Source of the DNA: a virus
Direction: 5' to 3' (one strand)
Length of the DNA: 64,000 bases
IMG/VR virus record: IMGVR_UViG_3300013120_000738
Coordinates: 62,001 to 126,000 of that record
Shown: positions 1 to 64,000 of the stretch, in pieces
How positions within the stretch are numbered: the stretch's first letter is position 1
How the letters are laid out: each line of letters opens with the position of its first letter
Program-made: the position numbers and the translations under genes
The notes under the pieces: generated by a model
Seen by the model: only the letters and a program-made list of their open reading frames with translations
Databases searched by the model: none
What the model was told of the DNA's origin: nothing

Positions 1-626
1 CGTATACCCTGCCCCATCAACTGTGCTTGAGCACCTATTTGCTTATCACCAATCTCACCAGCAAGTTCTGCTTTTGGAATGAGTGCCGCCACCGAGTCAA
101 CAACTATAATATCGACTAGACCACTTTTGGCCATTATTTCAGCGATTTGAAGGGCTTCTTCGCCAGAATTCGGTTGTGATAGTAACAATTGATCTACATC
201 TACACCGATCCTCTCAGCCCATGTTATATCCAGAGCATTTTCTACATCTATAAACGCTGCTGTACCTTGTCGTGGTTGGGAAACAAATTTCGATGCCAAA
301 GTATCTTGTATTGTTGCACGAGTTTGGCCTTTAGGTTCGTCCTTAAAATGGTCCTTGCTTACAAAGGTCTTGCCTTGACATGCGGCTATAAAGTGCAATG
401 CTGTAGTAGTCTTTCCACTACCTTCTGCACCATATAATTCTATCATTCTGCCTCTAGGTATACCACCACATCCGAATGCCATATCTATAGTAATAATGCC
501 AGTACTATATGCCTCAACTGGTTTTACAGAACCGCGTCCCTGCATCACGGCACCGTCACCAAATTGCTTATTGATTATGCTCTTTACTTGATCCAGGCCT
601 GTCTTCGATTCTTTTGTCTTTGCCAT
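1..626 (-). CDS. recA: RecA recombinase, 3' end beyond the left edge
   Basis: RecA strand-exchange ATPase for homologous recombination; only the first 208 residues are inside the window. I translated it by hand: the start ATG is at 626, the Walker A segment GAEGSGKTT is at about residues 66-74, FIDVENALD (keeping the catalytic Glu of the usual FIDAEHALD) at about 126-134, and VVDSVAAL is the Walker B strand. Between the Walker A helix and the FID strand (about residues 84-120) there is an insertion of about 35 residues absent from the usual bacterial RecA. The start overlaps the upstream small gene by 59 bases. The identity is secure; the role of the insertion is unknown. Confidence 0.95.
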   Translation of the reverse strand, partial: MAKTKESKTGLDQVKSIINKQFGDGAVMQGRGSVKPVEAYSTGIITIDMAFGCGGIPRGRMIELYGAEGSGKTTTALHFIAACQGKTFVSKDHFKDEPKGQTRATIQDTLASKFVSQPRQGTAAFIDVENALDITWAERIGVDVDQLLLSQPNSGEEALQIAEIMAKSGLVDIIVVDSVAALIPKAELAGEIGDKQIGAQAQLMGQGI

Positions 627-876
627 GGGATAATTTTCCTAGTCTTGATATAAGCTCAGACAGATCATACTCCGCTATCTTCAACACATCACTTGCTGGT
701 ATCTTAATAACAGCATTATTCTTGGCCAATAACAGCTTTCCATCCTCAACGGTGGCTACTACAGACCATATTCCTTTAGGGGATGCCGTCTCACCAGACG
801 GGACAGATAAATATGATACGTTCTTAGTAGATAACAAGCGAACTTGATCGAATCTTCCAAAAGTAGTAGATTCCAC
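568..876 (-). CDS. small protein upstream of recA, unknown function
   Basis: A 102-residue protein of unknown family. The first 75 residues look like a compact beta-rich domain (VSYLSVPS, IWSVVATVEDGKLLLA, AVIKIPASDVLKIAEYDL), and the last 20 are charged and overlap the 5' end of recA in another frame. It lies directly upstream of recA on the same strand, so the two are probably co-transcribed and translationally coupled. The 59-base overlap is long, but both frames look protein-like. No function is assigned. Confidence 0.6.
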   Translation of the reverse strand: MESTTFGRFDQVRLLSTKNVSYLSVPSGETASPKGIWSVVATVEDGKLLLAKNNAVIKIPASDVLKIAEYDLSELISRLGKLSHGKDKRIEDRPGSSKEHNQ

Positions 877-923
877 AATTTATTACCACTCAAAATTACA
901 ATTGAACATACAAGGAGATTGTC

Positions 924-1484
924 ATGACCCTCAATAAAGATGAAAAATTGTTGTGCGAAGCTATCGATTCGATGCTTCAACAAGATGCTAAACTCGGGCT
1001 AGCTATGCACGACAAAGAGCATGAAAAAACAGGGTCAGCCGAACGAGGTTATGAATATCTACATGGTCAAATAGACGAAATGTTTGCCGTCAAAGCGGCC
1101 GAATTAGACCATGCTGATGGGGTATGTCAAGCATTCAAGAAAGTACACAACTACAAATATGTTGACGACCCAACATTCAAGACAGCCATGGAAAAAGAGA
1201 TGGTCGCACAAGCTATACCGGAAGCAGATAGAAGTAAAGCACTAGAATTCGTACCAGCAATAATTAACGAACTCAAGAAAGAACAATCAGAATGGGCAGA
1301 GAAGGATAGTGGTTTCAACCCGGCTCTCGACGAGATAAGAGAAGCAAGCCAACCAGAACAACCACTAGACTTCCAAATCGAGGATGTAGATGGCTGGCCT
1401 AAAGACGCCAACGTCGAATGGGATGAAGGCGACGCCAGTCCAGGAAAGACCCCATCCGATTCAGAACACTCGATGCCAAAATGA
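924..1484 (+). CDS. acidic hypothetical protein
   Basis: A 186-residue acidic protein of unknown family. The first 130 residues look helical (KDEKLLCEAIDSMLQQDAK, FVPAIINELKKEQSEW); the last 55 are rich in Asp, Glu, Pro and Ser and probably disordered. The start is supported by an AAGGAG ribosome site about 7 bases upstream. It diverges from the recA-side operon across a 47-base gap that must hold promoters for both directions. The stop overlaps the next start by 4 bases. Confidence 0.75.
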   Translation: MTLNKDEKLLCEAIDSMLQQDAKLGLAMHDKEHEKTGSAERGYEYLHGQIDEMFAVKAAELDHADGVCQAFKKVHNYKYVDDPTFKTAMEKEMVAQAIPEADRSKALEFVPAIINELKKEQSEWAEKDSGFNPALDEIREASQPEQPLDFQIEDVDGWPKDANVEWDEGDASPGKTPSDSEHSMPK

Positions 1485-1720
1485 AGCTAAAACAGATAAA
1501 TGAAAATCTGGTGATGCAACAGCTTCGCGGGCAATTAATGACATCAGGACCATATTTCGCCCGCCCTAATCTCCATCTACAAGGTACTACACAAGCATCA
1601 GGACATGATTCAGGAAGCAGATCAGCCGGACTAACATTCCTACCAACAGCTATACCACATAAACCAAGATATAGAAATTATCTAGGATTCGAGAAAAGAC
1701 CTGGTACTATCAGACTCTAA
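1481..1720 (+). CDS. 79-residue protein ending in the recurring FEKR-x-GTIRL tail
   Basis: A small basic protein of unknown function, overlapping the preceding gene by 4 bases. Its last 29 residues, ending LGFEKRPGTIRL, are homologous to a tail encoded at 37042-37131: 12 of the last 13 residues match, and eight of the nine differing codons there (not counting the stop) are synonymous. That pattern indicates selection on the peptide. The stop codon overlaps the stop of the convergent zinc-finger gene. The tail could be a targeting or assembly peptide, or the coding end of a recombination target. This is the only intact gene in the window that carries it in frame. Confidence 0.7.
   Translation: MKLKQINENLVMQQLRGQLMTSGPYFARPNLHLQGTTQASGHDSGSRSAGLTFLPTAIPHKPRYRNYLGFEKRPGTIRL
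1631..1720 (+). repeat. copy A of the TIRL-tail coding repeat
   Basis: Ninety bases encoding 29 residues plus stop. They align codon by codon with 37042-37131, with conserved residues T, P, KP, R and LGFEKR-x-GTIRL. DNA identity is only moderate because third positions differ. The minus-strand neighbour's stop (CTA on the plus strand at 1717-1719) lies inside the repeat, as at the other two loci. Confidence 0.75.
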
Positions 1721-2481
1721 TATACTGATATCTGCCCAGCACCTTTGCACTTCGGGCAAGTATCACCATTCACTTCACAATCGCCCCTACATACAGGACA
1801 ATTAGTCATTGTCTTAGCATATCCTTGCCTAGCAAAATCAGGAGTTCTATCCTGCATAGAATCATCAGCCATCCTCTTAAATCTATCCTGTAACTTCCTA
1901 TCATCCTCAGACTTTATAATTGCAACACGAGTAGTGCCTGTACCATCTACCCGTTTCCTCTGAATAGCCAACGGTTGTCCCTCTCTGCCCTCTACGACGC
2001 CCATTTGTACAGCACCATCACGGACATCATCCGGTAACTTATCCTGCAAATCAGAACTCTGTAGACTCTGATGAGATTCTACAGGACCCAAATCAGTAGC
2101 CCCGCCTACACTGACCATTCCAGGAGCACCATCTATCCTTGATGTCGATATTACATCTGGCGAATTAGGGTCTAATGCATCAGGTGCCTTCTTGGATTCA
2201 GTCACTGGTGGCTTTTGCTGTGGAGTAAGTGCAGATGGTTGAACCACAGCTACACCACCAGGAGTATCACTAACAGATAGCCCAAGTTTTTTGGCCATCT
2301 CCATAACTTCCTTGATCTTCTCCTGCTTGGCCTCATATGCCTCCCTAGCACTCTTAATAGTGGCTTCCTCTGCATGTTCGTCACAAATGTCAACAGTGAC
2401 CTTAGTACCATCCTCTAAGGTTACACTTAATGATGTGTTCAGATTTTCTGAACTCTCGCAATACACGCATTGTTTAGACAT
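1717..2481 (-). CDS. double zinc-finger protein, DnaJ-type CxxC at the C-terminus
   Basis: A 254-residue protein of unknown function. The N-terminus has a CxxC (CVYC) followed by a later C and H (DICDEH), which looks like a small zinc-binding domain. The middle is Pro/Ser/Asp-rich and probably disordered. The C-terminus carries CPVCRGDC and CPKCKGAG, resembling the CxxCxGxG zinc repeats of DnaJ. This suggests a nucleic-acid- or protein-binding adaptor, not an enzyme. It is convergent with the 79-residue gene, with overlapping stops, and its start overlaps the end of the upstream HNH gene by 8 bases. Confidence 0.75.
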   Translation of the reverse strand: MSKQCVYCESSENLNTSLSVTLEDGTKVTVDICDEHAEEATIKSAREAYEAKQEKIKEVMEMAKKLGLSVSDTPGGVAVVQPSALTPQQKPPVTESKKAPDALDPNSPDVISTSRIDGAPGMVSVGGATDLGPVESHQSLQSSDLQDKLPDDVRDGAVQMGVVEGREGQPLAIQRKRVDGTGTTRVAIIKSEDDRKLQDRFKRMADDSMQDRTPDFARQGYAKTMTNCPVCRGDCEVNGDTCPKCKGAGQISVY

Positions 2482-3025
2482 CTTTAAATTCCTTCAAGAT
2501 TGTTTTTATTTCATCTAGACTATGATTACTCTTTGCGAAATTAACCCATTTACAAACCAATTGTATATTACCTTTTATATATCCTTTCTCAGAATCAATT
2601 CGATCAATACTCATACTCCTAAGATCACGCGTCTTATGGCTCATAGGCATATTAGTTATAGCACATCTACCATCTTGTAACTGCCACAGAGATCTTAAAA
2701 ATTCAACATCAATATTATGAATTTTTCCTCTTTTGGTTGCAGATCTTTTTGATCTATTAACAAGTTCTGCTAAAAAGAAGTTTAACGTCTCGCGATACTT
2801 CCTCCTCTTTTGTTTATTATTTCTAGCGTATTCTCTATGATAGGTACGTTCAGCTTTTTTGTCTACCTTACCTTCTTTACGCCTCCTACGTCTAGCAGCA
2901 AGAATTTTGTCTTTATTCTTATGATATCTATCATTAGTATACTTGCGAAAACATTCAGGACACAAATGAGTAGACTTGTGCTTAGGTACATATTGTACAC
3001 CACATTTACACGTTTTAGTTCCCAT
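2474..3025 (-). CDS. HNH homing-type endonuclease
   Basis: A 183-residue protein. The N-terminus has a four-cysteine zinc site (CKC, CPEC), then a Lys/Arg-rich DNA-binding stretch. The C-terminal half is an HNH-like nuclease domain of the phage homing type: CAITNMPM, then SIDRIDSEKGYIKGNIQLVC and a helix with NFAKSNHS. This family nicks or cuts DNA at specific sites and often spreads by homing. It stands free between ordinary genes with no intron signs that I can see. It resembles the HNH genes at 27.5 and 48.6 kb. Confidence 0.85.
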   Translation of the reverse strand: MGTKTCKCGVQYVPKHKSTHLCPECFRKYTNDRYHKNKDKILAARRRRRKEGKVDKKAERTYHREYARNNKQKRRKYRETLNFFLAELVNRSKRSATKRGKIHNIDVEFLRSLWQLQDGRCAITNMPMSHKTRDLRSMSIDRIDSEKGYIKGNIQLVCKWVNFAKSNHSLDEIKTILKEFKDV

Positions 3026-3060
3026 AAATTAAATTTGACAACAAAATTTAGGTGATCAGG

Positions 3061-3468
3061 ATGACAAAAGTATCTATCATAGAAATTGATTTAGGCGTTT
3101 CTATAGATGATTTGATCGACGGCGACGTAACAGAACTATCCAAGGGTGCTCAAGAAGAATTAGATAACGCAATCCAGGCACAAAAGAAAGTTCAAGAACT
3201 AAAGGAGAAGAAAGAAAAAGAATCTAAAGAGGCTCAAGATAAAGTAACTGTAGTCATAGCAATAGCATATGATAAATTAGTGGAAGCGGGCGACAATGGC
3301 GTACCCGTAGAAGACATAAAAGACATAATTGGTACAGCAATATCCACTACTTCTGCATTCACTATCAGAATGAAAACATTCTTACGCAAGAAAGGTAATA
3401 AATACACTATATCTAGATCTAAGAAAGGTGGTAAAGCGATATATAAATTTACTCTATTTAACGGATAG
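3061..3468 (+). CDS. coiled-coil protein with C-terminal winged-helix-like region
   Basis: About 135 residues, unknown family. A strongly charged coiled coil (AQKKVQELKEKKEKESKEAQ) precedes a basic region resembling a winged helix (VTVVIAIAYDKLVEAG, TFLRKKGNKYTISRSKKGG), which suggests DNA binding. I chose ATG 3061 because AGGTGAT at 3050-3056 is a good ribosome site for it; a GTG at 3052 is also in frame. The 3' end overlaps the convergent lipoprotein gene by 11 bases. Confidence 0.7.
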   Translation: MTKVSIIEIDLGVSIDDLIDGDVTELSKGAQEELDNAIQAQKKVQELKEKKEKESKEAQDKVTVVIAIAYDKLVEAGDNGVPVEDIKDIIGTAISTTSAFTIRMKTFLRKKGNKYTISRSKKGGKAIYKFTLFNG

Positions 3469-3889
3469 TCCCACGTCTGAATTTCCCATCGTATTCTAGA
3501 AGATCTGAGTATTTCTCTACGCGGAGCTTAATACCAACCCTAGCACATACTATTGCACATCGATATATATATCTCTCATCTTTATCTTCCTTCGTGACTA
3601 GTATTATACCGGGCCTTCTCCCTGTGACTTCGGCATAATATAAACTCTGTCCGATAGCTTGTGCCCACTTCCCATTATCAGCCCAATCCACTTCCCATAC
3701 ATAATTATTCTCAGTATCGAGCATATCTACCCTAGTACCATCCCATAACCTATACTCGACACGGACTGGTGGGATACCATATTTAGGTGCTATCTTTTGT
3801 GCAACCAATTCTGGTTCACTAAGATCAGCACCAGATGTTGTCTCTAAACACCCAGAAAAGAGAACAGACGCAAGTAATAGTATTCTCAT
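3458..3889 (-). CDS. putative lipoprotein with PD-(D/E)XK nuclease-like motifs
   Basis: A 143-residue protein. The N-terminus is a lipoprotein signal peptide (LLLASVLFSGC, lipobox ending at Cys 14), so it is probably exported and membrane-anchored. The body contains RVDMLD, then VWEVDWADNGKWAQAIGQSL and a RPGIILV strand. This resembles a restriction-endonuclease-fold family with a D...ExD/K core and the helix KWAEAIGQ. Catalysis is inferred only. An exported nuclease-like lipoprotein in a phage could act in superinfection exclusion or on external DNA. Its start overlaps the alpha-CTD-like gene by 4 bases. Confidence 0.65.
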   Translation of the reverse strand: MRILLLASVLFSGCLETTSGADLSEPELVAQKIAPKYGIPPVRVEYRLWDGTRVDMLDTENNYVWEVDWADNGKWAQAIGQSLYYAEVTGRRPGIILVTKEDKDERYIYRCAIVCARVGIKLRVEKYSDLLEYDGKFRRGTIR

Positions 3890-4200
3890 TTCTCGTAAAA
3901 TCCTAATCTACGCAATATATCGAAGATCAAATCGACGCTCTTCTCACCAAAATTCGGGATTGCTTCCAAATCTTTTTTCTTAGCATGCAATAAGTCATAT
4001 AATGTATAAATACCTCTCCCCTCCAAGGCATTAATTATACGTTGTGTAAACCCATTATATCCAAGTATTGGATGAGACCTTTTAGCTTTTGATTTAGTGT
4101 CTGTCACATATTCAGATAGATGAGTATCTAATAATCTATCTAATTCGAATTGGGATAATTCTGAATAATGCTTAGCTTTCTTTCTGTATCGTTTAACCAT
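3886..4200 (-). CDS. stand-alone RNA polymerase alpha C-terminal-domain-like protein
   Basis: A 104-residue protein. Residues 53-100 match the alpha-CTD helix-hairpin-helix fold of RpoA: RIINALEGRGIYTLYDLL, then LEAIPNFGEKSVDLIFDIL, equivalent to the usual NCLKAEGI...DLL...LL..PNLGKKS...I. The first 45 residues are basic and lack the alpha N-terminal domain. It could bind DNA (UP-element-like) or host polymerase and so alter transcription. It sits between the nuclease-like lipoprotein and uracil-DNA glycosylase genes, with 4- and 8-base overlaps. The fold is a good match; the function is inference. Confidence 0.8.
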   Translation of the reverse strand: MVKRYRKKAKHYSELSQFELDRLLDTHLSEYVTDTKSKAKRSHPILGYNGFTQRIINALEGRGIYTLYDLLHAKKKDLEAIPNFGEKSVDLIFDILRRLGFYEK

Positions 4201-4963
4201 GTCTCTTCTTCAAAGCCTTTACCAGTGAACACATAGTCTTGATCTGCTTTTCGAACGACGTTCTTCTTGACGGATCTCTAAAGTTCACTGGTGATGGGTG
4301 GTAGATGGGGAATACTGATATATTAAATTTACTACTCTTAGTAATAGTCCCAAGCGATTTTGCAAATGGTGTACCTGGGCATAATATATCAAAAGCAACA
4401 GCTCCTAAAGCAATGACAATGTGAGGCTTAATAAGGTTCAGTTCCATCCTCAAGAAAGGCTCACATCTCTCTACAATCCTTGCATCAGGTTTGGTATTGC
4501 CCTTAGTCCAACATCTTACAGCATTACATATATAGAACCATGTGCGATCTAGCCCATGCTTGGCTATTTCATCATCAAAATTCTTGCCAGCGGCTCCAAC
4601 AAATGGTTCACGTTTCTCAAGCTCGTCCCATCCAGGATTTTGTCCAACTACAACAAACCTTACAGGATTCATATTGCTCAATACATGTGGATCTCTAACA
4701 GTATTGCGCATTTCAGCACCCTGCTTACCGAGATTGCACATAGAACATGCCGTACAAGTACTATTCAACTGTTTCAACATACGAAATTTGCGATCATATG
4801 GTGATTCACCTTTTACACTTAGTACACTTATATAATCTGGCATGTATACTTTCTCCGGTGCGGTAGAGGTAAAATTGAACCAATCAAATTCTTCTAACTC
4901 ACGCAGATCCTCAGGTACTTCATCACGCTTTCTTGGATGCTTGGCGTAAGCAGAAACCGTCAT
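4193..4963 (-). CDS. uracil-DNA glycosylase, family 4/5 (Fe-S type)
   Basis: A 256-residue enzyme that removes uracil from DNA. Cysteines C70, C73, C151 and C167 are spaced as the 4Fe-4S ligands of family 4 enzymes (C76 is extra). VVGQNPGWDE (about 105-114) is the water-activating motif, PFVGAAGKNFD binds uracil, and YHPSP (221-225) is the DNA-intercalation motif. The N-terminal 60 residues are an extension, and the start overlaps kdsB by 41 bases. It fits a repair role beside recA, or protection of DNA containing unusual bases. Confidence 0.9.
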   Translation of the reverse strand: MTVSAYAKHPRKRDEVPEDLRELEEFDWFNFTSTAPEKVYMPDYISVLSVKGESPYDRKFRMLKQLNSTCTACSMCNLGKQGAEMRNTVRDPHVLSNMNPVRFVVVGQNPGWDELEKREPFVGAAGKNFDDEIAKHGLDRTWFYICNAVRCWTKGNTKPDARIVERCEPFLRMELNLIKPHIVIALGAVAFDILCPGTPFAKSLGTITKSSKFNISVFPIYHPSPVNFRDPSRRTSFEKQIKTMCSLVKALKKRHG

Positions 4964-5624
4964 ATTCTTCTCTAGTGTCTATTCCGGCGGTTTCGATATG
5001 TCTAATACAGACTTTTATACGAAAACCAGATTGTAACCAATTAAGTTGCTCTAGCCTCTCGCATGCATACTGGTCTATTTCAAGACTAGGGAATGCTAGC
5101 AAGAATTCTCTTCTAAATGCATAAATACCTATATGTTTTAATGCGACCGATTGGCCATTATGTGGTATCGGACATCTACTAAAGTACATCGCTATATTCT
5201 CATGAGTCACCACTACTTTAACAACATCTGGTGAATTATACTCTTCTGGAGTAGCACGCGCAGCAAGAGTGACAATATCTATATTAGGATCATCAAAATC
5301 TACTAGCATATCTTGGACATACTGGCCGTCCAATTCTGGTTCATCACCCTGCCAATTTACAAGCACGCCCCAATCATATGTTGCAGCAATTGCTGCTATT
5401 CTAGCCGTTCCAGAATCGTACTTGCCAGTTAATACTACATCAATGTATTTATGACACGCTTCATAAATCTCTTTATCTTCCGTAGCAACTACCACATTAT
5501 CAAAATATTTCTTAGCAGCATCTACAGTATGCAATATAAGTGGTTTACCAGTTTCTTCTAGCAATAATTTATTTGGAAGCCGAACAGATTCTAATCTAGC
5601 TGGAATAATAACAATATTATTCAT
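4923..5624 (-). CDS. kdsB: 3-deoxy-manno-octulosonate cytidylyltransferase (CMP-Kdo synthetase)
   Basis: A 233-residue nucleotidyltransferase matching KdsB across its length (usual length about 245). It activates Kdo with CTP to CMP-Kdo, the donor for lipopolysaccharide core. Motifs: IPARLESVRLPNKLL at the nucleotide-binding N-terminus, NWQGDEPEL with catalytic Asp, KHIGIYAFRREFL, EQLNWL, and AGIDTREE near the end. It is cytoplasmic in bacteria. The neighbours are a flavoprotein and glycosylase genes, with an 8-base overlap to the upstream flavoprotein gene. A Kdo-like sugar donor in a phage suggests surface-glycan synthesis or a related keto-sugar substrate. Confidence 0.9.
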   Translation of the reverse strand: MNNIVIIPARLESVRLPNKLLLEETGKPLILHTVDAAKKYFDNVVVATEDKEIYEACHKYIDVVLTGKYDSGTARIAAIAATYDWGVLVNWQGDEPELDGQYVQDMLVDFDDPNIDIVTLAARATPEEYNSPDVVKVVVTHENIAMYFSRCPIPHNGQSVALKHIGIYAFRREFLLAFPSLEIDQYACERLEQLNWLQSGFRIKVCIRHIETAGIDTREEYDGFCLRQASKKA

Positions 5625-6564
5625 TAAGCTTTATTTCTTTAGGCTTGGCAGGAACAAGGCCTCTATTAGCATACTTCAATAGTCTAAGTATGCAACTGCC
5701 CACATCCATACACCAATCCCATTGGGCATAGCCACCAACACAAAACACATCTTCCTCCTCCAAATTCCTAAGATCTGGAATTTCACCGGCAGGCAATGCA
5801 TTCTCGAGTGACGTCCCATCGATAATATCAAATGATTCTATAACCCGCATCAAGTATATGCCAACATCCTTAAGCTCTTCAGTCCAATATATCAAATATC
5901 TGTTTGGTGCTATATTAGTCACTTTGAAAAATAATATCCCAGGATCAACCACTAGTAATTGGTTGTTACCCTCGAAGTCCAAAGATTCACTATGAATATG
6001 TAAGAAATATAATGAACTAGTTGGTAAATCTATCGATGCACTTCTCAAACCACATAGAACGTCTAACGGGATAGTACTAATAGCCTTATCAAATTCCTCA
6101 GTAACCCCATTCCTAGTAAAACTATGATTTCCTATAGCCGTTACTTCACCTTTCTCAGCCTCCTCTTTTAATTCGGTCATATATCGACTTACCAAGGACT
6201 TATATAATTCGTTTATCTGTACGTCATAAACGAACGTGACTAATTTCTTATAATATGCTACGCTTTGGGTCGGTACCTTAGTACCGAATATTTTGGACAA
6301 CCAGTCATTACAGATGCCATCATTTGAATCAGTTATGATCTGCCCACCAATAGACCAGGCTCTTTTATATGGGTAAATTGTCTTTTTACCGCACAATCCA
6401 TCAATAAATGGATCTAACTCATCATTCCTAGTCAGGAAATTATCGGCGATTGCTGGGTTAAATGAGTATAGTCGGCTCTTGTAGAATGGAATTACTTTCC
6501 AAGAGCTGCCAAGTATTTCTCTGGCTAATAGGCCGACTATGCCTGATCCGAATATTACATTCAT
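5617..6564 (-). CDS. FAD-dependent protein, UDP-galactopyranose mutase/amine-oxidase-like
   Basis: A 315-residue protein. It begins with a Rossmann dinucleotide-binding strand, VIFGSGIVGLLARE (GxGxxG at residues 6-11), and ends with VGGYAQWDWCMDVG, resembling the closing FAD-contact segment of UDP-galactopyranose mutases and related flavoproteins (GRYAQW...). The middle has little obvious similarity. It sits next to kdsB, so sugar-nucleotide chemistry is plausible, but the substrate is not visible. Its 5' end overlaps the next upstream gene by 4 bases. Confidence 0.65.
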   Translation of the reverse strand: MNVIFGSGIVGLLAREILGSSWKVIPFYKSRLYSFNPAIADNFLTRNDELDPFIDGLCGKKTIYPYKRAWSIGGQIITDSNDGICNDWLSKIFGTKVPTQSVAYYKKLVTFVYDVQINELYKSLVSRYMTELKEEAEKGEVTAIGNHSFTRNGVTEEFDKAISTIPLDVLCGLRSASIDLPTSSLYFLHIHSESLDFEGNNQLLVVDPGILFFKVTNIAPNRYLIYWTEELKDVGIYLMRVIESFDIIDGTSLENALPAGEIPDLRNLEEEDVFCVGGYAQWDWCMDVGSCILRLLKYANRGLVPAKPKEIKLNE

Positions 6565-7139
6565 TCCGGCTCTACTAATTCTGCGTCATCAAATTGGGCT
6601 TCCTTGGCCTCTCCCTTGCTCTCTTTTGCACTTTCGTCGGATACGGCCTCTGATGTCTTTTCTTTTTCTGCGCAACTCCCCGTGTCCTCCGTGGCCTCCT
6701 TTGGGGTCTCCCCTTCATCTAATATGTTCACAAGTTCTTCGGATATTGTTTCTGATTCGTCCTCGGATAATCTTTCAGCAACCGATCCAGTATCTTGTTC
6801 AATATTTGGATCATACAATAGTGGGTCCAGTTCAGTCTCTGGAACTCGTCCAGTTTCTACCGGATTTGTGAAGGGGTCTGGTACAGGTTCTTGATCTGGA
6901 TAACAATAATAGCATTTGCAGTGGATTATCTCAAATGGTGGGTCAGACAGGATTACATCAAACTCAAGTCCAGCACCACAATCTGGACATGTAGCTGATA
7001 ATTTCGATGGTTTCACCGGAAATCCAAAAGCATTGGTACTATCCTTGTGGTTGGCAATCTCAGAATCAAATTCTATTGGCCTAGTGTACATGTTTTGGCC
7101 GTTGACTGTTATTTCCACAGGATCGAATGGATTGTACAT
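6561..7139 (-). CDS. acidic zinc-ribbon-like protein
   Basis: A 192-residue protein of unknown function. A zinc-ribbon-like cysteine cluster (CPDCGAGLEFD..., then CKCYYC) occupies about residues 50-85. The remaining 100 residues are very rich in Glu, Ser, Thr and Pro and are probably disordered. It sits 2 bases from the upstream cysteine-rich gene, in the same operon. Confidence 0.65.
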   Translation of the reverse strand: MYNPFDPVEITVNGQNMYTRPIEFDSEIANHKDSTNAFGFPVKPSKLSATCPDCGAGLEFDVILSDPPFEIIHCKCYYCYPDQEPVPDPFTNPVETGRVPETELDPLLYDPNIEQDTGSVAERLSEDESETISEELVNILDEGETPKEATEDTGSCAEKEKTSEAVSDESAKESKGEAKEAQFDDAELVEPE

Positions 7140-7141
7140 TG

Positions 7142-7702
7142 TTATGCACCTTTACTGGACCATTGTGATGCCACTTTACGGACTTGTTCTGCTTGTTTTC
7201 TCAATTGCGTAAAAGCGTCTTCGCATATAGTAACCTCCAAAAACCGCTCGTCTGTATTCATTTGGGCCGGTCGTATAAATTTCGTACTTTGACATTTAGC
7301 ACATGGTTTGTCATCGTCCCACGTCGAAGTATGACATTCAACACAAACGTTTGGTTGCCCAGTTATTTTGACATTGACTCTGGTTACAACTATATAGTAA
7401 TAACAATAAGTACCAGCAAGTATATTACCAGTCATTTCACAAATTTGTTTTACACCCACGCTCCTCTTCTTAGACATTACTTTCTTATAATTATCAACCA
7501 CTTTCTGACTTAATTTACTAAAGCAATGCTCACAAATATCTAACGAAAATGTTACAGAGCTTCTGAGAATTGCATCAATAGCTGGTCGTCTATTATTTTC
7601 TACAGAAGCACTATGAAAATCGAATGAATAATATATAAAATCATTCTCATATATCGTGCCACAATGATCACACGCTATGCCACTTCTATCACTTGTCTGC
7701 AT
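7142..7702 (-). CDS. cysteine-rich zinc-binding hypothetical protein
   Basis: A 186-residue protein with three apparent zinc-binding groups: CDHC (11-14), CEHC (about 57-60) and CVEC...CAKC (about 120-137). It ends with a helical segment. No family is recognised. It overlaps the start region of the QueC-like gene by 14 bases and shares its strand, so co-transcription is likely, but a link to base modification is not shown by the sequence. Confidence 0.65.
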   Translation of the reverse strand: MQTSDRSGIACDHCGTIYENDFIYYSFDFHSASVENNRRPAIDAILRSSVTFSLDICEHCFSKLSQKVVDNYKKVMSKKRSVGVKQICEMTGNILAGTYCYYYIVVTRVNVKITGQPNVCVECHTSTWDDDKPCAKCQSTKFIRPAQMNTDERFLEVTICEDAFTQLRKQAEQVRKVASQWSSKGA

Positions 7703-8279
7703 TTTTCATTCTCTTGCACGACGCACATTTACCACAACGTCGCCCATCTTTTCTAGGAAGTTCACAATACCAAACATGCTCAAATAAGCCTTCAAGCTTT
7801 AATTTAGTTACTATCTCTCCCTTATCCATCCATTCTAATGGGAAAACAAGATCACACGATTTCATATTAATAGCTAATAAATATGTAAACGCATATTTAT
7901 ACCATTCCATGTAGTGCCAAATATCATCGCCACGAATATATGCGACTGCTAACTCTTCACCATCATTTAGGTAACCAGTACCAGCAAATAACCAGATATT
8001 TGGCTGTGCGAGCCCATGCGCACCATCACCAAGCGTGATACCACGCTGTGCCGCCTTAATAGTCATCTCACAATGAGGAAATTTATACCCACGAGCACGA
8101 AACTCTTTAATCAACCGCCTCCTAGCACGTTTTTCATATGGACATGCTAGAACTTGATCATGATTGACAGCAATAGTTCTTACATCCTTGCCAGATACAA
8201 GACTGTCAAATAAAAGAAGAGTAGAGTCGCACCCACCGGACCATAAAATTAATCTAGGCTTCTCAGGAGTCCCATCCAC
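7689..8279 (-). CDS. queC: QueC-like 7-cyano-7-deazaguanine synthase
   Basis: A 196-residue ATP-pyrophosphatase of the QueC type. The PP-loop SGGCDST is at residues 14-20, and the C-terminal zinc site CGKCASCKRM at about 181-190. QueC converts 7-carboxy-7-deazaguanine to preQ0 using ammonia and ATP. In phages, queuosine-pathway genes are known to place 7-deazaguanines in DNA. The partner genes (folE, queD, queE, a DNA transglycosylase) are not in this window. It overlaps the polymerase gene downstream of its start by 17 bases. QueC-like is secure; preQ0 as product is inference. Confidence 0.85.
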   Translation of the reverse strand: MDGTPEKPRLILWSGGCDSTLLLFDSLVSGKDVRTIAVNHDQVLACPYEKRARRRLIKEFRARGYKFPHCEMTIKAAQRGITLGDGAHGLAQPNIWLFAGTGYLNDGEELAVAYIRGDDIWHYMEWYKYAFTYLLAINMKSCDLVFPLEWMDKGEIVTKLKLEGLFEHVWYCELPRKDGRRCGKCASCKRMKNADK

Positions 8280-10968
8280 GCTGCAACAACCTTATAATTA
8301 TCTCGCCGCGAGCAAGGGTAAAAGTACCTCTCTTCTCATCGTATTCAACGATCATCTGAACGCCACTACCAGGTACCAGATTGTTCTCATCCTGAATCCC
8401 AAGCTCTCTGGAAAATATCAGAACCAAAGCATTTTGGATACCATCGCTCACGAAAACTCTCGCATATGGTTTCTTATTGCGAGAAATCGAGAATTCTAGA
8501 TCGGTGATCACAACCTCAAGCTTCGGCTCTCCACCATTCTTAGCTACCAACTTTGCATCTTCTATCGTACAATTACCTTCTATAGCATACAGGTCTAGCG
8601 GGGAATGTAAGTAATAGCCAAGATATTTCTTCTCAAATTCTAGCACTTCCTGTAGTGTAAAATCCTCTTCATATAATGCCATCACCTTTTCTGACGAATC
8701 ATCAGGTTTTGGATTCCATTTTTCTAGTTTAGGAGGAATTTTCCTACGTTTCGGGTAGAGTTTCTTATATTCATCAATCTGCCTCTGCCTCTCCTCTTGG
8801 ACAGCTTCTTCTGTCCATCCTTCTTTATTCAGCAGTTTCTGCTTTATCTCACGTTTCAATTGCGTGATATCCTTGCCCGTACAATACTTATACCTATAGT
8901 ATTCCCATGTAGCCCTAGCATTTCTATAGCCCTCGAACCGTCTGAACGCCCCAAGCTTTATAAAGGCTTCCATTACGGTCTTTTTCTTGCCCTTTTCTGC
9001 AATAAATTCATCCAGTGTTGTAAACGTACTACGACCTTCCCACAATGGTGCGGTAGTATCACCTATTCCCTTAATACCGATCAGTCCTTGATTCACCACA
9101 TCGCCGGTAACGGTAAAATCGGCCGTAAGATTTTCTACGTTAGTCGTCTCGAATTTTACACCCCTAACTTTCTTCTTGGGAGGCTGTGTACCAGCGTATG
9201 TGGTAGATGTAGGTTTCCACCCTTCTGAACGTGCTACCCCCATATACCGAACTAGTTTGTCAGGATGACATTCACTCATTACAGAAGCCCACCACTCGGG
9301 TGCGAAATGAGCCTTCAACCAAAGACAGCGATGGGCTACAAGACAATAACTAACAGCATGACTACGATTGAACGCATACCGCCCAAACGTCTTCATCTTC
9401 TCCCACCACTCCCTAGCTTCAGCTTCCCCAAGCACCTTCGAGGCACCAATCACCCATTTCTTCTCTACCGGCTTAAGCTTATCTGCCCATTTCTTAGCGA
9501 CTGCTTTTCGGGCATCTTGAGCTTCTGGTGCTGTAAAATATGCGATCTTCTGCCAAATAGCTTGTAATTGTTCCTGATAAACTATAACACCATGAGTATC
9601 ATTCAAAACCTCCAATATATCAGGATGCAATTTCTTCCGCCATCTACCCCTAGAATCATCACGATTTGCTACTGCCTCTGGGATAGAAGCCATAGGACCA
9701 GGGTGACCCATAGCATTAAACAACATCAAATCCTCGAAATTCCGCACACCATTAGCTAATATACTCTTAGCAAGATCTGTGTCGAATTGAAAAACTCCAT
9801 CTGTCTTCATCTCATTTGCAAGGCGAAGCACATGTTTATCATTGAGGTCGATATAAACCTTTTTACCTTTCCTATCAAAGAAATATCCCGCCCTGTTCTT
9901 AGTTGGGTCTATATCATCCCAACCGTCCATACTCTTACCAAATGATATCCCTCTATTCTGCTCAATAAGCTGACAACAAGTATAAATATACTTGAGTGTC
10001 TTCAGTCCTAGCAAATCCCACTTCTGATATCCGAATTTAGATAACTGAGTATTGCGACCTTCCGTCCACATACTGATCCAATATCCCTTGTTGCTACTCT
10101 TAGCCATAGGGATATTGCCATATAATGGTCTATCAGTAATAATGAGTGCACCAGCATGCATGCCCATATTTCTGATTCGACCAACCAATCTCGTAGCAAG
10201 ACTAATAACCTTCGGATAACTCCTAGCAAATTCTCGTAACTTCTCATGCTCTTTCAGCAATTGACCAATGGTTGGATTTTCTGTATCGGTAGATCCACAA
10301 TTAGGACATTTTGTACCATCATGGGATGTTCTACATTCAACCTTCTCACCAGTCTTCTCATCTATAGTATGCCCTTTACAGACTGACTTGCCGCCGTCTT
10401 TTACATCATCGACATCTTCAGGCAAATTAGTTGTTAATTCATACGCTTCTGTCTTGTCGACAAGTCCTGTCGCATCACAGACATCGATTATAGCTGATTT
10501 GAATTTGTATGTTGTCCAGGTACCAACACTGCAGACAGAACCATAACCATCACTTACATCAGTACCATATTGTGATATAGCATATTCCTTAATAGGATCA
10601 CGTGCCTCAGGAAGACAATCCACATCTACATCAGGCATGTCTGGGTCTTTGCGAAGATCTGACGGAACAAAGCCATGTTCAGTCTTAAACTTCGCTACCT
10701 CAGCGGCCTTTACTGTATTAAGTATAGGCTCTTTTCGGCCTGCTAGAGGATCGTCAGAAACAAGACCTAACAACCAAAGGAAAAGTAGATTATTTCCATC
10801 CGATTGAAATCTCTTACCTTCATTATAATATTGGTTGAATTTAGCTATAGCACCTTGCTTCTCAACCTCAGTCAATTCAAATTTCAATCGTCGGCTATAT
10901 TCCTCTGGCAAGCCTACAACTTTCGAGGTAGCCAACTCCTTCATTTCTTCCCAAGTGATATCAGCCAT
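8263..10968 (-). CDS. dnaE: DNA polymerase III alpha, C-terminal half (split DnaE)
   Basis: A 901-residue catalytic half of a bacterial-type replicative polymerase. The palm aspartates are D115 and D117 in PDVDVD, with the third at about D318 in WDLLGLKTL. PGPMASIPE, VIVYQEQ and FNRSHAVSY are classic DnaE fingers/thumb motifs, and an OB-fold-like region lies near the C-terminus. A four-cysteine insertion (CKGH...C...CPNC) lies at about 195-225. Residues 22-80 resemble a degenerate copy of the palm-entry segment that is also in the N-terminal half (LLFLWLLGL..DDPL against SLVCFLIGI..LDPM). No intein is visible. The PHP domain is in a separate gene at 12.3-13.7 kb. Confidence 0.9.
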   Translation of the reverse strand: MADITWEEMKELATSKVVGLPEEYSRRLKFELTEVEKQGAIAKFNQYYNEGKRFQSDGNNLLFLWLLGLVSDDPLAGRKEPILNTVKAAEVAKFKTEHGFVPSDLRKDPDMPDVDVDCLPEARDPIKEYAISQYGTDVSDGYGSVCSVGTWTTYKFKSAIIDVCDATGLVDKTEAYELTTNLPEDVDDVKDGGKSVCKGHTIDEKTGEKVECRTSHDGTKCPNCGSTDTENPTIGQLLKEHEKLREFARSYPKVISLATRLVGRIRNMGMHAGALIITDRPLYGNIPMAKSSNKGYWISMWTEGRNTQLSKFGYQKWDLLGLKTLKYIYTCCQLIEQNRGISFGKSMDGWDDIDPTKNRAGYFFDRKGKKVYIDLNDKHVLRLANEMKTDGVFQFDTDLAKSILANGVRNFEDLMLFNAMGHPGPMASIPEAVANRDDSRGRWRKKLHPDILEVLNDTHGVIVYQEQLQAIWQKIAYFTAPEAQDARKAVAKKWADKLKPVEKKWVIGASKVLGEAEAREWWEKMKTFGRYAFNRSHAVSYCLVAHRCLWLKAHFAPEWWASVMSECHPDKLVRYMGVARSEGWKPTSTTYAGTQPPKKKVRGVKFETTNVENLTADFTVTGDVVNQGLIGIKGIGDTTAPLWEGRSTFTTLDEFIAEKGKKKTVMEAFIKLGAFRRFEGYRNARATWEYYRYKYCTGKDITQLKREIKQKLLNKEGWTEEAVQEERQRQIDEYKKLYPKRRKIPPKLEKWNPKPDDSSEKVMALYEEDFTLQEVLEFEKKYLGYYLHSPLDLYAIEGNCTIEDAKLVAKNGGEPKLEVVITDLEFSISRNKKPYARVFVSDGIQNALVLIFSRELGIQDENNLVPGSGVQMIVEYDEKRGTFTLARGEIIIRLLQRGWDS

Positions 10969-11324
10969 GCTTGATACTCTTCCAATCTATCCGGATGGTG
11001 ACCTTTCACATGCAAAGTCCTGCCGGGAGTACTACGTAATTCCTTACCACAGAATGGGCATTCTAATTCATTGATTGGTTCTAATTCTGGCTCTTTTTCC
11101 ACTATCTCTGGCACTGAATCCCAATCCAAGACCCACGGCTCCTTGATAAGGTATTTGCCGTCTCTGGCTTCGGCGGGCGCATAATACAAATAATAACCAT
11201 TTTCTTTGGCTTTTCGAAGCAAGCTCTGATGTTCTTTTTTACTTTTTGGTAGATGAGATGATATTATTTTGCTTGGCGCTTTCACAAGCACAAATGCAGT
11301 TCTTTTATATGTGATATCTGACAT
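10941..11324 (-). CDS. C2H2 zinc-finger-like protein between the polymerase halves
   Basis: A 127-residue protein. Residues 87-111 contain a C2H2-like finger (CPFCGKELRSTPGRTLHVKGHH) followed by a helix. The N-terminal part is a short alpha/beta region. It overlaps the start of the C-terminal polymerase gene by 28 bases, so the two are probably coupled. Its position between the polymerase halves suggests a replication-linked DNA-binding role, but this is guilt by association. Confidence 0.65.
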   Translation of the reverse strand: MSDITYKRTAFVLVKAPSKIISSHLPKSKKEHQSLLRKAKENGYYLYYAPAEARDGKYLIKEPWVLDWDSVPEIVEKEPELEPINELECPFCGKELRSTPGRTLHVKGHHPDRLEEYQAWLISLGKK

Positions 11325-11330
11325 ACATTC

Positions 11331-11750
11331 TTAACACGGCAGATCATCAATAGTGCCACTATCATAGTTTTCTTGATCTTTCAACGCACGTTCTGCGGCT
11401 GACTTAGCAACTAACATATAATTATTTAATTCATCTATAATTTCAATAGATATATCCTTATAATAAGTATACCACCTTAAAGCTTTAGGACGAGAACTTA
11501 TCATAGCCTCTATCTCGGGATGGCATATATAAAGACATGCCGGAAGCCCTCTAAAACCTGGCAGAACTGCCGATAAACCCAATACCACACTACGAAACAT
11601 AGCTTCTTCTTCAGATGAACTACCAAGAGTATATCCATATATTCTATGGCGGTATCTTCCATCTCCAACGACCAACAAAACACCACAACTAGATGACCGT
11701 AGAGCATCAGAATCTTCTGTTATACTATAACAATATATATCAATTTTCAT
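11331..11750 (-). CDS. hypothetical protein, possibly RNase H-like fold
   Basis: A 139-residue protein. The order of elements, a first strand with an acidic residue (DIYCYSI), hydrophobic strands (GVLLVV, RIYGYTLG), an SSEEEAMFRSVVLGL helix, then CLYICHPEI, recalls the RNase H fold, where a Glu on the first helix and an Asp on the next strand bind metal. The match is weak and the catalytic set is incomplete. It starts 4 bases inside the preceding gene. Confidence 0.5.
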   Translation of the reverse strand: MKIDIYCYSITEDSDALRSSSCGVLLVVGDGRYRHRIYGYTLGSSSEEEAMFRSVVLGLSAVLPGFRGLPACLYICHPEIEAMISSRPKALRWYTYYKDISIEIIDELNNYMLVAKSAAERALKDQENYDSGTIDDLPC

Positions 11751-12265
11751 AGAACATTACCAGCAGAATCTCGCAAATCAGGATACGTTGCCTTAGTAAA
11801 AGTACTAAGAGCTCTCAATGTATCTGCCATCCCTTTAAGAACAGCATTTTTGGCAGCTATTTTATCTGGTAATCCCCTACTCTTTCCCAGCATTACTAAT
11901 ATCTCGTCACCTTTTTGCCGGATATTCTCCGGAAATTCCAATCCCTGATTATTAGCTTTGGCTTTTCTCTCATCAACAGATCGCTGGATGAATAAGGCCA
12001 ATGCTTCTACAATGCTGAAAGCTAAACTACTTATCTCCGTTTCCAACTTTTCCAGTTCTTCCTTGGCCTTATCGGGCGTCATCGCCAATATTAAATATAA
12101 TTTATCTATAAAATCTATCGACTTCAATCCGTATATGCATAATTGATTGTTAGGGCCTTGATACATCATCAAGTGCAATTGCATTGAATGCTTCAATTCC
12201 TTCAATGCCTGGCTATTAGAATTTATATTAATTGTAAGTTCAGGAGTATCTCTTTTCTTGGCCAT
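11747..12265 (-). CDS. helical hypothetical protein between the polymerase halves
   Basis: A 172-residue, mostly helical protein of unknown family (DKAKEELEKLETEISSLAF, FIQRSVDERKAKANNQ). It begins 48 bases after the end of the N-terminal polymerase half and overlaps the next gene by 4 bases. It could help join the two polymerase parts, but nothing in the sequence shows that directly. Confidence 0.65.
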   Translation of the reverse strand: MAKKRDTPELTININSNSQALKELKHSMQLHLMMYQGPNNQLCIYGLKSIDFIDKLYLILAMTPDKAKEELEKLETEISSLAFSIVEALALFIQRSVDERKAKANNQGLEFPENIRQKGDEILVMLGKSRGLPDKIAAKNAVLKGMADTLRALSTFTKATYPDLRDSAGNVL

Positions 12266-12313
12266 AGTTGAACTCTCTTACTGGTAGTTATTGACAAGAC
12301 TTATTATAAATAC

Positions 12314-13747
12314 TCATTCAACTATCTCTTTCGGTACTGATAAATCCAGCATATATCCACCACGACTAGAAGCTAAGAATCTATCGAACGATAATCCCCA
12401 TAGCATAGGATCAAGGACATGAATACCGATCAGGAAGCACACTAACGACCCACCAGCACTTCCTCTAGGACTAAATGGCCAGCCGTGTTGTTTCCCAAAT
12501 CTTATCAAATCGCGTGTAATTAAAAAGTAACTAGCAAAACCCTTATCGATAAATCTCTTTAGTTCTATACGAGCTTGATCTATATATGTCACTTCATTAC
12601 CATCAATGAAAAACTTCCGCTTATCCTTATCAAGTCCTCGTTTCTTCAACTCTATTGCTACAATTTCTTTTAGTTTTTTATTAGCATCAGGAATTTCTGG
12701 GATTTTCGGTGCTGTATCAACGGTAAATGGTTCGCATTTATCTGCTATTTGAAGCGTGTTATCACACATCGCCTCGAATATTCTATCATCTACCCCATCA
12801 CTGTACTTGCCATTTTTAAATGTAGCCCATAGCTCTGCTCTAGACTTCATAAATTGTTCATCACTATTCACATGGAATAGATCTGGAGAATCTATAGTTG
12901 TTCCCTGTTCGACAGCCATCATTACTTTCTGTAATATAAAATCTTCTCGACGAAGATAATGGCAATCGTTGGTCAAAGTAAGTGGCAGTCCGAGATGATC
13001 TGCGACAGCAACTAACGTTCTAAACGTCTTATAATCATCCGGAATCCCAGGCATTTGTGTTTCTATATAAAAATCCTCTCCAAAAACTTTACGGAACTTT
13101 CTTACCCAAGCTAATGCAGCGTCTGTACGTTGTTTCCCAGTCCTCTCGAATACAACCTCGTCTTCTTTATTCTTCAATTCTCTATATCGCAATTCATGAC
13201 ACACTGGACCATTAAGGCACCCAGACAGAACTATGAGTCCTTCCTTGAATTCACACAATTTATCAAACCATATACGATTATATTGGGTTTTGCCCATCCC
13301 GAACAAACCCGTATCGTAGGCTTGTGTCGTTAATTTTATTAGATTATCGAATCCTGTTTGGTTCTTACATAGGACTGTCAGGTGTCTGTTTCGGCCGATA
13401 CGATATGATAAATCAGGGTTGGCGTCTCGCCATTCTTTGGATCGTATCTTAAAGCCTCTAGCTACTAAGTCCTGTCGTTGTGGTTCAAAATCATTGAAGT
13501 ATATCTCACAACCTGGAATATACTTCAACCCGTGCTTTTTGAATGCGAGATACATGTCTGGCACTGAAGCCATATGACCATGCTCTGTAGCACTCATTGC
13601 GGGATAACCACGCTTTGCACATTGCTCAGCATATTGCTCTGGCGTGGCTACACCATCTAGCGCAGAAAAGACTGTATGATTATGAAGGTATACAAATTCA
13701 CTTGGGCCTTGATAATCTTTTGGATCGTATTCGTTCGACATTTTCAA
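12314..13747 (-). CDS. dnaE: DNA polymerase III alpha, N-terminal half (PHP domain and start of palm)
   Basis: A 477-residue protein. The PHP domain begins at HNHTVFSALDG (from residue 22) and keeps its likely metal ligands (HNH, TEHGHM, GCEIY, NDCHY), so it may retain 3'-5' exonuclease proofreading. The last 90 residues are the beginning of the DnaE palm (YFLITRDLIRFGKQHGWPFS, then GGSLVCFLIG, LDPM, DRFLASSRGGYML). The gene then stops just before the point where the catalytic PDVDVD strand should follow. That strand is in the separate gene at 8.3-11.0 kb. The protein cannot polymerise alone. Confidence 0.9.
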   Translation of the reverse strand: MKMSNEYDPKDYQGPSEFVYLHNHTVFSALDGVATPEQYAEQCAKRGYPAMSATEHGHMASVPDMYLAFKKHGLKYIPGCEIYFNDFEPQRQDLVARGFKIRSKEWRDANPDLSYRIGRNRHLTVLCKNQTGFDNLIKLTTQAYDTGLFGMGKTQYNRIWFDKLCEFKEGLIVLSGCLNGPVCHELRYRELKNKEDEVVFERTGKQRTDAALAWVRKFRKVFGEDFYIETQMPGIPDDYKTFRTLVAVADHLGLPLTLTNDCHYLRREDFILQKVMMAVEQGTTIDSPDLFHVNSDEQFMKSRAELWATFKNGKYSDGVDDRIFEAMCDNTLQIADKCEPFTVDTAPKIPEIPDANKKLKEIVAIELKKRGLDKDKRKFFIDGNEVTYIDQARIELKRFIDKGFASYFLITRDLIRFGKQHGWPFSPRGSAGGSLVCFLIGIHVLDPMLWGLSFDRFLASSRGGYMLDLSVPKEIVE

Positions 13748-14384
13748 GCATCTCTTTGGACACGATTGGCCTATCTTCTAATACTGACCGCACAACCTGT
13801 GTAACAAGGACATTATCCAGATCTTCAACATCAGGATATGATGGTGACGCTGGTGTTTTACCAAGTCGTTGCATAAACTTTTCGAACACAAACATAGCGT
13901 TCTGTTTATGATTAGTGCATACTTGCCAGCACCTACATAAATAATTGTATAATTGGTCCGCATCTAAACGATTAAGAAGCTTCTCAAAATTTTTACCTAT
14001 ATTACGCCCAAATGTAGTTTCTATCCTTGATGGATTAGCCACCTCTATAAAATATCGCGAACCATACTGATTCGAAAGTGAAGATTCAAAAATCGCCTTC
14101 CTAGTCCTTTTTACAGTCTCAATAACGATCGCCCTTACATCATCCGCTGTAAAGCCCTTCTTAATTCCTTCATCAAATGCAATAGCCAAATCGCACAACC
14201 CTTGATATGATATCCTTTGCTGGGTTTCTGCCTGTAACCAGCTATCAATATTGGCGACAGCCATTCTAGAGCATCTATTATTATACAGCCATCTTAGATG
14301 TTGATCTAGATAATATGTCTTATCATCTATAGAGAAGACTATTATGTCACCTGATACATATGTAATAGACAAAGGCAAGCTCAT
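13698..14384 (-). CDS. hypothetical protein upstream of dnaE-N
   Basis: A 228-residue protein of unknown family, mixed then helical (YYLDQHLRWLYNN, RKAIFESSLSNQYGSRYFIE, NAMFVFEKFMQRLG). I chose ATG 14384; a start 19 codons upstream would lie deep inside the divergent glycosyltransferase gene, and a later ATG at 14264 is also possible. With this start it shares the bases CATG with the divergent gene's start. It overlaps dnaE-N by about 50 bases. Confidence 0.65.
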   Translation of the reverse strand: MSLPLSITYVSGDIIVFSIDDKTYYLDQHLRWLYNNRCSRMAVANIDSWLQAETQQRISYQGLCDLAIAFDEGIKKGFTADDVRAIVIETVKRTRKAIFESSLSNQYGSRYFIEVANPSRIETTFGRNIGKNFEKLLNRLDADQLYNYLCRCWQVCTNHKQNAMFVFEKFMQRLGKTPASPSYPDVEDLDNVLVTQVVRSVLEDRPIVSKEMLENVERIRSKRLSRPK

Positions 14385-15429
14385 GATTCTGCTAAACGAA
14401 AAAAGGACTACCAGTGTAGTAATAACATGTGCTGGGTACACACATTATCTGAAACAAGCTATAGATAGCCTAAAACGACAAATCATTGGGCCAGACGAAA
14501 TAATAGTAGTATTTGATAACACTTCATTACCGCCACAACAAGACGGTATAAAATATCTACGGGTAAATTATGGAAGCCCATTTCTAAGCAGAAAAAGAGG
14601 TTTTGAAGAGGCACGATCTGAAGTTATTATTTTTCTAGACGCAGATGACTATCTTAGCGATGACTACATAGCCCAGGGATTATCTATAAAAACTGATAAT
14701 AATATAATTTATTCAGATATGCAATTATTCGGGGATTTGGATAAGTTAGTTGAATACCCTTCATTTATTCCATCTAAACGAATTTCACAAGTCAACTTTC
14801 TACATATTGGATGCTTAGTAAGTGCTGACACTATTCGACAAAGTAAAGCATTTTCTAGCCTTCCGCCCCCAACATGTCATGAAGATTGGGTGTTTTGGCG
14901 CAGGCTCGTCAGATATGGATACCAATACCAAAAACAAAGTGGGATCTACTACGCTAGACAACATGATAATAATAGATCTTGCGATATCGAATCCGGCCCA
15001 TATTATGAAGCAAAGGGGATAGCAGCTGACATCATCGCATTTATAAAGATTGATGGTGGACAACACGCAAGAGCTGTAATAGACCAATGGCCGGATAAGC
15101 AAAGACAATTGGTATGTAATGAGTATCAGGATTTTGTATGCGAGAGGATGATAATATATAATGGTAACCCAATAGAAGCAGTGAGAAGCCTAACAGCTGA
15201 TTATGTCTACTTCTATGATTCAAACTCCACTCACATAGATATCCAACAATTGCTGAGAGAATTCAATCATGACGTAGCCGCCGTTCATTGTCAAAAACAT
15301 GAATTTTGGCATGCTACTATGGCAGTGATAGATATTATTAAAGAAAGGCCAACTGGGGGTCCATTATGCTCAAAGAAGAACGAACAGATACTACTGCTAA
15401 AGACCACTTCTGTACCATCATCACTTTAA
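14383..15429 (+). CDS. family 2 glycosyltransferase
   Basis: A 348-residue GT-A enzyme that transfers a sugar from a nucleotide donor. SVVITCAGYTHYLKQAIDSL and PDEIIVVFDN are the nucleotide-binding start of GT2 proteins, FLDADDYLS holds the metal-binding DxD, and the HEDWVFWRR segment gives a probable catalytic Asp. ATG 14383 is preferred over 14344 because the domain begins directly after it. It is first of four glycosyltransferase genes in a row that overlap at their ends. The donor and acceptor are not visible. Confidence 0.85.
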   Translation: MILLNEKRTTSVVITCAGYTHYLKQAIDSLKRQIIGPDEIIVVFDNTSLPPQQDGIKYLRVNYGSPFLSRKRGFEEARSEVIIFLDADDYLSDDYIAQGLSIKTDNNIIYSDMQLFGDLDKLVEYPSFIPSKRISQVNFLHIGCLVSADTIRQSKAFSSLPPPTCHEDWVFWRRLVRYGYQYQKQSGIYYARQHDNNRSCDIESGPYYEAKGIAADIIAFIKIDGGQHARAVIDQWPDKQRQLVCNEYQDFVCERMIIYNGNPIEAVRSLTADYVYFYDSNSTHIDIQQLLREFNHDVAAVHCQKHEFWHATMAVIDIIKERPTGGPLCSKKNEQILLLKTTSVPSSL

Positions 15430-16316
15430 ATCATCTAGATAAAGCTCTTGCATTATTAAAATCACTGCAAAAGCATGGACAAGTAATATTACATATTCTG
15501 ATTATAAACAGCCATCAAACCACACTAAAAAGACTTGGTGACGTCAAAGAAATTTCCGACGTACGACTATATTCCCCAGAAATGCTCGAGGAAAGTACTG
15601 TCGGATTGTTAGCAAGACTAATATTTGGCAAGTATATGGGGCAAGACGATGAAATCCGGTGGGCACTCAAACCACTATTTGTTCAATTCTTAGTTGAACA
15701 CCATATACCAATATGCTATTGTGATTGTGATTTATTCTTCTACGACAGCTATAAATTCCTCGTAGAAAAATTGCGTCTAAAAGGCAGCACAAGAGGTAAA
15801 TCAATAGTAATCACTCCGCACTTCAGAGAAATAAGACGCATTAAGAATAATGAATATAGATTCAACTATAAACATGGTCTATACAATGCTGGATTTATAG
15901 GATTCGGCGATGAATGCCAAGAGATGTTGGAATGGTGGTCTGAAATGTGCGCCACAGAATGCACTAGAGAAGAGAGCGCGTGGACATATGTAGATCAGAA
16001 ATATCTAGATTTAGTACCAATCTATTTCGAAAATGTTGAAGTCCTAAAACATTATGGTTGCAATGTCGCCGGTTGGAATACATATTACTTGAAAAGGACC
16101 GTTGGTGAAGACGGAAAAGTCCTAGTAAACGGTCAAGAAATCGTCTTTATTCATTTCTCCCCAGCAACACTAACTGGCATCGAAGAAGGCCACGACCAAC
16201 TCCTATTTGATCATTACACAGAATACCAGAAGACATTACAAGAACTGAGAAAGATGCTACTAAGAGCACATCTCAGAAATTGTATTTCTGGCACAATCGA
16301 AGGTCAAGTCATATGA
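15366..16316 (+). CDS. GT-A-fold glycosyltransferase (nucleotide-diphospho-sugar transferase-like)
   Basis: A 316-residue protein with the order of motifs of GT8-like or nucleotide-diphospho-sugar transferase families. IITLNHLDKALALLKSL is at the N-terminus, YCDCDLFFYDS carries the DxD metal site, and LYNAGFIGF, DQKYLDLVPIYF and CNVAGWN follow, with a late HFSP. It overlaps the preceding GT2 gene by 64 bases in another frame and the next by 4. The shorter transferase at 39.0 kb has a similar layout. Confidence 0.8.
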   Translation: MLKEERTDTTAKDHFCTIITLNHLDKALALLKSLQKHGQVILHILIINSHQTTLKRLGDVKEISDVRLYSPEMLEESTVGLLARLIFGKYMGQDDEIRWALKPLFVQFLVEHHIPICYCDCDLFFYDSYKFLVEKLRLKGSTRGKSIVITPHFREIRRIKNNEYRFNYKHGLYNAGFIGFGDECQEMLEWWSEMCATECTREESAWTYVDQKYLDLVPIYFENVEVLKHYGCNVAGWNTYYLKRTVGEDGKVLVNGQEIVFIHFSPATLTGIEEGHDQLLFDHYTEYQKTLQELRKMLLRAHLRNCISGTIEGQVI

Positions 16317-17383
16317 CAGAAAAACCAGACATCAACGTCTGTTATATGGGAACTACCCGATTCTTCTATAACCATATGACACAATTGATGCTGAGACTCA
16401 GTAAATGGTTAAAGAGCCATCAGCATATCGAATTAACTGATATACATAGAGCCGATATGATATGGGTAGCCACCAACGAATTTAGCCCAAAAATGCTTGA
16501 TATAGGGCTACCAATAATCTTAGAGGATAAACATCAATCACCAGAAATCCTGCAAGAAGTCAGAGAAGTTCTACCACATCCCAATATATTTTGTTTACTC
16601 AAACAAGCCGTCCCTCTCGATAGAGCAGTCTATAATAGAAGACTAACCTCATCAATCATCCATATGGATATTATTGCAAGAGCAATGGATCTAAAAGATG
16701 AGAAATATCAACAATATCCGGAAATGACACCTAAAATGTTCGATAAGATCCGTGTAGGATGGAACTATATCGGATGGGGCGATTTTGTGCCACAAACAAG
16801 ATACGAAGCACACAATCACCCAGAAGTAAGCCAAGTATACGCACATAAAATTAATAACCAAAGAAAAATCGATGTCAATTTTGTTTGTAATGTAGACTGT
16901 TTTGACCCACCGGCCCCAATATTACAAGCACATAGGATGGCAGCACTCGAAGCACTACAAGGACTGGAAGGGGTAAATGCTAAGATAATAAGAGCAAAAC
17001 ACCATAGCGAAGAATATACTAGAATTGATTGGACAGAGTATTATGATATATTATTTAATTCTAAAATAACAATCTCCCCATGGGGATGGGAACCAGTAAC
17101 TGTACGCGACATAGAAGCAGCCCTAGCCGGTAGTCTAATAATCAAACCAGATACTAGCTTCTTAAAAACATGGCCTGAATTCCCATACGTTTCCTGTAAG
17201 CCAGACTTCTCCGATCTAGTACCAACCATTCATAATATTCTCAAGAAATGGAAAGAGTATACAGAAACTCGTAGAAAAGCAAAATATGATACTGTAGCAG
17301 CGATAGACAATATAGGATATCGTATCGCGGAGCTAGTACGAGAATGTTATTACCAAGCAAACCAAGTATCACCTTTACCATAA
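16313..17383 (+). CDS. exostosin/GT-B-like glycosyltransferase
   Basis: A 356-residue protein. The C-terminal part has ISPWGWEPVTVRDIEAALAG, then IIKPDTSFLKTWPEFP, a motif order typical of exostosin-type and related GT-B transferases, where the conserved Glu/Arg region binds the nucleotide sugar. ATG 16313 overlaps the previous stop (ATGA), and an upstream in-frame start is rejected as it lies inside the previous gene. Its end overlaps the next gene by 40 bases. It is probably part of one glycan-building operon. Confidence 0.8.
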   Translation: MTEKPDINVCYMGTTRFFYNHMTQLMLRLSKWLKSHQHIELTDIHRADMIWVATNEFSPKMLDIGLPIILEDKHQSPEILQEVREVLPHPNIFCLLKQAVPLDRAVYNRRLTSSIIHMDIIARAMDLKDEKYQQYPEMTPKMFDKIRVGWNYIGWGDFVPQTRYEAHNHPEVSQVYAHKINNQRKIDVNFVCNVDCFDPPAPILQAHRMAALEALQGLEGVNAKIIRAKHHSEEYTRIDWTEYYDILFNSKITISPWGWEPVTVRDIEAALAGSLIIKPDTSFLKTWPEFPYVSCKPDFSDLVPTIHNILKKWKEYTETRRKAKYDTVAAIDNIGYRIAELVRECYYQANQVSPLP

Positions 17384-18024
17384 CAACCTGTAGAAGACTT
17401 CAATATTTTCTACAGACTATGGAATCATTCTATGATAAATGCGCTGACCACTTCCTAATAGACAGAATGATATGTAGTGACGATTCATCATCTGAGGAAG
17501 ACAAACAAGAAATGCAAGGGAGATTCCCTAAGATGGAATTTCTCTGGCACGATAATGTAGGTCATGCAGAATCAGTAAAAAGACTATTTGCGGTTGTGGA
17601 TACTGAATTCTTGCTACACTGGGAAGATGATTGGCTCACCGTCTACCAAATGAACTTAATAACATATTGTCTAGATATATTAGCCGATGGCTTTGATACT
17701 ATAGCACTAACACCATGGAGACACGGCAGAAAAAACCAAGTAGACGTATCAAGATGCAAAACAACTAGCGGTCATGAATATGATTATATAACATCAGAAT
17801 ACGATTACCAGAGAGGAAGTTGGCCTGGGTTTACACTAAATCCTGCATTACATCGCACTGCGTCAGTACATGCTACCGGCGAATATGGCGTATGCAAATT
17901 CCATGAATTCAATTTCTCTAAGAGATATCTAGAAGCTGGTTTTAAAACAGTAAATGCCCCAAGATACATGGTAAATCATATAGGTGAAGAATCGGCATAC
18001 GATCTAAACATTCCGGACCGATAA
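17344..18024 (+). CDS. short family 2 glycosyltransferase
   Basis: A 226-residue GT2-like protein. ITFTITTCRRLQYFLQTMES is the first strand and helix, MICSDDSSSEED the donor-binding acidic loop, and LLHWEDDWL the DxD-like metal site. It is shorter than typical GT2 enzymes, which suggests a minimal catalytic domain. It is last of the four-gene glycosyltransferase run, followed by 43 bases and then a lipoprotein gene. Confidence 0.8.
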   Translation: MLLPSKPSITFTITTCRRLQYFLQTMESFYDKCADHFLIDRMICSDDSSSEEDKQEMQGRFPKMEFLWHDNVGHAESVKRLFAVVDTEFLLHWEDDWLTVYQMNLITYCLDILADGFDTIALTPWRHGRKNQVDVSRCKTTSGHEYDYITSEYDYQRGSWPGFTLNPALHRTASVHATGEYGVCKFHEFNFSKRYLEAGFKTVNAPRYMVNHIGEESAYDLNIPDR

Positions 18025-18067
18025 AACAAACCGCCTCATCTACAAAGATATCAGAGGGTCCAAATCC

Positions 18068-19949
18068 ATGCGATATTACATATTATTTCTATTACTGTTA
18101 GCCGGTTGCCAACCAGCTATTTCGGTAGATCTAAAAATAAACGGCGATACTGCCAACACACCGCCAGGACCAGAAATAAATGTCGGGGCTAAGTATAAAT
18201 TACAATGCTATGTTGATAATACAGGACAAACTGCAGTCTCCGATATCAATCACACAATAGAATTAGATCCCGGCACAGCCCCAATCCAACTAACACTTAA
18301 AGAAGGCGATAAAGACAAAGACTACATCCTAGATCTTGACGAGACATGGCTGTTCGAGGGCGAAGAAACATCAAAACCTGGAGAACACAGAACAATAGCC
18401 ACAGTAACAGGTAGAGGTGTAGAAGATACAGACATACTACACAGGAAAAGAAGTAATAACTGCATCAATATCTGGTCATAAATGGAATGATCTAAATAAC
18501 AATGGAAAATGGGATTCTGGAGAACCAGGAATAAGTGGCTGGAAAATCTTCTTAGACGGTCAGACAACTATTACCGACAATAACGGCAGATACTCATTTA
18601 TTGAATTGCCTCCTGGGGTATACAGAATATCTGAAGAAATTAAAAATGAATGGGTGAACTCATATGATGGTAGTGCAGCACTAGAAGTTGAAGCAGGAAA
18701 ACACTACGCTGGAAAATTCGGATATACAGAACAACTAAACTTCGGAAACTCTAAAAAATCACCCGAACAAATCAATATAGCAGCAACAATTAATGGACAC
18801 TCACCAGAATCACCCGGTCCAACAATATTCATAGGATCTGGGTGGATACAATGTAAAGTCTCTTCAGATATAGACGTCGGAAAAGTCAATATCAAAGACT
18901 TGGTATACCTATCTGGAGATGAGAACACCAACAACAAACTTGAAAAAGACGAGACCTGGATCTTAGAAGGCAAAGCCGAACCACTACTAGGCCAACAAGA
19001 ACTTACGCTAGTAGCAACATCTGATGACGGTAAGCAAGGCACTACTACCATCCATTATATAGGGCGGGCCATAAAATCATATAACATAACACCATATGCT
19101 ACTACACATTGGCTATCATATACTGAGATAGTCAATCTAATGAAACAATGGGAGCAAGATGCACCAGAAATATGTGAATTCTTCACTTACGGTAAAAGCT
19201 CTGACGGAAAAGACTTAACAGGCCTTCGTGTTGGTAATAACACTGCCCCAGCTATATTATTAGAATCAACTATACATGGTAATGAAGTACGGAGTACAGC
19301 TGCAACCTTATGGATGTTAGAGAAATATCTTAATGATTTCGGCCGCGATGACGAAATAACAGATCTATTACTACAGCGGAATACCTGTTGGGTACCAGTT
19401 CTTAACCCAGATAGTTATCCTAATAATAGATGGGTTGATGGTGTAGATCCTAATAGAAATTTCCCATATCCTGGGCGTATAAACCAACCTATCCCGCCAA
19501 TCCAGGCTATAATGGACTTGCACCTAGAATATGACTTTTATGGTGTCCAATGCGGTCACACATACGGTAGAGATTACTTCTATCAAACATTCGGTCCTAG
19601 CGAGGATAAACAAACAGTATTAAACTTCGGTAGGCGAATGGACGCCCTAACCGGATATAGAACTAGCCAGGGTGGGTCACGCCCGAACGGATATGATCAT
19701 GACTGGTTCTATTGGTATGGTGCAGTATCGTATGTCGTCGAATTTGGTAGCGGTCGAAGTACGCCACCAAATGTGGCAATAGATGAAGGCCGGAAAAACT
19801 ATCCGGCCTATATCATGTTTATAGAAGAAACACCAACAATAGCTAAAACACTCAACCCACCAGCAACAGACTTCATGTATGCTCAAGAAGATGTTGAATC
19901 GCTTATTGGTAAGCCCGTGGGTGAAGTTACAGAGCTAGTTGACGAGTAA
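18068..19949 (+). CDS. lipoprotein M14 zinc carboxypeptidase with SdrD-B-like domain, frameshifted
   Basis: A coding region broken into two frames. Frame one (from 18068) has a lipoprotein signal (FLLLLAGC) and a DUF11-like beta domain, and stops at 18481. A second frame, open from about 18432 to 19949, continues with an SdrD-B-like module (GHKWNDLNNNGKWDSGEPG, DNNGRYSF), another DUF11-like region, then an M14 carboxypeptidase. The peptidase has zinc ligands in HGNE (about 19275-19286), a later His (DLHLE) and a catalytic Glu in YVVEFG. One extra base at about 18430-18440 would explain the break. Role: surface peptide hydrolysis, inferred. Confidence 0.75.
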
Positions 19950-21047
19950 TCAATCTGCGATTCCCTTTTCGGCGGCCTCTAAACATCCTGTAGCAACACA
20001 GAATAAAGGCCTATCCGACTTGGTCACAGTTCCAATATCAAATGGTGGGCCTATCTCGTCAAACTTCTTGGCGACACGCTTAGTAAAGCCCTCAGGGGAA
20101 CTACTGCCGCCAGCCATATAAACATTTATAGCACCCTCTAGTCGTGCTTCCGACTCGTGCTCCTCAAAGCCCTTGATAATACCGTCAATCACGGTGCTGA
20201 TAAGGACATCATAGTGTAGTACGACATCCATACCTACACGATCATCTGGTTCACTACCAGGTGTGAGATTTACATCCTGTTTTCTCTTTGATACTGTGGT
20301 AGGTGTCTCTTTTGCTACTTTCCTACGGGTCTTCAAGGCTTGGGGGTTATAACCATGACGCATTGCTACTTGTTCATCTATCCAGTCGCCTGCGCCTACC
20401 CAGCAGAAAGAATATATCTCAAGGCCATATTTCACGTAGCTGACAGTAACAGTACCAGCACCCCATGAGATCCCAATACCTGTACCATCTTCGCTCATAT
20501 CGATTACGATAGCATGGGATTCTTTTATCGCGTTATGTGTTATCTTAGCGTCGGTTTCATATCCTTCAATAATAATGTTGACTACACGTTCATGATAATC
20601 AACATTTAATTCCTTATTGAGTGATGGAGCGGTGGTGCAGTAACAAACCTGTACCTCGTCACCAAATTTTCCAATCTCCTTTTCAGCCATCTCCATTAGG
20701 CCTTGGACAATCGTTCCTAGGATTGTGATGGCTTCTTCGTCAGCAGATATTCCACCTTCTGCCATTGGTCTACGTAGTGTGTCGTTCTTGGCGTATGCAA
20801 ATTCTTCTGCATCTTCTCCAAGTACGATGGCTTCTCCTGTTTCGGGCATTTCTACCCATTTTGCAGGTCTTTTTGTACCGTCTGCCCTCATTTTGCTAGG
20901 ATCGTCTAGCATGTTCCGAATGAATGGCGTTGCTCTTTCAAATGGCCAATACCCATTGATTTCTGAGATGTAGTTGACCTTTTCATTATCCGTGCGGTAA
21001 GCAAGGACTACTGTTCTTGTGCCAACATCGATACCCAAGTGTCTCAT
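19950..21047 (-). CDS. actin-like ATPase (MreB/ParM/Hsp70 fold)
   Basis: A 365-residue protein of actin size. The phosphate-1 loop is LGIDVGTRTVVLAYR at the very N-terminus, the phosphate-2 loop SWGAGTVTVSYV, and the adenosine loop YMAGGSSSPEGF. These are the three hallmark loops of the actin superfamily. ATG 21047 has AGGAG 7 bases upstream, so I reject an in-frame extension to 21479 that overlaps another gene. Known phage actins segregate or position phage DNA; filament formation here is inference. It is convergent with the carboxypeptidase gene with no gap. Confidence 0.85.
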   Translation of the reverse strand: MRHLGIDVGTRTVVLAYRTDNEKVNYISEINGYWPFERATPFIRNMLDDPSKMRADGTKRPAKWVEMPETGEAIVLGEDAEEFAYAKNDTLRRPMAEGGISADEEAITILGTIVQGLMEMAEKEIGKFGDEVQVCYCTTAPSLNKELNVDYHERVVNIIIEGYETDAKITHNAIKESHAIVIDMSEDGTGIGISWGAGTVTVSYVKYGLEIYSFCWVGAGDWIDEQVAMRHGYNPQALKTRRKVAKETPTTVSKRKQDVNLTPGSEPDDRVGMDVVLHYDVLISTVIDGIIKGFEEHESEARLEGAINVYMAGGSSSPEGFTKRVAKKFDEIGPPFDIGTVTKSDRPLFCVATGCLEAAEKGIAD

Positions 21048-21174
21048 GAGTACTCTCCTACCTTTATGGACGTCACCCAACTTATATACACTATAATCGG
21101 ATGAAGGTTTCGGTTCTAGAATTGAAATACGTTTGGTTTGCCCCTCAGACCGAGGGACGTCTTTTGCGCGGTGG

Positions 21175-21519
21175 TCACCCTTTTCGGAGTGAACAGGCTT
21201 TGATTTTGCGGGCGGTGGGATTACTTTGGGAACCGGAGTCGGTATCTTTTTGTTTGAGGTCTTTTCGTTTGATTTTGTAGTAGGTTTTTGGTCCGATTCG
21301 CGGGAAGGTGGCACGTTGATCGGTTTCGGTCGTTTCGGAAGTGACGTCACCCTTTGATCCACCACCCTCGGTTTCACTTCCATCTCTGCTAGAAATTGAT
21401 AAATCATCGATAGGGGAAGCCTCACTACCTCGCGAAGTCTTTTCAGCACTTCCGATCGTTGGGCTTTCTTCGGATCCACAGAACAGTTGCCTTAATAAAT
21501 TAATTACTTTCTTCATCAT
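21175..21519 (-). CDS. low-complexity hypothetical protein upstream of the actin-like gene
   Basis: A 114-residue protein. A short hydrophobic N-terminus (MMKKVINLLRQLFCG) is followed by Ser/Gly/Glu/Thr-rich sequence and a basic end. It begins 20 bases inside the upstream membrane-protein gene and ends 127 bases before the actin start. The actin frame is also open across it, so about 300 bases are open in two frames. I favour this frame because of its position and the strong internal start of actin. Function is unknown. Confidence 0.5.
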   Translation of the reverse strand: MMKKVINLLRQLFCGSEESPTIGSAEKTSRGSEASPIDDLSISSRDGSETEGGGSKGDVTSETTETDQRATFPRIGPKTYYKIKRKDLKQKDTDSGSQSNPTARKIKACSLRKG

Positions 21520-21790
21520 CGAGATCTACTTTCAATCCAAACCCACCCTTAGCTCTCGGCGGCTTCTTAATGTGTGGAGCTACAATTTCCGGGGGAAGAT
21601 CTCCAACAATCCTCTCCTGGATACTTTTATCTTCATCATGTTGTGCAACACTTAGACCAACATGATTTGAGCTCTTAGACATATTTTCAAAAGCAATAAC
21701 AAGTCTTCGGAACAAACAAAGAAATATTATGCTATAAATACCTATCCCTAGCCCCACACACGCATATACAAACCATATTAACCATATCAT
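21500..21790 (-). CDS. small membrane protein
   Basis: A 96-residue protein with one N-terminal transmembrane helix (about residues 2-28, IWLIWFVYACVGLGIGIYS...) followed by a charged cytoplasmic-type tail. The family is unknown. Its start overlaps the glycosyltransferase gene upstream by 4 bases, and its end overlaps the low-complexity gene. It could anchor a partner at the membrane. Confidence 0.65.
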   Translation of the reverse strand: MIWLIWFVYACVGLGIGIYSIIFLCLFRRLVIAFENMSKSSNHVGLSVAQHDEDKSIQERIVGDLPPEIVAPHIKKPPRAKGGFGLKVDLDDEESN

Positions 21791-23181
21791 ATATGAGCTA
21801 CTCGTAATAGCGGGATATTAGCACTCTGGGCCATCTTGCCAAGCTGTATTAGGCCGCCCTCATATAGTGCTAATCTTTTTTGGGTGGCTTCCGTATCTGG
21901 CCAAATCTGGCCATCACGGTAATAACTTATCTTCGATGTGTGACTTCTACCACTAATTATTCTATTATCACAGCCAAACAATGTTATAGATCTAGGGTTC
22001 AAGAATAAAGCAAAATTCACGGCAGTCAAAACCGAAGACTCGAAATTACAAAAAGGAGGATTAACAGTCTCGCCAATCATACCAAATTCATATTGATCAA
22101 ATTGGATAGAATCAGGAATAAGCTCAGCAGCGGCTACATATTGACCAGCAACACCCTGAAACAACGCAAAAGCCACCACAAATCGCTTAGCAGGATATTT
22201 ATCACGCAATTCTAATACAACTTGAGCAGAACTAGTAACCAAATAATCACACCGATACAGTTCACCAACGTAATCTATACCAATAATTATATCATGTCTT
22301 TCAATATCCGATGGTTTAATATAATCTAATGATGGGCCATTTCCAATCACCGCAACAGTCTTACCAGTCGCAACATTCTTTAAAGAAAACACGTTTAATA
22401 ACTCTGGTTGTATATTCTGTAGCCACCAATTTATATCTCTTTCGGTCTTAAAGGTATCCAGCCTCCCAGGTTTTATATTATTAGGGTTTATACTCCTAGA
22501 TTGATAAAAATATGTCGAATACTTGGGCATCCACCTCTCAACCAACCTAGTCATATTAACTGCACTTTTACCACTCTCTTGCTCGACAAAAGCCGCTATC
22601 TTACTATCATCAACAACTAAAACTTGACCACCAAATAACCAATTCTTAATACTGATATCTATATCTTCACCAGGACCCGCTTTCATCCCATTGTCAAAAC
22701 CACCTATTTCATCAAATCTTGCCTTTTCTATAGTGATACAGTATGATGACGCAACAGGTGATTTATTACCACCAATGTACCGACGATTGTGGATGGACAT
22801 ATCCCAATGTATACCAAATCTACGCCATCTCAATCGATCGATTGCCCATAAATTAAGATCTAAAGAATGAATGACAGGACTTACAATAGTCTTCTCATCA
22901 AGATTCTTTAGTAAGGGCTCGAGCCAGTCTTTACCGAATTTGGTAGTTTGTCTTAAGAATATAAGGACTTTAGATTTTGCTTGTTTTGCGGCTGCATTCC
23001 AGGCCTTTGCGCGGCCGACATTCTCTGTCTTAAGTATAGTAACATCGTCTAGATCTACTCCTCCCCCGTCATCACATACTATGAGCTCCTCAATGAGCTC
23101 TGGCGGGGTTTTATCCCGGAGGTCATTTATAGTTTGTGAGAGATTAGTCTTATCTGTACAGTAGAATATGAAGCTAGGCAT
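21787..23181 (-). CDS. glycosyltransferase (GT2) fused to a MptE/DUF115-like domain
   Basis: A 464-residue two-domain protein. Residues 1-215 form a GT-A domain (NVGRAKAWNAAAKQAKSKVL, IGGFDNGMKAGPGEDIDIS, a typical GT2 acceptor/catalytic segment). Residues 270-460 start with AVIGNGPSLDYIKPSDIE and contain ITLFGCDN, matching the DUF115/6-hydroxymethylpterin-pyrophosphokinase-like fold found in sialic- or pseudaminic-acid transfer proteins. A lone homologue of the second domain is at 43.3 kb. This suggests glycosylation with an acidic sugar, which is inference. Confidence 0.75.
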   Translation of the reverse strand: MPSFIFYCTDKTNLSQTINDLRDKTPPELIEELIVCDDGGGVDLDDVTILKTENVGRAKAWNAAAKQAKSKVLIFLRQTTKFGKDWLEPLLKNLDEKTIVSPVIHSLDLNLWAIDRLRWRRFGIHWDMSIHNRRYIGGNKSPVASSYCITIEKARFDEIGGFDNGMKAGPGEDIDISIKNWLFGGQVLVVDDSKIAAFVEQESGKSAVNMTRLVERWMPKYSTYFYQSRSINPNNIKPGRLDTFKTERDINWWLQNIQPELLNVFSLKNVATGKTVAVIGNGPSLDYIKPSDIERHDIIIGIDYVGELYRCDYLVTSSAQVVLELRDKYPAKRFVVAFALFQGVAGQYVAAAELIPDSIQFDQYEFGMIGETVNPPFCNFESSVLTAVNFALFLNPRSITLFGCDNRIISGRSHTSKISYYRDGQIWPDTEATQKRLALYEGGLIQLGKMAQSANIPLLRVAHI

Positions 23182-23197
23182 GCATTATATACAAGTT

Positions 23198-24895
23198 TTA
23201 TATCTTTACATTCCATCGGCGTGCACCGAAAGAAATCTCATCAGCTTTTCTATTGCCATTTGATCTCATTGCATGTATATCTCTTACATTAGTCGCCGCT
23301 GCCGCCGATGGCGACCCGACTTGAACATTGCAGTAGAAAAAGTCTTCTTCACAGCACTCGGCATCATCCGGTTCTAGTGCTTTAACAAGATCCCACGGGT
23401 ATTTCCCCGGCCTCGCATCATCTGGGCTGTACCATGTCCCAAGTACATCGCAGGGAGGTATATCCGTCTCAGGAACCCAATCAAATTTGTGTCTGTCATA
23501 ATGCCTCTTTGTAAAACACCCAGGTTGAGGATCCCAATGAACTAACTCCAATTCCGGTATTTCATCCTCTTTTAATTCAACCTCATACCGGTTAATATAC
23601 TTGCATTCATCTAAAATGACTTGTGCTGCCGCAAAAACACTATCAAGAACTGAAGTATTTGCCAATGTGTCAGAATCAGGCAGTAGACTTACCAGACTAA
23701 CACATACCTCCTCAAGAACATCAGCACACAATGAATAGATAGTATCCTGATCACAATCCATCCTGGCATTGATCATCGGACAACTGGCCGTGATATTCGA
23801 TGAATCGATAGTACATTCAACTATTTGTACCATACAATCACCAGGCAAACCCCTAATGCCATCAGGTCCTCGCTGACGACACTTTACACAAAATAAATCA
23901 GCGATATCCTCCCAATTGTTTCCTGGCTCTAAGAATATAGACCCACAAGTAATGCCAGTCTCAGGGTCAAACTTGATAGTGTTTAAAGTACTAACTTCAT
24001 CTATAGGTAAATCACTAGCAATAGTAATATCTTCAGGATCTACAGGACTTATATCAACGGTAACTATTGGAGTACCAAGAGTACCAGTATATGCTCCAAG
24101 TACATTACTAAGCGCTATACCACATAAATTCTCGTCAACAGTTTGCCCTAGAGCTCTCTTGACGAATTTATCCATAGTGCTCTGAAATCTAGTTGCCTCC
24201 ATCCCAGTCTTATCACTCTTATGCAACCAGGCGGGCATGTATTCCAATTGATCAATCGTAGAAGATGTAACAGCACCTTCCGGTGGAATAATAGGACAAA
24301 TCCTAACTGCAATATTAGGTATATGGTCATTAGACAACGTAATAGACCCACCCGCTAGCAAAGGGGTAGGAGTGTATATTGCAAAATCGAGTTGCCGATC
24401 ATGTAAATCAGACGGCTCAAAACATGTCTCATCAGCACCCGGCCGTCCATCAAGCCCCTGATCACCCCTATCTCCTCTCGGACCAGGAAGTCCTGGGCAG
24501 ACTTCTTTCATAAGTATTTGAAATAGTCTTGCCTTATCAATTTCAATACGTAATGCTGATGGGCCTTCAGGAACAAACCTGATGCACTTATCGCTAGATC
24601 TAAAATAATACCAATAAGCATCTGTGCCGGGAGCCAACTTCAAGGGACGTAAATCGACGCCGGTACCAAGATATGTCCTTAATTTATTGAGCTTGCTATA
24701 GATATCTGGGGAAATAATTCCATCTTGGCTTTCACTAACGTATGTGGGCGCATGAACAACACCCTTTGTTAACCAAGCATCTTTATCACTAGAGTATTCC
24801 CACCTGTTGCCGTATTGGTCACATATTTCATCGCCATCAGACGGCTGTCGCGGCAACCTACCTGTAGCGGGCTCACTGTAACATGTAATTGCCAT
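23198..24895 (-). CDS. structural protein with collagen-like Gly-X-Y repeats
   Basis: A 565-residue protein. Residues about 136-155 form seven Gly-X-Y triplets (GLPGPRGDRGDQGLDGRPGA), and a second short block is at about 345-356 (GPDGIRGLPGD). The region between is beta-rich and Cys-containing. Such repeats build trimeric fibres in phage tails and bristles. It has a plausible AT-rich promoter gap (24896-24950) before a divergent gene. Probably a virion appendage or fibre. Confidence 0.7.
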   Translation of the reverse strand: MAITCYSEPATGRLPRQPSDGDEICDQYGNRWEYSSDKDAWLTKGVVHAPTYVSESQDGIISPDIYSKLNKLRTYLGTGVDLRPLKLAPGTDAYWYYFRSSDKCIRFVPEGPSALRIEIDKARLFQILMKEVCPGLPGPRGDRGDQGLDGRPGADETCFEPSDLHDRQLDFAIYTPTPLLAGGSITLSNDHIPNIAVRICPIIPPEGAVTSSTIDQLEYMPAWLHKSDKTGMEATRFQSTMDKFVKRALGQTVDENLCGIALSNVLGAYTGTLGTPIVTVDISPVDPEDITIASDLPIDEVSTLNTIKFDPETGITCGSIFLEPGNNWEDIADLFCVKCRQRGPDGIRGLPGDCMVQIVECTIDSSNITASCPMINARMDCDQDTIYSLCADVLEEVCVSLVSLLPDSDTLANTSVLDSVFAAAQVILDECKYINRYEVELKEDEIPELELVHWDPQPGCFTKRHYDRHKFDWVPETDIPPCDVLGTWYSPDDARPGKYPWDLVKALEPDDAECCEEDFFYCNVQVGSPSAAAATNVRDIHAMRSNGNRKADEISFGARRWNVKI

Positions 24896-24950
24896 AGTTG
24901 TTTTCCCTATTATATTTTAATTACAAAGGCGGCACAACCAAAGATATAAT

Positions 24951-26561
24951 ATGTTCATGTTTGACGACATCCTAGATAGAATACTAAATCTCATGGAAGG
25001 GATAGAGGAGAAAGCTATTCCCCTAGCCCAACGTCTATTAAGTAAGAAATCAAAATGGACTGGTAAGAATAGATGGAGCGAAGAAGAAACCACAGAATTC
25101 GTCAAATCTCTCGGCCGCGAAGAAAGGCACCCAGGTTTCGCATTTCAATATTATTGTGATCCAACCGGAGAACGGGGAAAGTACACTCCGTATATCGTAA
25201 ATCAACTCGCAAAAGGCAATTTAATTATAGAACCCGATAGGGAAGAAGATGCCCCACGAATGTTGGCAGCCCTAAAATTTTTCCACGAAAATTCCAAAAA
25301 ACCAGGGTGGAATTATCCAAAAGATATAAATCAATTCAAGAACTGGCGGCAGTTGGAAGATATCGCCGAAAAAGAAAGTGATAAAATCTTCCAAAGCAAT
25401 AGACAACAAAGAAAAGAAATTTCTGCTGGTTCCAAGCTAGTATCAGAAATCACCGTGCCTAATAAAGAAAAAACTACATATCAATTATATATGATAACAG
25501 AACCAGAAACGCTGGTAATGATGGGAACAGGAACAAGATGGTGCACCACAGGATTATCAAAACAATCAGGTATTGGTGCTCATGGGCCTCATGGCGGACG
25601 GCAAACCAAAGACGACCAAAATGCCCCATACATGCATTATGGTAAAAATCATCCAAAAGAAGGAACCGGAAGACTCCTAAAATTCATGAAAGTGGGAGGA
25701 TATGAAGGATTTCCGCTCACAGCAGCCAGATATCTCGGAATGGGCTGGGGAAAACTTGACCCCGCTCGAACACAATCATATAGTGCTAGATTTACACCAA
25801 TTTATATAATATTTCAAAAAGACGGTAAGAACGAACACGAAGAAATAGAAGGAATACGTGTTGGACAAGTAGGTAGAAGTGGACAAATTGCACAACTATC
25901 TGAAGATGGACAAGAATGTAAAGACCCAACTGACAGAGAAATTACTATTGTCAGCCCTGCCTTAGCATATGCCGCTAAACAATGGCTTGATGAAAACAAT
26001 TTAGCAATTGGGCGTGTAATACTTAAAAGAGTAAGAAAAGAAAACATAGATGATATTGATAATGCGATAAATTTTGTAGGATTTCCAAATGCACCTGAAA
26101 TATCAAAAGGCGAAATATTATATCTAGATGATGGCGGAGATGACCCTTATTATCAATATCACGCCCGCCCACCTAGAGAAACTAAAGCCCGTGCAGAACT
26201 TACATTCGGTTGGGATAATTGGTCAGTTCACTATATAAAAGTACCAGCCAGAAATGAACATGATGAGGATTGGAGTGGCTGGATACTAGATGATGGGCAA
26301 TTGCTTGAAGACATTTACGTCGATGCCGCAATCGAAATCGCAAAATCTACAGGACTAATACTAGATGTTGATGACATTATAGAAGAACTGAAAGACAAAC
26401 AAGAAAAAAGGCGAATTTATCCATCTACACCACCTGATCCAATCACTCCTGATTCGTACGTGTTCCAAGACCTGATCCAACATACTAGAGCAACAGAGCT
26501 CAAGACAACAGATACTTTTCTAACTAATTTCATGAATATGTTAGAGGAGTTATATGAATGA
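24951..26561 (+). CDS. large hypothetical protein with a TRWCT motif
   Basis: A 536-residue protein of unknown function. It contains LVMMGTGTRWCTTG at about residues 184-197. A related WCT motif, followed by a Y-x-P-x-Y-I-I-F strand (here FTPIYIIFQKDG), occurs in phage proteins of unknown role that I recall only as a pattern. The N-terminus is helical and basic; the C-terminus is acidic. It overlaps the next small gene by 4 bases. An ATG 6 bases downstream is an equally good start. Confidence 0.6.
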   Translation: MFMFDDILDRILNLMEGIEEKAIPLAQRLLSKKSKWTGKNRWSEEETTEFVKSLGREERHPGFAFQYYCDPTGERGKYTPYIVNQLAKGNLIIEPDREEDAPRMLAALKFFHENSKKPGWNYPKDINQFKNWRQLEDIAEKESDKIFQSNRQQRKEISAGSKLVSEITVPNKEKTTYQLYMITEPETLVMMGTGTRWCTTGLSKQSGIGAHGPHGGRQTKDDQNAPYMHYGKNHPKEGTGRLLKFMKVGGYEGFPLTAARYLGMGWGKLDPARTQSYSARFTPIYIIFQKDGKNEHEEIEGIRVGQVGRSGQIAQLSEDGQECKDPTDREITIVSPALAYAAKQWLDENNLAIGRVILKRVRKENIDDIDNAINFVGFPNAPEISKGEILYLDDGGDDPYYQYHARPPRETKARAELTFGWDNWSVHYIKVPARNEHDEDWSGWILDDGQLLEDIYVDAAIEIAKSTGLILDVDDIIEELKDKQEKRRIYPSTPPDPITPDSYVFQDLIQHTRATELKTTDTFLTNFMNMLEELYE

Positions 26562-26761
26562 GATTTAAATATGACCCAAATGAACCACCAGCCCACGTAA
26601 AAGCTGCTATTCGAAAAAGACATCTGAGGGTTAAAGCACGCAAAGATATGGAGATGATAGAAGCTAATAATCGCCGTAAATTCAATATGGACCCTGTAGT
26701 AAAGCTTATGAAACCCGATGGTTGGGACTGGCGGCGAGATAAAGAACCAGGACTGATCTAG
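26558..26761 (+). CDS. small basic protein
   Basis: A 67-residue, strongly basic, helical protein (AAIRKRHLRVKARKD, NRRKFNMDPVVKLM). It overlaps the preceding gene by 4 bases, so translation is probably coupled. It might bind nucleic acid. No family is recognised. Confidence 0.65.
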   Translation: MRFKYDPNEPPAHVKAAIRKRHLRVKARKDMEMIEANNRRKFNMDPVVKLMKPDGWDWRRDKEPGLI

Positions 26762-26796
26762 TAAATAAGATATCAACACCCCTTAGGAGTTATATC

Positions 26797-27075
26797 ATGG
26801 CCACAAAAAAGAAGGCCGCCAAGAAGAGAGTCGCTAAGAAATCAACCAAGAAAGCTTCGCGGAAGAAAAAGCGACAACAAAGGCGAGCAAACCGACGCGC
26901 CAAAATCCAACTAGTCACCAACTATGTCGAAGACTTCAGGGAAGCGAATCCCAACGGCACAAAAGAACAGTGCTTCTCGGCCGTTGGTGCACAGCTCCGA
27001 AAGGATTTCAAGGGCAATCCTTTCATAGACATCTTGATCACTATCTTGAAGATGCTGCTTGATATCTACTTCTAG
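26797..27075 (+). CDS. Lys/Arg-rich histone-H1-like small protein
   Basis: A 92-residue protein. The first 40 residues are almost all Lys, Arg and Ala (KKAAKKRVAKKSTKKASRKK), like the disordered tails of bacterial histone H1-like proteins; the rest forms short helices with a hydrophobic end (IDILITILKMLLDIYF). AGGAG lies 9 bases upstream. It probably binds DNA or RNA non-specifically, and could be a virion DNA-packing protein. It ends 4 bases inside a convergent small gene. Confidence 0.7.
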   Translation: MATKKKAAKKRVAKKSTKKASRKKKRQQRRANRRAKIQLVTNYVEDFREANPNGTKEQCFSAVGAQLRKDFKGNPFIDILITILKMLLDIYF

Positions 27076-27263
27076 AAATACCCCGGTATTTCATTAGCAG
27101 CTCTATCTCTACCTGACCAGCCTCTCTTTAGGCAATCCTTAACAGAAGGTACGAGCCATTCGTATAGTTCTGTAAAGGAATCAATATGTAAATCCATGTG
27201 AAATTCTTCAGTGGGAACATACCATTTAGCATATGTCATTATTTGGCATAAGTGTTGTGTCAT
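27072..27263 (-). CDS. small hypothetical protein
   Basis: A 63-residue protein (or 55 if it starts at the ATG 27239), with no recognised family. It is Trp/Tyr-rich and mixed. Its start overlaps the end of the neighbouring 61-residue gene, an arrangement that supports both being real. Confidence 0.45.
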   Translation of the reverse strand: MTQHLCQIMTYAKWYVPTEEFHMDLHIDSFTELYEWLVPSVKDCLKRGWSGRDRAANEIPGYF

Positions 27264-27411
27264 ATAACTCGAATAGTATTAGTACATATCTTCTATCATT
27301 TCTTTGGCTAACTGTTATATCTCCATCGCTGTATAATACCGCCTGGTTAGATTTAAACCTGTCTTTGACTTCTTCGTAAATTCCTTTAATTATTGCTTGA
27401 AGAATTTTCAT
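27226..27411 (-). CDS. small hypothetical protein
   Basis: A 61-residue protein: an N-terminal helix (ILQAIIKGIYEEVKDRF) then beta strands (AVLYSDGDITV, RYVLILFELYD). The same helix-then-strands layout occurs in the proteins at 28974-29240 and 36654-37085, so they may be distant paralogues. It is divergent from the HNH gene at 27460, with an 8-bp inverted repeat between them. Confidence 0.5.
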   Translation of the reverse strand: MKILQAIIKGIYEEVKDRFKSNQAVLYSDGDITVSQRNDRRYVLILFELYDTTLMPNNDIC

Positions 27412-27418
27412 TCAAAAT

Positions 27419-27441
27419 TAAGGTAGGTTATTTCTACCTTA
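27419..27441. other. 8-bp inverted repeat between divergent genes
   Basis: TAAGGTAG and CTACCTTA form a perfect 8-bp stem with a 7-base loop. It lies between the start of the 61-residue gene (minus) and the HNH gene (plus). There is no T-run on either side, so a terminator is unlikely. It could be an operator or could mask ribosome sites. Confidence 0.4.
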
Positions 27442-27459
27442 CCCCACCTTCAAGGTATT

Positions 27460-27915
27460 ATGACAACACAAACTAAATTCTGCCGCACATGTCAGACAGA
27501 AAAACCTATTGAAGAATTCGATAAACTCTACAACAAAAAATACCCTCATTATAGGAGAAGTAAATGTAAAAAATGCTACAGAGAAAAGCCAAGTTTCAAA
27601 AAATATGACCGTCGCAAACACAATAGGAGAAGAATTCGAAAGCAAGTCGCAATGAAAATACGAGCTATCGAATATTTAGGTGGTAAATGCCAAGGCGAAT
27701 CATGTCCATTACCACAAGGTTACAAAATTCCATATTGTGCATTTGATTTTCACCATCGAGATCCTAAAATGAAGTCGTTTTACATCAACAATTTTATTAG
27801 AAAAAAGAATGCTGCAGAATCTTGTTGGGAAGAATTACGAACTGAACTAGATAAATGTGATTTATTATGTTGTATATGTCATAGAATAGTACATCAAAAC
27901 AATGTTGATTTATAG
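27460..27915 (+). CDS. HNH endonuclease-like protein with N-terminal zinc finger
   Basis: A 151-residue protein. The N-terminus is a four-cysteine zinc site (CRTC, CKKC), followed by a basic Lys/Arg stretch. The C-terminal half has FDFHHRDPKMK, equivalent to the HNH double His with Asp, and ends with CDLLCCICHRIVH, the last helix with the catalytic-type His. This is a common free-standing homing-type nuclease. It directly precedes the gene-free structured region. Confidence 0.8.
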   Translation: MTTQTKFCRTCQTEKPIEEFDKLYNKKYPHYRRSKCKKCYREKPSFKKYDRRKHNRRRIRKQVAMKIRAIEYLGGKCQGESCPLPQGYKIPYCAFDFHHRDPKMKSFYINNFIRKKNAAESCWEELRTELDKCDLLCCICHRIVHQNNVDL

Positions 27916-27979
27916 TTAGGCTCCCCCCTACCTTTATATCTTTAAAGAATTTTTAAAGTTTAAGTAGGATTTAGCGATC

Positions 27980-28665
27980 TTGTCACTAAAGAATCACAGA
28001 TAAGCACCATCATCTAATGCCAAGGGGAAGCCATGCGATGGTCGAAATCTGTGTCCACTCTCCCGCCACCGTCATCTCCCTCCCAGGAGACCGGCCGCTC
28101 TATCAGTCTTTGGTGCCTCGGGAGCTTCGAGTTACTTTATTCTCTCATTAAATAGGAAGTCTTGATTAGGCAGATGGGTAGCAACGGGTTCTCCATCTTG
28201 GCTATAGCCTTCACCCTGATTGTTCGTGGCGCATACACGTGGTCGCCGTGCCAAAGCCCGTTGGTCCGGCCCCCGTCAATCATTTATCAAGACCTCCAAG
28301 ACTGCCAGTGTTTCCAAGTCATGCTCTGTCAACATTTCATTTTCAGCGATTCAATAATTCATTTTCAGCGATTTCAACTACCTCGTGAGCACTTTCTTGT
28401 CGGTACACTGGTTAACGTTGGTAAAGAGATTAAAGCCTACGGTCACTCGATCGGTGGCTGAGAGGTTCCACCCCTCATAAACCAGGTGTTCCTTTTAGAT
28501 CGTACATCATGTACTACGGCTAGGGCAGGGGACGCACCTTCGGTGACACCCAGACACAAGGTCATAAAAACACCCTCAAAGAACCTAAATGCTCTAGCCA
28601 ATCGAGCTTAATAGAATACGAACTGTGGCAAATAGGGCCACTATGTTTGGCAAATGCCAAAGCAG
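27980..28665 (+). ncRNA. candidate large structured non-coding RNA
   Basis: The interval 27916-28683 has no convincing gene and is richer in G and C than its surroundings. By eye it forms many perfect helices, several nested: CACAGAT 27995-28001 with 28047-28053, enclosing ACCATC 28006-28011 with 28037-28042; CTCCCG 28060-28065 with 28119-28124, then CACC with GGTG inside; GTCTTGAT 28159-28166 with ATCAAGAC 28286-28293, enclosing two more stems; CCAGTGT 28305-28311 with 28405-28411; AGGTTC 28463-28468 with 28581-28586; and hairpins at 28625-28641 and 28646-28661. GGCTAG 28518-28523 with 28594-28599 would make a pseudoknot. Size and phage context recall the GOLLD and ROOL classes; class, ends and strand are not certain. 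Confidence 0.65.
28336..28373 (+). repeat. tandem 16-base direct repeat inside the structured region
   Basis: TTCATTTTCAGCGATT occurs twice, at 28336-28351 and 28358-28373, with six bases between. It lies in the least paired part of the candidate RNA, in the apical region enclosed by the 28305-28311/28405-28411 stem. Confidence 0.85.
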
Positions 28666-28683
28666 TACCAACACTGCCGAGAA

Positions 28684-28902
28684 CTAAATACGAAGGGCCG
28701 AATCCGACTCAAAAGTGCTATTATCACAGATAGCACAATCACCATTCGGATAACGTGCACAATCAGGGTGAAAAATAACCCTTGGTGTGTTAGTCTTCTG
28801 TAGTTCTACTTCGATCTTTTCCCACATCTCATCGATCGAGATATGGCAGCGGATGAACTCACTTACAAGATAATCAACGAATGTCATTTCTGGATCTTTC
28901 AA
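28684..28902 (-). CDS. small hypothetical protein with a C-terminal cysteine cluster
   Basis: A 72-residue protein. The C-terminal half has HPDCARYPNGDCAICD, which could bind zinc. The N-terminus is helical. It is on the strand opposite to the preceding structured region and ends just beside it. Unknown family. Confidence 0.5.
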   Translation of the reverse strand: MKDPEMTFVDYLVSEFIRCHISIDEMWEKIEVELQKTNTPRVIFHPDCARYPNGDCAICDNSTFESDSALRI

Positions 28903-28973
28903 ATAGCTTCTCTACATGTATTTTCTTATGCTAGCACAATGTACGAAAATAGCATATGTAAAGCACAACAACG

Positions 28974-29240
28974 CTATGGAACGATACACCCATCACATAT
29001 ATGAAGAATCCTGTCCATAAAATCCTCGTCATGTATCGAAATATTATAATGCATTACTCTTTTAGCAGTATCTAGACGGATAATATCTGAATCATCTCGT
29101 ATAGTAATACCAAACATTTCATGGTCCTCATCAATGCCAAATCTAATTATTCGACCATCTACACATTTTATAGCCTTAACAGCAAATATCCAAGGCGTAT
29201 CATAAAGTGCTGCAAAGATAGCTTTAATTATATCATCCAT
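28974..29240 (-). CDS. small hypothetical protein
   Basis: An 88-residue protein: an N-terminal helix (DDIIKAIFAALYD), then strands (VDGRIIRFGID, FGITIRDDSDIIRLD) and a final helix. The layout resembles the proteins at 27226-27411 and 36654-37085. It starts one base from the end of the sbcD-like gene on the same strand, so the two are co-transcribed. Confidence 0.6.
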   Translation of the reverse strand: MDDIIKAIFAALYDTPWIFAVKAIKCVDGRIIRFGIDEDHEMFGITIRDDSDIIRLDTAKRVMHYNISIHDEDFMDRILHICDGCIVP

Positions 29241-30341
29241 TTATACTTCTGCCTCTTCCAAGGCATATATTTCATCAGCTTCTTGAATAACATCTGTATG
29301 TGCAGTAACCAAGACCTTCTCATCTAAATCCTTGGCACCCTTCTCCTTATCCTTCTCATACCAAGACCTGAATATATCCTTTGACGTATCCTGTTGTTCT
29401 TTCTGTACTACCTCCTGGTCTCTCTTCTGGAAAAGACTCATCCAACGAACACCAACAGCTCCCATTCCGGTTAATTGCTGATGGATACTCCGTTTTTCAT
29501 CCGTTGTATAATCACGTTGAATAGCAACCCTGACAACATTTCCACTTATATCTTCTTGTGCCTTTTCCGGCAACAAATCATCAAGTAATGTACAGAATTG
29601 TGGGGCTGGGGCCTCATCCGGCAATAACTTAGCTCCGGCTTTCCATATGTTGATAAATTTGTGATCCCCAGATTCCAAATCAAGACAATAAAAACCATGA
29701 GCTATATCACCCTCATCGAATTTGAAGGGGATTAGTGAACCCGGATAGAAAGTATTATCCCCAATCTGCTGCCTGTTATGGAAATGCCCTGTATAAATCC
29801 TCCTAAAAGGTGAATCATCAAAATTGATTATTGACCAATTCTGAAGGAGAAAGCAAGTATTCATTTTAGCATTACAAACACCCACATGGGTAAAGAGATA
29901 ATCACCATCCTCAGCCCGTTTATTCATCCTTGATAGGACTTTCCTGTAGGATTTCTCGAAGCTGATAAATGGTAATACCCAAAAACGGGTATCATCTAGT
30001 TGAAGTATTTTCAAGTCCTCTATTACTGTAAGGTGCTTTCTAAGTATTTGTAAACTATTGATTTTCCATGAGTACCTGAGGAACATGTCGTGGTTGCCGG
30101 GGAAGACTATCCATTGTTGATTGTATGGATCTTCTGAGACCTCTTCAAAGAACCTTGCAATATGCGAAAGTGTCTCTATATCTAGGGCCTTACGATCATG
30201 AAACAAATCACCAAGGACCACAACAGTGTCAATAGAAGCTACTTTACAGTATTCTCGCAGTACTTTGCAGGCCCATAGAATGTCTCGCAACCTTCCAGGT
30301 ACACCAAAATGAATATCAGCCGTAATAGCGATTTTTGACAT
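29241..30341 (-). CDS. sbcD: SbcD/Mre11-like nuclease subunit
   Basis: A 366-residue metallophosphoesterase (T4 gp47 type). Metal-binding motifs in order: DIHFG (9-13), GDLFHD, FPGNHDMF, THVGV and TGHFHNRQ. With the SbcC/Rad50-like ATPase at 34.8 kb it should form the complex that processes DNA ends and hairpins and supports recombination-dependent replication. The C-terminal 80 residues are charged and probably contact the partner. In most phages the two genes lie together; here they are 4.5 kb apart and on opposite strands. Confidence 0.9.
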   Translation of the reverse strand: MSKIAITADIHFGVPGRLRDILWACKVLREYCKVASIDTVVVLGDLFHDRKALDIETLSHIARFFEEVSEDPYNQQWIVFPGNHDMFLRYSWKINSLQILRKHLTVIEDLKILQLDDTRFWVLPFISFEKSYRKVLSRMNKRAEDGDYLFTHVGVCNAKMNTCFLLQNWSIINFDDSPFRRIYTGHFHNRQQIGDNTFYPGSLIPFKFDEGDIAHGFYCLDLESGDHKFINIWKAGAKLLPDEAPAPQFCTLLDDLLPEKAQEDISGNVVRVAIQRDYTTDEKRSIHQQLTGMGAVGVRWMSLFQKRDQEVVQKEQQDTSKDIFRSWYEKDKEKGAKDLDEKVLVTAHTDVIQEADEIYALEEAEV

Positions 30342-30388
30342 ATTTCACATCCTAAATAGGGTTCGTAACATATCTACTGGGTTAATAC

Positions 30389-31363
30389 ATGATGAGAGCG
30401 AGAGAAAGAATATCACCGAAAGAAAAGAAAAAGCCTCGGACAAGGTACGTCGAGGACCGTAGGCCCTATATATCTTATTTGAAACCTGGATGGAAAACTG
30501 GTAGAGGTGCTTGTCGTAGATGGGCTGTGGAACCACGATGGATTAGACATGATGAAAAAGACGCAGAATCTGGGCCAGTACCAATATTCCTCGAATACCC
30601 AAATGGCAAACCAAAAAGAGATCCACCAAAGTGGAGTCATCAGGATATATTAATCCTTATTGATTTCTATGCCAGCATAAGCTGGGGTATAGGTAGTAAC
30701 CGCCACCAGGATATGTTAGGACACTGGAGGGAATTCAAAAGGGCTTATATTAGACAAGAGGGTAAATGTGCTATCACCCAATTACCAATATTTGGTGGTC
30801 CTAGTTTAGGTCCTAATGGAATAGGTATAGATTTTATAAGTTATAAAAGAGGGGCTAAAAAGAATGTTAGGTTGACAACCCCTACGATAGCACTAACACG
30901 GTATCGTCGCCCAGTCGTACGAGAACCTAATTATGGTTTCCCGTTTGAAGAAAGAGATTTTGAAGGACAACCAATAACTTATATAATATTCAAGACTTTT
31001 CAACGAGAGATTATAAAGCAAAATCCACTATGTCATTTACCAATAGTAGCATTCATCAGCACATTTGATGAGAAGTATAATGAATTAAATTTCGAATATG
31101 TTCTACTAGAAACTAAGACAAGGGATAAACCATCAATAGATGATTTCAAAAGCCTAAAAACCGAGCACAATACTTTTTGTAGATTTCGTATTCAAGATGA
31201 TAAATTATATCTCACTAAGTGGAAAGTACCATTTCATCGCCCAACGTTCTATCCAAATGATAAGGAAGAAACTAGAATTATTAGATTGGCTGACCCGATT
31301 GATATTATTGCCGAGATGTATAAATGGCTTGTAGAAGCAGCATCTTCAGCAATTGTGGCATAA
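30389..31363 (+). CDS. large protein with a degenerate HNH-like core
   Basis: A 324-residue protein of unknown function. Residues about 125-170 read EGKCAITQLPIFG, then GIGIDFISYKRGAKKNVRLT. This follows the phage HNH pattern (GxCAITxxPM, SIDRID, NVxLVC), but the catalytic His/Asp positions are replaced. It therefore looks like an HNH protein that has lost nuclease activity and may keep a DNA-binding role. The N-terminal 60 residues are highly basic. It diverges from sbcD across 47 bases. Confidence 0.6.
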   Translation: MMRARERISPKEKKKPRTRYVEDRRPYISYLKPGWKTGRGACRRWAVEPRWIRHDEKDAESGPVPIFLEYPNGKPKRDPPKWSHQDILILIDFYASISWGIGSNRHQDMLGHWREFKRAYIRQEGKCAITQLPIFGGPSLGPNGIGIDFISYKRGAKKNVRLTTPTIALTRYRRPVVREPNYGFPFEERDFEGQPITYIIFKTFQREIIKQNPLCHLPIVAFISTFDEKYNELNFEYVLLETKTRDKPSIDDFKSLKTEHNTFCRFRIQDDKLYLTKWKVPFHRPTFYPNDKEETRIIRLADPIDIIAEMYKWLVEAASSAIVA

Positions 31364-31391
31364 TCGCTCCAAAAATATATTGGAGGATACC

Positions 31392-31922
31392 ATGTTCCAA
31401 GTAGAATTATTATCAATGGGCGATGGACAATCATACGAACATGCTACCGTCTGCGAAGAAGAGGACTTAGATAGGCTTAATATACCAAAACCATTTGAAA
31501 AATGGACAGCATGTTTCTTCGCTAATGGTAAATGTATTGTTTGTCATCACTATAAAATAGCAGTGCTCCACCTCGACAGGCATCAGAGATCTGGCCCAGG
31601 ATGTGTCCATGTCGAGAGGGTATTATTTGCTGGCGATATTAGTTATGCACCAGCACTAATCTTACCAGTAGAGGTCTGGCGATCACATGGCGTACCAGAA
31701 TATTTTGTGAAGGAATATGGATTTGAGGGGCAATTTGTTATCAGTTGTCAACAAGGGACTATAATTACTGCCGACCAGAATGTAGCTAGTATAATCGTAC
31801 AATACCCTAAACACCAAGGTATAACCAGAAGTAAGCACGTTCAAGAATCAGTCGGGAAGACAGTTAAACAAACTGCTGTACCAAACACAGTTCACAGCAA
31901 GATAGAACGGCGTAAGAGATAA
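31392..31922 (+). CDS. hypothetical protein
   Basis: About 176 residues. ATG 31392 has a GGAGG ribosome site at 31381-31385, so the longer reading from 31353 is rejected. The middle has CIVCHHYK and HLDRH, perhaps metal-binding, and the rest is beta-rich. The C-terminus is basic. The stop overlaps the next start by one base. Unknown family. Confidence 0.65.
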   Translation: MFQVELLSMGDGQSYEHATVCEEEDLDRLNIPKPFEKWTACFFANGKCIVCHHYKIAVLHLDRHQRSGPGCVHVERVLFAGDISYAPALILPVEVWRSHGVPEYFVKEYGFEGQFVISCQQGTIITADQNVASIIVQYPKHQGITRSKHVQESVGKTVKQTAVPNTVHSKIERRKR

Positions 31923-32395
31923 TGCCATATTATAGACGCCCTGAAAAACGACGAGGAACTTGCTTATGGGGTCGTGCAATTGCACTTGATAGACACGGTG
32001 TATATGATGTTGATATGAATACTGAATCAGATGAAGATAATTGGTATCTTAATGATACTGATACTGACTATCCAGACCCGTATTTAGAATCCTTGCAAGT
32101 TCTCGCTCCTATTCTACAACAGAATGATGCTACTGATGCAGAAATAATACTTACATATGAAGTTTATGGAACTGGCCCAGGAGAACCACTTGATTATCAA
32201 TTAGAAGATTATCGTCTTAACATATATCGCCAAGATAAAGCCCAAATGTGCTACAGATTATCAAAAGATGTTGCTGAAGATATAGCAGGCGAATTTGATG
32301 ATGAAATATATGATTCAATAAGAGATACAGAATTACATTATGAAGATATACTTAAGATAGCAGCAATTGTTACGGAAGATCCAAATGCCACATGA
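31922..32395 (+). CDS. tandem paralogue 1, acidic hypothetical protein
   Basis: A 157-residue acidic protein clearly related to the next gene. Shared blocks: RRGTxxWxxxIxLDxHGVY, NxWYLxDxDTDYPDPY, SLQxLAPI, and at the end LHYEDILKxAAxVTED. The pair arose by tandem duplication. No function is recognised; no cysteine or catalytic motif is visible. Confidence 0.75.
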   Translation: MPYYRRPEKRRGTCLWGRAIALDRHGVYDVDMNTESDEDNWYLNDTDTDYPDPYLESLQVLAPILQQNDATDAEIILTYEVYGTGPGEPLDYQLEDYRLNIYRQDKAQMCYRLSKDVAEDIAGEFDDEIYDSIRDTELHYEDILKIAAIVTEDPNAT

Positions 32396-32912
32396 ACGCT
32401 CAGGAAAACGAAGAGGAACCGCCATATGGGCTCTTTATATTGGGCTTGATGAACATGGCGTATACATGAAGATGGATACTGAGCAAGCAGAAAACAGCTG
32501 GTACCTTGATGACGCCGACACAGACTACCCAGATCCATATTATGATTCTTTACAAGCCCTCGCCCCTATTATGCGACGAAACGAAACTCAAGATGCACAA
32601 TTAACACTCACATTTGAGGTTGAAGGGAAACACCCACTGCCTAATCCAAGAGAACCACTCCATTATGAATTAGAAGAATATTGTCTCTTCGACATAGGAG
32701 TTGATCCCCGGTCATATGATGTCCCCGTGAGATCAGATGGTAGTATCCCCGACGATCTCTTAGAAGATGAGGAGATCCCAATCCCTAGAGAAATAGCTGA
32801 AATTATAGCAGATGAATTTGCAGAAGAGATATATGATATAGTAAAAGATACACACCTACATTATGAAGATATACTTAAGGTAGCAGCAACTGTTACGGAA
32901 GACCTCATCTAA
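32385..32912 (+). CDS. tandem paralogue 2, acidic hypothetical protein
   Basis: About 175 residues, starting at ATG 32385, which overlaps the previous gene by 11 bases. It shares the N- and C-terminal blocks with its neighbour (WYLDDADTDYPDPYYDSL, HLHYEDILKVAATVTED) but has a longer acidic insertion before the C-terminal block. The N-terminal blocks are the best conserved part. Confidence 0.75.
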   Translation: MPHERSGKRRGTAIWALYIGLDEHGVYMKMDTEQAENSWYLDDADTDYPDPYYDSLQALAPIMRRNETQDAQLTLTFEVEGKHPLPNPREPLHYELEEYCLFDIGVDPRSYDVPVRSDGSIPDDLLEDEEIPIPREIAEIIADEFAEEIYDIVKDTHLHYEDILKVAATVTEDLI

Positions 32913-32961
32913 ACTATCGACATATAATCCCCCACCGTATTTGAAGCGTGGAGGTATGCAT

Positions 32962-34788
32962 ATGAAATCAAATCCAATAACAGTAGAACCAGACCTACCT
33001 GAAGATGATGGCTTCTCAGTCCACGCCTGGATGCATCTCGACACAGACACAATCGACGAAAGCTTCCCTATGGAATCGTATAGGGAAGGTCAAAAAGATG
33101 CTATCGAATTTGCCGTGGAAGAATTCAATAAAGGAAAACGAATAGTAGTCCTAGAAGCACCGACAGGTAGTGGCAAATCCGCTATTGCTATGACAATAGC
33201 CGAAATGGTACACGACTCATACTACCTAACCATCACCAAACAATTACAAGACCAACTAACGCGCGACTTCAGCGACGTCGTAGAATTGAAGGGTAGAAAT
33301 GCATATCCCTGCACATACTATGGACGCGAAGGACAGAAGTTAGTCGATAGAAAACTACTAAGCACGGAAGAACTCAATGAGTTGAAAGAACAATATCCGA
33401 ATTGTGCTACAGGATTCTGCAAAACCAAACTAAACAGGACTTCCCCCACACAAAAGGCCTATAGGTGTGTACGGTGCTTCACAGTAGAAGGACCACTCAA
33501 GGACGGGAAAATGAGTGGGGAATTAGAAGTATTACCACCTGGATATCAATATAGTGCTTGTCCATATTACGAACAAGTGTATAAAGCACTTGCGGCTCGA
33601 AAAATCACAATGAACTTTTCGAGTTTCCTCTTCCAAACCACCATGACCAAGAGATTTGATAGGGGTGCACGAGATTTACTAATCATTGATGAAGCACATA
33701 ATATTGAATCTCAAATCCTTGACTTCGTATCCTTCTCCATAAGTGACTTGCACTTGCAGAGATATGGAGTATTCATACCAGAACTTGCTACACCGTTTGA
33801 TTATTATATCTGGTTTGAAGAAGCAAAAGTAGCCAAATTGCTTGAAGATGCTATAAAACAGAGCAGAAAAGATGAGAAGCCCAAGCTCGAAGATGAATTG
33901 ATGCGGATATCTAATAAATTCATCATATTTATGAAGCGCATTAGGGCTGCTGGTACCGATACCGCAAACAAGGAATGGGTGTCGGAATATGGTGAGAAGG
34001 GACGTACCACAACACATAGATCAGTCACTATCAAACCTATCTTCGCCCACGAATTCACAGAAGGACTGTTACTCAAGCATGGTGTAAGAATACTCTTGAT
34101 GAGTGCCACTATATTAGATGTAAATGTATTAGCCGGATCTCTTGGTATAGACAAGTCCGAAATCGCTGCCTATAGAATGAAAAATCGCTTCCCCGTCAAG
34201 AATAGACCGATATATTTGGATACTGTGGCGAAAATGACGGGCGGCAAGGGTAATATGGTTAATTGGGCACCCCAGTTGGTAGACGGTGTTAATGGTATAG
34301 TCAGGAATCATGAGGGGGAGAAAGGGATAATACATACGCATAATTTCGCTATTATGGACCATCTCCTAACCAGATGTGATCCAGACGTCTCCGATAGGAT
34401 GCTATGCCAAAGAGACTTCAGAAACAAGACCTTAATGTTGGAGGAACATGCTAATAGGGATGATACAATAATTGTTGCTCCAGCTATGCATGAGGGTATA
34501 GACCTCACAGATGAACTTAGTAGGTTCCAGATTATATGTAAGGTCCCATACGCGAATTTCTTCGAGAGTCCTCAATTAGCGCGTAGGGTTGAGCTAGATA
34601 GACGTTACTATACGTGGATGACAGCACTTAAACTGGTCCAGAGTTATGGTCGCAGTATTCGAAGTGAGAATGATCATGCTGTGACATACATTCTAGATGA
34701 GGCTATATATCGCTTCCTTAGAGAAGCAGACGGCATGCTGCCAGGATGGTTTAAAGAAGCTATCAAAGATTCTCAGACTGATAAATAG
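32962..34788 (+). CDS. DinG/XPD-like superfamily 2 helicase
   Basis: A 608-residue helicase. Walker A is APTGSGKSA, the DEAH box IIDEAHNIE, and motif VI QSYGRSIRSENDHA (QxxGRxxR). Between motifs I and II are cysteines in YPCTYY, NCATGFC, RCVRC and SACPYY, suitable for an Fe-S cluster as in XPD and DinG. ATG 32962 follows GGAGG by 7 bases. It probably unwinds 5'-3' in replication restart or repair. It precedes the SbcC-like gene by 51 bases on the same strand. Confidence 0.85.
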   Translation: MKSNPITVEPDLPEDDGFSVHAWMHLDTDTIDESFPMESYREGQKDAIEFAVEEFNKGKRIVVLEAPTGSGKSAIAMTIAEMVHDSYYLTITKQLQDQLTRDFSDVVELKGRNAYPCTYYGREGQKLVDRKLLSTEELNELKEQYPNCATGFCKTKLNRTSPTQKAYRCVRCFTVEGPLKDGKMSGELEVLPPGYQYSACPYYEQVYKALAARKITMNFSSFLFQTTMTKRFDRGARDLLIIDEAHNIESQILDFVSFSISDLHLQRYGVFIPELATPFDYYIWFEEAKVAKLLEDAIKQSRKDEKPKLEDELMRISNKFIIFMKRIRAAGTDTANKEWVSEYGEKGRTTTHRSVTIKPIFAHEFTEGLLLKHGVRILLMSATILDVNVLAGSLGIDKSEIAAYRMKNRFPVKNRPIYLDTVAKMTGGKGNMVNWAPQLVDGVNGIVRNHEGEKGIIHTHNFAIMDHLLTRCDPDVSDRMLCQRDFRNKTLMLEEHANRDDTIIVAPAMHEGIDLTDELSRFQIICKVPYANFFESPQLARRVELDRRYYTWMTALKLVQSYGRSIRSENDHAVTYILDEAIYRFLREADGMLPGWFKEAIKDSQTDK

Positions 34789-34839
34789 GTTGATCGCCAA
34801 CTATTTTGATCACCGTATTACGAGTCTGGGGAATCTTAT

Positions 34840-36657
34840 ATGTTAGAACTCAAATCCGTCGAGTGGCGTAATTTCTTATCATACGGCGACTACGACACCC
34901 GCCTAGATCTAAGTAGTCTTGGCCAATGCTTGATTACTGGCGAGGTCATAGATGATAGTAAAGACATCTATGATGACGCCAACCCTATGTCTATCCGCAA
35001 ATCAAATGGGGCAGGGAAGTCAACCATACCCAGTGTAATCCAATGGGTGCTATTCGGACGGACAATGCACTCAGCAAACCCCGGCTCGAGAATAGTAAAT
35101 TGGTTCACCGGCAAGGACTGCAGAGCCCGTGTGGAATTCAAAAGTGGTGATAGTATTACCAGGATACGGACTACCACGGGCAACACAGAGTTGATATATG
35201 TCAAGGATGGTAACGAAGAGAAAACCACTGCAAACACCCTATCAACGGCCGTCAACCAACAAGCCCAACTAGCTAGACACTTCAATCTGGATTGGGATTT
35301 CTTCTGCGGCTCCGCATTCTTCAACCAGTATAGCAAACCATGGCTAGAAATGGCCGACCAATCACGGCGAAAGGCCATAGAGAGGGCACTACATGTTGAT
35401 AGGTATCTCTATAGGGCTAAGGTAGCAAAAGGGAAGCATACTGCACTAGAATCAACAATCGAGACAGATAAACAGCGTATTGCCAATATTGAAATAGAAA
35501 TCACTAGATTAGAATCAGTCATAGAAAGACTGAAAGTATCCTCCAGCGAATTTGAACAGGGTAGACAGAAGCGAAAGCAAGAACTTCTGTTACTAGCCGT
35601 AGAAGAGAAGAAAAAGAGAGATGCGATAAAGGTACCAGATCGTGACGCACTACGTAAGAAATGGGCCGTAGTAGAGCAAATCCAAGGAAAACTCAATGAA
35701 CTAGAATCCCAAGAACTGCAACTCTTCAGGGCCATCAGTAAGCTAGAGGGTGACGCCAGATCAGTCCAAGAAAGGATTAATAAATGGGAACAGAAATCTG
35801 GCAAGATGTGTACTAATTGTGAACAGACTATTGCAACAGATCATGTCTCAGCAAGGGTTGAACCACTTCAAACACGATTAGCCCAGATAATGCACCAGAT
35901 AGAGGAATCGAACGAGGAGAGAACTAAATTAAAGAGTACTATCGAACATGTAAAACAAGCTGTGGCAGAGAAGAAACCAGAACACACTGTCAAAGAGGCA
36001 ATAAGAATACATGATGAGTATTGCAGACATGATAGGGAGATGAAACGTCTAAAGACCGAAGCAACTAAAGAAGAGAAAAACCCTCATAAGAGATCCCTAC
36101 AAGAAGCTGAAGAAGGTCTTAAAAAGCAAGAAAAGCTCTTAGTAGGACTACGAGAGAAAGTTGAACAAGACAATTTCTTAGCCCGCCATTATTTCTATAT
36201 CTATAAGGCCTACAATGATCGGAATAAGATCAAGAGTTTTGCCTTCCAGGATCATATTCCCTTTATCAATACTAGGTTAAAGCATTATCTCGATGTTTTT
36301 GGCCTCGATATTGAGGTTTCATTGACATCAACACTTGGTATATCTAGTAATCTATGGGGATATGAATTTGAGTCTGGCGGGGAGCGGAAGAGGACTGATG
36401 TGGCGTTTATGTTGGCGATGTTTGATTTTCATGAGCATATGTATGGTCGCCAGTGTAACGTATTAGTTCTTGATGAGGTTGATGGTCGCTTAGATGATGA
36501 TGGTATAGATTCTCTGATTAATATAATTAAGAGCGATCTTGCTTCTAGGGCTGAATCAATCCTGATCATTTCTCATAAGGATCATATGCAGGATACGTTC
36601 CCGCGTGAGATTAGGGTTGTGAGGACTGAGAGGCTTTCCCATCTGAAGGCGGCATGA
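34840..36657 (+). CDS. sbcC: SbcC/Rad50-like ATPase (gp46 type)
   Basis: A 605-residue SMC-like ATPase. Walker A is SNGAGKST (about 50-57), a long coiled coil follows, with a zinc hook CTNC at about residue 324, then the ABC signature ESGGERKRTD and Walker B VLVLDEVDGRLDDDG. With the SbcD-like nuclease it should process DNA ends. The coiled coils are short relative to cellular SbcC (about 1,000 residues) but normal for phage gp46. The last 4 bases overlap the next gene. Confidence 0.9.
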   Translation: MLELKSVEWRNFLSYGDYDTRLDLSSLGQCLITGEVIDDSKDIYDDANPMSIRKSNGAGKSTIPSVIQWVLFGRTMHSANPGSRIVNWFTGKDCRARVEFKSGDSITRIRTTTGNTELIYVKDGNEEKTTANTLSTAVNQQAQLARHFNLDWDFFCGSAFFNQYSKPWLEMADQSRRKAIERALHVDRYLYRAKVAKGKHTALESTIETDKQRIANIEIEITRLESVIERLKVSSSEFEQGRQKRKQELLLLAVEEKKKRDAIKVPDRDALRKKWAVVEQIQGKLNELESQELQLFRAISKLEGDARSVQERINKWEQKSGKMCTNCEQTIATDHVSARVEPLQTRLAQIMHQIEESNEERTKLKSTIEHVKQAVAEKKPEHTVKEAIRIHDEYCRHDREMKRLKTEATKEEKNPHKRSLQEAEEGLKKQEKLLVGLREKVEQDNFLARHYFYIYKAYNDRNKIKSFAFQDHIPFINTRLKHYLDVFGLDIEVSLTSTLGISSNLWGYEFESGGERKRTDVAFMLAMFDFHEHMYGRQCNVLVLDEVDGRLDDDGIDSLINIIKSDLASRAESILIISHKDHMQDTFPREIRVVRTERLSHLKAA

Positions 36658-37085
36658 TGTCTGGACCTCTTTTCAAGTTTGAAAGAATTTGTATCCCGAA
36701 AATAAAGAGACCATTTCCACCGTTAGATATTCGTGAGCTGTTTGGAATGAATCGTGAAAATCATGAGGAAATTCTGAGGGCGGTCTTGCAGATCTTAGCT
36801 AACAGTACTCATAGGTTTAGGTGGGTGCGTGGATGGTTTCATGATCATGCATTGATCTTAGAGGTAAATTCGAATCCTGATAAGTTTTGTGATAGGAGAT
36901 ATAGACTTATAATAAGGGACGGTATGATACTTTGTACCCATAGGCGATTAGATCAATATGGCAGCTTTACTAAAGAGATTGTTGATTGTTTTGAACTTGC
37001 CAACCCGAATAGTTTGGTATCTCTAGAGAAGATTATATTTAGTCACCTATCTAACAACTGGTGTGCCGCAGAAACCAGCACATAG
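36654..37085 (+). CDS. hypothetical protein whose 3' end overlaps a TIRL-tail fragment
   Basis: A 143-residue protein: a helix (EEILRAVLQILANS), then strands (HALILEVNS, YRLIIRDGMILC) and a final helix. The layout resembles the proteins at 28974-29240 and 27226-27411. Its stop at 37085 lies inside the TIRL-tail fragment, which is in the +1 frame. Either the tail was inserted at its end, or a one-base change has separated the two. It overlaps sbcC by 4 bases. Confidence 0.65.
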   Translation: MMSGPLFKFERICIPKIKRPFPPLDIRELFGMNRENHEEILRAVLQILANSTHRFRWVRGWFHDHALILEVNSNPDKFCDRRYRLIIRDGMILCTHRRLDQYGSFTKEIVDCFELANPNSLVSLEKIIFSHLSNNWCAAETST

Positions 37086-37131
37086 AAGATTCTTAGGGTT
37101 TGAAAAGCGACTAGGGACCATCAGACTCTAA
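37042..37131 (+). repeat. copy B of the TIRL-tail coding repeat
   Basis: Ninety bases encoding 29 residues and stop, homologous to 1631-1720. In the last 13 codons eight of nine differing codons are synonymous. It has no start codon of its own and is +1 relative to the 36654 gene. The 36 bases at 37094-37129 are identical to 37761-37796. Confidence 0.85.
37094..37129 (+). repeat. left 36-bp perfect direct repeat of the cassette-like unit
   Basis: Identical to 37761-37796, so the unit repeat distance is 667 bases. It encodes part of the peptide LGFEKRLGTIRL. The minus-strand gene inside the unit takes its stop codon (37121-37123) from this repeat. Confidence 0.9.
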
Positions 37132-37711
37132 TAATACGCACAAGTTCTGAGGGCTCAACAGGCCTCAATAATAAAGCAACTTGTGACCATTTATTTTTAA
37201 GATATTGTGATAAACGCTGGCAAAGCACTACACAATCAATAGTAACTGGTCCATCGCAATGGTGGATAAGATCTCCATACTCACTTAACAAACTCGCATT
37301 AACTTCCCCACTCTTTGAAGATTTAACTCGTTGTAAGAAACACTTGAGATATTGTTCAGCAAATTTAGCCGGTATACCATGCTTACTCAATACTTTTCCC
37401 ACATGCTCAATAGTAGACGATGGAGTTATACCACAATCGGCACCATACTCTTCTGTTTGCCAGTCTAGTAGCGTGGTAATAATAGGTACATTCTCAGCTA
37501 CTAATTCTTCGTGTGGTATATTAAATTCAAGAATATAATTATGACTACCAGCATAGGCGGTGGCTGCAGCACGATCTCCATACGTGAAATATCTGCCCCA
37601 GTAATCGCCGGATTTTATGGCTTCTACGACCTCTACTTCAGTAGCAGTAGTGGTTTCGCCTCGATATAAGTGAGTCGAAGAATCTGACTCTGTGATAGAC
37701 CATAATCGCAT
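37121..37711 (-). CDS. cassette-borne protein, possibly ADP-ribosyltransferase-like
   Basis: A 196-residue protein lying between two 36-bp direct repeats. The start LYRGET, then WGRYFTYGDRAAATAYAG and a YILEFNIP strand recall the order of ADP-ribosyltransferase folds (Arg on strand 1, then F-T-x-D-x-x-A-A-x-Y-A). No clear catalytic Glu motif is seen, so this is a weak suggestion. It is inverted relative to the peptide-coding repeats. It looks like an accessory (moron) gene. Confidence 0.55.
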   Translation of the reverse strand: MRLWSITESDSSTHLYRGETTTATEVEVVEAIKSGDYWGRYFTYGDRAAATAYAGSHNYILEFNIPHEELVAENVPIITTLLDWQTEEYGADCGITPSSTIEHVGKVLSKHGIPAKFAEQYLKCFLQRVKSSKSGEVNASLLSEYGDLIHHCDGPVTIDCVVLCQRLSQYLKNKWSQVALLLRPVEPSELVRIIRV

Positions 37712-37730
37712 ATCATATGTTTTCGCTGAC

Positions 37731-37763
37731 GTTGAAAAGCGACTTAGTACAATCAGACTCTAG
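37731..37763 (+). repeat. copy C, diverged TIRL-tail repeat
   Basis: Encodes VEKRLSTIRL and a TAG stop. It is recognisably the same site as B and D but has several base changes. It abuts copy D directly: the TAG stop overlaps D's first 3 bases. Upstream, its frame is not homologous to copies A and B. Confidence 0.75.
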
Positions 37764-37796
37764 GGTTTGAAAAGCGACTAGGGACCATCAGACTCT
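37761..37796 (+). repeat. copy D, right 36-bp perfect direct repeat
   Basis: Identical to 37094-37129 over 36 bases; the flanking bases differ on both sides. It reads GFEKRLGTIRL and then a TGA stop (37796-37798). The next minus-strand gene ends inside it (stop at 37778-37780). Confidence 0.9.
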
Positions 37797-37960
37797 GAGA
37801 TTATTGCTGTCATACCATCCATCAGAGATCTGCCAGCATCCATATCACCCGTCAATTCAAGAGCATACCATGGGTCCATTCCTCTAGAAACCAAATCTTG
37901 GTATGATGCTTCCCTAACATTCTTGGATTTACAGGCAACACAGGTCCCATATTCCGCCAT
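37778..37960 (-). CDS. small zinc-binding-like protein ending in repeat D
   Basis: A 60-residue protein. CVACKSKNV near the start suggests half of a zinc site. DPWYALELTGDMDAGRSLMDG is a likely helix. Its last five residues and stop come from repeat D, so its natural C-terminus may have been altered. Unknown function. Confidence 0.5.
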   Translation of the reverse strand: MAEYGTCVACKSKNVREASYQDLVSRGMDPWYALELTGDMDAGRSLMDGMTAIISESDGP

Positions 37961-37971
37961 TTGGTCGCAGT

Positions 37972-38268
37972 CTAGACATATTCGCCGCCGCTAAGTCTAT
38001 TAAGTTTTCTTTCAGTACATCTTGGTTTAATATCGATACCATGTATAGTTGCTTCAGGGCCAAAATATCTCTGCCATAATAGCAAAGAACCACCAAATTT
38101 GACACCAATTTCTAGGACATGTATTGGTTTGCCACGAAAACGACTAAAATGCCGATCATATATTTCGAAATAATGTTTCCATTTATTACTTCTGTTTCTA
38201 CGATCTCAATTTTCGTAGAAGAATTTTTCTATATCATTAGCATATTTTCTAGGTTTTCTAGGTGCCAT
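37972..38268 (-). pseudogene. truncated SAM methyltransferase (cephalosporin-hydroxylase-like) with internal stop
   Basis: Read from ATG 38268, the frame gives 20 residues, an in-frame TGA (38206-38208), then KWKHYFEIYDRHFSRFRGKP, VLEIGVKFGGSLLLWQRYF and IHGIDIKPRC before a TAG at 37972-37974. The second part is the nucleotide-binding start of CmcI-type methyltransferases acting on sugars. The C-terminal half is missing and an in-frame stop breaks the start, so I call it a remnant. It lies beside the repeat zone, where deletion may have occurred. Confidence 0.7.
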
Positions 38269-38797
38269 ATCCAGATCTCGTGAAGAATTGTTGTGGCATG
38301 CCCATCATAGAATTCCGAACTGCCATTGGTTCTTCAAAGGATCTGGCGACAGATGGTCTGAGGTCGATATATCCGGCATCATGTTGAGATAGTACTCTAG
38401 TTATGAATGTAATGATTTTTCTAGGTGTCGTTTGTCTTCTAGCGTTTGAATAACTCTCTGGTATTACTACTACTCCATTACTTATCTGTCTAGCAAGATC
38501 CTTCAAATCATTATGGAATGTATCACCAAGATACATCCTCTGATTGCCAAGTACGAATAGGTTCCACCCTAGTGCCGCTTTGCTCTGCATCAAGTCCAAA
38601 TCTTCGACATATGGAACTATTTCTACTTTATTTACAAGGGGTGGAATAAATAGAGGTAGATCCTGAACTAGGGCTGGATATAATTGGCGGTCGAAACTTT
38701 CTACAAAGCCCTTTTCCAGAAAGTACTTAATGAGAAGTCGCCTGACCACCTCTGTATTAGAGGCATGTTTGATGGCGTCGATAGTGTGTGAGTCCAT
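38258..38797 (-). CDS. hypothetical protein, possibly structural
   Basis: A 179-residue protein of unknown family. The centre has ALGWNLFVLGNQRMYLGDT and HNDLKDLARQI; the end is Met/Gln-rich (MMGMPQQFF). It overlaps the methyltransferase remnant's start by 11 bases. No catalytic motif is visible. The hydrophobic-aromatic centre resembles phage structural proteins only in general character. Confidence 0.6.
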   Translation of the reverse strand: MDSHTIDAIKHASNTEVVRRLLIKYFLEKGFVESFDRQLYPALVQDLPLFIPPLVNKVEIVPYVEDLDLMQSKAALGWNLFVLGNQRMYLGDTFHNDLKDLARQISNGVVVIPESYSNARRQTTPRKIITFITRVLSQHDAGYIDLRPSVARSFEEPMAVRNSMMGMPQQFFTRSGYGT

Positions 38798-38822
38798 GAA
38801 TCTACCTCATTAGTATATTTTC

Positions 38823-39008
38823 ATGATGGGTACCACAATGAAAGTTGAGAAAAAAGGCAAGAAATTAGTGATAGAGGTTGACTTAAAAGAAGCAACCCCA
38901 TCCAAATCTGGAAAAACATTAATTATCGCCCATGAGTCAGGAAAAACTCCAATAAAGGTGGATGGCAAACCAGTTAGTATTAACGTGATTGCTACTATAC
39001 CAAAATGA
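38823..39008 (+). CDS. small conserved-looking beta protein
   Basis: A 61-residue protein (or 56 if it starts at ATG 38838). The alternating pattern KKLVIEVDLKEATPSKSGKT followed by LIIAHES and a KVDGKPVSINV strand resembles a short family of unknown proteins found in many bacteria and phages, from memory only. It overlaps the glycosyltransferase gene by 4 bases. Confidence 0.6.
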   Translation: MMGTTMKVEKKGKKLVIEVDLKEATPSKSGKTLIIAHESGKTPIKVDGKPVSINVIATIPK

Positions 39009-39688
39009 CACGTGGAATTATATATTTCGCCTATAAATGTAGATACCTCAAAGAGTGCCACGTATCTATTAGCACTGTGCGTCGTCTAACTGATCTCCCT
39101 ATTACAGTATTCACTCCAACTCCTGATAAATTTCCACAGATAGACGGGGTTGATATAAGTCAGGCCAACCACCGTGGATTGTATGCACAGACTTATGCAT
39201 GTGCCAATAGTCCATACGATGAGACATTATATTTAGATGTTGATACAATAATTATAGATAATGAAGCATTTCTGCCCTTCGAAATGTTACAAAATTTTGA
39301 TGTAGCAGCAGTGCATGCACCATTCAAAGGCTATGTCAAAATGCCAGAACTTCCAGATTGCTTCCCACAATTTAATTGTGGAGTTATATTCTTCAACTCG
39401 AAGGTACAACCAACAATGGAGAGGTGGTTCGAGTACCAACATGGAAAAGATAGAAACCAACCATCCTTTGCATCACTTATGTATGCTTCATCCTGCCGTA
39501 TTGCTACTTTACCGACAGAATGGAATTATCGCGGATTCAAGCACCAATTCATAGAGAATTTCAAGCAAGTCCATATCGCACATAATAGAAGGTTTCACAG
39601 GTTCGTAAAACCAGACGGCTCAGTACGTCATAAAGCAATAATGAGGCACTGGGCTAAGGTACAGAGAGGTTACTTGCTAAAGCAGTAA
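39005..39688 (+). CDS. GT-A glycosyltransferase (GT8-like)
   Basis: A 227-residue transferase. LYLDVDTIII holds the DxD metal site (about residues 77-82), FNCGVIFFNS and FASLMYAS follow, and LPTEWNYRGF ends the domain. It has the same motif order as the larger transferase at 15.4 kb. It is probably metal-dependent and retaining, by family. It overlaps the convergent gene at its end by 35 bases. Confidence 0.8.
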   Translation: MTRGIIYFAYKCRYLKECHVSISTVRRLTDLPITVFTPTPDKFPQIDGVDISQANHRGLYAQTYACANSPYDETLYLDVDTIIIDNEAFLPFEMLQNFDVAAVHAPFKGYVKMPELPDCFPQFNCGVIFFNSKVQPTMERWFEYQHGKDRNQPSFASLMYASSCRIATLPTEWNYRGFKHQFIENFKQVHIAHNRRFHRFVKPDGSVRHKAIMRHWAKVQRGYLLKQ

Positions 39689-40067
39689 ATGCTTTGAAGC
39701 ATTTTTGATATACAATATTATTCTTTACTAATTTACCAAATATAGCAAATGTTCCCATAGGGAAACCAATACAATATATTTCGTCACTATCTTCTTCCAT
39801 CACTAAAAACATCTCATGGGTGATCCGGTCAAACATCCACCCTTTAATCTTTTGATAATCTTGGCTAGCTAGAAATTCTGCATGGCGGAAAAAATGCGTA
39901 CTATCAATTATGGCTACCAAATAGATTTTTGTCCCAGGAGCTTCCGGATTCTCATGTGGTACAAAAACCTCGTCTCCAGGTTCACCAATAAATGGTTTAG
40001 GTTTCCAATTAAATTCGCCATACGTTGGCAGATATGGTTTTACAACCTCGCCTAATTGCTCATACAT
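39654..40067 (-). CDS. hypothetical protein
   Basis: A 137-residue beta-rich protein with no recognised family (GEPGDEVFVPHENPE, IYLVAIIDSTHFF). The last 12 residues overlap the convergent transferase. Its start overlaps the neighbouring gene by 16 bases, suggesting a two-gene unit. Confidence 0.55.
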   Translation of the reverse strand: MYEQLGEVVKPYLPTYGEFNWKPKPFIGEPGDEVFVPHENPEAPGTKIYLVAIIDSTHFFRHAEFLASQDYQKIKGWMFDRITHEMFLVMEEDSDEIYCIGFPMGTFAIFGKLVKNNIVYQKCFKAFTALASNLSVP

Positions 40068-40414
40068 TCTTCATCCTTTAGTAGGGCTTCTTTAACTAAG
40101 CTACGTATCCATTCTTCTAGTGTATCGATAGAGTTTATATCATTGAGGTCTAGACAGATACCAGGCCGTTTAGATGCAATCAAACTCCCACGAACACCTA
40201 TACGGGCCTGGACGAAAATCCTTTCTGCTATTTCCACTCCACGCTTATTCCTACCAGGATAGATGTATAATAATATACTATCCTTCGTTTCTTGCTTCTT
40301 AAATAATAGTGTAGGAGATGGTCCTGGATGTCCTTCTATTCTGAGTTCTGGGAACTCTTTACGGAAAGAGTCTGCTAGGCCTTTAACCATGATTTGGTAG
40401 ATGTTCTTTTTCAT
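40052..40414 (-). CDS. hypothetical protein preceded by a GC-rich hairpin
   Basis: A 120-residue protein starting at ATG 40414, with AAGGA about 7 bases upstream. An earlier ATG (40474) is in frame, but the longer reading would run through a strong GC-rich hairpin. Motifs: ICLDLNDINS, EEWIRSLVKEAL. Unknown family. Confidence 0.55.
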   Translation of the reverse strand: MKKNIYQIMVKGLADSFRKEFPELRIEGHPGPSPTLLFKKQETKDSILLYIYPGRNKRGVEIAERIFVQARIGVRGSLIASKRPGICLDLNDINSIDTLEEWIRSLVKEALLKDEECMSN

Positions 40415-40435
40415 GGCTAAATCCTTATAAACAAT

Positions 40436-40468
40436 GAGGCCCCGCCAACTTTTGATCGGCGGGGCCTC
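40436..40468. other. 11-bp GC-rich perfect hairpin in the leader
   Basis: GAGGCCCCGCC (40436-40446) pairs perfectly with 40458-40468, with an 11-base loop. It stands out in an AT-rich genome. It lies between the end of the 455-codon gene (minus) and the start at 40414. In the minus direction it is followed by ATTGTTTATAAGG, so it may be a weak terminator or attenuator. Confidence 0.7.
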
Positions 40469-40506
40469 GGCCACGTTCTTTGTAAATCTTAATTTTCCAT
40501 TTTTAA

Positions 40507-40585
40507 TAAGCGGCTCGGACCCTATCCCGGCATCCCCTCGCTCAGTTACGAGGTGTCTTGGGCTTAGACCACAAAGTTAAATGTA
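40507..40585. other. possible structured RNA segment
   Basis: The 40475-40701 stretch has no convincing gene. It holds a GC-rich block with a CCTCG/CGAGG hairpin (40536-40540 with 40549-40553), flanked by partly complementary sequence. It could be part of a leader or small RNA; it is not a tRNA. Evidence is weak. Confidence 0.3.
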
Positions 40586-40701
40586 ATCATTTAACCACTA
40601 TCAAACCACATTCTTCTCATTACTAACATTTTCTGCATCTCTCATTTCATGTGTCGACTGTAAGTTCTTTCGTATACTCGATCTTTGACTTAAATACATT
40701 T

Positions 40702-42033
40702 TTAGCCAGGAACCATATTATGTATCAGGCATTGTCCCCTGATGTTATCCCTGTGTAAGCCAATTTGTCGAGTAGTAGTTCCTAAGAATTGAGCAATATG
40801 TGTTTTCTTAGGTTTTTTGTCACCGAACATCTCAGAGAATGCAGTATAATGCGGTCCGGTCTGAGAGTCGATGTCAAAAACTACTTGGCAATCGCCATCT
40901 GGTAAAGCACAGCGTATTGCCGTCATCACGTCACTCGATTCAACGCATTGTACATGGTCTTCTTGGTCCATATTAACTCCCTCCATCGTCCGGTAATGAA
41001 CCTGCTGTATGGTGAATACGTTGTCGTCCCCATCCTGGACACCCTCTTCCTGCATAAGCACATGCTCCGCTAGTGAAATTGTGGATTCCAACAATGGAGC
41101 ACTTGCATCCCGTAATACACAAATCCGGTCGTCGTGAGCCTCAATAGTAATTCCAGCATCTAACGCGCGTTGCTGCAATAAGAGGTATTCGACGGTAAAT
41201 TCTGGAGGTGTCAAATTACCCTGGAGATAAACGACGTATTGTCGGTCGTCGTTAAAATAATCATCAACAGAATGGTCAAGCCGCATCTTTTTGCAAAGCA
41301 TGATGAGTTCTTTATACATGATCTCATCAGCAGGTGCGGTGATCTTGACTTTCTTTTTGTTGTGTTCTTTGCGTTGATTCTCAGCGAGCTGTTGGCGGAA
41401 ATAATTCCACACATATTCACCAAAGAATCTTACCATTTGTTGGACACTATCGAGGATCTTCCAGGGATTGTCATGGGCGAAATCACCTGGAATGTAGTCG
41501 ATTGGAGATGAGCAGGTTGGTATATTCTGTTCGACCCACCCGTATTCACCCTGAGGCTTGAAAGGCACTTGGTTGTCACAAATGTCCTTATATTGGGCCT
41601 TGGTGATGTACGTTCCTGGAACGAGTTCCGTGTCTCCAGGAGTCTCTACCCGCATCTGCTTGCAATTGGGGCAACTCTCGTATTGCCTATCAATTGGCTT
41701 GGGCAGTCCACGCTCAGTCATCCAATGACTGGAACCACATGCACGACAGTGGAAGTCGTACTTTTTGTGGTATATGATGCCCACAACTCCTCTCCAGATG
41801 GCAATCGCGTATTCATTGTCAGCGATTAGCCGGTCGTCTCTGTAGTCGGCACCAATTGTAGCAGCAAGCTCTCTAGCGAACGCGTGTCGCTTTGCTTGCA
41901 TTTCGGGGTGATTAATGATCTGTTCAGTAATTTCCCCAGCTTTGCGACGTTCCGCGTCGCTAAGACTCGCCATAGTGACATTGGCGATGCTGCCTCGAAT
42001 CAGCAATTCGGGCAATTGTCGTAGTAAAGGCAT
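40702..42033 (-). CDS. zinc-containing protein, possible transcription role
   Basis: A 443-residue protein starting at ATG 42033. CRACGSSHW and CPNCK form a likely zinc site at about 95-125. The C-terminus (IAQFLGTTTRQIGLHRDNIR) looks like a helix-turn-helix. It diverges from the sigma-like gene across a 126-base gap containing start signals for both. Its position suggests a transcriptional role, but the family is not recognised. Confidence 0.55.
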   Translation of the reverse strand: MPLLRQLPELLIRGSIANVTMASLSDAERRKAGEITEQIINHPEMQAKRHAFARELAATIGADYRDDRLIADNEYAIAIWRGVVGIIYHKKYDFHCRACGSSHWMTERGLPKPIDRQYESCPNCKQMRVETPGDTELVPGTYITKAQYKDICDNQVPFKPQGEYGWVEQNIPTCSSPIDYIPGDFAHDNPWKILDSVQQMVRFFGEYVWNYFRQQLAENQRKEHNKKKVKITAPADEIMYKELIMLCKKMRLDHSVDDYFNDDRQYVVYLQGNLTPPEFTVEYLLLQQRALDAGITIEAHDDRICVLRDASAPLLESTISLAEHVLMQEEGVQDGDDNVFTIQQVHYRTMEGVNMDQEDHVQCVESSDVMTAIRCALPDGDCQVVFDIDSQTGPHYTAFSEMFGDKKPKKTHIAQFLGTTTRQIGLHRDNIRGQCLIHNMVPG

Positions 42034-42159
42034 GGCACATCCTTTGAGAAAAAACCGTTGCACAAACAAGATAGGCTAATCGCGCTTTATCGGGGTACCA
42101 CTGTATTGTGGCGCACGAGAAGCCAACGTTAAATCGCTCCATCGGGAGGTCAAAAAACA

Positions 42160-42912
42160 ATGTACTGTGACAGTGACGAACTCGAGAGAAACTGGTTCCA
42201 TTGGATACTTGGAACAGCGTCTCCTGACCTAGAGCTCTATCGAAAAAATGGGTTATTGTGGACGAAAATAATCGGAGTTGCAAAACACAGCGGCGAAACA
42301 ATCCTGAAGAGGGGTAAGCCTTTACCAGACCCTTCATATCCTGAAAGATTGCATTGCCTAGCATTTGCTGATCCGATCTACTTTAAAACCGATGATGGTG
42401 ATCCCCAAGACGTCGATTGGGACGCGATCTTGGAAATTCTCGTTTCACAAGCATTTAGTCTAGAATCTGACTCTAGATTACACCTTCTGGACAATCCATT
42501 CGAGCAACTTCTTAATGTGATCCCACATCTAGAAGAAGAGGGATATATTAGGGAACAACCAACCGAAAGTTCGTGGCATGCTATGCTACGAGACGTTCGG
42601 AATATTTGTGATGGTATTTCGACAAGGTTTAATCTGCCGAATGAAGATGAGCAACAAGAATTGGCTAGCAAAGCCTTTGTCCAGGTCTTAGAGAAATTAG
42701 TATCTGGTCGCTTAATATATATGCCCGGTAGAGCACCTGTATTTAATCTCCTGACCACTACCACATATAGGGTAATGTACAGCATCCTAAATAAGCAAAC
42801 GCACCAGCGGCAAGGGATACGCCAGCTTTTGGATGACGCGGCGGCTGGGGTTCTACCCAGTAATGCAGGACGGTCCATCCGTGTCCCACAACTTCCCAAG
42901 AGAGCTATTTAA
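42160..42912 (+). CDS. sigma-factor-like protein (gp55-type candidate)
   Basis: A 250-residue protein. Residues about 166-222 read NEDEQQELASKAFVQVLEKL, then PVFNLLTTTTYRVMYSILNK, the pattern of sigma-70 region 2 in phage late sigma factors (acidic helix, then aromatic helix and a basic turn). GGGAGG lies 9 bases upstream of the start. The N-terminal 150 residues are not recognised. If correct, it would direct host polymerase to phage promoters; the alpha-CTD-like protein could be a partner. Confidence 0.55.
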   Translation: MYCDSDELERNWFHWILGTASPDLELYRKNGLLWTKIIGVAKHSGETILKRGKPLPDPSYPERLHCLAFADPIYFKTDDGDPQDVDWDAILEILVSQAFSLESDSRLHLLDNPFEQLLNVIPHLEEEGYIREQPTESSWHAMLRDVRNICDGISTRFNLPNEDEQQELASKAFVQVLEKLVSGRLIYMPGRAPVFNLLTTTTYRVMYSILNKQTHQRQGIRQLLDDAAAGVLPSNAGRSIRVPQLPKRAI

Positions 42913-43073
42913 TAGAGTACCACCCTGAGTACTCCTTCGTATCGTTCCTTATTAGAACACAAAAAGCCTCTTCTGTCAATATATCAAATACGTATCCGAA
43001 AGATGAAACTATTATATACATATTGCTAGCATGTATTGGAAAAAAGGGTATTCCTCCTTTACAGGGTGGTCAT

Positions 43074-43319
43074 ATGAAAACTAAACCATACAACACCGAC
43101 ATTCCGCCAGAGTTAAAACAACTTATTGCTGACCACCAAGAAGCAATAGTAATACTTGTCGACAAGAGTGACAAAGAAGACTATGATACAAAAGTGTCAG
43201 CATTCGTGAAAATGTTAGATAAAGATAGCAAACTTGCCAACTTACTTGCTGACATATTAGAGAATCTACATGCACAGGAACGTCGTTGCATCCAGAGTGA
43301 AACCGTTGGTAGTCCGTAA
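43074..43319 (+). CDS. small helical hypothetical protein
   Basis: An 81-residue protein starting at ATG 43074, preceded by GGGTGG. Helical with charged residues (PPELKQLIADHQEA, DSKLANLLADILENL). Its end overlaps the next gene by 50 bases. Unknown function. Confidence 0.5.
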   Translation: MKTKPYNTDIPPELKQLIADHQEAIVILVDKSDKEDYDTKVSAFVKMLDKDSKLANLLADILENLHAQERRCIQSETVGSP

Positions 43320-44217
43320 ACGGTCTGCGATTAACGTTCCCAAGACTGTCAAAATAGTTGCAAAGCCAAAAGCCGAAAAAGTACTAGATTTAAAAGACAT
43401 TCGGCGAATAGAACCACGCAAGGCAGTACGCACACCTCCCGCCGCTTCCGTCGCCCAATCCAAAATTCTAAGGCGACATCGCAATATCAGGCGCAAGACC
43501 CAAGTCCGATACGAGACAAGAGAGCCATCCTATGGGTCGATCGAAAAAATAAAAGCCCTACAAGGAATAGGTTGTGGGAATATACTAATAATATTAGGGA
43601 ATGGCCCATCATTATTAGAAGTATCAGATATCGACCTTAAGAATATTAAAGAACACGATAAGATCCATACCCTAACAGTCAATAAACCAGACGAGCGAAT
43701 TTGGCCGACAACATATTGGGCATTCTTCGATTATTCACAACTAAGACGCCATGAGGACTTATGGAATTCCTATCATGGCACTATGTTTAATTCTACAGCT
43801 ATACGAAAACAAAAACAATCTTCTATGCAATTTAAGAATCATAGAGGGCAAGGCTGGAGTAAAGACCCAAGCAAAGGGATTTATATCGGACGATCATCAG
43901 TTTATGCTTCAATGCAGATAGCAGCATGGATGAATTATGATCATATTTATATATTAGGCTGCGATATGAATCCTAGCGGAATAGATGGTAAATTACATTT
44001 TTATGGCGTCAATCCAGATGTCGAACCAGAATTACGGGCTAAAAGATTTGCAAAAGAAGCAGAATGGTATGATACAGCAGCAGTAGTATTAAGCCCAGAA
44101 GAAAGAACTAGATTTACTTTTGTGACCGACTACAATCCTTGGGACTTTGTTAAGAAATTCGGGAATATAACGCATAGAGACTTAACACCCATAATAGAAC
44201 ACGCTAATCGACTCTGA
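43270..44217 (+). CDS. MptE/DUF115-like protein, glycan-related
   Basis: A 315-residue protein. The first 85 residues are basic. The domain then begins IILGNGPSLLEVSDIDLKN and contains YILGCDMN and KLHFYG. It is the same domain as the second half of the 21.8-23.2 kb protein. By family it may bind a nucleotide and act on sugar transfer (sialyltransferase-like). It is followed by a methyltransferase gene 14 bases away. Confidence 0.65.
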   Translation: MHRNVVASRVKPLVVRKRSAINVPKTVKIVAKPKAEKVLDLKDIRRIEPRKAVRTPPAASVAQSKILRRHRNIRRKTQVRYETREPSYGSIEKIKALQGIGCGNILIILGNGPSLLEVSDIDLKNIKEHDKIHTLTVNKPDERIWPTTYWAFFDYSQLRRHEDLWNSYHGTMFNSTAIRKQKQSSMQFKNHRGQGWSKDPSKGIYIGRSSVYASMQIAAWMNYDHIYILGCDMNPSGIDGKLHFYGVNPDVEPELRAKRFAKEAEWYDTAAVVLSPEERTRFTFVTDYNPWDFVKKFGNITHRDLTPIIEHANRL

Positions 44218-44231
44218 CGTATTATGGAGGC

Positions 44232-44765
44232 ATGAGTAAGCCTCTAAAATCTCTAAAGAAAAGAAGCCAATTACCAGAGCTACTTAACGAACTAGGTTTA
44301 ACGGGTTTTGGTATCGAGCTAGGCGTCGCTGCCGGTCTTTTTTCATCTCTGATTTTAAAGAAAAGTCAACTACAATTATTATTCTCCGTGGATCTCTGGG
44401 GTACTCGTTGCCACGATGATGAGCAATATAAAGCAGTAGTTGATAAATTATCTGAATTTGGTCAAAGAAACGCAATCTTAAGATTAAGCTTTAGCGAAGC
44501 TGCTCGTCTTTTCCGAAATGATCTGTTTGATTTTATCTATGTTGACGGGAATGCCAGAAAAGGCCAGGAAGGCGGAAAGACGCTTCACGAATGGTGGCCC
44601 AAATTAAAAAGTGGCGGGATCTTCGCTGGTCACGATTATGATAAAGAACACTGGCCATATAATGTTGAAATGATAGATGCCTTCGTAGAAGAGCATCATT
44701 TAACACCAGAAGACAGATTTTCCTCATGGTATTGCCAAAAAGGACTTGATCGGAGAATAATATGA
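44232..44765 (+). CDS. class I SAM-dependent methyltransferase
   Basis: A 177-residue enzyme of the Methyltransf_24 type. Motif I is GFGIELGVAAGLFSS (GxExG-type), then LLFSVDLWG for the SAM ribose contact, LFDFIYVDGNA, and FAGHDYD with a metal-binding Asp/His. AGG precedes ATG at 4 bases. It probably methylates a sugar, given its neighbours. It overlaps the next gene by 4 bases. Confidence 0.75.
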   Translation: MSKPLKSLKKRSQLPELLNELGLTGFGIELGVAAGLFSSLILKKSQLQLLFSVDLWGTRCHDDEQYKAVVDKLSEFGQRNAILRLSFSEAARLFRNDLFDFIYVDGNARKGQEGGKTLHEWWPKLKSGGIFAGHDYDKEHWPYNVEMIDAFVEEHHLTPEDRFSSWYCQKGLDRRII

Positions 44766-45148
44766 ATAAGGTTTATATTGCGACGAGATTACATAATGCG
44801 GCTAGAGCACAAGAAATAAAGGAGAAACTCTACGCATTAGGTATTGAGATCACTTACGACTGGACCAAGCATGGACAAGTATATAGTGAGGAGGAATTAA
44901 GAGCCTTCGGTGAAGAGGAAGAAAACGGAGTAAGGACGTGTGATGTCCTTCTGATGATATTTCCAGGTGGATGCGGTAGTCATTGGGAAGCAGGCTTAGC
45001 CAGAGGTCTTAATATACCTATCGTACTTCTAATGGAGAAAGAAGTAGAACAAAAAACCTTTTATTATCTTGATGGTGTGCATCAAACAAAAACAGAAGAT
45101 GAAGCCATCAAGAAAGTGCTCACATTGTTAGGGAGATCCGATGTTTAA
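44762..45148 (+). CDS. nucleoside 2-deoxyribosyltransferase-like protein
   Basis: A 128-residue protein. KVYIATRLHNAARAQEIKEK at the start and GCGSHWEAGLARGL near the middle are the features of the nucleoside 2-deoxyribosyltransferase/TIR-like fold; the Glu in HWEAG is the usual nucleophile position. The family cleaves or exchanges deoxynucleoside bases. It is directly followed by a DeoC-like gene and lies 2.3 kb from purZ, which suggests a nucleotide-modifying or salvage role. Confidence 0.75.
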   Translation: MNKVYIATRLHNAARAQEIKEKLYALGIEITYDWTKHGQVYSEEELRAFGEEEENGVRTCDVLLMIFPGGCGSHWEAGLARGLNIPIVLLMEKEVEQKTFYYLDGVHQTKTEDEAIKKVLTLLGRSDV

Positions 45149-45839
45149 CAAATTAGAACTTGATGTAATGCAAGCCAATGAATTAATCGAAGCAGCTAAT
45201 CTAGCAGCTAAGTATAAATTCCCAGCGATTGTGGTTCACCCAGCTATTACGTCAGAAGCTATGATGGCACGTGGTAGAGCTGGCGGGCAATATAAAATTA
45301 TTACACCAGTAGACTGCCCAAAAGGTGAAGTCTTCGGCATGACAAAATTTAGGGGCCTATCAACAGATGCCTTAGATGCTGATGGTTTTGAAATTATGTT
45401 GACTGCCGGGAAAACAGTCACAGATACAAGAAATGAAGCCAAATCTCTAACTGACTTTATCAAACAACATCTCACAGAACTAACAGAAGTAAGATTTGTG
45501 TTTGGTGTTTTCTCGAGAACCGAAGAAGATATAGCCACATTATGTGAAGCTTTGTTGGACGTCCGGATGCCAGCGATGATCAGGACTGACCATCAACTTA
45601 AATTACAAATAAGCAAAGCCAACGCAGATACACACAATCAAGTAATAGATAAAATCCTCGAGAAAGTAAAGGTTCCTATCAAATTATCAGCAAATATCAA
45701 TAGTGTGCGTACAATCACTTCTTGCGATAGAGCATCTAGGTTTGCTGTTAATGTATTACAAGCAAAGGCAATAATTAAGGAATTCCAGAACCAACCACAA
45801 GAGTTAAGAGGAATGCTCGAAAGTGGATCTCCTCAGTAA
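45141..45839 (+). CDS. DeoC/class I aldolase-like TIM-barrel protein
   Basis: A 232-residue protein with a barrel-like pattern: AAKYKFPAIVVHPAIT, EVRFVFGVFS, AMIRTDH, and VPIKLSANI near the end with a Lys in the position of a Schiff-base residue. It resembles deoxyribose-phosphate aldolase but lacks some usual motifs. It overlaps the deoxyribosyltransferase-like gene by 8 bases, so they may act on the same sugar. Confidence 0.5.
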   Translation: MFNKLELDVMQANELIEAANLAAKYKFPAIVVHPAITSEAMMARGRAGGQYKIITPVDCPKGEVFGMTKFRGLSTDALDADGFEIMLTAGKTVTDTRNEAKSLTDFIKQHLTELTEVRFVFGVFSRTEEDIATLCEALLDVRMPAMIRTDHQLKLQISKANADTHNQVIDKILEKVKVPIKLSANINSVRTITSCDRASRFAVNVLQAKAIIKEFQNQPQELRGMLESGSPQ

Positions 45840-46179
45840 TGTAACATGTCCTGATTGTGGTTTAAAGCATAGTTATACCTATTCTGATACTTATTGTGAA
45901 CCTAATAGAGTATATGTTGATTGTATATATTGTGGAACCAAAATTCAAGTAGCAGCGTCAGAAGAAGTAACAGAAAGAAAACCAATAGAAGAAGAGATCC
46001 CTGTATTAGAAACAGGGACGGTTGTACGAGTAACAAACGAACAACACGTTTGGCATAACCAAATAGGCATAATAAAAGACAAGAAACACAAACACTACAG
46101 AATAGAGATATTTGGGGCACTTCTGTGGGTTCCATCTGATTGGGTAGAAGAACATGAGCTTAATGATGCTAATCCATGA
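45823..46179 (+). CDS. zinc-ribbon protein with KOW/SH3-like part
   Basis: A 118-residue protein. CPDCGLKH and CIYCGTK form a zinc ribbon (residues 9-41). ETGTVVRVTNEQHVWHNQIG after it looks like an SH3/KOW-type strand set. GTG 45823 is the only start possible in this region without losing the ribbon. It overlaps the previous stop by 17 bases. It may bind nucleic acid. Confidence 0.6.
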   Translation: MDLLSNVTCPDCGLKHSYTYSDTYCEPNRVYVDCIYCGTKIQVAASEEVTERKPIEEEIPVLETGTVVRVTNEQHVWHNQIGIIKDKKHKHYRIEIFGALLWVPSDWVEEHELNDANP

Positions 46180-46534
46180 GCTTGGCGATGATGCCGACCT
46201 CTTAGTAAGGCAAGACTCTTGGCTGGAGCAACAACGGAGAGAAACAGCCACCAAATTAGATAGACTGACAAGTGAATTGCGGTCTATAATATTAGCACAA
46301 CGTATCAAAAGCACACTACAACAAAGAAATATGGTCGCCGTCTTAGATGACGAACGCGATCAACAGGGTGAAATAGCATGTCTAAGTGTCCTCATCAAGA
46401 ATCTCCCAGATGCCCTAAAAGACTTTGACAGATCAAGACATGACCCCAATAAAAGACTTAGTGCCGGTGCCCAAATAGCAGGGTGGAAAGCTGATGGACA
46501 CGACGTAGAAGCATCAAGAGCACTAAGAGATTAA
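46154..46534 (+). CDS. helical hypothetical protein
   Basis: A 126-residue helical protein (QDSWLEQQRRETATKLDRLT...). It overlaps the preceding gene by 26 bases and is convergent with the radical SAM gene by 4. Unknown family. Confidence 0.55.
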   Translation: MSLMMLIHELGDDADLLVRQDSWLEQQRRETATKLDRLTSELRSIILAQRIKSTLQQRNMVAVLDDERDQQGEIACLSVLIKNLPDALKDFDRSRHDPNKRLSAGAQIAGWKADGHDVEASRALRD

Positions 46535-47328
46535 CACATACAATCCCTACATAATTCTATATCACATCTCTGTGATTGAAGGTGCTTCTGGCGTATCTCA
46601 TTATATCGTGTATTATACCAGATGTCATATATTGGTGTAACATGTGTATTCCCCACAACTTCCTTACCTTCAATATCAGCATGGCATAACGCAACATCAC
46701 CATTTACTAATATTGTCATATTAGTCCATAAACGAGAACATACATCTGTAGATAATTTCCCCCTTGTTGCTATAGATATATCAGCCCAATTATGAAACTT
46801 TGCAAATTTGACACCAGGAAATAATTTCACAGTCCTTCTTTGATCATCAGTATTACAACATCGTATCCTCACATTGACTGGTGATCCTAATTTTCTATTT
46901 AATGCAATAAAATTATAAATATTATCAAATACTCGACCATACTCTAACGGATATCTAATCCTCTCAAATTCCTCTATACTAGACCCATCAACGCTAAAAG
47001 TTATCTGCTCTAATCCAGCCTCAATCAAAGCTTGTGCATATTCATTATTAAGTAATGATGCATTGGTAAAAAGTCTAGGTTTGATACCACACTTTGCCAC
47101 ATATATTACCTTCTCTATTAATGTATCATCTAAAAGAGGTTCCCCAAAATTATGAAGATGTATAGCCCTGCATTTTCGCCTGCACTGATCAACTAGAGTA
47201 ATAAAGAATTGATAATCCATGTATTGTACTTTACGTTGCATCTTCCTATGAGCACACATTATACATTGTGCATTACAAGCATTTGTCACCTCGATTCGAA
47301 CTGTTGGTGGGAAATTTGGTAATTTCAT
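46531..47328 (-). CDS. radical SAM enzyme
   Basis: A 265-residue protein. CNAQCIMC (about residues 18-25) is the CxxxCxxC iron-sulphur motif, FGEPLLDD the GGE-like SAM contact, and a cysteine-rich C-terminus (CSRLW, CHAD, CDIELCRDCMC) resembles an auxiliary SPASM-type cluster. Such proteins modify peptides or cofactors; the target is unknown. It diverges from purZ across 84 bases. Confidence 0.85.
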   Translation of the reverse strand: MKLPNFPPTVRIEVTNACNAQCIMCAHRKMQRKVQYMDYQFFITLVDQCRRKCRAIHLHNFGEPLLDDTLIEKVIYVAKCGIKPRLFTNASLLNNEYAQALIEAGLEQITFSVDGSSIEEFERIRYPLEYGRVFDNIYNFIALNRKLGSPVNVRIRCCNTDDQRRTVKLFPGVKFAKFHNWADISIATRGKLSTDVCSRLWTNMTILVNGDVALCHADIEGKEVVGNTHVTPIYDIWYNTRYNEIRQKHLQSQRCDIELCRDCMC

Positions 47329-47412
47329 GATGTGTTACTAGTTATATCTTGACTACCATAGCTATTTCCGTATTTAATCAATAACATCCCACCTTACATA
47401 AAGGCAAAAACA

Positions 47413-48579
47413 ATGCAATCTGGAACGTTCAATGTAGTTACCGATGGACAATGGGGCTCCTGTGGAAAAGGTTTGATATCAACAGCAATCGCCGACAGAT
47501 ATCGACCAAGCGTCATATCAACGACCAATATGGCAAATGCGGGGCATACCGCAGTCGATAGTGATGGAGCCACATTCATAGCTAAGGCCCTACCAGCCCC
47601 AGCAATTCTTGGAAAATGGCGAACTGATTATCTTCCATATATCGTAATAGGACCAACAGCCGCATTTCATGCCAAGCAAATGGCAAAGGAAGTCGCCGAA
47701 ACCGAATGTGCTCCAAGGCTCGTGATACATCCAAGAGCGGGCATAATCACAGAGCAACACCAAGAAATCGAGAATCAACTCAAAGGTGGGACAAAACACG
47801 TCGCTAGTACCATGCAAGGTTGTGGGGCATTCCTTGCCGACAAGATTATGAGGCGGCCAGATTTGAAGCTTGCAGGCGATACAGAATTCACCCAATACTC
47901 AGGGTATACTCTCGAAAAAGCACTCGCGGCATGTTTACGTGGTACAAAATGGCAAAGCCTCTGCGTAGACTTATCGATACCACGCATATTACAAATGTTC
48001 ATGGAGGTGGGCAATACTATCCTACATGAAGGATCTCAAGGATTCAGCCTGGATATTAACCACGGCTCACATTATCCTCAGTGCACCAGCAGAAGCACGA
48101 CGGCTATGCAAAACATGGCCGACATGGGTATTACTCATCATCACATGGGTAGAGTAATATTGGTCATCAGGCCAGCGCCTATTCGCGTCGGTAATGTAGT
48201 TGAAGGTGGTAAAACTGTAGGATATTCTGGCGATTGTTATCCTGACCATACAGAAACAACTTGGGAAGCTATTGGTGAGGCTTGTGGAGCACCACAAGAA
48301 ACGTTTAAAGGTGAATTAACTACAGTCACAAAAAGATTACGACGGGTTTTCACGTTCTCCGATATCCAATTTAAGGAAGCTGTTGCGATTAATGGAGCGA
48401 CCGAGATTGCTCTTAATTTCGCAAACTATATTGATTGGAAGTGTTATGGAACTAATAACCCAAACAATCTTCCTCCCAAAGTCACCGATTTCATAAAGAA
48501 ATTAGAAGATCTAGGTGGCGTCAAAGTCACTATAGTTGGCACTGGTCCAAGAAACGACCATGTTTGTTTCTTAGACTAA
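47413..48579 (+). CDS. purZ: PurZ-like adenylosuccinate synthetase homologue (2-aminoadenine pathway)
   Basis: A 388-residue relative of PurA. The P-loop reads GQWGSCGKG (12-20), where PurA has WGDEGKG. Loss of the catalytic Asp in favour of Ser is the reported feature of phage PurZ, which uses dGMP instead of IMP to make the precursor of 2-aminoadenine. NAGHT (about 42-46), the IMP-loop equivalent, is kept. A dATP hydrolase (DatZ) or MazZ is not seen in this window. Z replacement of A in the phage DNA is therefore inferred. Confidence 0.85.
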   Translation: MQSGTFNVVTDGQWGSCGKGLISTAIADRYRPSVISTTNMANAGHTAVDSDGATFIAKALPAPAILGKWRTDYLPYIVIGPTAAFHAKQMAKEVAETECAPRLVIHPRAGIITEQHQEIENQLKGGTKHVASTMQGCGAFLADKIMRRPDLKLAGDTEFTQYSGYTLEKALAACLRGTKWQSLCVDLSIPRILQMFMEVGNTILHEGSQGFSLDINHGSHYPQCTSRSTTAMQNMADMGITHHHMGRVILVIRPAPIRVGNVVEGGKTVGYSGDCYPDHTETTWEAIGEACGAPQETFKGELTTVTKRLRRVFTFSDIQFKEAVAINGATEIALNFANYIDWKCYGTNNPNNLPPKVTDFIKKLEDLGGVKVTIVGTGPRNDHVCFLD

Positions 48580-48630
48580 TTGCGATCAAATCTACATCAT
48601 TTCCACACGTACCTATTTTGGATGGGAATG

Positions 48631-49065
48631 ATGAATCGCAAAAAGAATGATGCTAACTATAGAAATAATCTCCGGAAAGCAGCTAAGGCTGCCGGAATGT
48701 CTTTTAAAGCATATAGAGCTTCTAGGTGGGAATCAGTAGGATGGACATATGCTGTGGAGACAGTAAGAAAAAGATGTAAAAGACGCGGTATTGAGTGTAC
48801 TATAACACCAGCTATAGTAAAAAACTTATGGGATAAACAAAATGGAATTTGTCCGATAACAGGCTGGAAAATGGAATTGCGTAAAAGTGGGATTGGATTA
48901 GTTCCAACCACAGTTACAATCGATAGAATAGATCAAAGTGTTGGTTACACACAAAATAATATTCGTCTTATTTGTTTCACTGCTAATAATGCAAGGCACA
49001 CGGGATCAGACGAAGATTTGCTTAAATTCTGTAAGGCAGTAGTCAATCATGCTCGAAGCGTTTAA
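48631..49065 (+). CDS. HNH homing-type endonuclease
   Basis: About 144 residues. Basic N-terminal part (RKAAKAAGMSFKAYRASRW), then CPITGWKMEL, VTIDRIDQSVGYTQNNIRLI and NNARHTGS, the phage HNH core. The start ATG 48631 has GGATGG upstream; other in-frame ATGs lie within 51 bases. It starts 52 bases after purZ's stop and overlaps the next gene by 17 bases. Confidence 0.85.
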   Translation: MNRKKNDANYRNNLRKAAKAAGMSFKAYRASRWESVGWTYAVETVRKRCKRRGIECTITPAIVKNLWDKQNGICPITGWKMELRKSGIGLVPTTVTIDRIDQSVGYTQNNIRLICFTANNARHTGSDEDLLKFCKAVVNHARSV

Positions 49066-49894
49066 AGTCGCTGCATATCTAGACGAAGCCGGGGAAGACC
49101 CGGCTACGGCCTGCAAAGTCCTGAAGGAATTGAATATCCATTATGCAGTCTTGCGTAGAGCATGGGTCAATAATATTCTAGAACTAAGCGACCGTGGATG
49201 CAAGAAGTTAAGAGATATATTAGAAGAATATGAAGTAACACCTATAGCATTAATAACTACATTGGGAGAAGTCCCAGCTCCAAGTCTTGTGTCCTTAGAC
49301 CAAGAATATATTCAAAGAGCATTCAATTTAGCGTCATATTTCAAGACGCCGATTGTAAGAATCCAGATAGGTACTAAGGTCAAATCAGATGTTACTGCCG
49401 AAGTTGATTGGTGGATGGAGTATATTAAGCAACAATCAATTGCACATAATATATCACCGGTATTCGAGATAACTCCAGATTCTATCTATATAAGGCCTAC
49501 AGATATAGCCGCACTACTTGCCAAGCATAGGAAATGGCAATTATTATATGATCCCGTACAACTTATACTAAAACAAAAACAAGACCCATTTGTCCGCTTT
49601 TGGTCCTTACTGAAGAATAGAACTGCTGCTATAGATGTGCGGGATCATAAGATAGGTAGAGGATTTAAACCTGTTGGCTTTGGTGATTCTAATATATTGT
49701 TAACACTAGTCGACGTGATAAATACACAATACAAGGGATGGTTATTTCTAGAACCAAATCTTGGGAGGCGACACGGATCACACAACACCAAAGAAGATGT
49801 CTTCAAAATGAGTGTTGAAGCCATTAAATTTGGATTACAATCAAAGTTAGGGGTGAATGATGATAAACCTAAACGAAGCGATCCAAAGGATTAA
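49049..49894 (+). CDS. sugar phosphate isomerase/epimerase-like TIM barrel
   Basis: A 281-residue protein. Barrel strands are visible as VTPIALITTLGE, PIVRIQIG, SPVFEITPDS, WQLLYDPVQ and GWLFLEPN, with Glu/Asp/His metal-type positions (DVRDHKIG). This is the AP-endonuclease-2/xylose-isomerase-like superfamily, in which function varies (isomerases, epimerases, endonuclease IV). Substrate not determinable. It overlaps the HNH gene and the next gene. Confidence 0.7.
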   Translation: MLEAFKVAAYLDEAGEDPATACKVLKELNIHYAVLRRAWVNNILELSDRGCKKLRDILEEYEVTPIALITTLGEVPAPSLVSLDQEYIQRAFNLASYFKTPIVRIQIGTKVKSDVTAEVDWWMEYIKQQSIAHNISPVFEITPDSIYIRPTDIAALLAKHRKWQLLYDPVQLILKQKQDPFVRFWSLLKNRTAAIDVRDHKIGRGFKPVGFGDSNILLTLVDVINTQYKGWLFLEPNLGRRHGSHNTKEDVFKMSVEAIKFGLQSKLGVNDDKPKRSDPKD

Positions 49895-50069
49895 GAAGGC
49901 AGGTAGCACAAACGTTCGTGCAGTACCAATGCCAGGTAAAAATGTAAATGAAGATCATCAAATTGAGATAAAAGAAGGGAACACGTGGCTTCCGATAGTA
50001 GACGGAATACCCAGAAGCGCTGCGATGGATATCATTAACCAAGCCACAAATAGAACAATTCTGGGTTGA
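49857..50069 (+). CDS. small hypothetical protein
   Basis: A 70-residue protein. ATG at 49857 or 49860. Contains NLNEAIQRIKKAGS and PMPGKNVNEDHQIEIKEG. It overlaps the isomerase-like gene by 38 bases. Unknown family. Confidence 0.5.
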   Translation: MMINLNEAIQRIKKAGSTNVRAVPMPGKNVNEDHQIEIKEGNTWLPIVDGIPRSAAMDIINQATNRTILG

Positions 50070-50500
50070 TGAACAAGAAGATTACTTCAGTATTAGAATT
50101 ATCAAGATACAAAGTCGGTCACAAGGCCTGGTGGGTTGTGCTGCGCTACTCATCACCAATCCCACAATTAAATAGTGATGAAGAATGGATGCTTCATACA
50201 CACCCAAAAACAATCTATTCAGGCCCATATAAAAATACTTGGCAATCTAAAGCTAAGCTACCTAGACTACATCATTCAGACTTCAATATTGTTGTTTCAC
50301 TATTATCCTCTGAACTAGTAGTAGAACCATTCGTGATTAATAGAATCACCAGAAGCAATCAGACTGGTGAATTTTATTATGCTAATGCGGATGACGAATG
50401 GATGCCAGAATCTTGCCTTTGCGACTCTCAAGCAGCCGCCGTAAAGGAAAGAAGCAGAATACTAAGATTAATGAATAAATGGCTTGCCGAAGCTAAATAG
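50069..50500 (+). CDS. hypothetical protein
   Basis: A 143-residue protein starting at ATG 50069, which shares one base with the previous stop (TGATG). Mixed alpha/beta with several Trp and Tyr. No recognised motif. Confidence 0.55.
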   Translation: MNKKITSVLELSRYKVGHKAWWVVLRYSSPIPQLNSDEEWMLHTHPKTIYSGPYKNTWQSKAKLPRLHHSDFNIVVSLLSSELVVEPFVINRITRSNQTGEFYYANADDEWMPESCLCDSQAAAVKERSRILRLMNKWLAEAK

Positions 50501-50576
50501 ATTATCTGCTCTGGTAATTAAGATATACATGGTCGCGGAAATCGATCGTGAAACCATCAATAATTAGGATATATCC

Positions 50577-51020
50577 ATGGCCAAGAGAAAGAAAGAAAAA
50601 CACCCTACGTTCTTTTGCTTAGAAGGTGCTATACGGTGCTATGAAGAAGGCACGATGCTCGAGCTACAATCACAAATTACCCCAGAAGAATGGGAACATA
50701 TAATAGTTGAAACAATAAAGTATAAAGCATTCCTAGACTGCTTAAAAGAAATAGCATGTCCAATATTAGAAGAAACCTGGGGTAAAGAGGACGAATACTT
50801 TATCTTCCAACTAGATGTAGCAATATCTAGAATGAGAAATATTGATGCTCTTCTAGTAGCAAAACATAATGCCGAAAAAATCAAGAAATCATACTCTAAA
50901 TGGATGAAAGAGAATGCAGTTGAAGCTAAGAAAGCGATAGAGGAGATACGACAGGCCCACCGCAAAGCCTTGGGCCAGTACTTCGAAGGTGATGATACAA
51001 TGGAGGTGTCGGATTTATAG
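50577..51020 (+). CDS. helical hypothetical protein
   Basis: A 147-residue helical, charged protein (KRKKEKHPTFFCLEGA at the start, IEEIRQAHRKALGQYFEG at the end). It precedes the giant gene by 41 bases and may be a chaperone or tail-associated factor, by position only. Confidence 0.55.
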   Translation: MAKRKKEKHPTFFCLEGAIRCYEEGTMLELQSQITPEEWEHIIVETIKYKAFLDCLKEIACPILEETWGKEDEYFIFQLDVAISRMRNIDALLVAKHNAEKIKKSYSKWMKENAVEAKKAIEEIRQAHRKALGQYFEGDDTMEVSDL

Positions 51021-51061
51021 TACTCAAATCTACGATAGATTCCTACGATATAGAGAATGCC

Positions 51062-54000
51062 ATGTCTACAGATGCCTTCGATGACGTAAAAAGACCTATT
51101 AAAGGTCAAATGCGCGAGATCTCACAAGCTACCCACGTAGAAGTAATTTCTGCTCAACAAGAAATTATAACCCCAGCATTTGGATTACCATCGCCAAATG
51201 TCGAAGTAGCTATGCGCGGTTTAGCGTATGGGAAAACTCAAAGAGTCACATCACCTCAAGAAGTAGGCTCAATCACCCCAATTCCACCTCCTTCAGGCTC
51301 ATTAAGTTCAAGTGTTGTAACAGCATCTGCTTATGGCCTAACCGGAGATGGGGCGACAGCGTTCAAAAAGACTGCAGCCGGTTTACGTTATGCTAAAGAG
51401 AGTTCGAAATTACGAACGGCATTAACCAATACTGCGTTTGGTGTTGTTAAACAAGACATATTCTATTCAGGATCTCCAGATCCGTGTTCGGAAGATCCTG
51501 CAGATAACTGTAAAGTAGATCTAGCAGTTGTCTTGGATGATACTGGTAGTATGGGTGGTACTATCAACGGTGTCAAAAGTGGTATCCAAGGAGTTGCTGA
51601 TTTAGTCGAATTAGCTGTTGGTCAGAATTACCGTTTTAGTTTAACAACATTCAAAGACAGCGTCACAACTAGATTACCTTTTAGCAATCTATGCGGATCA
51701 GCATCGCTAACTGCATTTAAAAGTGCCGTTAACGGAGTAGGTGCTAGTGGTGGTGGTGACGGTCCAGAATGGTCAGCAGCAGCCGTAAAACATGCGGCAG
51801 AAGGTAGAGCTGGAAGCTGGCGGGAAGGTAATATTGTACGAGTACTAATAGTACTAACTGATAATATAAATAATTATGGGGTTGGATCAAGTGTAGATTC
51901 CGGAGTATCAGTCAATGCGGCGGCTTCAGCATGTGCGGCTATGAATATCAGAGTCATTTTTGCTGGTACACCTATGTGGGGTACTATGCTAAATGAAGCC
52001 GATACCTATATCAGCATGACCGGCGGGGTTATGATCCAGACTGCTAGGGATGGTCTGGGCGTTGATACTCTATTAACAAGTTACATCTTCGCCCTCTGTG
52101 GTGCTGGTGAGCCGCTTTCCCCAGAATGTGAAGGCGGTATCGATAAGATAGTAAACGGTAAATTCGATACTGGTATAGAAGGGTGGATAGACAAGACGAC
52201 TCTATCGGGGCGATCAATAGCCTGGTATGATACCGATGAACGTAAAGCACTTGAATTGGACGGTGCTGCCGGACAAACAGCGACAGGTATGGAAGGTGGA
52301 GACCTAGTCGTACTTGGATTAGATGTCTTAACCGAGGTTGTTCCACCTACCTCTTCTGCGGCCACAGATCTCCGATCACAGGCGGCGCTTGAACTCCCAG
52401 AAGGATATTCTATAATAGAACATGCACTATGGGATACAGGTGCATTATTACCAGGCCCTAATAATACTGGTGCCACACTTGGTTGGGTAGGTCTTGGTGC
52501 TCATGTCGTAGATCATCCGCCACTCGAGAAAAGATTACAATTGACAGGGTATAATGATGGGTTTTCTACTAGTACTTTCGATGACAAATACGTAGCAGCT
52601 ACGGCCGATGGGGATATTAATATATATGACACGGATGGGACATACGAATCTACACTACTAGCAACGTCTGATCATATAATCAACGTAGAAATTGATATGG
52701 TTCGCGGCCATGTCTTCTACCTTATAAATGGCCAAGAAATTTACAGAATGAATTATGATGGTACTGGGTCACCAATACTTATCGCGTCTCATGTCCCAAT
52801 AGGTGGACAAATATATGCATTCGATATTGACCCAATCAATAATGTTCTAGTACACAGTTCAGTCCGTGGCACTACCTATGAGATATTAATCAACAATTTA
52901 GATAATCACGTCAATCCAGGAACACCAACTGGGTACCGCGTAGCCAGGACAACAACCGATGAGGTAACACATATAAAAATAGATACCAATTCCGGACATA
53001 TTTATTGGATAGAAGAAGGCGTCGGAACAGCGTCATTAAAGAGAGCCTCTTACGACGGAGATGTACAAAATATTGTAACTGATTTATGGGGTGGGTCAGG
53101 GACCGGCAGTGAAAGAGTTTCTGGCATAGATATAGGATTCGATCCAGCCAATCCTATAGAGACTACTATTTATTTGAGTTTGATAAATGTTTCAACCGCA
53201 TCAATCGCTAAAGTAAGAATTGAAACACTTGCTGATAATACAATATCATCAGTCACATATACTGAGACCTTTATTGATTGTGGGGGTGCTCCTCCGCAAG
53301 ATGTCCTATTCGACCCGATTGCTGGTAGAATTGTAGCACCACAAGGCCCAATAGAAGATGCGGGCCAAGTAGCACAATATCTATTAGGCGGTAGAAGTAC
53401 ATCACCAACATATTTCCAGCCATCACCAACCAAAACACCAAGAAGTGTTAAAAGAATCATCACAAACGGGGCGGCGATAGCCCAAACATTTGCGGTCGCT
53501 ACTGATGATCTTTTCGCATTTTCAGCCAATATCGATACAGTAACAGACGGTTCAGTTATTATCCAACTAGTAGATGGTGACACAGTACTAAATGAAGCAT
53601 ATTATAATCCAGGTGCCACATCATTTGCCGCCGTCCCAGATATTCCCGCAGTTGTTATTAACGGAGAAACAGAAAATACATTTACCAGATTTCGCCCGCA
53701 AGTCCTTGGTGGGACTGTACTAGATCGCAGTGAATACCCTGTTGTTGTGAAATGTGGGCATGGAGGAGTGCCATATTTTGGTAGTGGTGTGCTAATAACA
53801 GATAGGCATGTTTTAACTGCAGCTCATGTTACTTATCGCGCTAGTGGTACTGCATTAGCCGACAATGAACAAATAGTACAAGTCTATACTGGGGGTTCAC
53901 CGCCAGAAGTGAATATGCTCTCCAGAAAGATTTATAGACATCCTGACTGGAATCCAGCCGCACTTTCTGATCCTAGTCTATTAGGTCTAGACACCACAAA

Positions 54001-57000
54001 TGATATAGCAATAATCGAACTTGCCGGAGGTATACAAGGCCTTAGTCACGGTGACGCGGGACCACCTGGGTCACCAGTTATGGGGCATCCATTAATTTCA
54101 TCAGACTTATGGGGCGGTAGAGACGCTGACCCTGTGGTAGGCGATGATATAGATGTCTATGGTTATGGACCAGGAGAAGTACCATTTGATCCAGACGATT
54201 ACGGGATATTGAGGCGTGGTACTACTGAAGTTGAAGAAGTCACAAGTACTCTGATTAAATGGCAGTATATGCCAGGTGAAGAAACAACATTGCCTGGTGA
54301 TTCCGGTGGACCATTGATGGTTAATAAAAGTGGTCTGATCCATGTTGTTGGTGTTGTGTCTGGTGGTCCAGCGTCACCGGGGTTTGGCGGTGGGATTCAT
54401 TTTAATACCAAAGTTTCTGCATATGCAGAGTGGATATATGGTATTATAAATGGTCCGCAAATAACAGCAACCGTACCAGAAAGTGGGCAAGTAACCGCAG
54501 TTGTCAGATTGGTATCAAATAATGGTGTGCTAGGCGAAGCTGATATTGAAGCAGCATTGACAACATATCAGACTGGTGTACCATCAGGTCTTGGTAGACT
54601 GAGATACCAACTTAGAAACAGTAGTGAAGCTGTATTAGCTGGCGATAGTGTAACAATAGAAGACTTACAACCAGCTGGAGAATCAACAAGATTTAACATT
54701 TCTGCTGAAGTGCCGTCAGATGGCGAAGTAGAAGTGTTCTTCACTGCTGAGGATGGTGGTGCCGCAAAATTTATTGTCGATAATGTCTTGTTATGTCTGT
54801 CTAAAATAGATGATTGTGGCCCAGGCCAACGTAATGCCGTTCTCAATCCGAATTTTGAGAGAGGAGTTGAAAATTGGACTGATGGTACTGGTGTACCATT
54901 ACCAACGACAGATAGATTATATTGGGACCAAGATATTCAAGCTATTGTCACCAGCCTTGCTGGAGCTCCAGAAATACGGACCGCAATAACCGACCTAAGA
55001 CCAGATACTAATATGGTTCTGGACTTTGAAATCGCGGTTATGAGTCCGGCTACTATTCCTACTCTGACATTGGCATTCGGTGCCAGAAATATTTCTGGTG
55101 ATATTCTAGCATCTGACACGATAACGCTTGGTGATATAGAACCGCTACCAGCAAGAGTACAAGTAACATTCAGCGCACCCGCCGATGGCCAAGCCATCAT
55201 CTTTATGAAGAGTGGTGGTCTTTCAGGGCTTGAATATAGCGGTACCACAAAGATCCGCAATGTTTTGGTTTGTAATCAGGCTGGTAGATGTGAATCAGGG
55301 TATGATAGGATATCATACGACGATTTTGAACTTAGTAAAGGTACTTGGAGTGGTGGTACACTTAATGCAATAGATGGATCAGTAACATTAGGGGCTGCTT
55401 CCGGAGCGACTCCTGGCGAAACCTTATCACAAAGCTTTACCGACATCACTCCAGGCACCGAATTTCAATTAACGTTTAACAGTATAACTAATGCAAACGG
55501 TGTAGGAAGATATTTAGTATCATTCATCCACGGAAGTGTAACAGATCAGTTTACAACTGATGGTGCTGCTGGGATCAAGACCTATGAGATCGTAGCCCAA
55601 GCAGACATAATAACAGTGCGCATCCGTAATCTAGCAGAATACGATGCGGATCTCGATGACATATTAATATGCGAAAAAGCTCCACCACCTTGTGATGGTA
55701 GTATAGAAGGATTGAGAGGACATGTTGAATTTAAAGGTATCCCGCGACGGCCAATAAATGTGTTCAATGCTATCGCAAGATACACAATACGAGACCCAGA
55801 TGACCCATTTGACGTATCAGAAGTAACACATGCAGCAGAAACGGAAGGACATCTAGGTGCGGCCACGTGCGATTTATGGAAACAGCAAGGTGATGGAGGA
55901 TTTGCAAGAACTGATGTTCTAGGCTCTAACCTCACGTTGATAAATGATATAGATGATGGAGATTTAGTAACCATAACATCCAGACCAAATTGGCTGTGGT
56001 CTATACCACAAACTGGAGATCTTGGTCAGGATTCGCTTATTATTGAATTCCCAGATCCTCCGAGTGGGTTGATAGAATCTGTTGACATATACCTGTTAAT
56101 GAACCGTATCGAACCCAGCGGTTCAGACACAGCCCCAGTTTACCCACCTCCGCTAGATTGCCTACCAGACCCTGCAATCCAGCTCAATACACTTATATCA
56201 TTCACCAATAGCTTGGGATTGAATAAAGAATTCAGCGTGACTAAAGATTTGGCAGATTTGTTAGAAGAAGAAACGGATTATACTCCGGGTTTCGGACGTC
56301 CTCCTTGGGATACAGATACGCCTTTAGGACTTGGGTTTTCTGGCACTACAGCGAGATGGGAGAAATTCAGTTTCCCACTTGATTTGCCAGATGGTAAAGG
56401 TCTTGATCAATGCACGACCCCAATATTCTTTTCAGCTATCGGCACAGGCCAAATCAACTTTGGTGAATTTTATATATCGACTACAGGCGGTATTTTTGTT
56501 GACCCTTGTGAAGCTGTTATCGAAGTAGAAGAGATTGGTTCTGGATCGGCAACTAACGAAATCCAATCAATAAGAGTCCCCGCATCAACAGGTGGATCAT
56601 TCGATATCAGCCTCACATACAGTGGCACAACAGATACTGTTACTGTCCCATATGGGTCAACAGCAGCTGAATTAGCAGCAAAACTGGCCGAACTTAGTAA
56701 TATTGGTAATATTGCTAATGTTAGTGTAGGTGGCACAGGCTCAGATATTGACCCATACCTAGTAGAATTCACTGGCAGCCTAGCTGGTGTTGATATGCCA
56801 TACCTGATACCTGATGGTACCAACCTAGAAGGTGCGGCAAGTGCCTACGTTGTTACTGATTTCGATGGTACACCTAATGAACGAAAGACAGTTGCAAAGA
56901 AAATAACCACCACGAATGACTTCTTTATCACATTCGAAGGTGTCACATCAGTCCCATTTGCCCATAGCGAACCGATTGGTATCTTCGAGGCCAAATTGGA

Positions 57001-60000
57001 ACTGATGAGTACTATTGGGGCTGGAAATGTCAGAGTCACCGGAGACATAACTGATAGAGATGCTCTATATGAGGGACCATGGTATATTGAATTCATCAAC
57101 GTCTTAGGAAACCAAAACGTTGCAGAATTCACGATAGATCCAGCCACTGATTATTCAGTCGTAACGGATTGGACAGGCGGGCCAGGAGAAGGAAAAGACG
57201 AAACACAAACAGTCCACGTGAGTGCTTACGGTGGTACTTTTAAGCTCAATATTGCAAACCCTGATCACGAAGCTACTGATATAGAAATCGTAGAAGCTAG
57301 AAAAGGTAGTGCCGGAGGAGGAGCAACTGTAAATGAAGAACAATGGGTAATGGCAAGCATCGATAGCTCATGGACAGAATACTCCTTAACACCTAGTGGT
57401 ACAATTACTGGCGGAACATTCGACCTTACTATTGATGGTGTAACCAAAACAGCAATTCCCTATAATATTACAGCATATAATCTACACGAATTATTCTGGA
57501 GTAATTTCCCAAAATATGATTTCCATGTAGATGGTGGTGCGACTGGTGCAGATGCAGTATTATTAGCACATCAATACGGAGTTCACTTAAACTTCATTGG
57601 TAATGTCAGATACAATTCTCATACGATCACTGTTGATAGCACCAATTTAGTAGGTGGATCTTATAGTATCACAACCAATCTTGCAGGTGCAAGTTTGGGT
57701 ACTGATCCATGGGCTATAGCAGGAGCATTTAGATTACAATATGACCCAGGAGGTGGAGGTACTCCAGAAACCACAGGTGATATAGCAGTTGGTGCAACTG
57801 CTACAGAAGTGCGAACAGCACTAGAAGCATTACCAAGCATAGGTGCGGGAAATGTTGATGTTGCCTATAATAATGGTTCAGTAGCTGTTGAATTTATAGA
57901 TGCTCTTGCGGGAACTGATATAACAGGTACTCTCGAAATGAGCACTCTTCCCACCAATGCAATATCGTCCGTAGATCGTGTCGCACGAGCAGGATATGGT
58001 AGTGCGGCACAGAATGAAAGACAAAATATCTCATTCACTAGTCCACCTACCGGCGGGACATTCACATTATCATTCGATGGTGGGACAACTAGTGATATAG
58101 CTTATGATGCAAGTGCTATAGATGTCCAATCCGCATTGGAAGCACTTGGTTCAGCTATCGTATCAGTTGAGGAGACAATAAAAGGTGCCGAAACTGGTGC
58201 GTACGATATAACACGATGCAGCTATGACTCTATATCACACGCTTTTGCAGAAGATAATGCTGTACGTGGAATATTCTTTAAGCCAGATGGGCTCCAGATG
58301 TATGTTACTGGTGCTCAGAATGACAAGATTTACCAATATTACCTAATTGATTTCGCACCTCCAGGTGCTGGTATGCCAGATTGGCCGATGCCATGGAATG
58401 TATCATTTGCCGAGTTTGTGGGAGAATTTGATATTTCCTCGCTTGAAACTACTCCTACTGGTTTATTCTTTAGCCCTGATGGTAGAAAGGCCTATATATT
58501 AGGCCCCGATAGTAATACTGTCTGGCAGTTACCACTATCAAGTCCATGGGCTATTTCATCAGCTAGTGTTCCTCCCTCTGCGTCGCTTAATGTGTCTGGG
58601 GAAGATGCTACGATGACAGGTATCTTCTTTAAGCCTGATGGCAGTAAGATGTATCTTGTTGGTGGAACCGATGATAAGGTATACCAGTATTCATTATTAC
58701 CATGGGATATATCGACAGCGACATATGAAGCCAAGTCCTTTAGCGTTGTCCTTCAAGAACCATTCCCATATGATGTATGGTTCAATGCTGATGGTGACAA
58801 GATGTTAATCATCGGTAGTGCTTTCAATGTGATCAACCAATACGCACTGTCAACACCATGGGACGTATCAACAGCAAGTTTCGGTTCCAAACAATGTGAC
58901 GTCTCATCACTAGAGCCAGATCCCACAGGCATGGCCATAAGCCCCAGCAGCCATAAATTATATGTTGTTGGTTCTAATAGTACTGTCTACCAATTCTCAT
59001 TCATGATGCCAGCAGATGAAGTACAAACAATATCTGCAGTTGGAACACCAACATCTGGTACATTCTCACTAACATTTAATAGTGAAACAACCACTTCCAT
59101 CCAATATGATGCTGCAGCTGCAGACGTTCAAAGTGCATTAGAAGCCTTACCAAGTTTCAATGCTGGTGATGTAGTTTGTGGTGGTGGCCCACTTCCAGGT
59201 GATAATATCACTGTAACATTCCAGGCAGCATACGCTGGTACAGATGTTGACTTACTGATCGTTGGTGGCAATTTCACAGTAACCAAAGTCGGTGATGTTT
59301 GGACAGTGGAATTTAGTGGCACATATGGTAACCAAGATGTCGATCTAATGACCGCCGATACCTCCGGTATTACTGGTAGTGCAGCTACGGTATCTGTAGG
59401 TCCAGTAGATTTCGATATTGGACCAGAGCTCCTAAGGACTGAAATAATCAATGCAGCACCGTTTATAACAGGAGCTGATATCGCAGTCACACGAACGATC
59501 TACGATCCAGTAACAGGCAATTTTGAGTGGCAGATAATATTCGCTGGGCAACATACTCAGAAGGACATCGAACAAATAACACTAGACGATAGTGGTCTTA
59601 GTGGTGTAAGCATCGAAGTTATCGAAGAGGTTAAAGGTATCGGTGCCACAGAAGTACAAAATTTGTACATCAAATTGGCTACTGGTGGGACATTCAAATT
59701 AACCGTGACTGCGGCCGGAGTAACCGCCACCACCAGTTCTATTATATGGAACACCACAGCGGAAGGACTAGAAGCACAATTAAACGCGTTGCCTATGTTC
59801 GTCGATGTTGCTAATGCAGTGACAGTCACAGATCTCGGGGCTAGTGATGATCCAGATATAATAGCACAATTTAAAGTAGAGTTTTTACAAGCCTTCGGCG
59901 ATATCCCCGCTATGTTCTCGCCTGACGCTGCTGAAGCATTACTATGTAATCCTCTGGTATTACCACCAGTAGATGAAGGTCCTTACCCATACCCATTACC

Positions 60001-60448
60001 AGAATGTAGTGATGATGACTTATCGTGCCAATCAGGACCATTACTATGCCGTCCGGGTGAAGGTGATCTACCAGTAGAAATTGAACCATGCTGCACAGCA
60101 GAGACAGTAACGACGGCTGCAAACACAGCAACTAGGATAAAATTAGAACGCGATCTATATGATCCTAATAGGACAGCATGCTGCGGAGGTACATTAACAG
60201 CCAGAGAACTCGCAGTCCTTAAGGGTCTTAAAACATCGGAGTATACACCATATCTCCGAGATCTCAATGCTAATACACTATCACCAATAACATATGATCA
60301 AGAGGTGACAATAGGCCAGAGTATAGTTCTTATCGAGAGTAATATAGATTCTGTCGGTAGAAGAACAGATATACTACAACAAATCACACGTAAAGAAATT
60401 CTGCCAAGCAGAATGGTTTGGCCCGAATACGCATTTATAACAGAATAA
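51062..60448 (+). CDS. giant modular surface protein: vWA, propellers, trypsin-like protease, repeats
   Basis: A 3,128-residue protein. About residues 150-340 form a vWA domain with the MIDAS start DDTGSMGG; 500-780 a YWTD/NHL-like propeller; 885-1130 a trypsin-like protease with VLTAAHV (His about 921), NDIAIIEL (Asp about 981) and LPGDSGGPL (Ser about 1080); 1140-1560 jelly-roll-like blocks (NPNFERGVENW); 1830-2400 and 2640-2960 tandem 90-100-residue repeats (DVQSALEALPS type); about 2400-2640 a second propeller (FFKPDGLQMYVTG). The C-terminus is Cys-rich. Probably a tail or surface appendage; the protease may process it or host surface proteins. Confidence 0.9.
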   Translation: MSTDAFDDVKRPIKGQMREISQATHVEVISAQQEIITPAFGLPSPNVEVAMRGLAYGKTQRVTSPQEVGSITPIPPPSGSLSSSVVTASAYGLTGDGATAFKKTAAGLRYAKESSKLRTALTNTAFGVVKQDIFYSGSPDPCSEDPADNCKVDLAVVLDDTGSMGGTINGVKSGIQGVADLVELAVGQNYRFSLTTFKDSVTTRLPFSNLCGSASLTAFKSAVNGVGASGGGDGPEWSAAAVKHAAEGRAGSWREGNIVRVLIVLTDNINNYGVGSSVDSGVSVNAAASACAAMNIRVIFAGTPMWGTMLNEADTYISMTGGVMIQTARDGLGVDTLLTSYIFALCGAGEPLSPECEGGIDKIVNGKFDTGIEGWIDKTTLSGRSIAWYDTDERKALELDGAAGQTATGMEGGDLVVLGLDVLTEVVPPTSSAATDLRSQAALELPEGYSIIEHALWDTGALLPGPNNTGATLGWVGLGAHVVDHPPLEKRLQLTGYNDGFSTSTFDDKYVAATADGDINIYDTDGTYESTLLATSDHIINVEIDMVRGHVFYLINGQEIYRMNYDGTGSPILIASHVPIGGQIYAFDIDPINNVLVHSSVRGTTYEILINNLDNHVNPGTPTGYRVARTTTDEVTHIKIDTNSGHIYWIEEGVGTASLKRASYDGDVQNIVTDLWGGSGTGSERVSGIDIGFDPANPIETTIYLSLINVSTASIAKVRIETLADNTISSVTYTETFIDCGGAPPQDVLFDPIAGRIVAPQGPIEDAGQVAQYLLGGRSTSPTYFQPSPTKTPRSVKRIITNGAAIAQTFAVATDDLFAFSANIDTVTDGSVIIQLVDGDTVLNEAYYNPGATSFAAVPDIPAVVINGETENTFTRFRPQVLGGTVLDRSEYPVVVKCGHGGVPYFGSGVLITDRHVLTAAHVTYRASGTALADNEQIVQVYTGGSPPEVNMLSRKIYRHPDWNPAALSDPSLLGLDTTNDIAIIELAGGIQGLSHGDAGPPGSPVMGHPLISSDLWGGRDADPVVGDDIDVYGYGPGEVPFDPDDYGILRRGTTEVEEVTSTLIKWQYMPGEETTLPGDSGGPLMVNKSGLIHVVGVVSGGPASPGFGGGIHFNTKVSAYAEWIYGIINGPQITATVPESGQVTAVVRLVSNNGVLGEADIEAALTTYQTGVPSGLGRLRYQLRNSSEAVLAGDSVTIEDLQPAGESTRFNISAEVPSDGEVEVFFTAEDGGAAKFIVDNVLLCLSKIDDCGPGQRNAVLNPNFERGVENWTDGTGVPLPTTDRLYWDQDIQAIVTSLAGAPEIRTAITDLRPDTNMVLDFEIAVMSPATIPTLTLAFGARNISGDILASDTITLGDIEPLPARVQVTFSAPADGQAIIFMKSGGLSGLEYSGTTKIRNVLVCNQAGRCESGYDRISYDDFELSKGTWSGGTLNAIDGSVTLGAASGATPGETLSQSFTDITPGTEFQLTFNSITNANGVGRYLVSFIHGSVTDQFTTDGAAGIKTYEIVAQADIITVRIRNLAEYDADLDDILICEKAPPPCDGSIEGLRGHVEFKGIPRRPINVFNAIARYTIRDPDDPFDVSEVTHAAETEGHLGAATCDLWKQQGDGGFARTDVLGSNLTLINDIDDGDLVTITSRPNWLWSIPQTGDLGQDSLIIEFPDPPSGLIESVDIYLLMNRIEPSGSDTAPVYPPPLDCLPDPAIQLNTLISFTNSLGLNKEFSVTKDLADLLEEETDYTPGFGRPPWDTDTPLGLGFSGTTARWEKFSFPLDLPDGKGLDQCTTPIFFSAIGTGQINFGEFYISTTGGIFVDPCEAVIEVEEIGSGSATNEIQSIRVPASTGGSFDISLTYSGTTDTVTVPYGSTAAELAAKLAELSNIGNIANVSVGGTGSDIDPYLVEFTGSLAGVDMPYLIPDGTNLEGAASAYVVTDFDGTPNERKTVAKKITTTNDFFITFEGVTSVPFAHSEPIGIFEAKLELMSTIGAGNVRVTGDITDRDALYEGPWYIEFINVLGNQNVAEFTIDPATDYSVVTDWTGGPGEGKDETQTVHVSAYGGTFKLNIANPDHEATDIEIVEARKGSAGGGATVNEEQWVMASIDSSWTEYSLTPSGTITGGTFDLTIDGVTKTAIPYNITAYNLHELFWSNFPKYDFHVDGGATGADAVLLAHQYGVHLNFIGNVRYNSHTITVDSTNLVGGSYSITTNLAGASLGTDPWAIAGAFRLQYDPGGGGTPETTGDIAVGATATEVRTALEALPSIGAGNVDVAYNNGSVAVEFIDALAGTDITGTLEMSTLPTNAISSVDRVARAGYGSAAQNERQNISFTSPPTGGTFTLSFDGGTTSDIAYDASAIDVQSALEALGSAIVSVEETIKGAETGAYDITRCSYDSISHAFAEDNAVRGIFFKPDGLQMYVTGAQNDKIYQYYLIDFAPPGAGMPDWPMPWNVSFAEFVGEFDISSLETTPTGLFFSPDGRKAYILGPDSNTVWQLPLSSPWAISSASVPPSASLNVSGEDATMTGIFFKPDGSKMYLVGGTDDKVYQYSLLPWDISTATYEAKSFSVVLQEPFPYDVWFNADGDKMLIIGSAFNVINQYALSTPWDVSTASFGSKQCDVSSLEPDPTGMAISPSSHKLYVVGSNSTVYQFSFMMPADEVQTISAVGTPTSGTFSLTFNSETTTSIQYDAAAADVQSALEALPSFNAGDVVCGGGPLPGDNITVTFQAAYAGTDVDLLIVGGNFTVTKVGDVWTVEFSGTYGNQDVDLMTADTSGITGSAATVSVGPVDFDIGPELLRTEIINAAPFITGADIAVTRTIYDPVTGNFEWQIIFAGQHTQKDIEQITLDDSGLSGVSIEVIEEVKGIGATEVQNLYIKLATGGTFKLTVTAAGVTATTSSIIWNTTAEGLEAQLNALPMFVDVANAVTVTDLGASDDPDIIAQFKVEFLQAFGDIPAMFSPDAAEALLCNPLVLPPVDEGPYPYPLPECSDDDLSCQSGPLLCRPGEGDLPVEIEPCCTAETVTTAANTATRIKLERDLYDPNRTACCGGTLTARELAVLKGLKTSEYTPYLRDLNANTLSPITYDQEVTIGQSIVLIESNIDSVGRRTDILQQITRKEILPSRMVWPEYAFITE

Positions 60449-60474
60449 GCAAATTTACAACGGAGGGTAATAAA

Positions 60475-60726
60475 ATGTCGTTTGAAGATATCCGAATCCA
60501 CCGTGATATTCCGATTATTGATGGTCATATGGCAATACCACCAAATAATCCAAGGAATAATCAGAGTACCGACCCAAATACTTTTGTCAATGGAACGAGC
60601 CACGAAATAGTAAGGCTTACCGTAGGATCAGGAGCCCAAACAGGGGCAGATTTCGGTAACCAGGAATTTGTTAGGCTTGAGGGGATACGGCCTGATCAGT
60701 GGTATGACAGTGATCCACTAGCTTAG
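60475..60726 (+). CDS. small protein after the giant gene
   Basis: An 83-residue protein starting at ATG 60475, with CGGAGG 8 bases upstream; a longer reading from 60418 is rejected. It is Asn/Pro/Thr-rich (PPNNPRNNQSTDPNTF). It follows the giant gene by 26 bases and may be a partner or structural component. It overlaps the convergent sulfotransferase-like gene. Confidence 0.65.
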   Translation: MSFEDIRIHRDIPIIDGHMAIPPNNPRNNQSTDPNTFVNGTSHEIVRLTVGSGAQTGADFGNQEFVRLEGIRPDQWYDSDPLA

Positions 60727-61150
60727 GAAACGCTATATCTGGTACATCAAGATCTAGATAAAAGCATAATGGTTCCCATTCATCGCTAGATAAATCAAGA
60801 ACTAATAATTTATCGCATTTCGCTCTAGCTTCACTTATTCTGGCTGAATAGATATTTTGCCATTCATACTCCGGATGTTGCCAGAATCCACCAAGACTCC
60901 TCTTCTTTAATTTGCTACATGCTTCATACCATATTTCTATATCCCTAATTGTCAGAATATACTGTGCATTAGGATACTTATCTTCTATCTCTTCTATTGG
61001 ACAATTGATACCAACAGCTGCATTATAGTCACGCAACTCATCAAGATTGCGGGATACTCGTAGCCCCAACAGCTCGAGCGCTTTACCCAGTTCCCGATTG
61101 CCGGTACAAGGCAACCCGACACCAATGACTTTCGAATCGTGCATTAACAT
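60671..61150 (-). CDS. sulfotransferase-like protein
   Basis: A 159-residue protein. VIGVGLPCTGNRELGKALEL matches the 5'-phosphosulfate loop region of the small sulfotransferase family (VGLPRTGTTSL...), and YPNAQYILTIRDIEIWYEA the 3'-phosphate site (RxPxxxxxSxxW-like). It is shorter than most (about 200-250). It would transfer sulfate from PAPS to a sugar. It fits the glycan theme of the window. Confidence 0.75.
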   Translation of the reverse strand: MLMHDSKVIGVGLPCTGNRELGKALELLGLRVSRNLDELRDYNAAVGINCPIEEIEDKYPNAQYILTIRDIEIWYEACSKLKKRSLGGFWQHPEYEWQNIYSARISEARAKCDKLLVLDLSSDEWEPLCFYLDLDVPDIAFPKLVDHCHTTDQAVSPQA

Positions 61151-61180
61151 TTTGATATATAAACTATGCTTTCTCCACTT

Positions 61181-61788
61181 ATGTTATATATTAACTGTGA
61201 AGTCATATACGAAGGCAGAGCATGTTCTACACTGCCACGCGGTAATTACCTAATTCTAATCAAAGAAGATAATAGTGTCAGTATACACGCAAGTACTAAA
61301 ATAGCACCCCGTAATTGCCAACAAGCAGGATCTGAAATTATTAGGAATGGCAATAAATTAATATTTAGAAATAGAGGAGAAACTATAACAATTATAATTA
61401 ACAAAATACACTTTACAGAACGACCAAAGGACTGGAGTAAAGAAGAAATTACTATAACTAAAACAGAAAAAGAACTAGTCGATAAATTATTCTATAATTG
61501 GTGTGACTACTTCGATGGCGATTTTGAATTCATTTATACAGAATATGGTACAGAATTAGGTTCTATAGATCTACTTGGGATACGATCAGACCTAGTTTAC
61601 TATGTGGTAGAAGTGAAAAGACGTAGATGTACTATCAATAGTGTATCTCAAGTTAAGAGATATGTTGATGCACAAAAGAGCAAGGAAAAGATGTGAGAGG
61701 TTTTCTCGCCTCACCTAGTATAGGTAAAAACGCTATAAAGTATCTAGAGGAATTAGGCTTTGAATGGGTTCAAGTTGATTTTACTTGA
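61181..61788 (+). CDS. nucS: NucS/EndoMS-like endonuclease, split by a frameshift
   Basis: The first frame (to a TGA at 61694-61696) has LIKEDNSVSIHAST, the N-terminal NucS domain start, then IDLLGIRSDLVYYVVEVKRR, the RecB-like nuclease core with E-x-K, and VSQVKRYVDAQK. The second frame continues VRGFLASPSIGKNAIKYLEEL to a TGA at 61786-61788, matching the usual C-terminal end. A single lost A in the run at about 61673-61676 would join them. NucS cuts mismatched DNA in archaea and actinobacteria. Confidence 0.75.
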
Positions 61789-63211
61789 AGCGTGACGGCC
61801 GAGGTCTAACTGTACCACGTGTTCCAGGCCTTGGAGGTAGGATAGGAGGTCTCCCTCCTAGTCTTCTTTTATCTTCACCAGGATCTGGTTGATCCACCTT
61901 CTTATGTTGAAGTACTTCTTCTTCGGGAGTTTTAGGTTCTGTTGGTTCTTCTTGTTCTAGGTCTACATCAAATGGTGTGCCTTCTACAGCTCCTTGCATT
62001 AATTTATATGCGGTTTGTAGTCTTTTAGCTAGTTCGTTGAATGGTCCTATTTCATGCTTTCGTAGAACTTCTGATGGTTTTACATCTCCAAATCTCTTTT
62101 GGGCTGCTTGCCATGCTTTAACATCTCTAGCTATACTCTCTGGTGTCATACCAGCTTCTTTGAGCTTTTGACCGAATTGTTCACGGACCCTATCTGAGAG
62201 CACAGTAATTGCTAATTTAGCTATTCTTTCATTCTTAGCTGATTCAGTGTATTTTCCAAGTTTTTGTGCAGCGTATTTTGGATTGCTGACAAGTGTTCTA
62301 AGATTTCTACCAAGTCCTTTTAGGCGATCTCCTGCACCAGATAAACGACTTCTCGCACCACCCCACAAATTCCTAAGTTTATCTCTCAATCCTGCTTCGT
62401 TGATTATGATAGGTGTTCCTACCCTAGTAAACATAGATTCAACTATCAGTGGCAACTTTGTCTGAATAGTTGGATGGTCTAATAATATATCAGCTATAAA
62501 TGCTGCAGCCTCTTCTGCGTATTCCGGATCACCTGTTGATCGCTTGCGTGGTGTTGGAGGATTTCTTAATCTATCTAAGACATCCCCAAGATCTGTTTCA
62601 CCACGGACTCGGTCTCTTACATCTCTAGCTCTGCCACTCTCGCGACCTTCACGACCTCTTTCCAGTTCTCCTCTCAGTTCTCCGGTGAGGTTATCAAGAA
62701 AGCTACTTACTAAGCCAGGTTTCTTTTCTTGTTGTTCGCCCTCGTCACCTAGATCTCCACTTACAGCATCTGGTTTTGTTACTTGCCCTCTAATATTATC
62801 GAGCAATTCTTGCCGCTGTTCTGCGCCTATCGCAAATGTGTCGAATAATTCGTTCCACCATTTGGTATTATCAAATAGATTTACATCACTACTCTTTGCA
62901 GCATCAAGTAGTTGTTCTACCTTCTCTGTCCCACCTCGTCCAGGAGCTACGAATTGCAATAATGAATCAAGATTACTACTCATCCCTGGTGTGAGCGATG
63001 CATTCAGTCTAGCAAGACCAGCTTTGAATAAGGAAAGGATAGCACTTTTATCGGCTTCGGATAGAACATGATCTACTGATTCGATAAATAAATTAGGAAG
63101 CGAATGCTGTACACCAGCAGATTCATTAATAGTTATATCGCGTCCAGCTAAGTAACGTAGTTGATTACTTAGAAGACAACAATTGGTATCGGTTATCGTA
63201 GATAATCTCAT
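61781..63211 (-). CDS. long helical protein with charged linkers, structural-like
   Basis: A 476-residue protein of unknown family. The N-terminal 140 residues are helical, about 150-235 is Gly/Arg/Glu-rich low complexity (ELRGELERGREGRESGRARD), then a helical region and a Pro/Arg-rich tail (PPILPPRPGTRGTVRPRPSR). Its 3' end overlaps the NucS gene by 8 bases. It could be a scaffold or virion internal protein; nothing decides this. Confidence 0.65.
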   Translation of the reverse strand: MRLSTITDTNCCLLSNQLRYLAGRDITINESAGVQHSLPNLFIESVDHVLSEADKSAILSLFKAGLARLNASLTPGMSSNLDSLLQFVAPGRGGTEKVEQLLDAAKSSDVNLFDNTKWWNELFDTFAIGAEQRQELLDNIRGQVTKPDAVSGDLGDEGEQQEKKPGLVSSFLDNLTGELRGELERGREGRESGRARDVRDRVRGETDLGDVLDRLRNPPTPRKRSTGDPEYAEEAAAFIADILLDHPTIQTKLPLIVESMFTRVGTPIIINEAGLRDKLRNLWGGARSRLSGAGDRLKGLGRNLRTLVSNPKYAAQKLGKYTESAKNERIAKLAITVLSDRVREQFGQKLKEAGMTPESIARDVKAWQAAQKRFGDVKPSEVLRKHEIGPFNELAKRLQTAYKLMQGAVEGTPFDVDLEQEEPTEPKTPEEEVLQHKKVDQPDPGEDKRRLGGRPPILPPRPGTRGTVRPRPSRFK

Positions 63212-63233
63212 ATTCTATTTTTGAGGTAAAACA

Positions 63234-63623
63234 ATGAAGATGCCAATAATTGTAGTGTCATATGGGAATTTCGCCGACACCAAAAAACTATTCTCATATG
63301 AAGAATTTGGTGTGACAAACATGCCTGTGTTCACCAGACCAGTAATAGCTGCTCTCTTTGTAAGTTCTGCAAAAGTGGCGATGGGAGAAATCTTACAAGA
63401 TAAACCAAGATTGATGACACAATTGTGTTCGGAGGCTTCGTTTGCTATTGATATGTTTGAGACAATTGGTTCATTTCATCCTGAAATGAGGATTCAGCTA
63501 AATCCTAGACCACTAACTGAAGAAGCCTTACTAAAATTTCATAGTAGTGGTGAAGACGAAGATCCGGTCGCATATACTATAGAAGAAGCAATAGAAGCTG
63601 TTCAAGAATCAAATGGTCTATAA
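63234..63623 (+). CDS. hypothetical protein
   Basis: A 129-residue protein that diverges from the preceding gene across 22 bases. AGGTAAAACA lies before its ATG. Contains PIIVVSYGNFADTKKLF and an acidic end (EDEDPVAYTIEEAIEAV). No recognised family. Confidence 0.6.
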   Translation: MKMPIIVVSYGNFADTKKLFSYEEFGVTNMPVFTRPVIAALFVSSAKVAMGEILQDKPRLMTQLCSEASFAIDMFETIGSFHPEMRIQLNPRPLTEEALLKFHSSGEDEDPVAYTIEEAIEAVQESNGL

Positions 63624-63778
63624 TCTTCGCTACACTCGTAATATTCAGGAGTCACCTTTGTATTTATACCGATAGGTTGATCTTCCTCCACTTCTATCGG
63701 TATCTCCTCCTCTACTACTTCCAAGTGCTTCTTTTGTTTCTCTAATTGCTCTTTTGTATCTTTTGTGGCTCCAGGCAT
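63602..63778 (-). CDS. possible 58-residue acidic protein overlapping an edge gene
   Basis: Hand-translated from ATG 63778 to a TGA at 63602-63604. It has charged helical (KDTKEQLEKQKKHLEVVEEE) then acidic sequence. It overlaps the frame of the edge gene for 134 bases and the preceding gene by 22. It looks more natural than the other frame there, but only one may be real. Confidence 0.4.
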   Translation of the reverse strand: MPGATKDTKEQLEKQKKHLEVVEEEIPIEVEEDQPIGINTKVTPEYYECSEDYRPFDS

Positions 63779-64000
63779 AGTATTCTATCTCTTTACTGTG
63801 GTTGGTAAATGAGAAATATAGATATTGATCATCGCTGGCAAGTGATGGATAAGATCCATAGGTTTCACCAATGATCTTAATTCTAGTAGGTCTTGGTGTT
63901 GTAGATTGCCATCTTATGCTTCCAATAGTTAATTTTGTTCTTCTAGGAGATCTAGAATCGTTCCAAACAGCTATCTCTTCTCCTTGCCAGTTAATAACGT
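63645..64000 (-). CDS. edge gene, 5' end beyond the right edge
   Basis: An open frame from the right edge to TGA 63645-63647. The part nearest the edge is protein-like (NWQGEEIAVWNDSRSPRRTK, IKIIGETYGSYPSL), the last 45 codons are Arg/Ser/Gly-rich and overlap a more natural small frame. Possibly a structural protein. Family not recognisable from the fragment. Confidence 0.5.
   Translation of the reverse strand, partial: VINWQGEEIAVWNDSRSPRRTKLTIGSIRWQSTTPRPTRIKIIGETYGSYPSLASDDQYLYFSFTNHSKEIEYYAWSHKRYKRAIRETKEALGSSRGGDTDRSGGRSTYRYKYKGDS

Follow-up and report, generated by a model that had tools for sequence, protein, structure and literature searches.

We find that virus record IMGVR_UViG_3300013120_000738 encodes a C-family (DnaE) DNA polymerase divided between two genes, α-N (12314-13741; 475 aa, with a PHP domain, the palm entry and a degenerate catalytic strand) and α-C (8263-10968; 901 aa, with a degenerate palm entry followed by the catalytic palm, fingers, HhH and OB). 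Unless another locus is named, coordinates refer to the window, i.e., the whole 64,000-nucleotide stretch of DNA that was analyzed (bases 62001-126000 of the 227,725-bp record), in which all features described here lie on the minus strand. Our analysis confirms that this phage DnaE is really split across two genes, as an earlier note made from the sequence had seen. With a probability of roughly 0.8, we propose that α-N and α-C constitute a two-subunit DNA polymerase III alpha whose active site lies at their interface without covalent joining. α-N would supply the PHP exonuclease together with the palm-entry helices and their GRGS loop for the phosphates of the incoming nucleotide, while the three catalytic aspartates would come from α-C, along with thumb, fingers, HhH and OB. 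The two proteins would associate non-covalently to create the active site between them. We infer that the assembled pair would be active, with a role in both replication and proofreading.

The polymerase is cut once, inside the palm

The Pfam DNA_pol3_alpha profile is shared out between the two proteins, with positions 16-98 on α-N (E = 2.7e-19) and 99-260 on α-C (E = 3.7e-19), and phrog_405 divides likewise into positions 42-439 on α-N and 440-1043 on α-C. Because the profile halves abut exactly at one point, we conclude that there is a single clean cut just before PDVDVD, the very place inside the palm where the earlier note had put it. Alignment of both halves to solved DnaE structures, a check which that note had proposed, placed the palm entry and catalytic strand in matching positions. 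The C-family DnaE features that we tested—three aspartates, the GS loop and the PHP, fingers, HhH and OB domains—are all present across the two chains, encoded by two genes rather than as a single polypeptide; neither half alone has a complete palm, and together they have one.

In α-N, Pfam recognizes the PHP domain (13055-13687; E = 1.3e-33), and the predicted fold of the protein matches DnaE structures (E ~ 1e-21). Alignment to Thermus and Mycobacterium (Mtb) DnaE assigned nine PHP metal-ligand positions (H21, H23, D30, H55, E80, H121, C176, D260 and H262 in A2 numbering), all invariant in relatives, which we take to be the metal ligands of Mycobacterium DnaE1-type proofreading; judged by these residues, α-N appears to carry the full metal-ligand set of PHP-type proofreading as in that enzyme. 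A functional-looking palm entry (12362-12685), located by alignment to solved DnaE structures, contains the nucleotide-binding GS loop RGSAGGS (12446-12466), whose residues R427, G428, S429, G431, G432 and S433 are invariant in A2. The C-terminal tail of α-N (GYMLDLSVP..., 12317-12361) is a degenerate catalytic strand, a look-alike without the aspartates that ends all N halves (consensus YMLNVKMP), which read RGGYMLNVKMP-like where intact kin have KDYPDVDVDF. As for the start of the gene, ATG 13741 is more likely because relatives align from that Met, with TTG 13747 also possible.

In α-C, the catalytic strand PDVDVD (10618-10635), which bears two metal-binding aspartates, was aligned to solved DnaE catalytic strands, and D113, D115 and D117 are invariant in the aligned relatives. 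The third catalytic aspartate, D318 (10015-10017), is invariant in A1 and lies in KWDLLGL, which aligns with KMDFLGL of Thermus DnaE. Catalytic aspartates all reside on C halves, and none on N halves. The fingers domain (PF17657, residues 325-510; 9439-9996; E = 6.4e-28) and the HhH (HHH_6) were identified by Pfam, and the OB, which makes up the C-terminal part together with the HhH (8299-9162), was identified by fold matches, with modelled beta strands at residues 816-885. An additional feature of α-C, located after the catalytic strand and ahead of the third aspartate, is a zinc-ribbon-like insertion (residues 197-224; 10297-10380) with four nearly invariant cysteines, which is missing in some relatives, such as L012.

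The two halves are separate genes

Three small genes lie between the halves, just as originally described, encoding 172 aa (11747-12265), 139 aa (11331-11750) and 127 aa (10941-11324). The gaps from α-N through α-C are all small or overlapping, with the third intervening gene overlapping the α-C start by 28 nt. The first is conserved in near relatives only and has no Pfam or PHROG match above chance, the second is conserved in near relatives, and the third has a weak C2H2-zinc-finger-like match; no match to an endonuclease family (Pfam/PHROG) was found among the three. The search for the same gene order that the earlier note had suggested thus had a divided outcome, with the three genes present in near relatives and absent elsewhere, the halves of farther relatives being separated by 0.7 to 5.9 kb filled with other genes. 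Directly behind α-C, and overlapping its end, is a QueC-like gene (7-deazaguanine pathway; 7689-8279), which was not found at the α-C end in the relatives compared.

It is exceedingly improbable that splicing, of RNA or of protein, or frameshifting joins the halves after all. The junction does behave as a recurrent insertion site, with an apparent split intein in phage L134 and an ORF break in Bacillus phage G, and inteins are located elsewhere in relatives; at the present locus, however, Pfam recognizes no intein domain, both ends at the break are palm homologues, and no Rfam RNA was found from 7500 to 14600 up to E = 1. The absence of an intein asserted earlier is therefore borne out here, although in relatives inteins or split inteins occupy other positions. 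A start, a stop and a ribosome-binding-like site (GGAAGAG ahead of α-C) are present for each half separately, the degenerate segments on both sides of the junction are conserved as protein, and joining would double the palm entry. One contig of a relative has the two halves 56 kb apart on opposite strands, which rules out the missed frameshift that the earlier note had raised as a danger to its reading; a frameshift is further excluded by the 1.3-kb gap with its three genes and by clade-wide conservation, and a cis intron is rejected by the lack of an Rfam match at 7500-14600 together with the unlinked halves. Likewise, Rfam recognized no intron in Bacillus phage G and five odd relatives.

In L134, which is another phage, DnaE is split at exactly the same junction (2326-3993 and 4866-7172), with an apparent split intein (NPLR^CLDP / VLTHN^SEFPDIDTD) that was read by eye and matched no intein model. 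We also observed relatives in which apparent split inteins make an additional cut, near residue 535 of the C half or residue 428 of the N half, leaving the polymerase in 3-4 pieces (L002 2205-6872, L003, L013, L037, L039, L041, L047 and L051, with L040 and L046 cut in the N part). In five further relatives (L045 ~4716-5402, L081 10114-10771, L087 10314-10903, L088 10322-11755 and L089 4864-5411), the catalytic-strand codons are interrupted at one and the same codon, PD[IV]|DID, by differing small insertions that create a stop; here the palm-entry copy forms an ORF of its own whose tail is intein-like, an ORF of ~50 aa ends at PDI*, and three of the five C-core ORFs have no ordinary start codon before DID.

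The halves carry complementary worn copies

Residues 1-108 of α-C (10645-10968) form an N-terminal extension that hhalign and profile matches identify as a degenerate palm-entry copy. In an alignment of 36 C-half N-termini (first ~110 residues, catalytic strand excluded), the extension matched the N-half palm entry (P = 1.6e-8) and intact DnaE (P = 5.9e-7) in register, spanning roughly from the PHP/palm boundary to the DP motif; the degenerate copy that had been noted in the first ~110 residues is real and reaches further than noted. The extension profile matches nearly all later-fetched intact phage DnaEs, at the palm entry only, with at most 32 bits; the top score among 3000 shuffled decoys was 9.5 bits. 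In several relatives, the Pfam model match on the C half runs from positions 5-16 through 260, with positions 3-98 already present on their N halves. The earlier proposal of duplication with complementary loss is strongly supported as homology (hhalign, profile matches, motif loss and the palm-entry tree), with the worn palm entry of α-C and the worn catalytic strand of α-N presumably arising from duplication of the palm, whether by tandem duplication or by other recombination.

What the extension has lost is the GPGRGS loop, with R, G and S at 0% vs. 100% in N halves, and the RF..R motif, which is kept in 100% of N halves and is gone, or almost gone, from the C-half copy. Because the column-wise match between distant extensions and the intact profile is incomplete, the loop loss also rests on direct alignment. 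Both worn copies are nonetheless conserved as protein under purifying selection, with dN/dS in close pairs of 0.056-0.081 for the extension and 0-0.02 for the α-N tail of 14-15 residues. Selection would retain them probably because they complete the fold of each half and dock the halves to one another.

An unlikely alternative reading of the extension is that α-C is a self-sufficient PHP-less polymerase using its own extension as palm entry, with α-N a PHP nuclease whose palm is vestigial. The extension does begin near the PHP/palm boundary, retains both the helices and the DP motif, evolves under purifying selection and is modelled by AF2 with pLDDT 72-89, and two relatives have PHP-less mini-DnaEs. 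The loop and RF..R motif that it lacks, however, are near invariant in intact DnaEs, and the PHP-less mini-DnaEs do keep the GS loop. In several relatives, moreover, the extension is a separate ORF, and intact DnaEs that nest among the split forms keep the N-type entry without any extension.

These one-chain relatives, which correspond exactly to N plus C minus the extension, are the strongest sequence evidence for a single enzyme: since they keep only the α-N-type palm entry, α-N and α-C are most likely one enzyme, and since that palm entry, in the two sampled, groups with N halves, a fused N plus C without extension is a natural form of the enzyme. As the best reading of the sequences, we infer that both proteins would be needed for one active site. 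AF2 models of either half alone, built from shallow alignments, are poor exactly at the shared palm, which would fit a need for the partner and may be used as a hint only.

A point against the two-subunit explanation is that one palm has room for only one of the two palm entries. One tentative and somewhat doubtful solution is that the worn copy acts as a docking or placeholder module, filling the α-C palm until α-N displaces it, such that polymerase and proofreading nuclease might be turned on together only upon assembly; recombination between the homologous overlaps, as suggested by the nested intact DnaEs, could then re-fuse the gene, making the fission reversible.

It is very improbable that the split gene is a decaying pseudogene, with the genome copied by a PolA-like ORF or a host enzyme. 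The record does contain a PolA-like ORF (L098 4468-5673, minus strand, ~3.3-4.5 kb outside the window start), but this is short (~400 aa), and the catalytic, GS and PHP residues of the split polymerase have all been preserved without change across a deeply diverged clade, with low dN/dS. Given this PolA-like ORF, the split DnaE is the probable rather than the certain replicase. Across the 227,725-bp record, we found no further DNA_pol3_alpha match beyond α-N and α-C, and hence no second intact DnaE of the kind that the earlier note had named as fatal to its interpretation, nor any B-family polymerase or DEDD-type (RNase_T) exonuclease; the record also encodes a DnaB helicase, and no beta clamp was found with Pfam, a further point against the two-subunit explanation.

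Distribution and history of the split

Scans of IMG/VR revealed a main group of relatives (N halves 46-75% identical) and a distant group (C halves 24-27%), both split at the same point and both with the extension, such that the split is a repeated feature of a phage clade that is broad and deeply diverged. Among 19 IMG/VR records checked for halves, every split one had both (17/17). Searching bacterial and archaeal genome contigs with the C half yielded no relative.

To reconstruct this history, we built trees of N plus C with the extension left out. The trees for N and for C have broadly the same shape, and the main and distant groups form one clade with SH-type support of 0.994 and 99.5 in two trees. 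Three intact DnaEs (LR756511, L103 and L059), each a single chain with one palm entry of the α-N type and no extension, nest with the distant split group. Placing all split forms together apart from their intact kin was rejected (AU p = 1e-7), and monophyly of the distant split group was not (p = 0.48). In the palm-entry tree, all 25 sampled extensions form one clade (99.9/100), with the intact LR756511 and L059 grouping with distant N halves (98.7/99). That each group underwent its own duplication was marginally rejected by the AU test (p = 0.047) and was not rejected by KH (p = 0.06) or SH (p = 0.08).

With intact DnaEs nested close to the distant split group, the split can have arisen by a single fission only if the gene was re-fused later. 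The simplest reading of the trees would be one duplication-fission followed by one re-fusion, and this history is the weaker part of our argument because of long branches and short alignments. A possible but less favored origin is that a split intein or homing endonuclease once inserted at the catalytic strand later decayed, with the extension recruited separately, or that two independent fissions took place. The interruption of L134 and phage G at the same point speaks for such an origin, as does the re-fusion that a single fission requires, whereas the extension being a palm-entry homologue with shared GS-loop loss, the clustering of all sampled extensions and the marginal AU rejection speak against it.

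Two of the relatives, L100 (875-2626, minus strand) and L101 (2914-4593, minus strand), have an extra PHP-less mini-DnaE of 583 and 559 aa, respectively, which keeps the GS loop and PDIDID. L065 (5789-9665) has a split DnaE whose C-half extension matches the extension profile (P = 4e-5); its tree position is unsettled, and it is possibly an independent case.

Comparison with other divided polymerases

Cyanobacterial DnaE is encoded in two pieces joined by split-intein protein trans-splicing. The phage polymerase resembles it as a C-family enzyme encoded in two pieces, and differs in that its halves have no intein and both carry a worn homologous overlap. Intact phage DnaEs, such as LR756511, L059 and L103, which are closely related to the distant split group, and that of Streptomyces phage Maneekul, have the same order PHP-palm-thumb-fingers-HhH-OB, but on one chain with one palm entry and no extension. 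In Bacillus phage G (gp329/gp331/gp339), the first DnaE ORF also stops just before the catalytic strand; unlike α-N and α-C, this DnaE contains an intein internally, a GIY-YIG-like gene lies at its break and no worn palm-entry copy was seen, and the break looks like an insertion into one gene.

To our knowledge, no C-family replicase with its nucleotide-binding loop and aspartates on different proteins has been described without an intein, and our literature search, which covered few subscription journals, found no report of an intein-free C-family replicase divided between loop and aspartates. Split phage polymerases as such are already known; what sets α-N and α-C apart is their polymerase family, the lack of a splicing element, a cut placed at the catalytic strand and the conserved overlap. 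They would represent a natural two-part palm in a C-family replicase. They also offer an instance of gene fission in which the overlapping parts have degenerated in a complementary way that can be followed residue by residue, with relatives in which the gene has apparently re-fused. Searches for intact DnaE would overlook the replicase of many large phages, and, given the recurrence of the split across a wide phage clade, the formation of one active site from two chains is directly testable.

For an active two-chain enzyme, a precedent may be found in the B-family gp43 of Aeromonas phages 25 and 44RR, which is split into 43A and 43B, the halves from phage 25 co-purifying and being active (PMC2988022). 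Here, too, two genes encode the replicative polymerase of a phage and no intein is involved, but the fold is unrelated, the split is tied to a seg endonuclease or untranslated sequence, and the passage describing it mentions no duplicated overlap such as that of α-N and α-C (PMC2988022). The Jug huge phages have polymerase genes in fragments, with group I introns and endonuclease genes between them (PMC12363816), whereas no intron or endonuclease was recognized between α-N and α-C, each of which is an independent conserved gene.

Finally, we also observed DnaE in two ORFs divided at other places in Rhodococcus phage Grayson, Mycobacterium phage Candle and Staphylococcus phage MVC_VPHSA2 (loci L018 4995-8727, L021 4977-8616 and L019 3436-6542). 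In Grayson and Candle, PHP lies apart from the palm, the PHP part of Candle being annotated as a sliding clamp.

Follow-up and report, generated by a model that had tools for sequence, protein, structure and literature searches.

A candidate large, intricately folded phage RNA that matches no RNA family on record

The region at about 27915-28691 of the window, by which we mean the 64,000-nucleotide stretch analyzed here out of a 227,725-base virus record, appears to encode a large RNA with an intricate fold, which distant relatives of this giant phage also keep and for which no recorded RNA family gives a match. The observation underlying this statement is confirmed and its reading as an RNA is supported; transcription and function are inferred. 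A sequence-only reading had proposed a large structured noncoding RNA at 27980-28665, by implication on the plus strand. The candidate itself gained comparative support, namely, homologues, covariation, matches in held-out records, and the lack of a shared reading frame. Its ends and strand were not supported: conservation across nine full-length copies defines the wider extent given above, and the minus strand is the probable sense strand.

Several of the features on which that proposal was based can be seen in the window alone. The gap of about 0.75 kb without a gene, located between an HNH open reading frame (ORF) and minus-strand ORFs, holds a single ORF of 99 amino acids with a TTG start (28162-28461). 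The region is indeed richer in GC, with values of 0.43 to 0.51 over 27900-28799 (200-base windows) against 0.30 to 0.39 in the left flank (27000-27999) and 0.33 to 0.41 in the right flank (28700-29299), and many perfect stems are found in the sequence. The 771-base stretch alone, however, folded no better than shuffled sequences (z-scores of -0.68 on the plus strand and -0.64 on the minus strand; 6 of 20 shuffles per strand folded as well). Stems in one sequence are therefore not enough, and support for the structure comes from the homologues.

Homologues and search models

Besides the window, 11 virus records contain a homologue, which makes 12 records in all; two of these copies, L124 (record G012) and L125 (record G020), are near-identical to each other. 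A helicase used as single-sequence query led to L002, which carries a clear homologue of the RNA. SbcD alignments were the source of most other records: an SbcD alignment search yielded L008 to L014, and a motif scan yielded L024. SbcD as a single-sequence query found nothing, and a nucleotide search of a phage collection with the copies of the window, L002, and L009 returned chance-level matches or none.

Eight copies were aligned to build two covariance models, R1 (5' core, plus reading) and R2 (3' domain, plus reading). R1 matched 12 of 36 virus records, namely, nine of ten in a first set and 3 of 26, all at E < 1e-6, in a second set with more distant SbcD proteins; each matching record has one copy of the RNA. 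Record G006, absent from the model, was matched by R1 at an E-value of 6.5e-18. The three matches in the second set (G010, 3.3e-10; G012, 1.6e-8; G020, 1.2e-7) are all among the 16 records with 35 to 48% SbcD identity, and there was no R1 match in the 10 records with SbcD identity below 30%. Searched against whole records, R2 matched the same nine of ten (G006 at 4.4e-8, with one further weak row there at 0.14). In the more distant set it matched G010 at 1.2e-4, in the expected order and orientation relative to R1, and three other records only at 0.3 to 0.5. We did not count G022 (R1, 0.103) and L030 (1.1) as members, and the 58-kb fragment G008 matched neither model. The E-values are rough due to a shortened calibration, several records are fragments, and nine full-length copies are few.

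Pattern and motif scans also returned sequences that we rejected by reading. Those in L003, L004, and L006, from the first pattern scan, were chance matches in apparent coding sequence; those in L019, L021, L025, and L026, from the second, were one common coding-like sequence without the other motifs; and a third scan found no record beyond those already found. Five matches came out of a motif scan over 84,980 bacterial and archaeal genomes, all of them coding-like and, by our reading, none a copy. A conserved protein frame through the region would have refuted the RNA reading, and none was seen across the homologues, over which the ORFs differ in frame, strand, and place.

The nine full-length copies are 587 to 802 nt long, counted from the C-run up to AAATAC at the other end. 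In L124 and L125, which are compact copies of about 450 nt by eye, H1, H2, and the GUAUUU 5' motif are missing. The window copy carries an extra domain at about 28146-28300, which is absent at that place in most other copies.

Anatomy, covariation, and strand of the predicted fold

On the minus reading, the order from 5' to 3' is GUAUUU(A), H11, an optional hairpin, H10, H9 with an inner domain, H8, H6 with H7 and variable linkers, AACUCGAA, H3/H4/H5, H1/H2, an AU-rich stretch, and the G-rich 3' strand. The features are as follows (window coordinates; pairs changed on both sides are alignment pairs).

27915-28691, minus (inferred): whole RNA element, with 5' GUAUUUAG at 28691 and the G-rich 3' end at about 27915
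28685-28691, minus: 5' end motif GUAUUU(A), in 9/9 full-length copies, not seen in L124 and L125
28662-28665 with 28674-28677, minus: terminal hairpin H11, 5/6 pairs changed on both sides
28625-28629 with 28637-28641, minus: hairpin H10, 5-bp stem and 7-nt loop, 3/5 pairs changed on both sides
28518-28527 with 28590-28599, minus: helix H9, closing an internal domain, 6/7 pairs changed on both sides
28502-28506 with 28510-28514, minus: hairpin H8, short loop, seen by eye in most copies, no separate score
28135-28145 with 28425-28435, minus: long-range helix H6, enclosing H7 and variable linkers
28315-28318 with 28396-28399, minus: helix H7, inside H6, weak
28146-28300, minus: insertion of the window copy according to the alignments, bounded by 28155-28166 with 28286-28297 (inverted repeat I16)
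28126-28133, minus: conserved AACUCGAA adjoining H3, in 9/9 full-length copies; AACUCAAA in L123, L124, and L125
28060-28124, minus: three-way junction H3/H4/H5, kept in 12/12 copies
28060-28065 with 28119-28124, minus: H3, 7/7 pairs changed on both sides
28075-28079 with 28086-28090, minus: H4, loop GGGA, 6/6 pairs changed on both sides
28096-28098 with 28113-28115, minus: H5, part of the three-way junction
27995-28001 with 28047-28053 and 28007-28011 with 28037-28041, minus: H1 stacked on H2, covarying, absent in L124 and L125
27915-27932 with the H2 loop at about 28024-28032, minus: pseudoknot of the G-rich 3' strand (C-run on plus), from own-versus-swapped duplexes
27460-27915, plus: HNH endonuclease ORF (PHROG 2255, E 3e-22), abutting the RNA
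Between the HNH ORF end at 27915 (plus) and minus-strand ORFs beyond 28684: gene gap

The internal loop between H1 and H2 has a conserved UUCGA, and the 5' GUAUUU(A) may pair with CUAAAAG at about 28491-28498. A direct repeat noted in the sequence-only reading is real as 22 nt at 91% (28329-28350 and 28351-28372), yet it sits inside a linker that is variable among the homologues; short direct repeats occur in this linker both in the window (28329-28372) and in L010 (about 11850-12000), and their sequences differ. A perfect 14-nt inverted repeat (28210-28223 and 28759-28772) has one arm in the window-only insertion and the other outside the RNA.

Comparison of the copies establishes a covarying, multidomain predicted fold that includes a pseudoknot and a long-range helix. 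In the five-helix core of eight sequences, 20 of 28 pairs changed on both sides, a count that none of 500 shuffles reached; this alignment was plain MAFFT output, and the structure was written by hand from it. The count was 21 of 28 when the held-out G006 was added and 26 of 28 with twelve sequences (again 0 of 500 shuffles), where 93.7% of cells were paired versus 36 to 47% with the partner slid by 1 to 3 columns. The alignments of nine and twelve rows were made by fitting to the model and are therefore biased in its favor. For the 3' domain, 14 of 18 pairs changed on both sides, with the structure taken from RNAalifold on the same alignment. MAFFT put the terminal hairpin in the wrong place, so no model of the final 110 nt (A10) was built.

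Long-range contacts were assessed by partner swapping, in which the 5' segment of one copy was duplexed with 3' segments taken from the others and the energies were compared with those of the copies' own duplexes; the segment windows were anchored by hand on conserved motifs. H6 was supported at 0 of 50,000 permutations and, in a rerun, at 0 of 20,000 on either strand; H7 alone was weak (P = 0.015). For the pseudoknot, partner swapping gave P values of 8e-5 and 2e-4 on plus and 0 of 20,000 on minus, and a run-length test gave a P value of 0.001. The supported pseudoknot joins about 27915-27932 to the loop at about 28012-28036; the sequence-only reading had also listed a possible pseudoknot, which may or may not be this one.

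The transcribed strand is probably the minus strand, on moderate evidence that includes no transcript data. In three alignments, RNAalifold gave GU:AC cell counts of 60:13, 29:7, and 16:7 on minus, compared with 12:16, 14:14, and 6:9 on plus, where AC mismatches equal or exceed GU pairs. Since RNAalifold favors GU on any strand that it is given, the failure on plus is the telling part. The consensus energy was lower on minus in all four alignments, and the energy gain over column shuffles was larger on minus in four of four; the z-score was better on plus for A6 and A11. Mean consensus Watson-Crick pair probabilities amounted to 0.844 on minus versus 0.749 on plus for the core and to 0.797 versus 0.634 for the 3' domain, with plus scoring better in two of nine core and two of eight 3'-domain sequences. 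A strand-neutral count (GU 15 versus AC 20) is alone not decisive, and the unpaired composition is mixed, since the core favors minus and the 3' domain partly plus (A > U). GU pairs are rare in the core (3 GU and 12 AC cells on plus in A11), fewer than expected of a typical RNA. The RNAalifold GU:AC counts and the consensus energies speak against an RNA on the plus strand that starts near the C-run under an upstream TATA-like motif and runs convergently towards sbcD, a reading that we consider unlikely. In its favor, a TATA-like sequence lies about 10 to 14 nt before the C-run in seven or eight of nine copies (by eye), and a divergent gene lies upstream in seven or eight of nine. Because TATA is self-complementary, it was dropped as strand evidence; it could also belong to the neighboring gene. 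No sigma-70-like promoter was found, nor was an intrinsic terminator seen by eye at either element end, which counts against the explanation favored below. TAAATAC was rejected as a general phage promoter, as it is not enriched in the window (13 found versus 13.4 expected).

Comparison with known RNAs

Searched with Rfam release 15, the 64-kb window had no hits at gathering thresholds, and allowing E-values as high as 5 over 27800-28900 added none; a search of L002 and nine record regions returned nothing beyond chance-level rows. The earlier statement that the region cannot be assigned to GOLLD or ROOL is thus upheld for the window and the homologues tested. HEARO (HNH-associated RNA), whose model is present in Rfam, was rejected, since an HNH ORF was noted at the window copy only and there was no Rfam match. 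A group I or II intron was rejected, since the nine full-length copies are intergenic and there was no Rfam match. The manA and wcaG motifs are much smaller and cis-regulatory, and unlike them this RNA has no Rfam match; they resemble it in being structured RNAs in T4-like phage genomes, found in cyanophages (PMC2864571).

The GOLLD, ROOL, and OLE profiles are included in Rfam, according to PMC12286853. OLE, of about 600 nt, is likewise described as ornate and well conserved; it comes, however, from Gram-positive extremophile bacteria, and no Rfam match to it was obtained here. GOLLD is similarly phage encoded, very large, of unequally conserved domains, and without known function (PMC12286853). 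It is often found near tRNA islands, whereas this RNA has no tRNA nearby, lies beside sbcD, and has no Rfam match; ARAGORN found no tRNA gene in the window or in the nine loci. ROOL is also phage encoded, about 600 to 700 nt long, pseudoknotted, and without a known partner (same article). Of the ROOL traits of phage origin, a length of about 600 nt, and several pseudoknots, size and phage context fit, and one pseudoknot is supported here. Unlike ROOL, the RNA has no Rfam match and no tRNA island, and no copy was recognized by reading the matches of the motif scan of 84,980 bacterial and archaeal genomes, so it was not seen in prophages. Both GOLLD and ROOL form homo-oligomeric RNA-only cages (PMC12286853), and the makeup of conserved domains, expandable linkers, and a pseudoknot is like theirs. 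No description of the RNA was found in one open-access literature collection; a large published catalogue of phage RNA candidates may include the element.

Genomic context and possible mode of action

In the window and L002, the RNA has a collagen-like structural gene on one side and sbcD on the other. The sbcD gene is on the GUAUUU side and codirectional on the minus reading in six of nine full-length copies, with at most one small codirectional ORF between; in L002 and L009, other-strand genes intervene. In L002, L009, and G006 (three of nine), the nearest ORF on the GUAUUU side is on the other strand and reads away, so no read-through from sbcD would be expected in these copies. In G006, the collagen-like gene and sbcD are together and the RNA is about 9.5 kb off, with other genes between, a placement easier to reconcile with a free-standing RNA than with a cis-acting leader.

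We consider it somewhat more probable than not that this is a free-standing large structured RNA of a large-phage lineage, transcribed from the minus strand and acting in trans as a scaffold-type RNA, alone or with a protein. An RNA acting in trans is suggested by the conserved fold, the absence of a frame, the single copy per record, the independent position in G006, and the exchangeable neighbors; there are no transcript data, and function, oligomerization, and partners are inferred. Under this proposal, the RNA would be transcribed during infection as its own unit and would fold into a compact particle, with insertions accommodated in its variable linkers. It might then serve in trans as a scaffold, either by itself, in the homo-oligomeric manner of GOLLD and ROOL, or together with a protein of the phage or its host. 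A bolder version, possible but doubtful, is that it represents a third, unrelated giant phage RNA class beside GOLLD and ROOL that assembles as an RNA-only homo-oligomer during large-phage infection; oligomerization is again inferred. If this were true, RNA assemblies would have arisen more than twice in phages. Only a few RNAs as large and complex as this are known from phages, with roles still open. Having two covariance models, twelve members, and the compact variants L124 and L125, the class is tractable for probing, native gels, and cryo-electron microscopy, and with it one could test whether large phage RNAs of unrelated origin act in the same way.

Among the other explanations, a very large cis-acting 5' leader, in which the minus RNA would control a codirectional gene, e.g., by pairing of its G-rich 3' end with the internal loop, draws on the G-run side of the locus, where the next gene is codirectional with the RNA (minus reading) in eight of nine full-length copies. 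In L002 and L009 an ORF begins with ATG about 10 nt after the G-run, which could be a ribosome site there, but the other seven lack an ATG-started ORF of at least 25 codons beginning within 60 nt of it. The identity of this gene varies: judged by size and place, it is collagen-like in L008 and L011; it is a small ORF in L002 and L009, another gene in L010, L013, and L024, and in G006 a 948-amino-acid ORF without a PHROG match, whereas the window has the HNH gene on the strand opposite to the RNA. With downstream genes that differ and a G006 copy apart from both usual neighbors, the shared downstream gene or pathway expected of a leader is lacking, and we regard this reading as improbable. Far less credible is a ribozyme or a selfish element of intron type that would have spread together with the HNH endonuclease next to it, a reading to which we give almost no weight. 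Phage introns often carry HNH genes, and an HNH ORF abuts the window copy, but none was noted beside the other eight full-length copies (ORF maps, with only some neighbors PHROG tested), and for this reason the ORF is not taken as part of the RNA. Moreover, no gene is interrupted, there is one copy per record, mostly in the same place, and no Rfam intron model matched. It is also very improbable that the conserved structure acts in single-stranded DNA, as a replication, recombination, or packaging signal, rather than as an RNA. The few GU pairs of the 5' core on either strand and the neighboring sbcD, which encodes a palindrome-nuclease subunit, would suit such a signal; the minus strand, however, has wobble pairs where plus has mismatches, and pseudoknotted multidomain folds of such size are typical of RNA.

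Other genes of the window were noted in passing. The ORF at 47413-48579 (plus) encodes a PurZ-like protein (NCBIfam PurZ, 223 bits, below the cutoff of 300; PHROG 1211, E 4e-59), a possible sign of 2-aminoadenine DNA in a phage with a DNA polymerase III alpha. The latter is split into 8263-10968 and 12314-13747 (minus), with the break at about profile residues 398 to 401 and three small ORFs without a Pfam match between the halves. A Volactin-type actin-like protein (Pfam, E 2e-39) is encoded at 19950-21479 (minus), and a 3,128-amino-acid ORF at 51062-60448 (plus) contains, towards the C terminus, short stretches that match families of tail sheath and major tail proteins.
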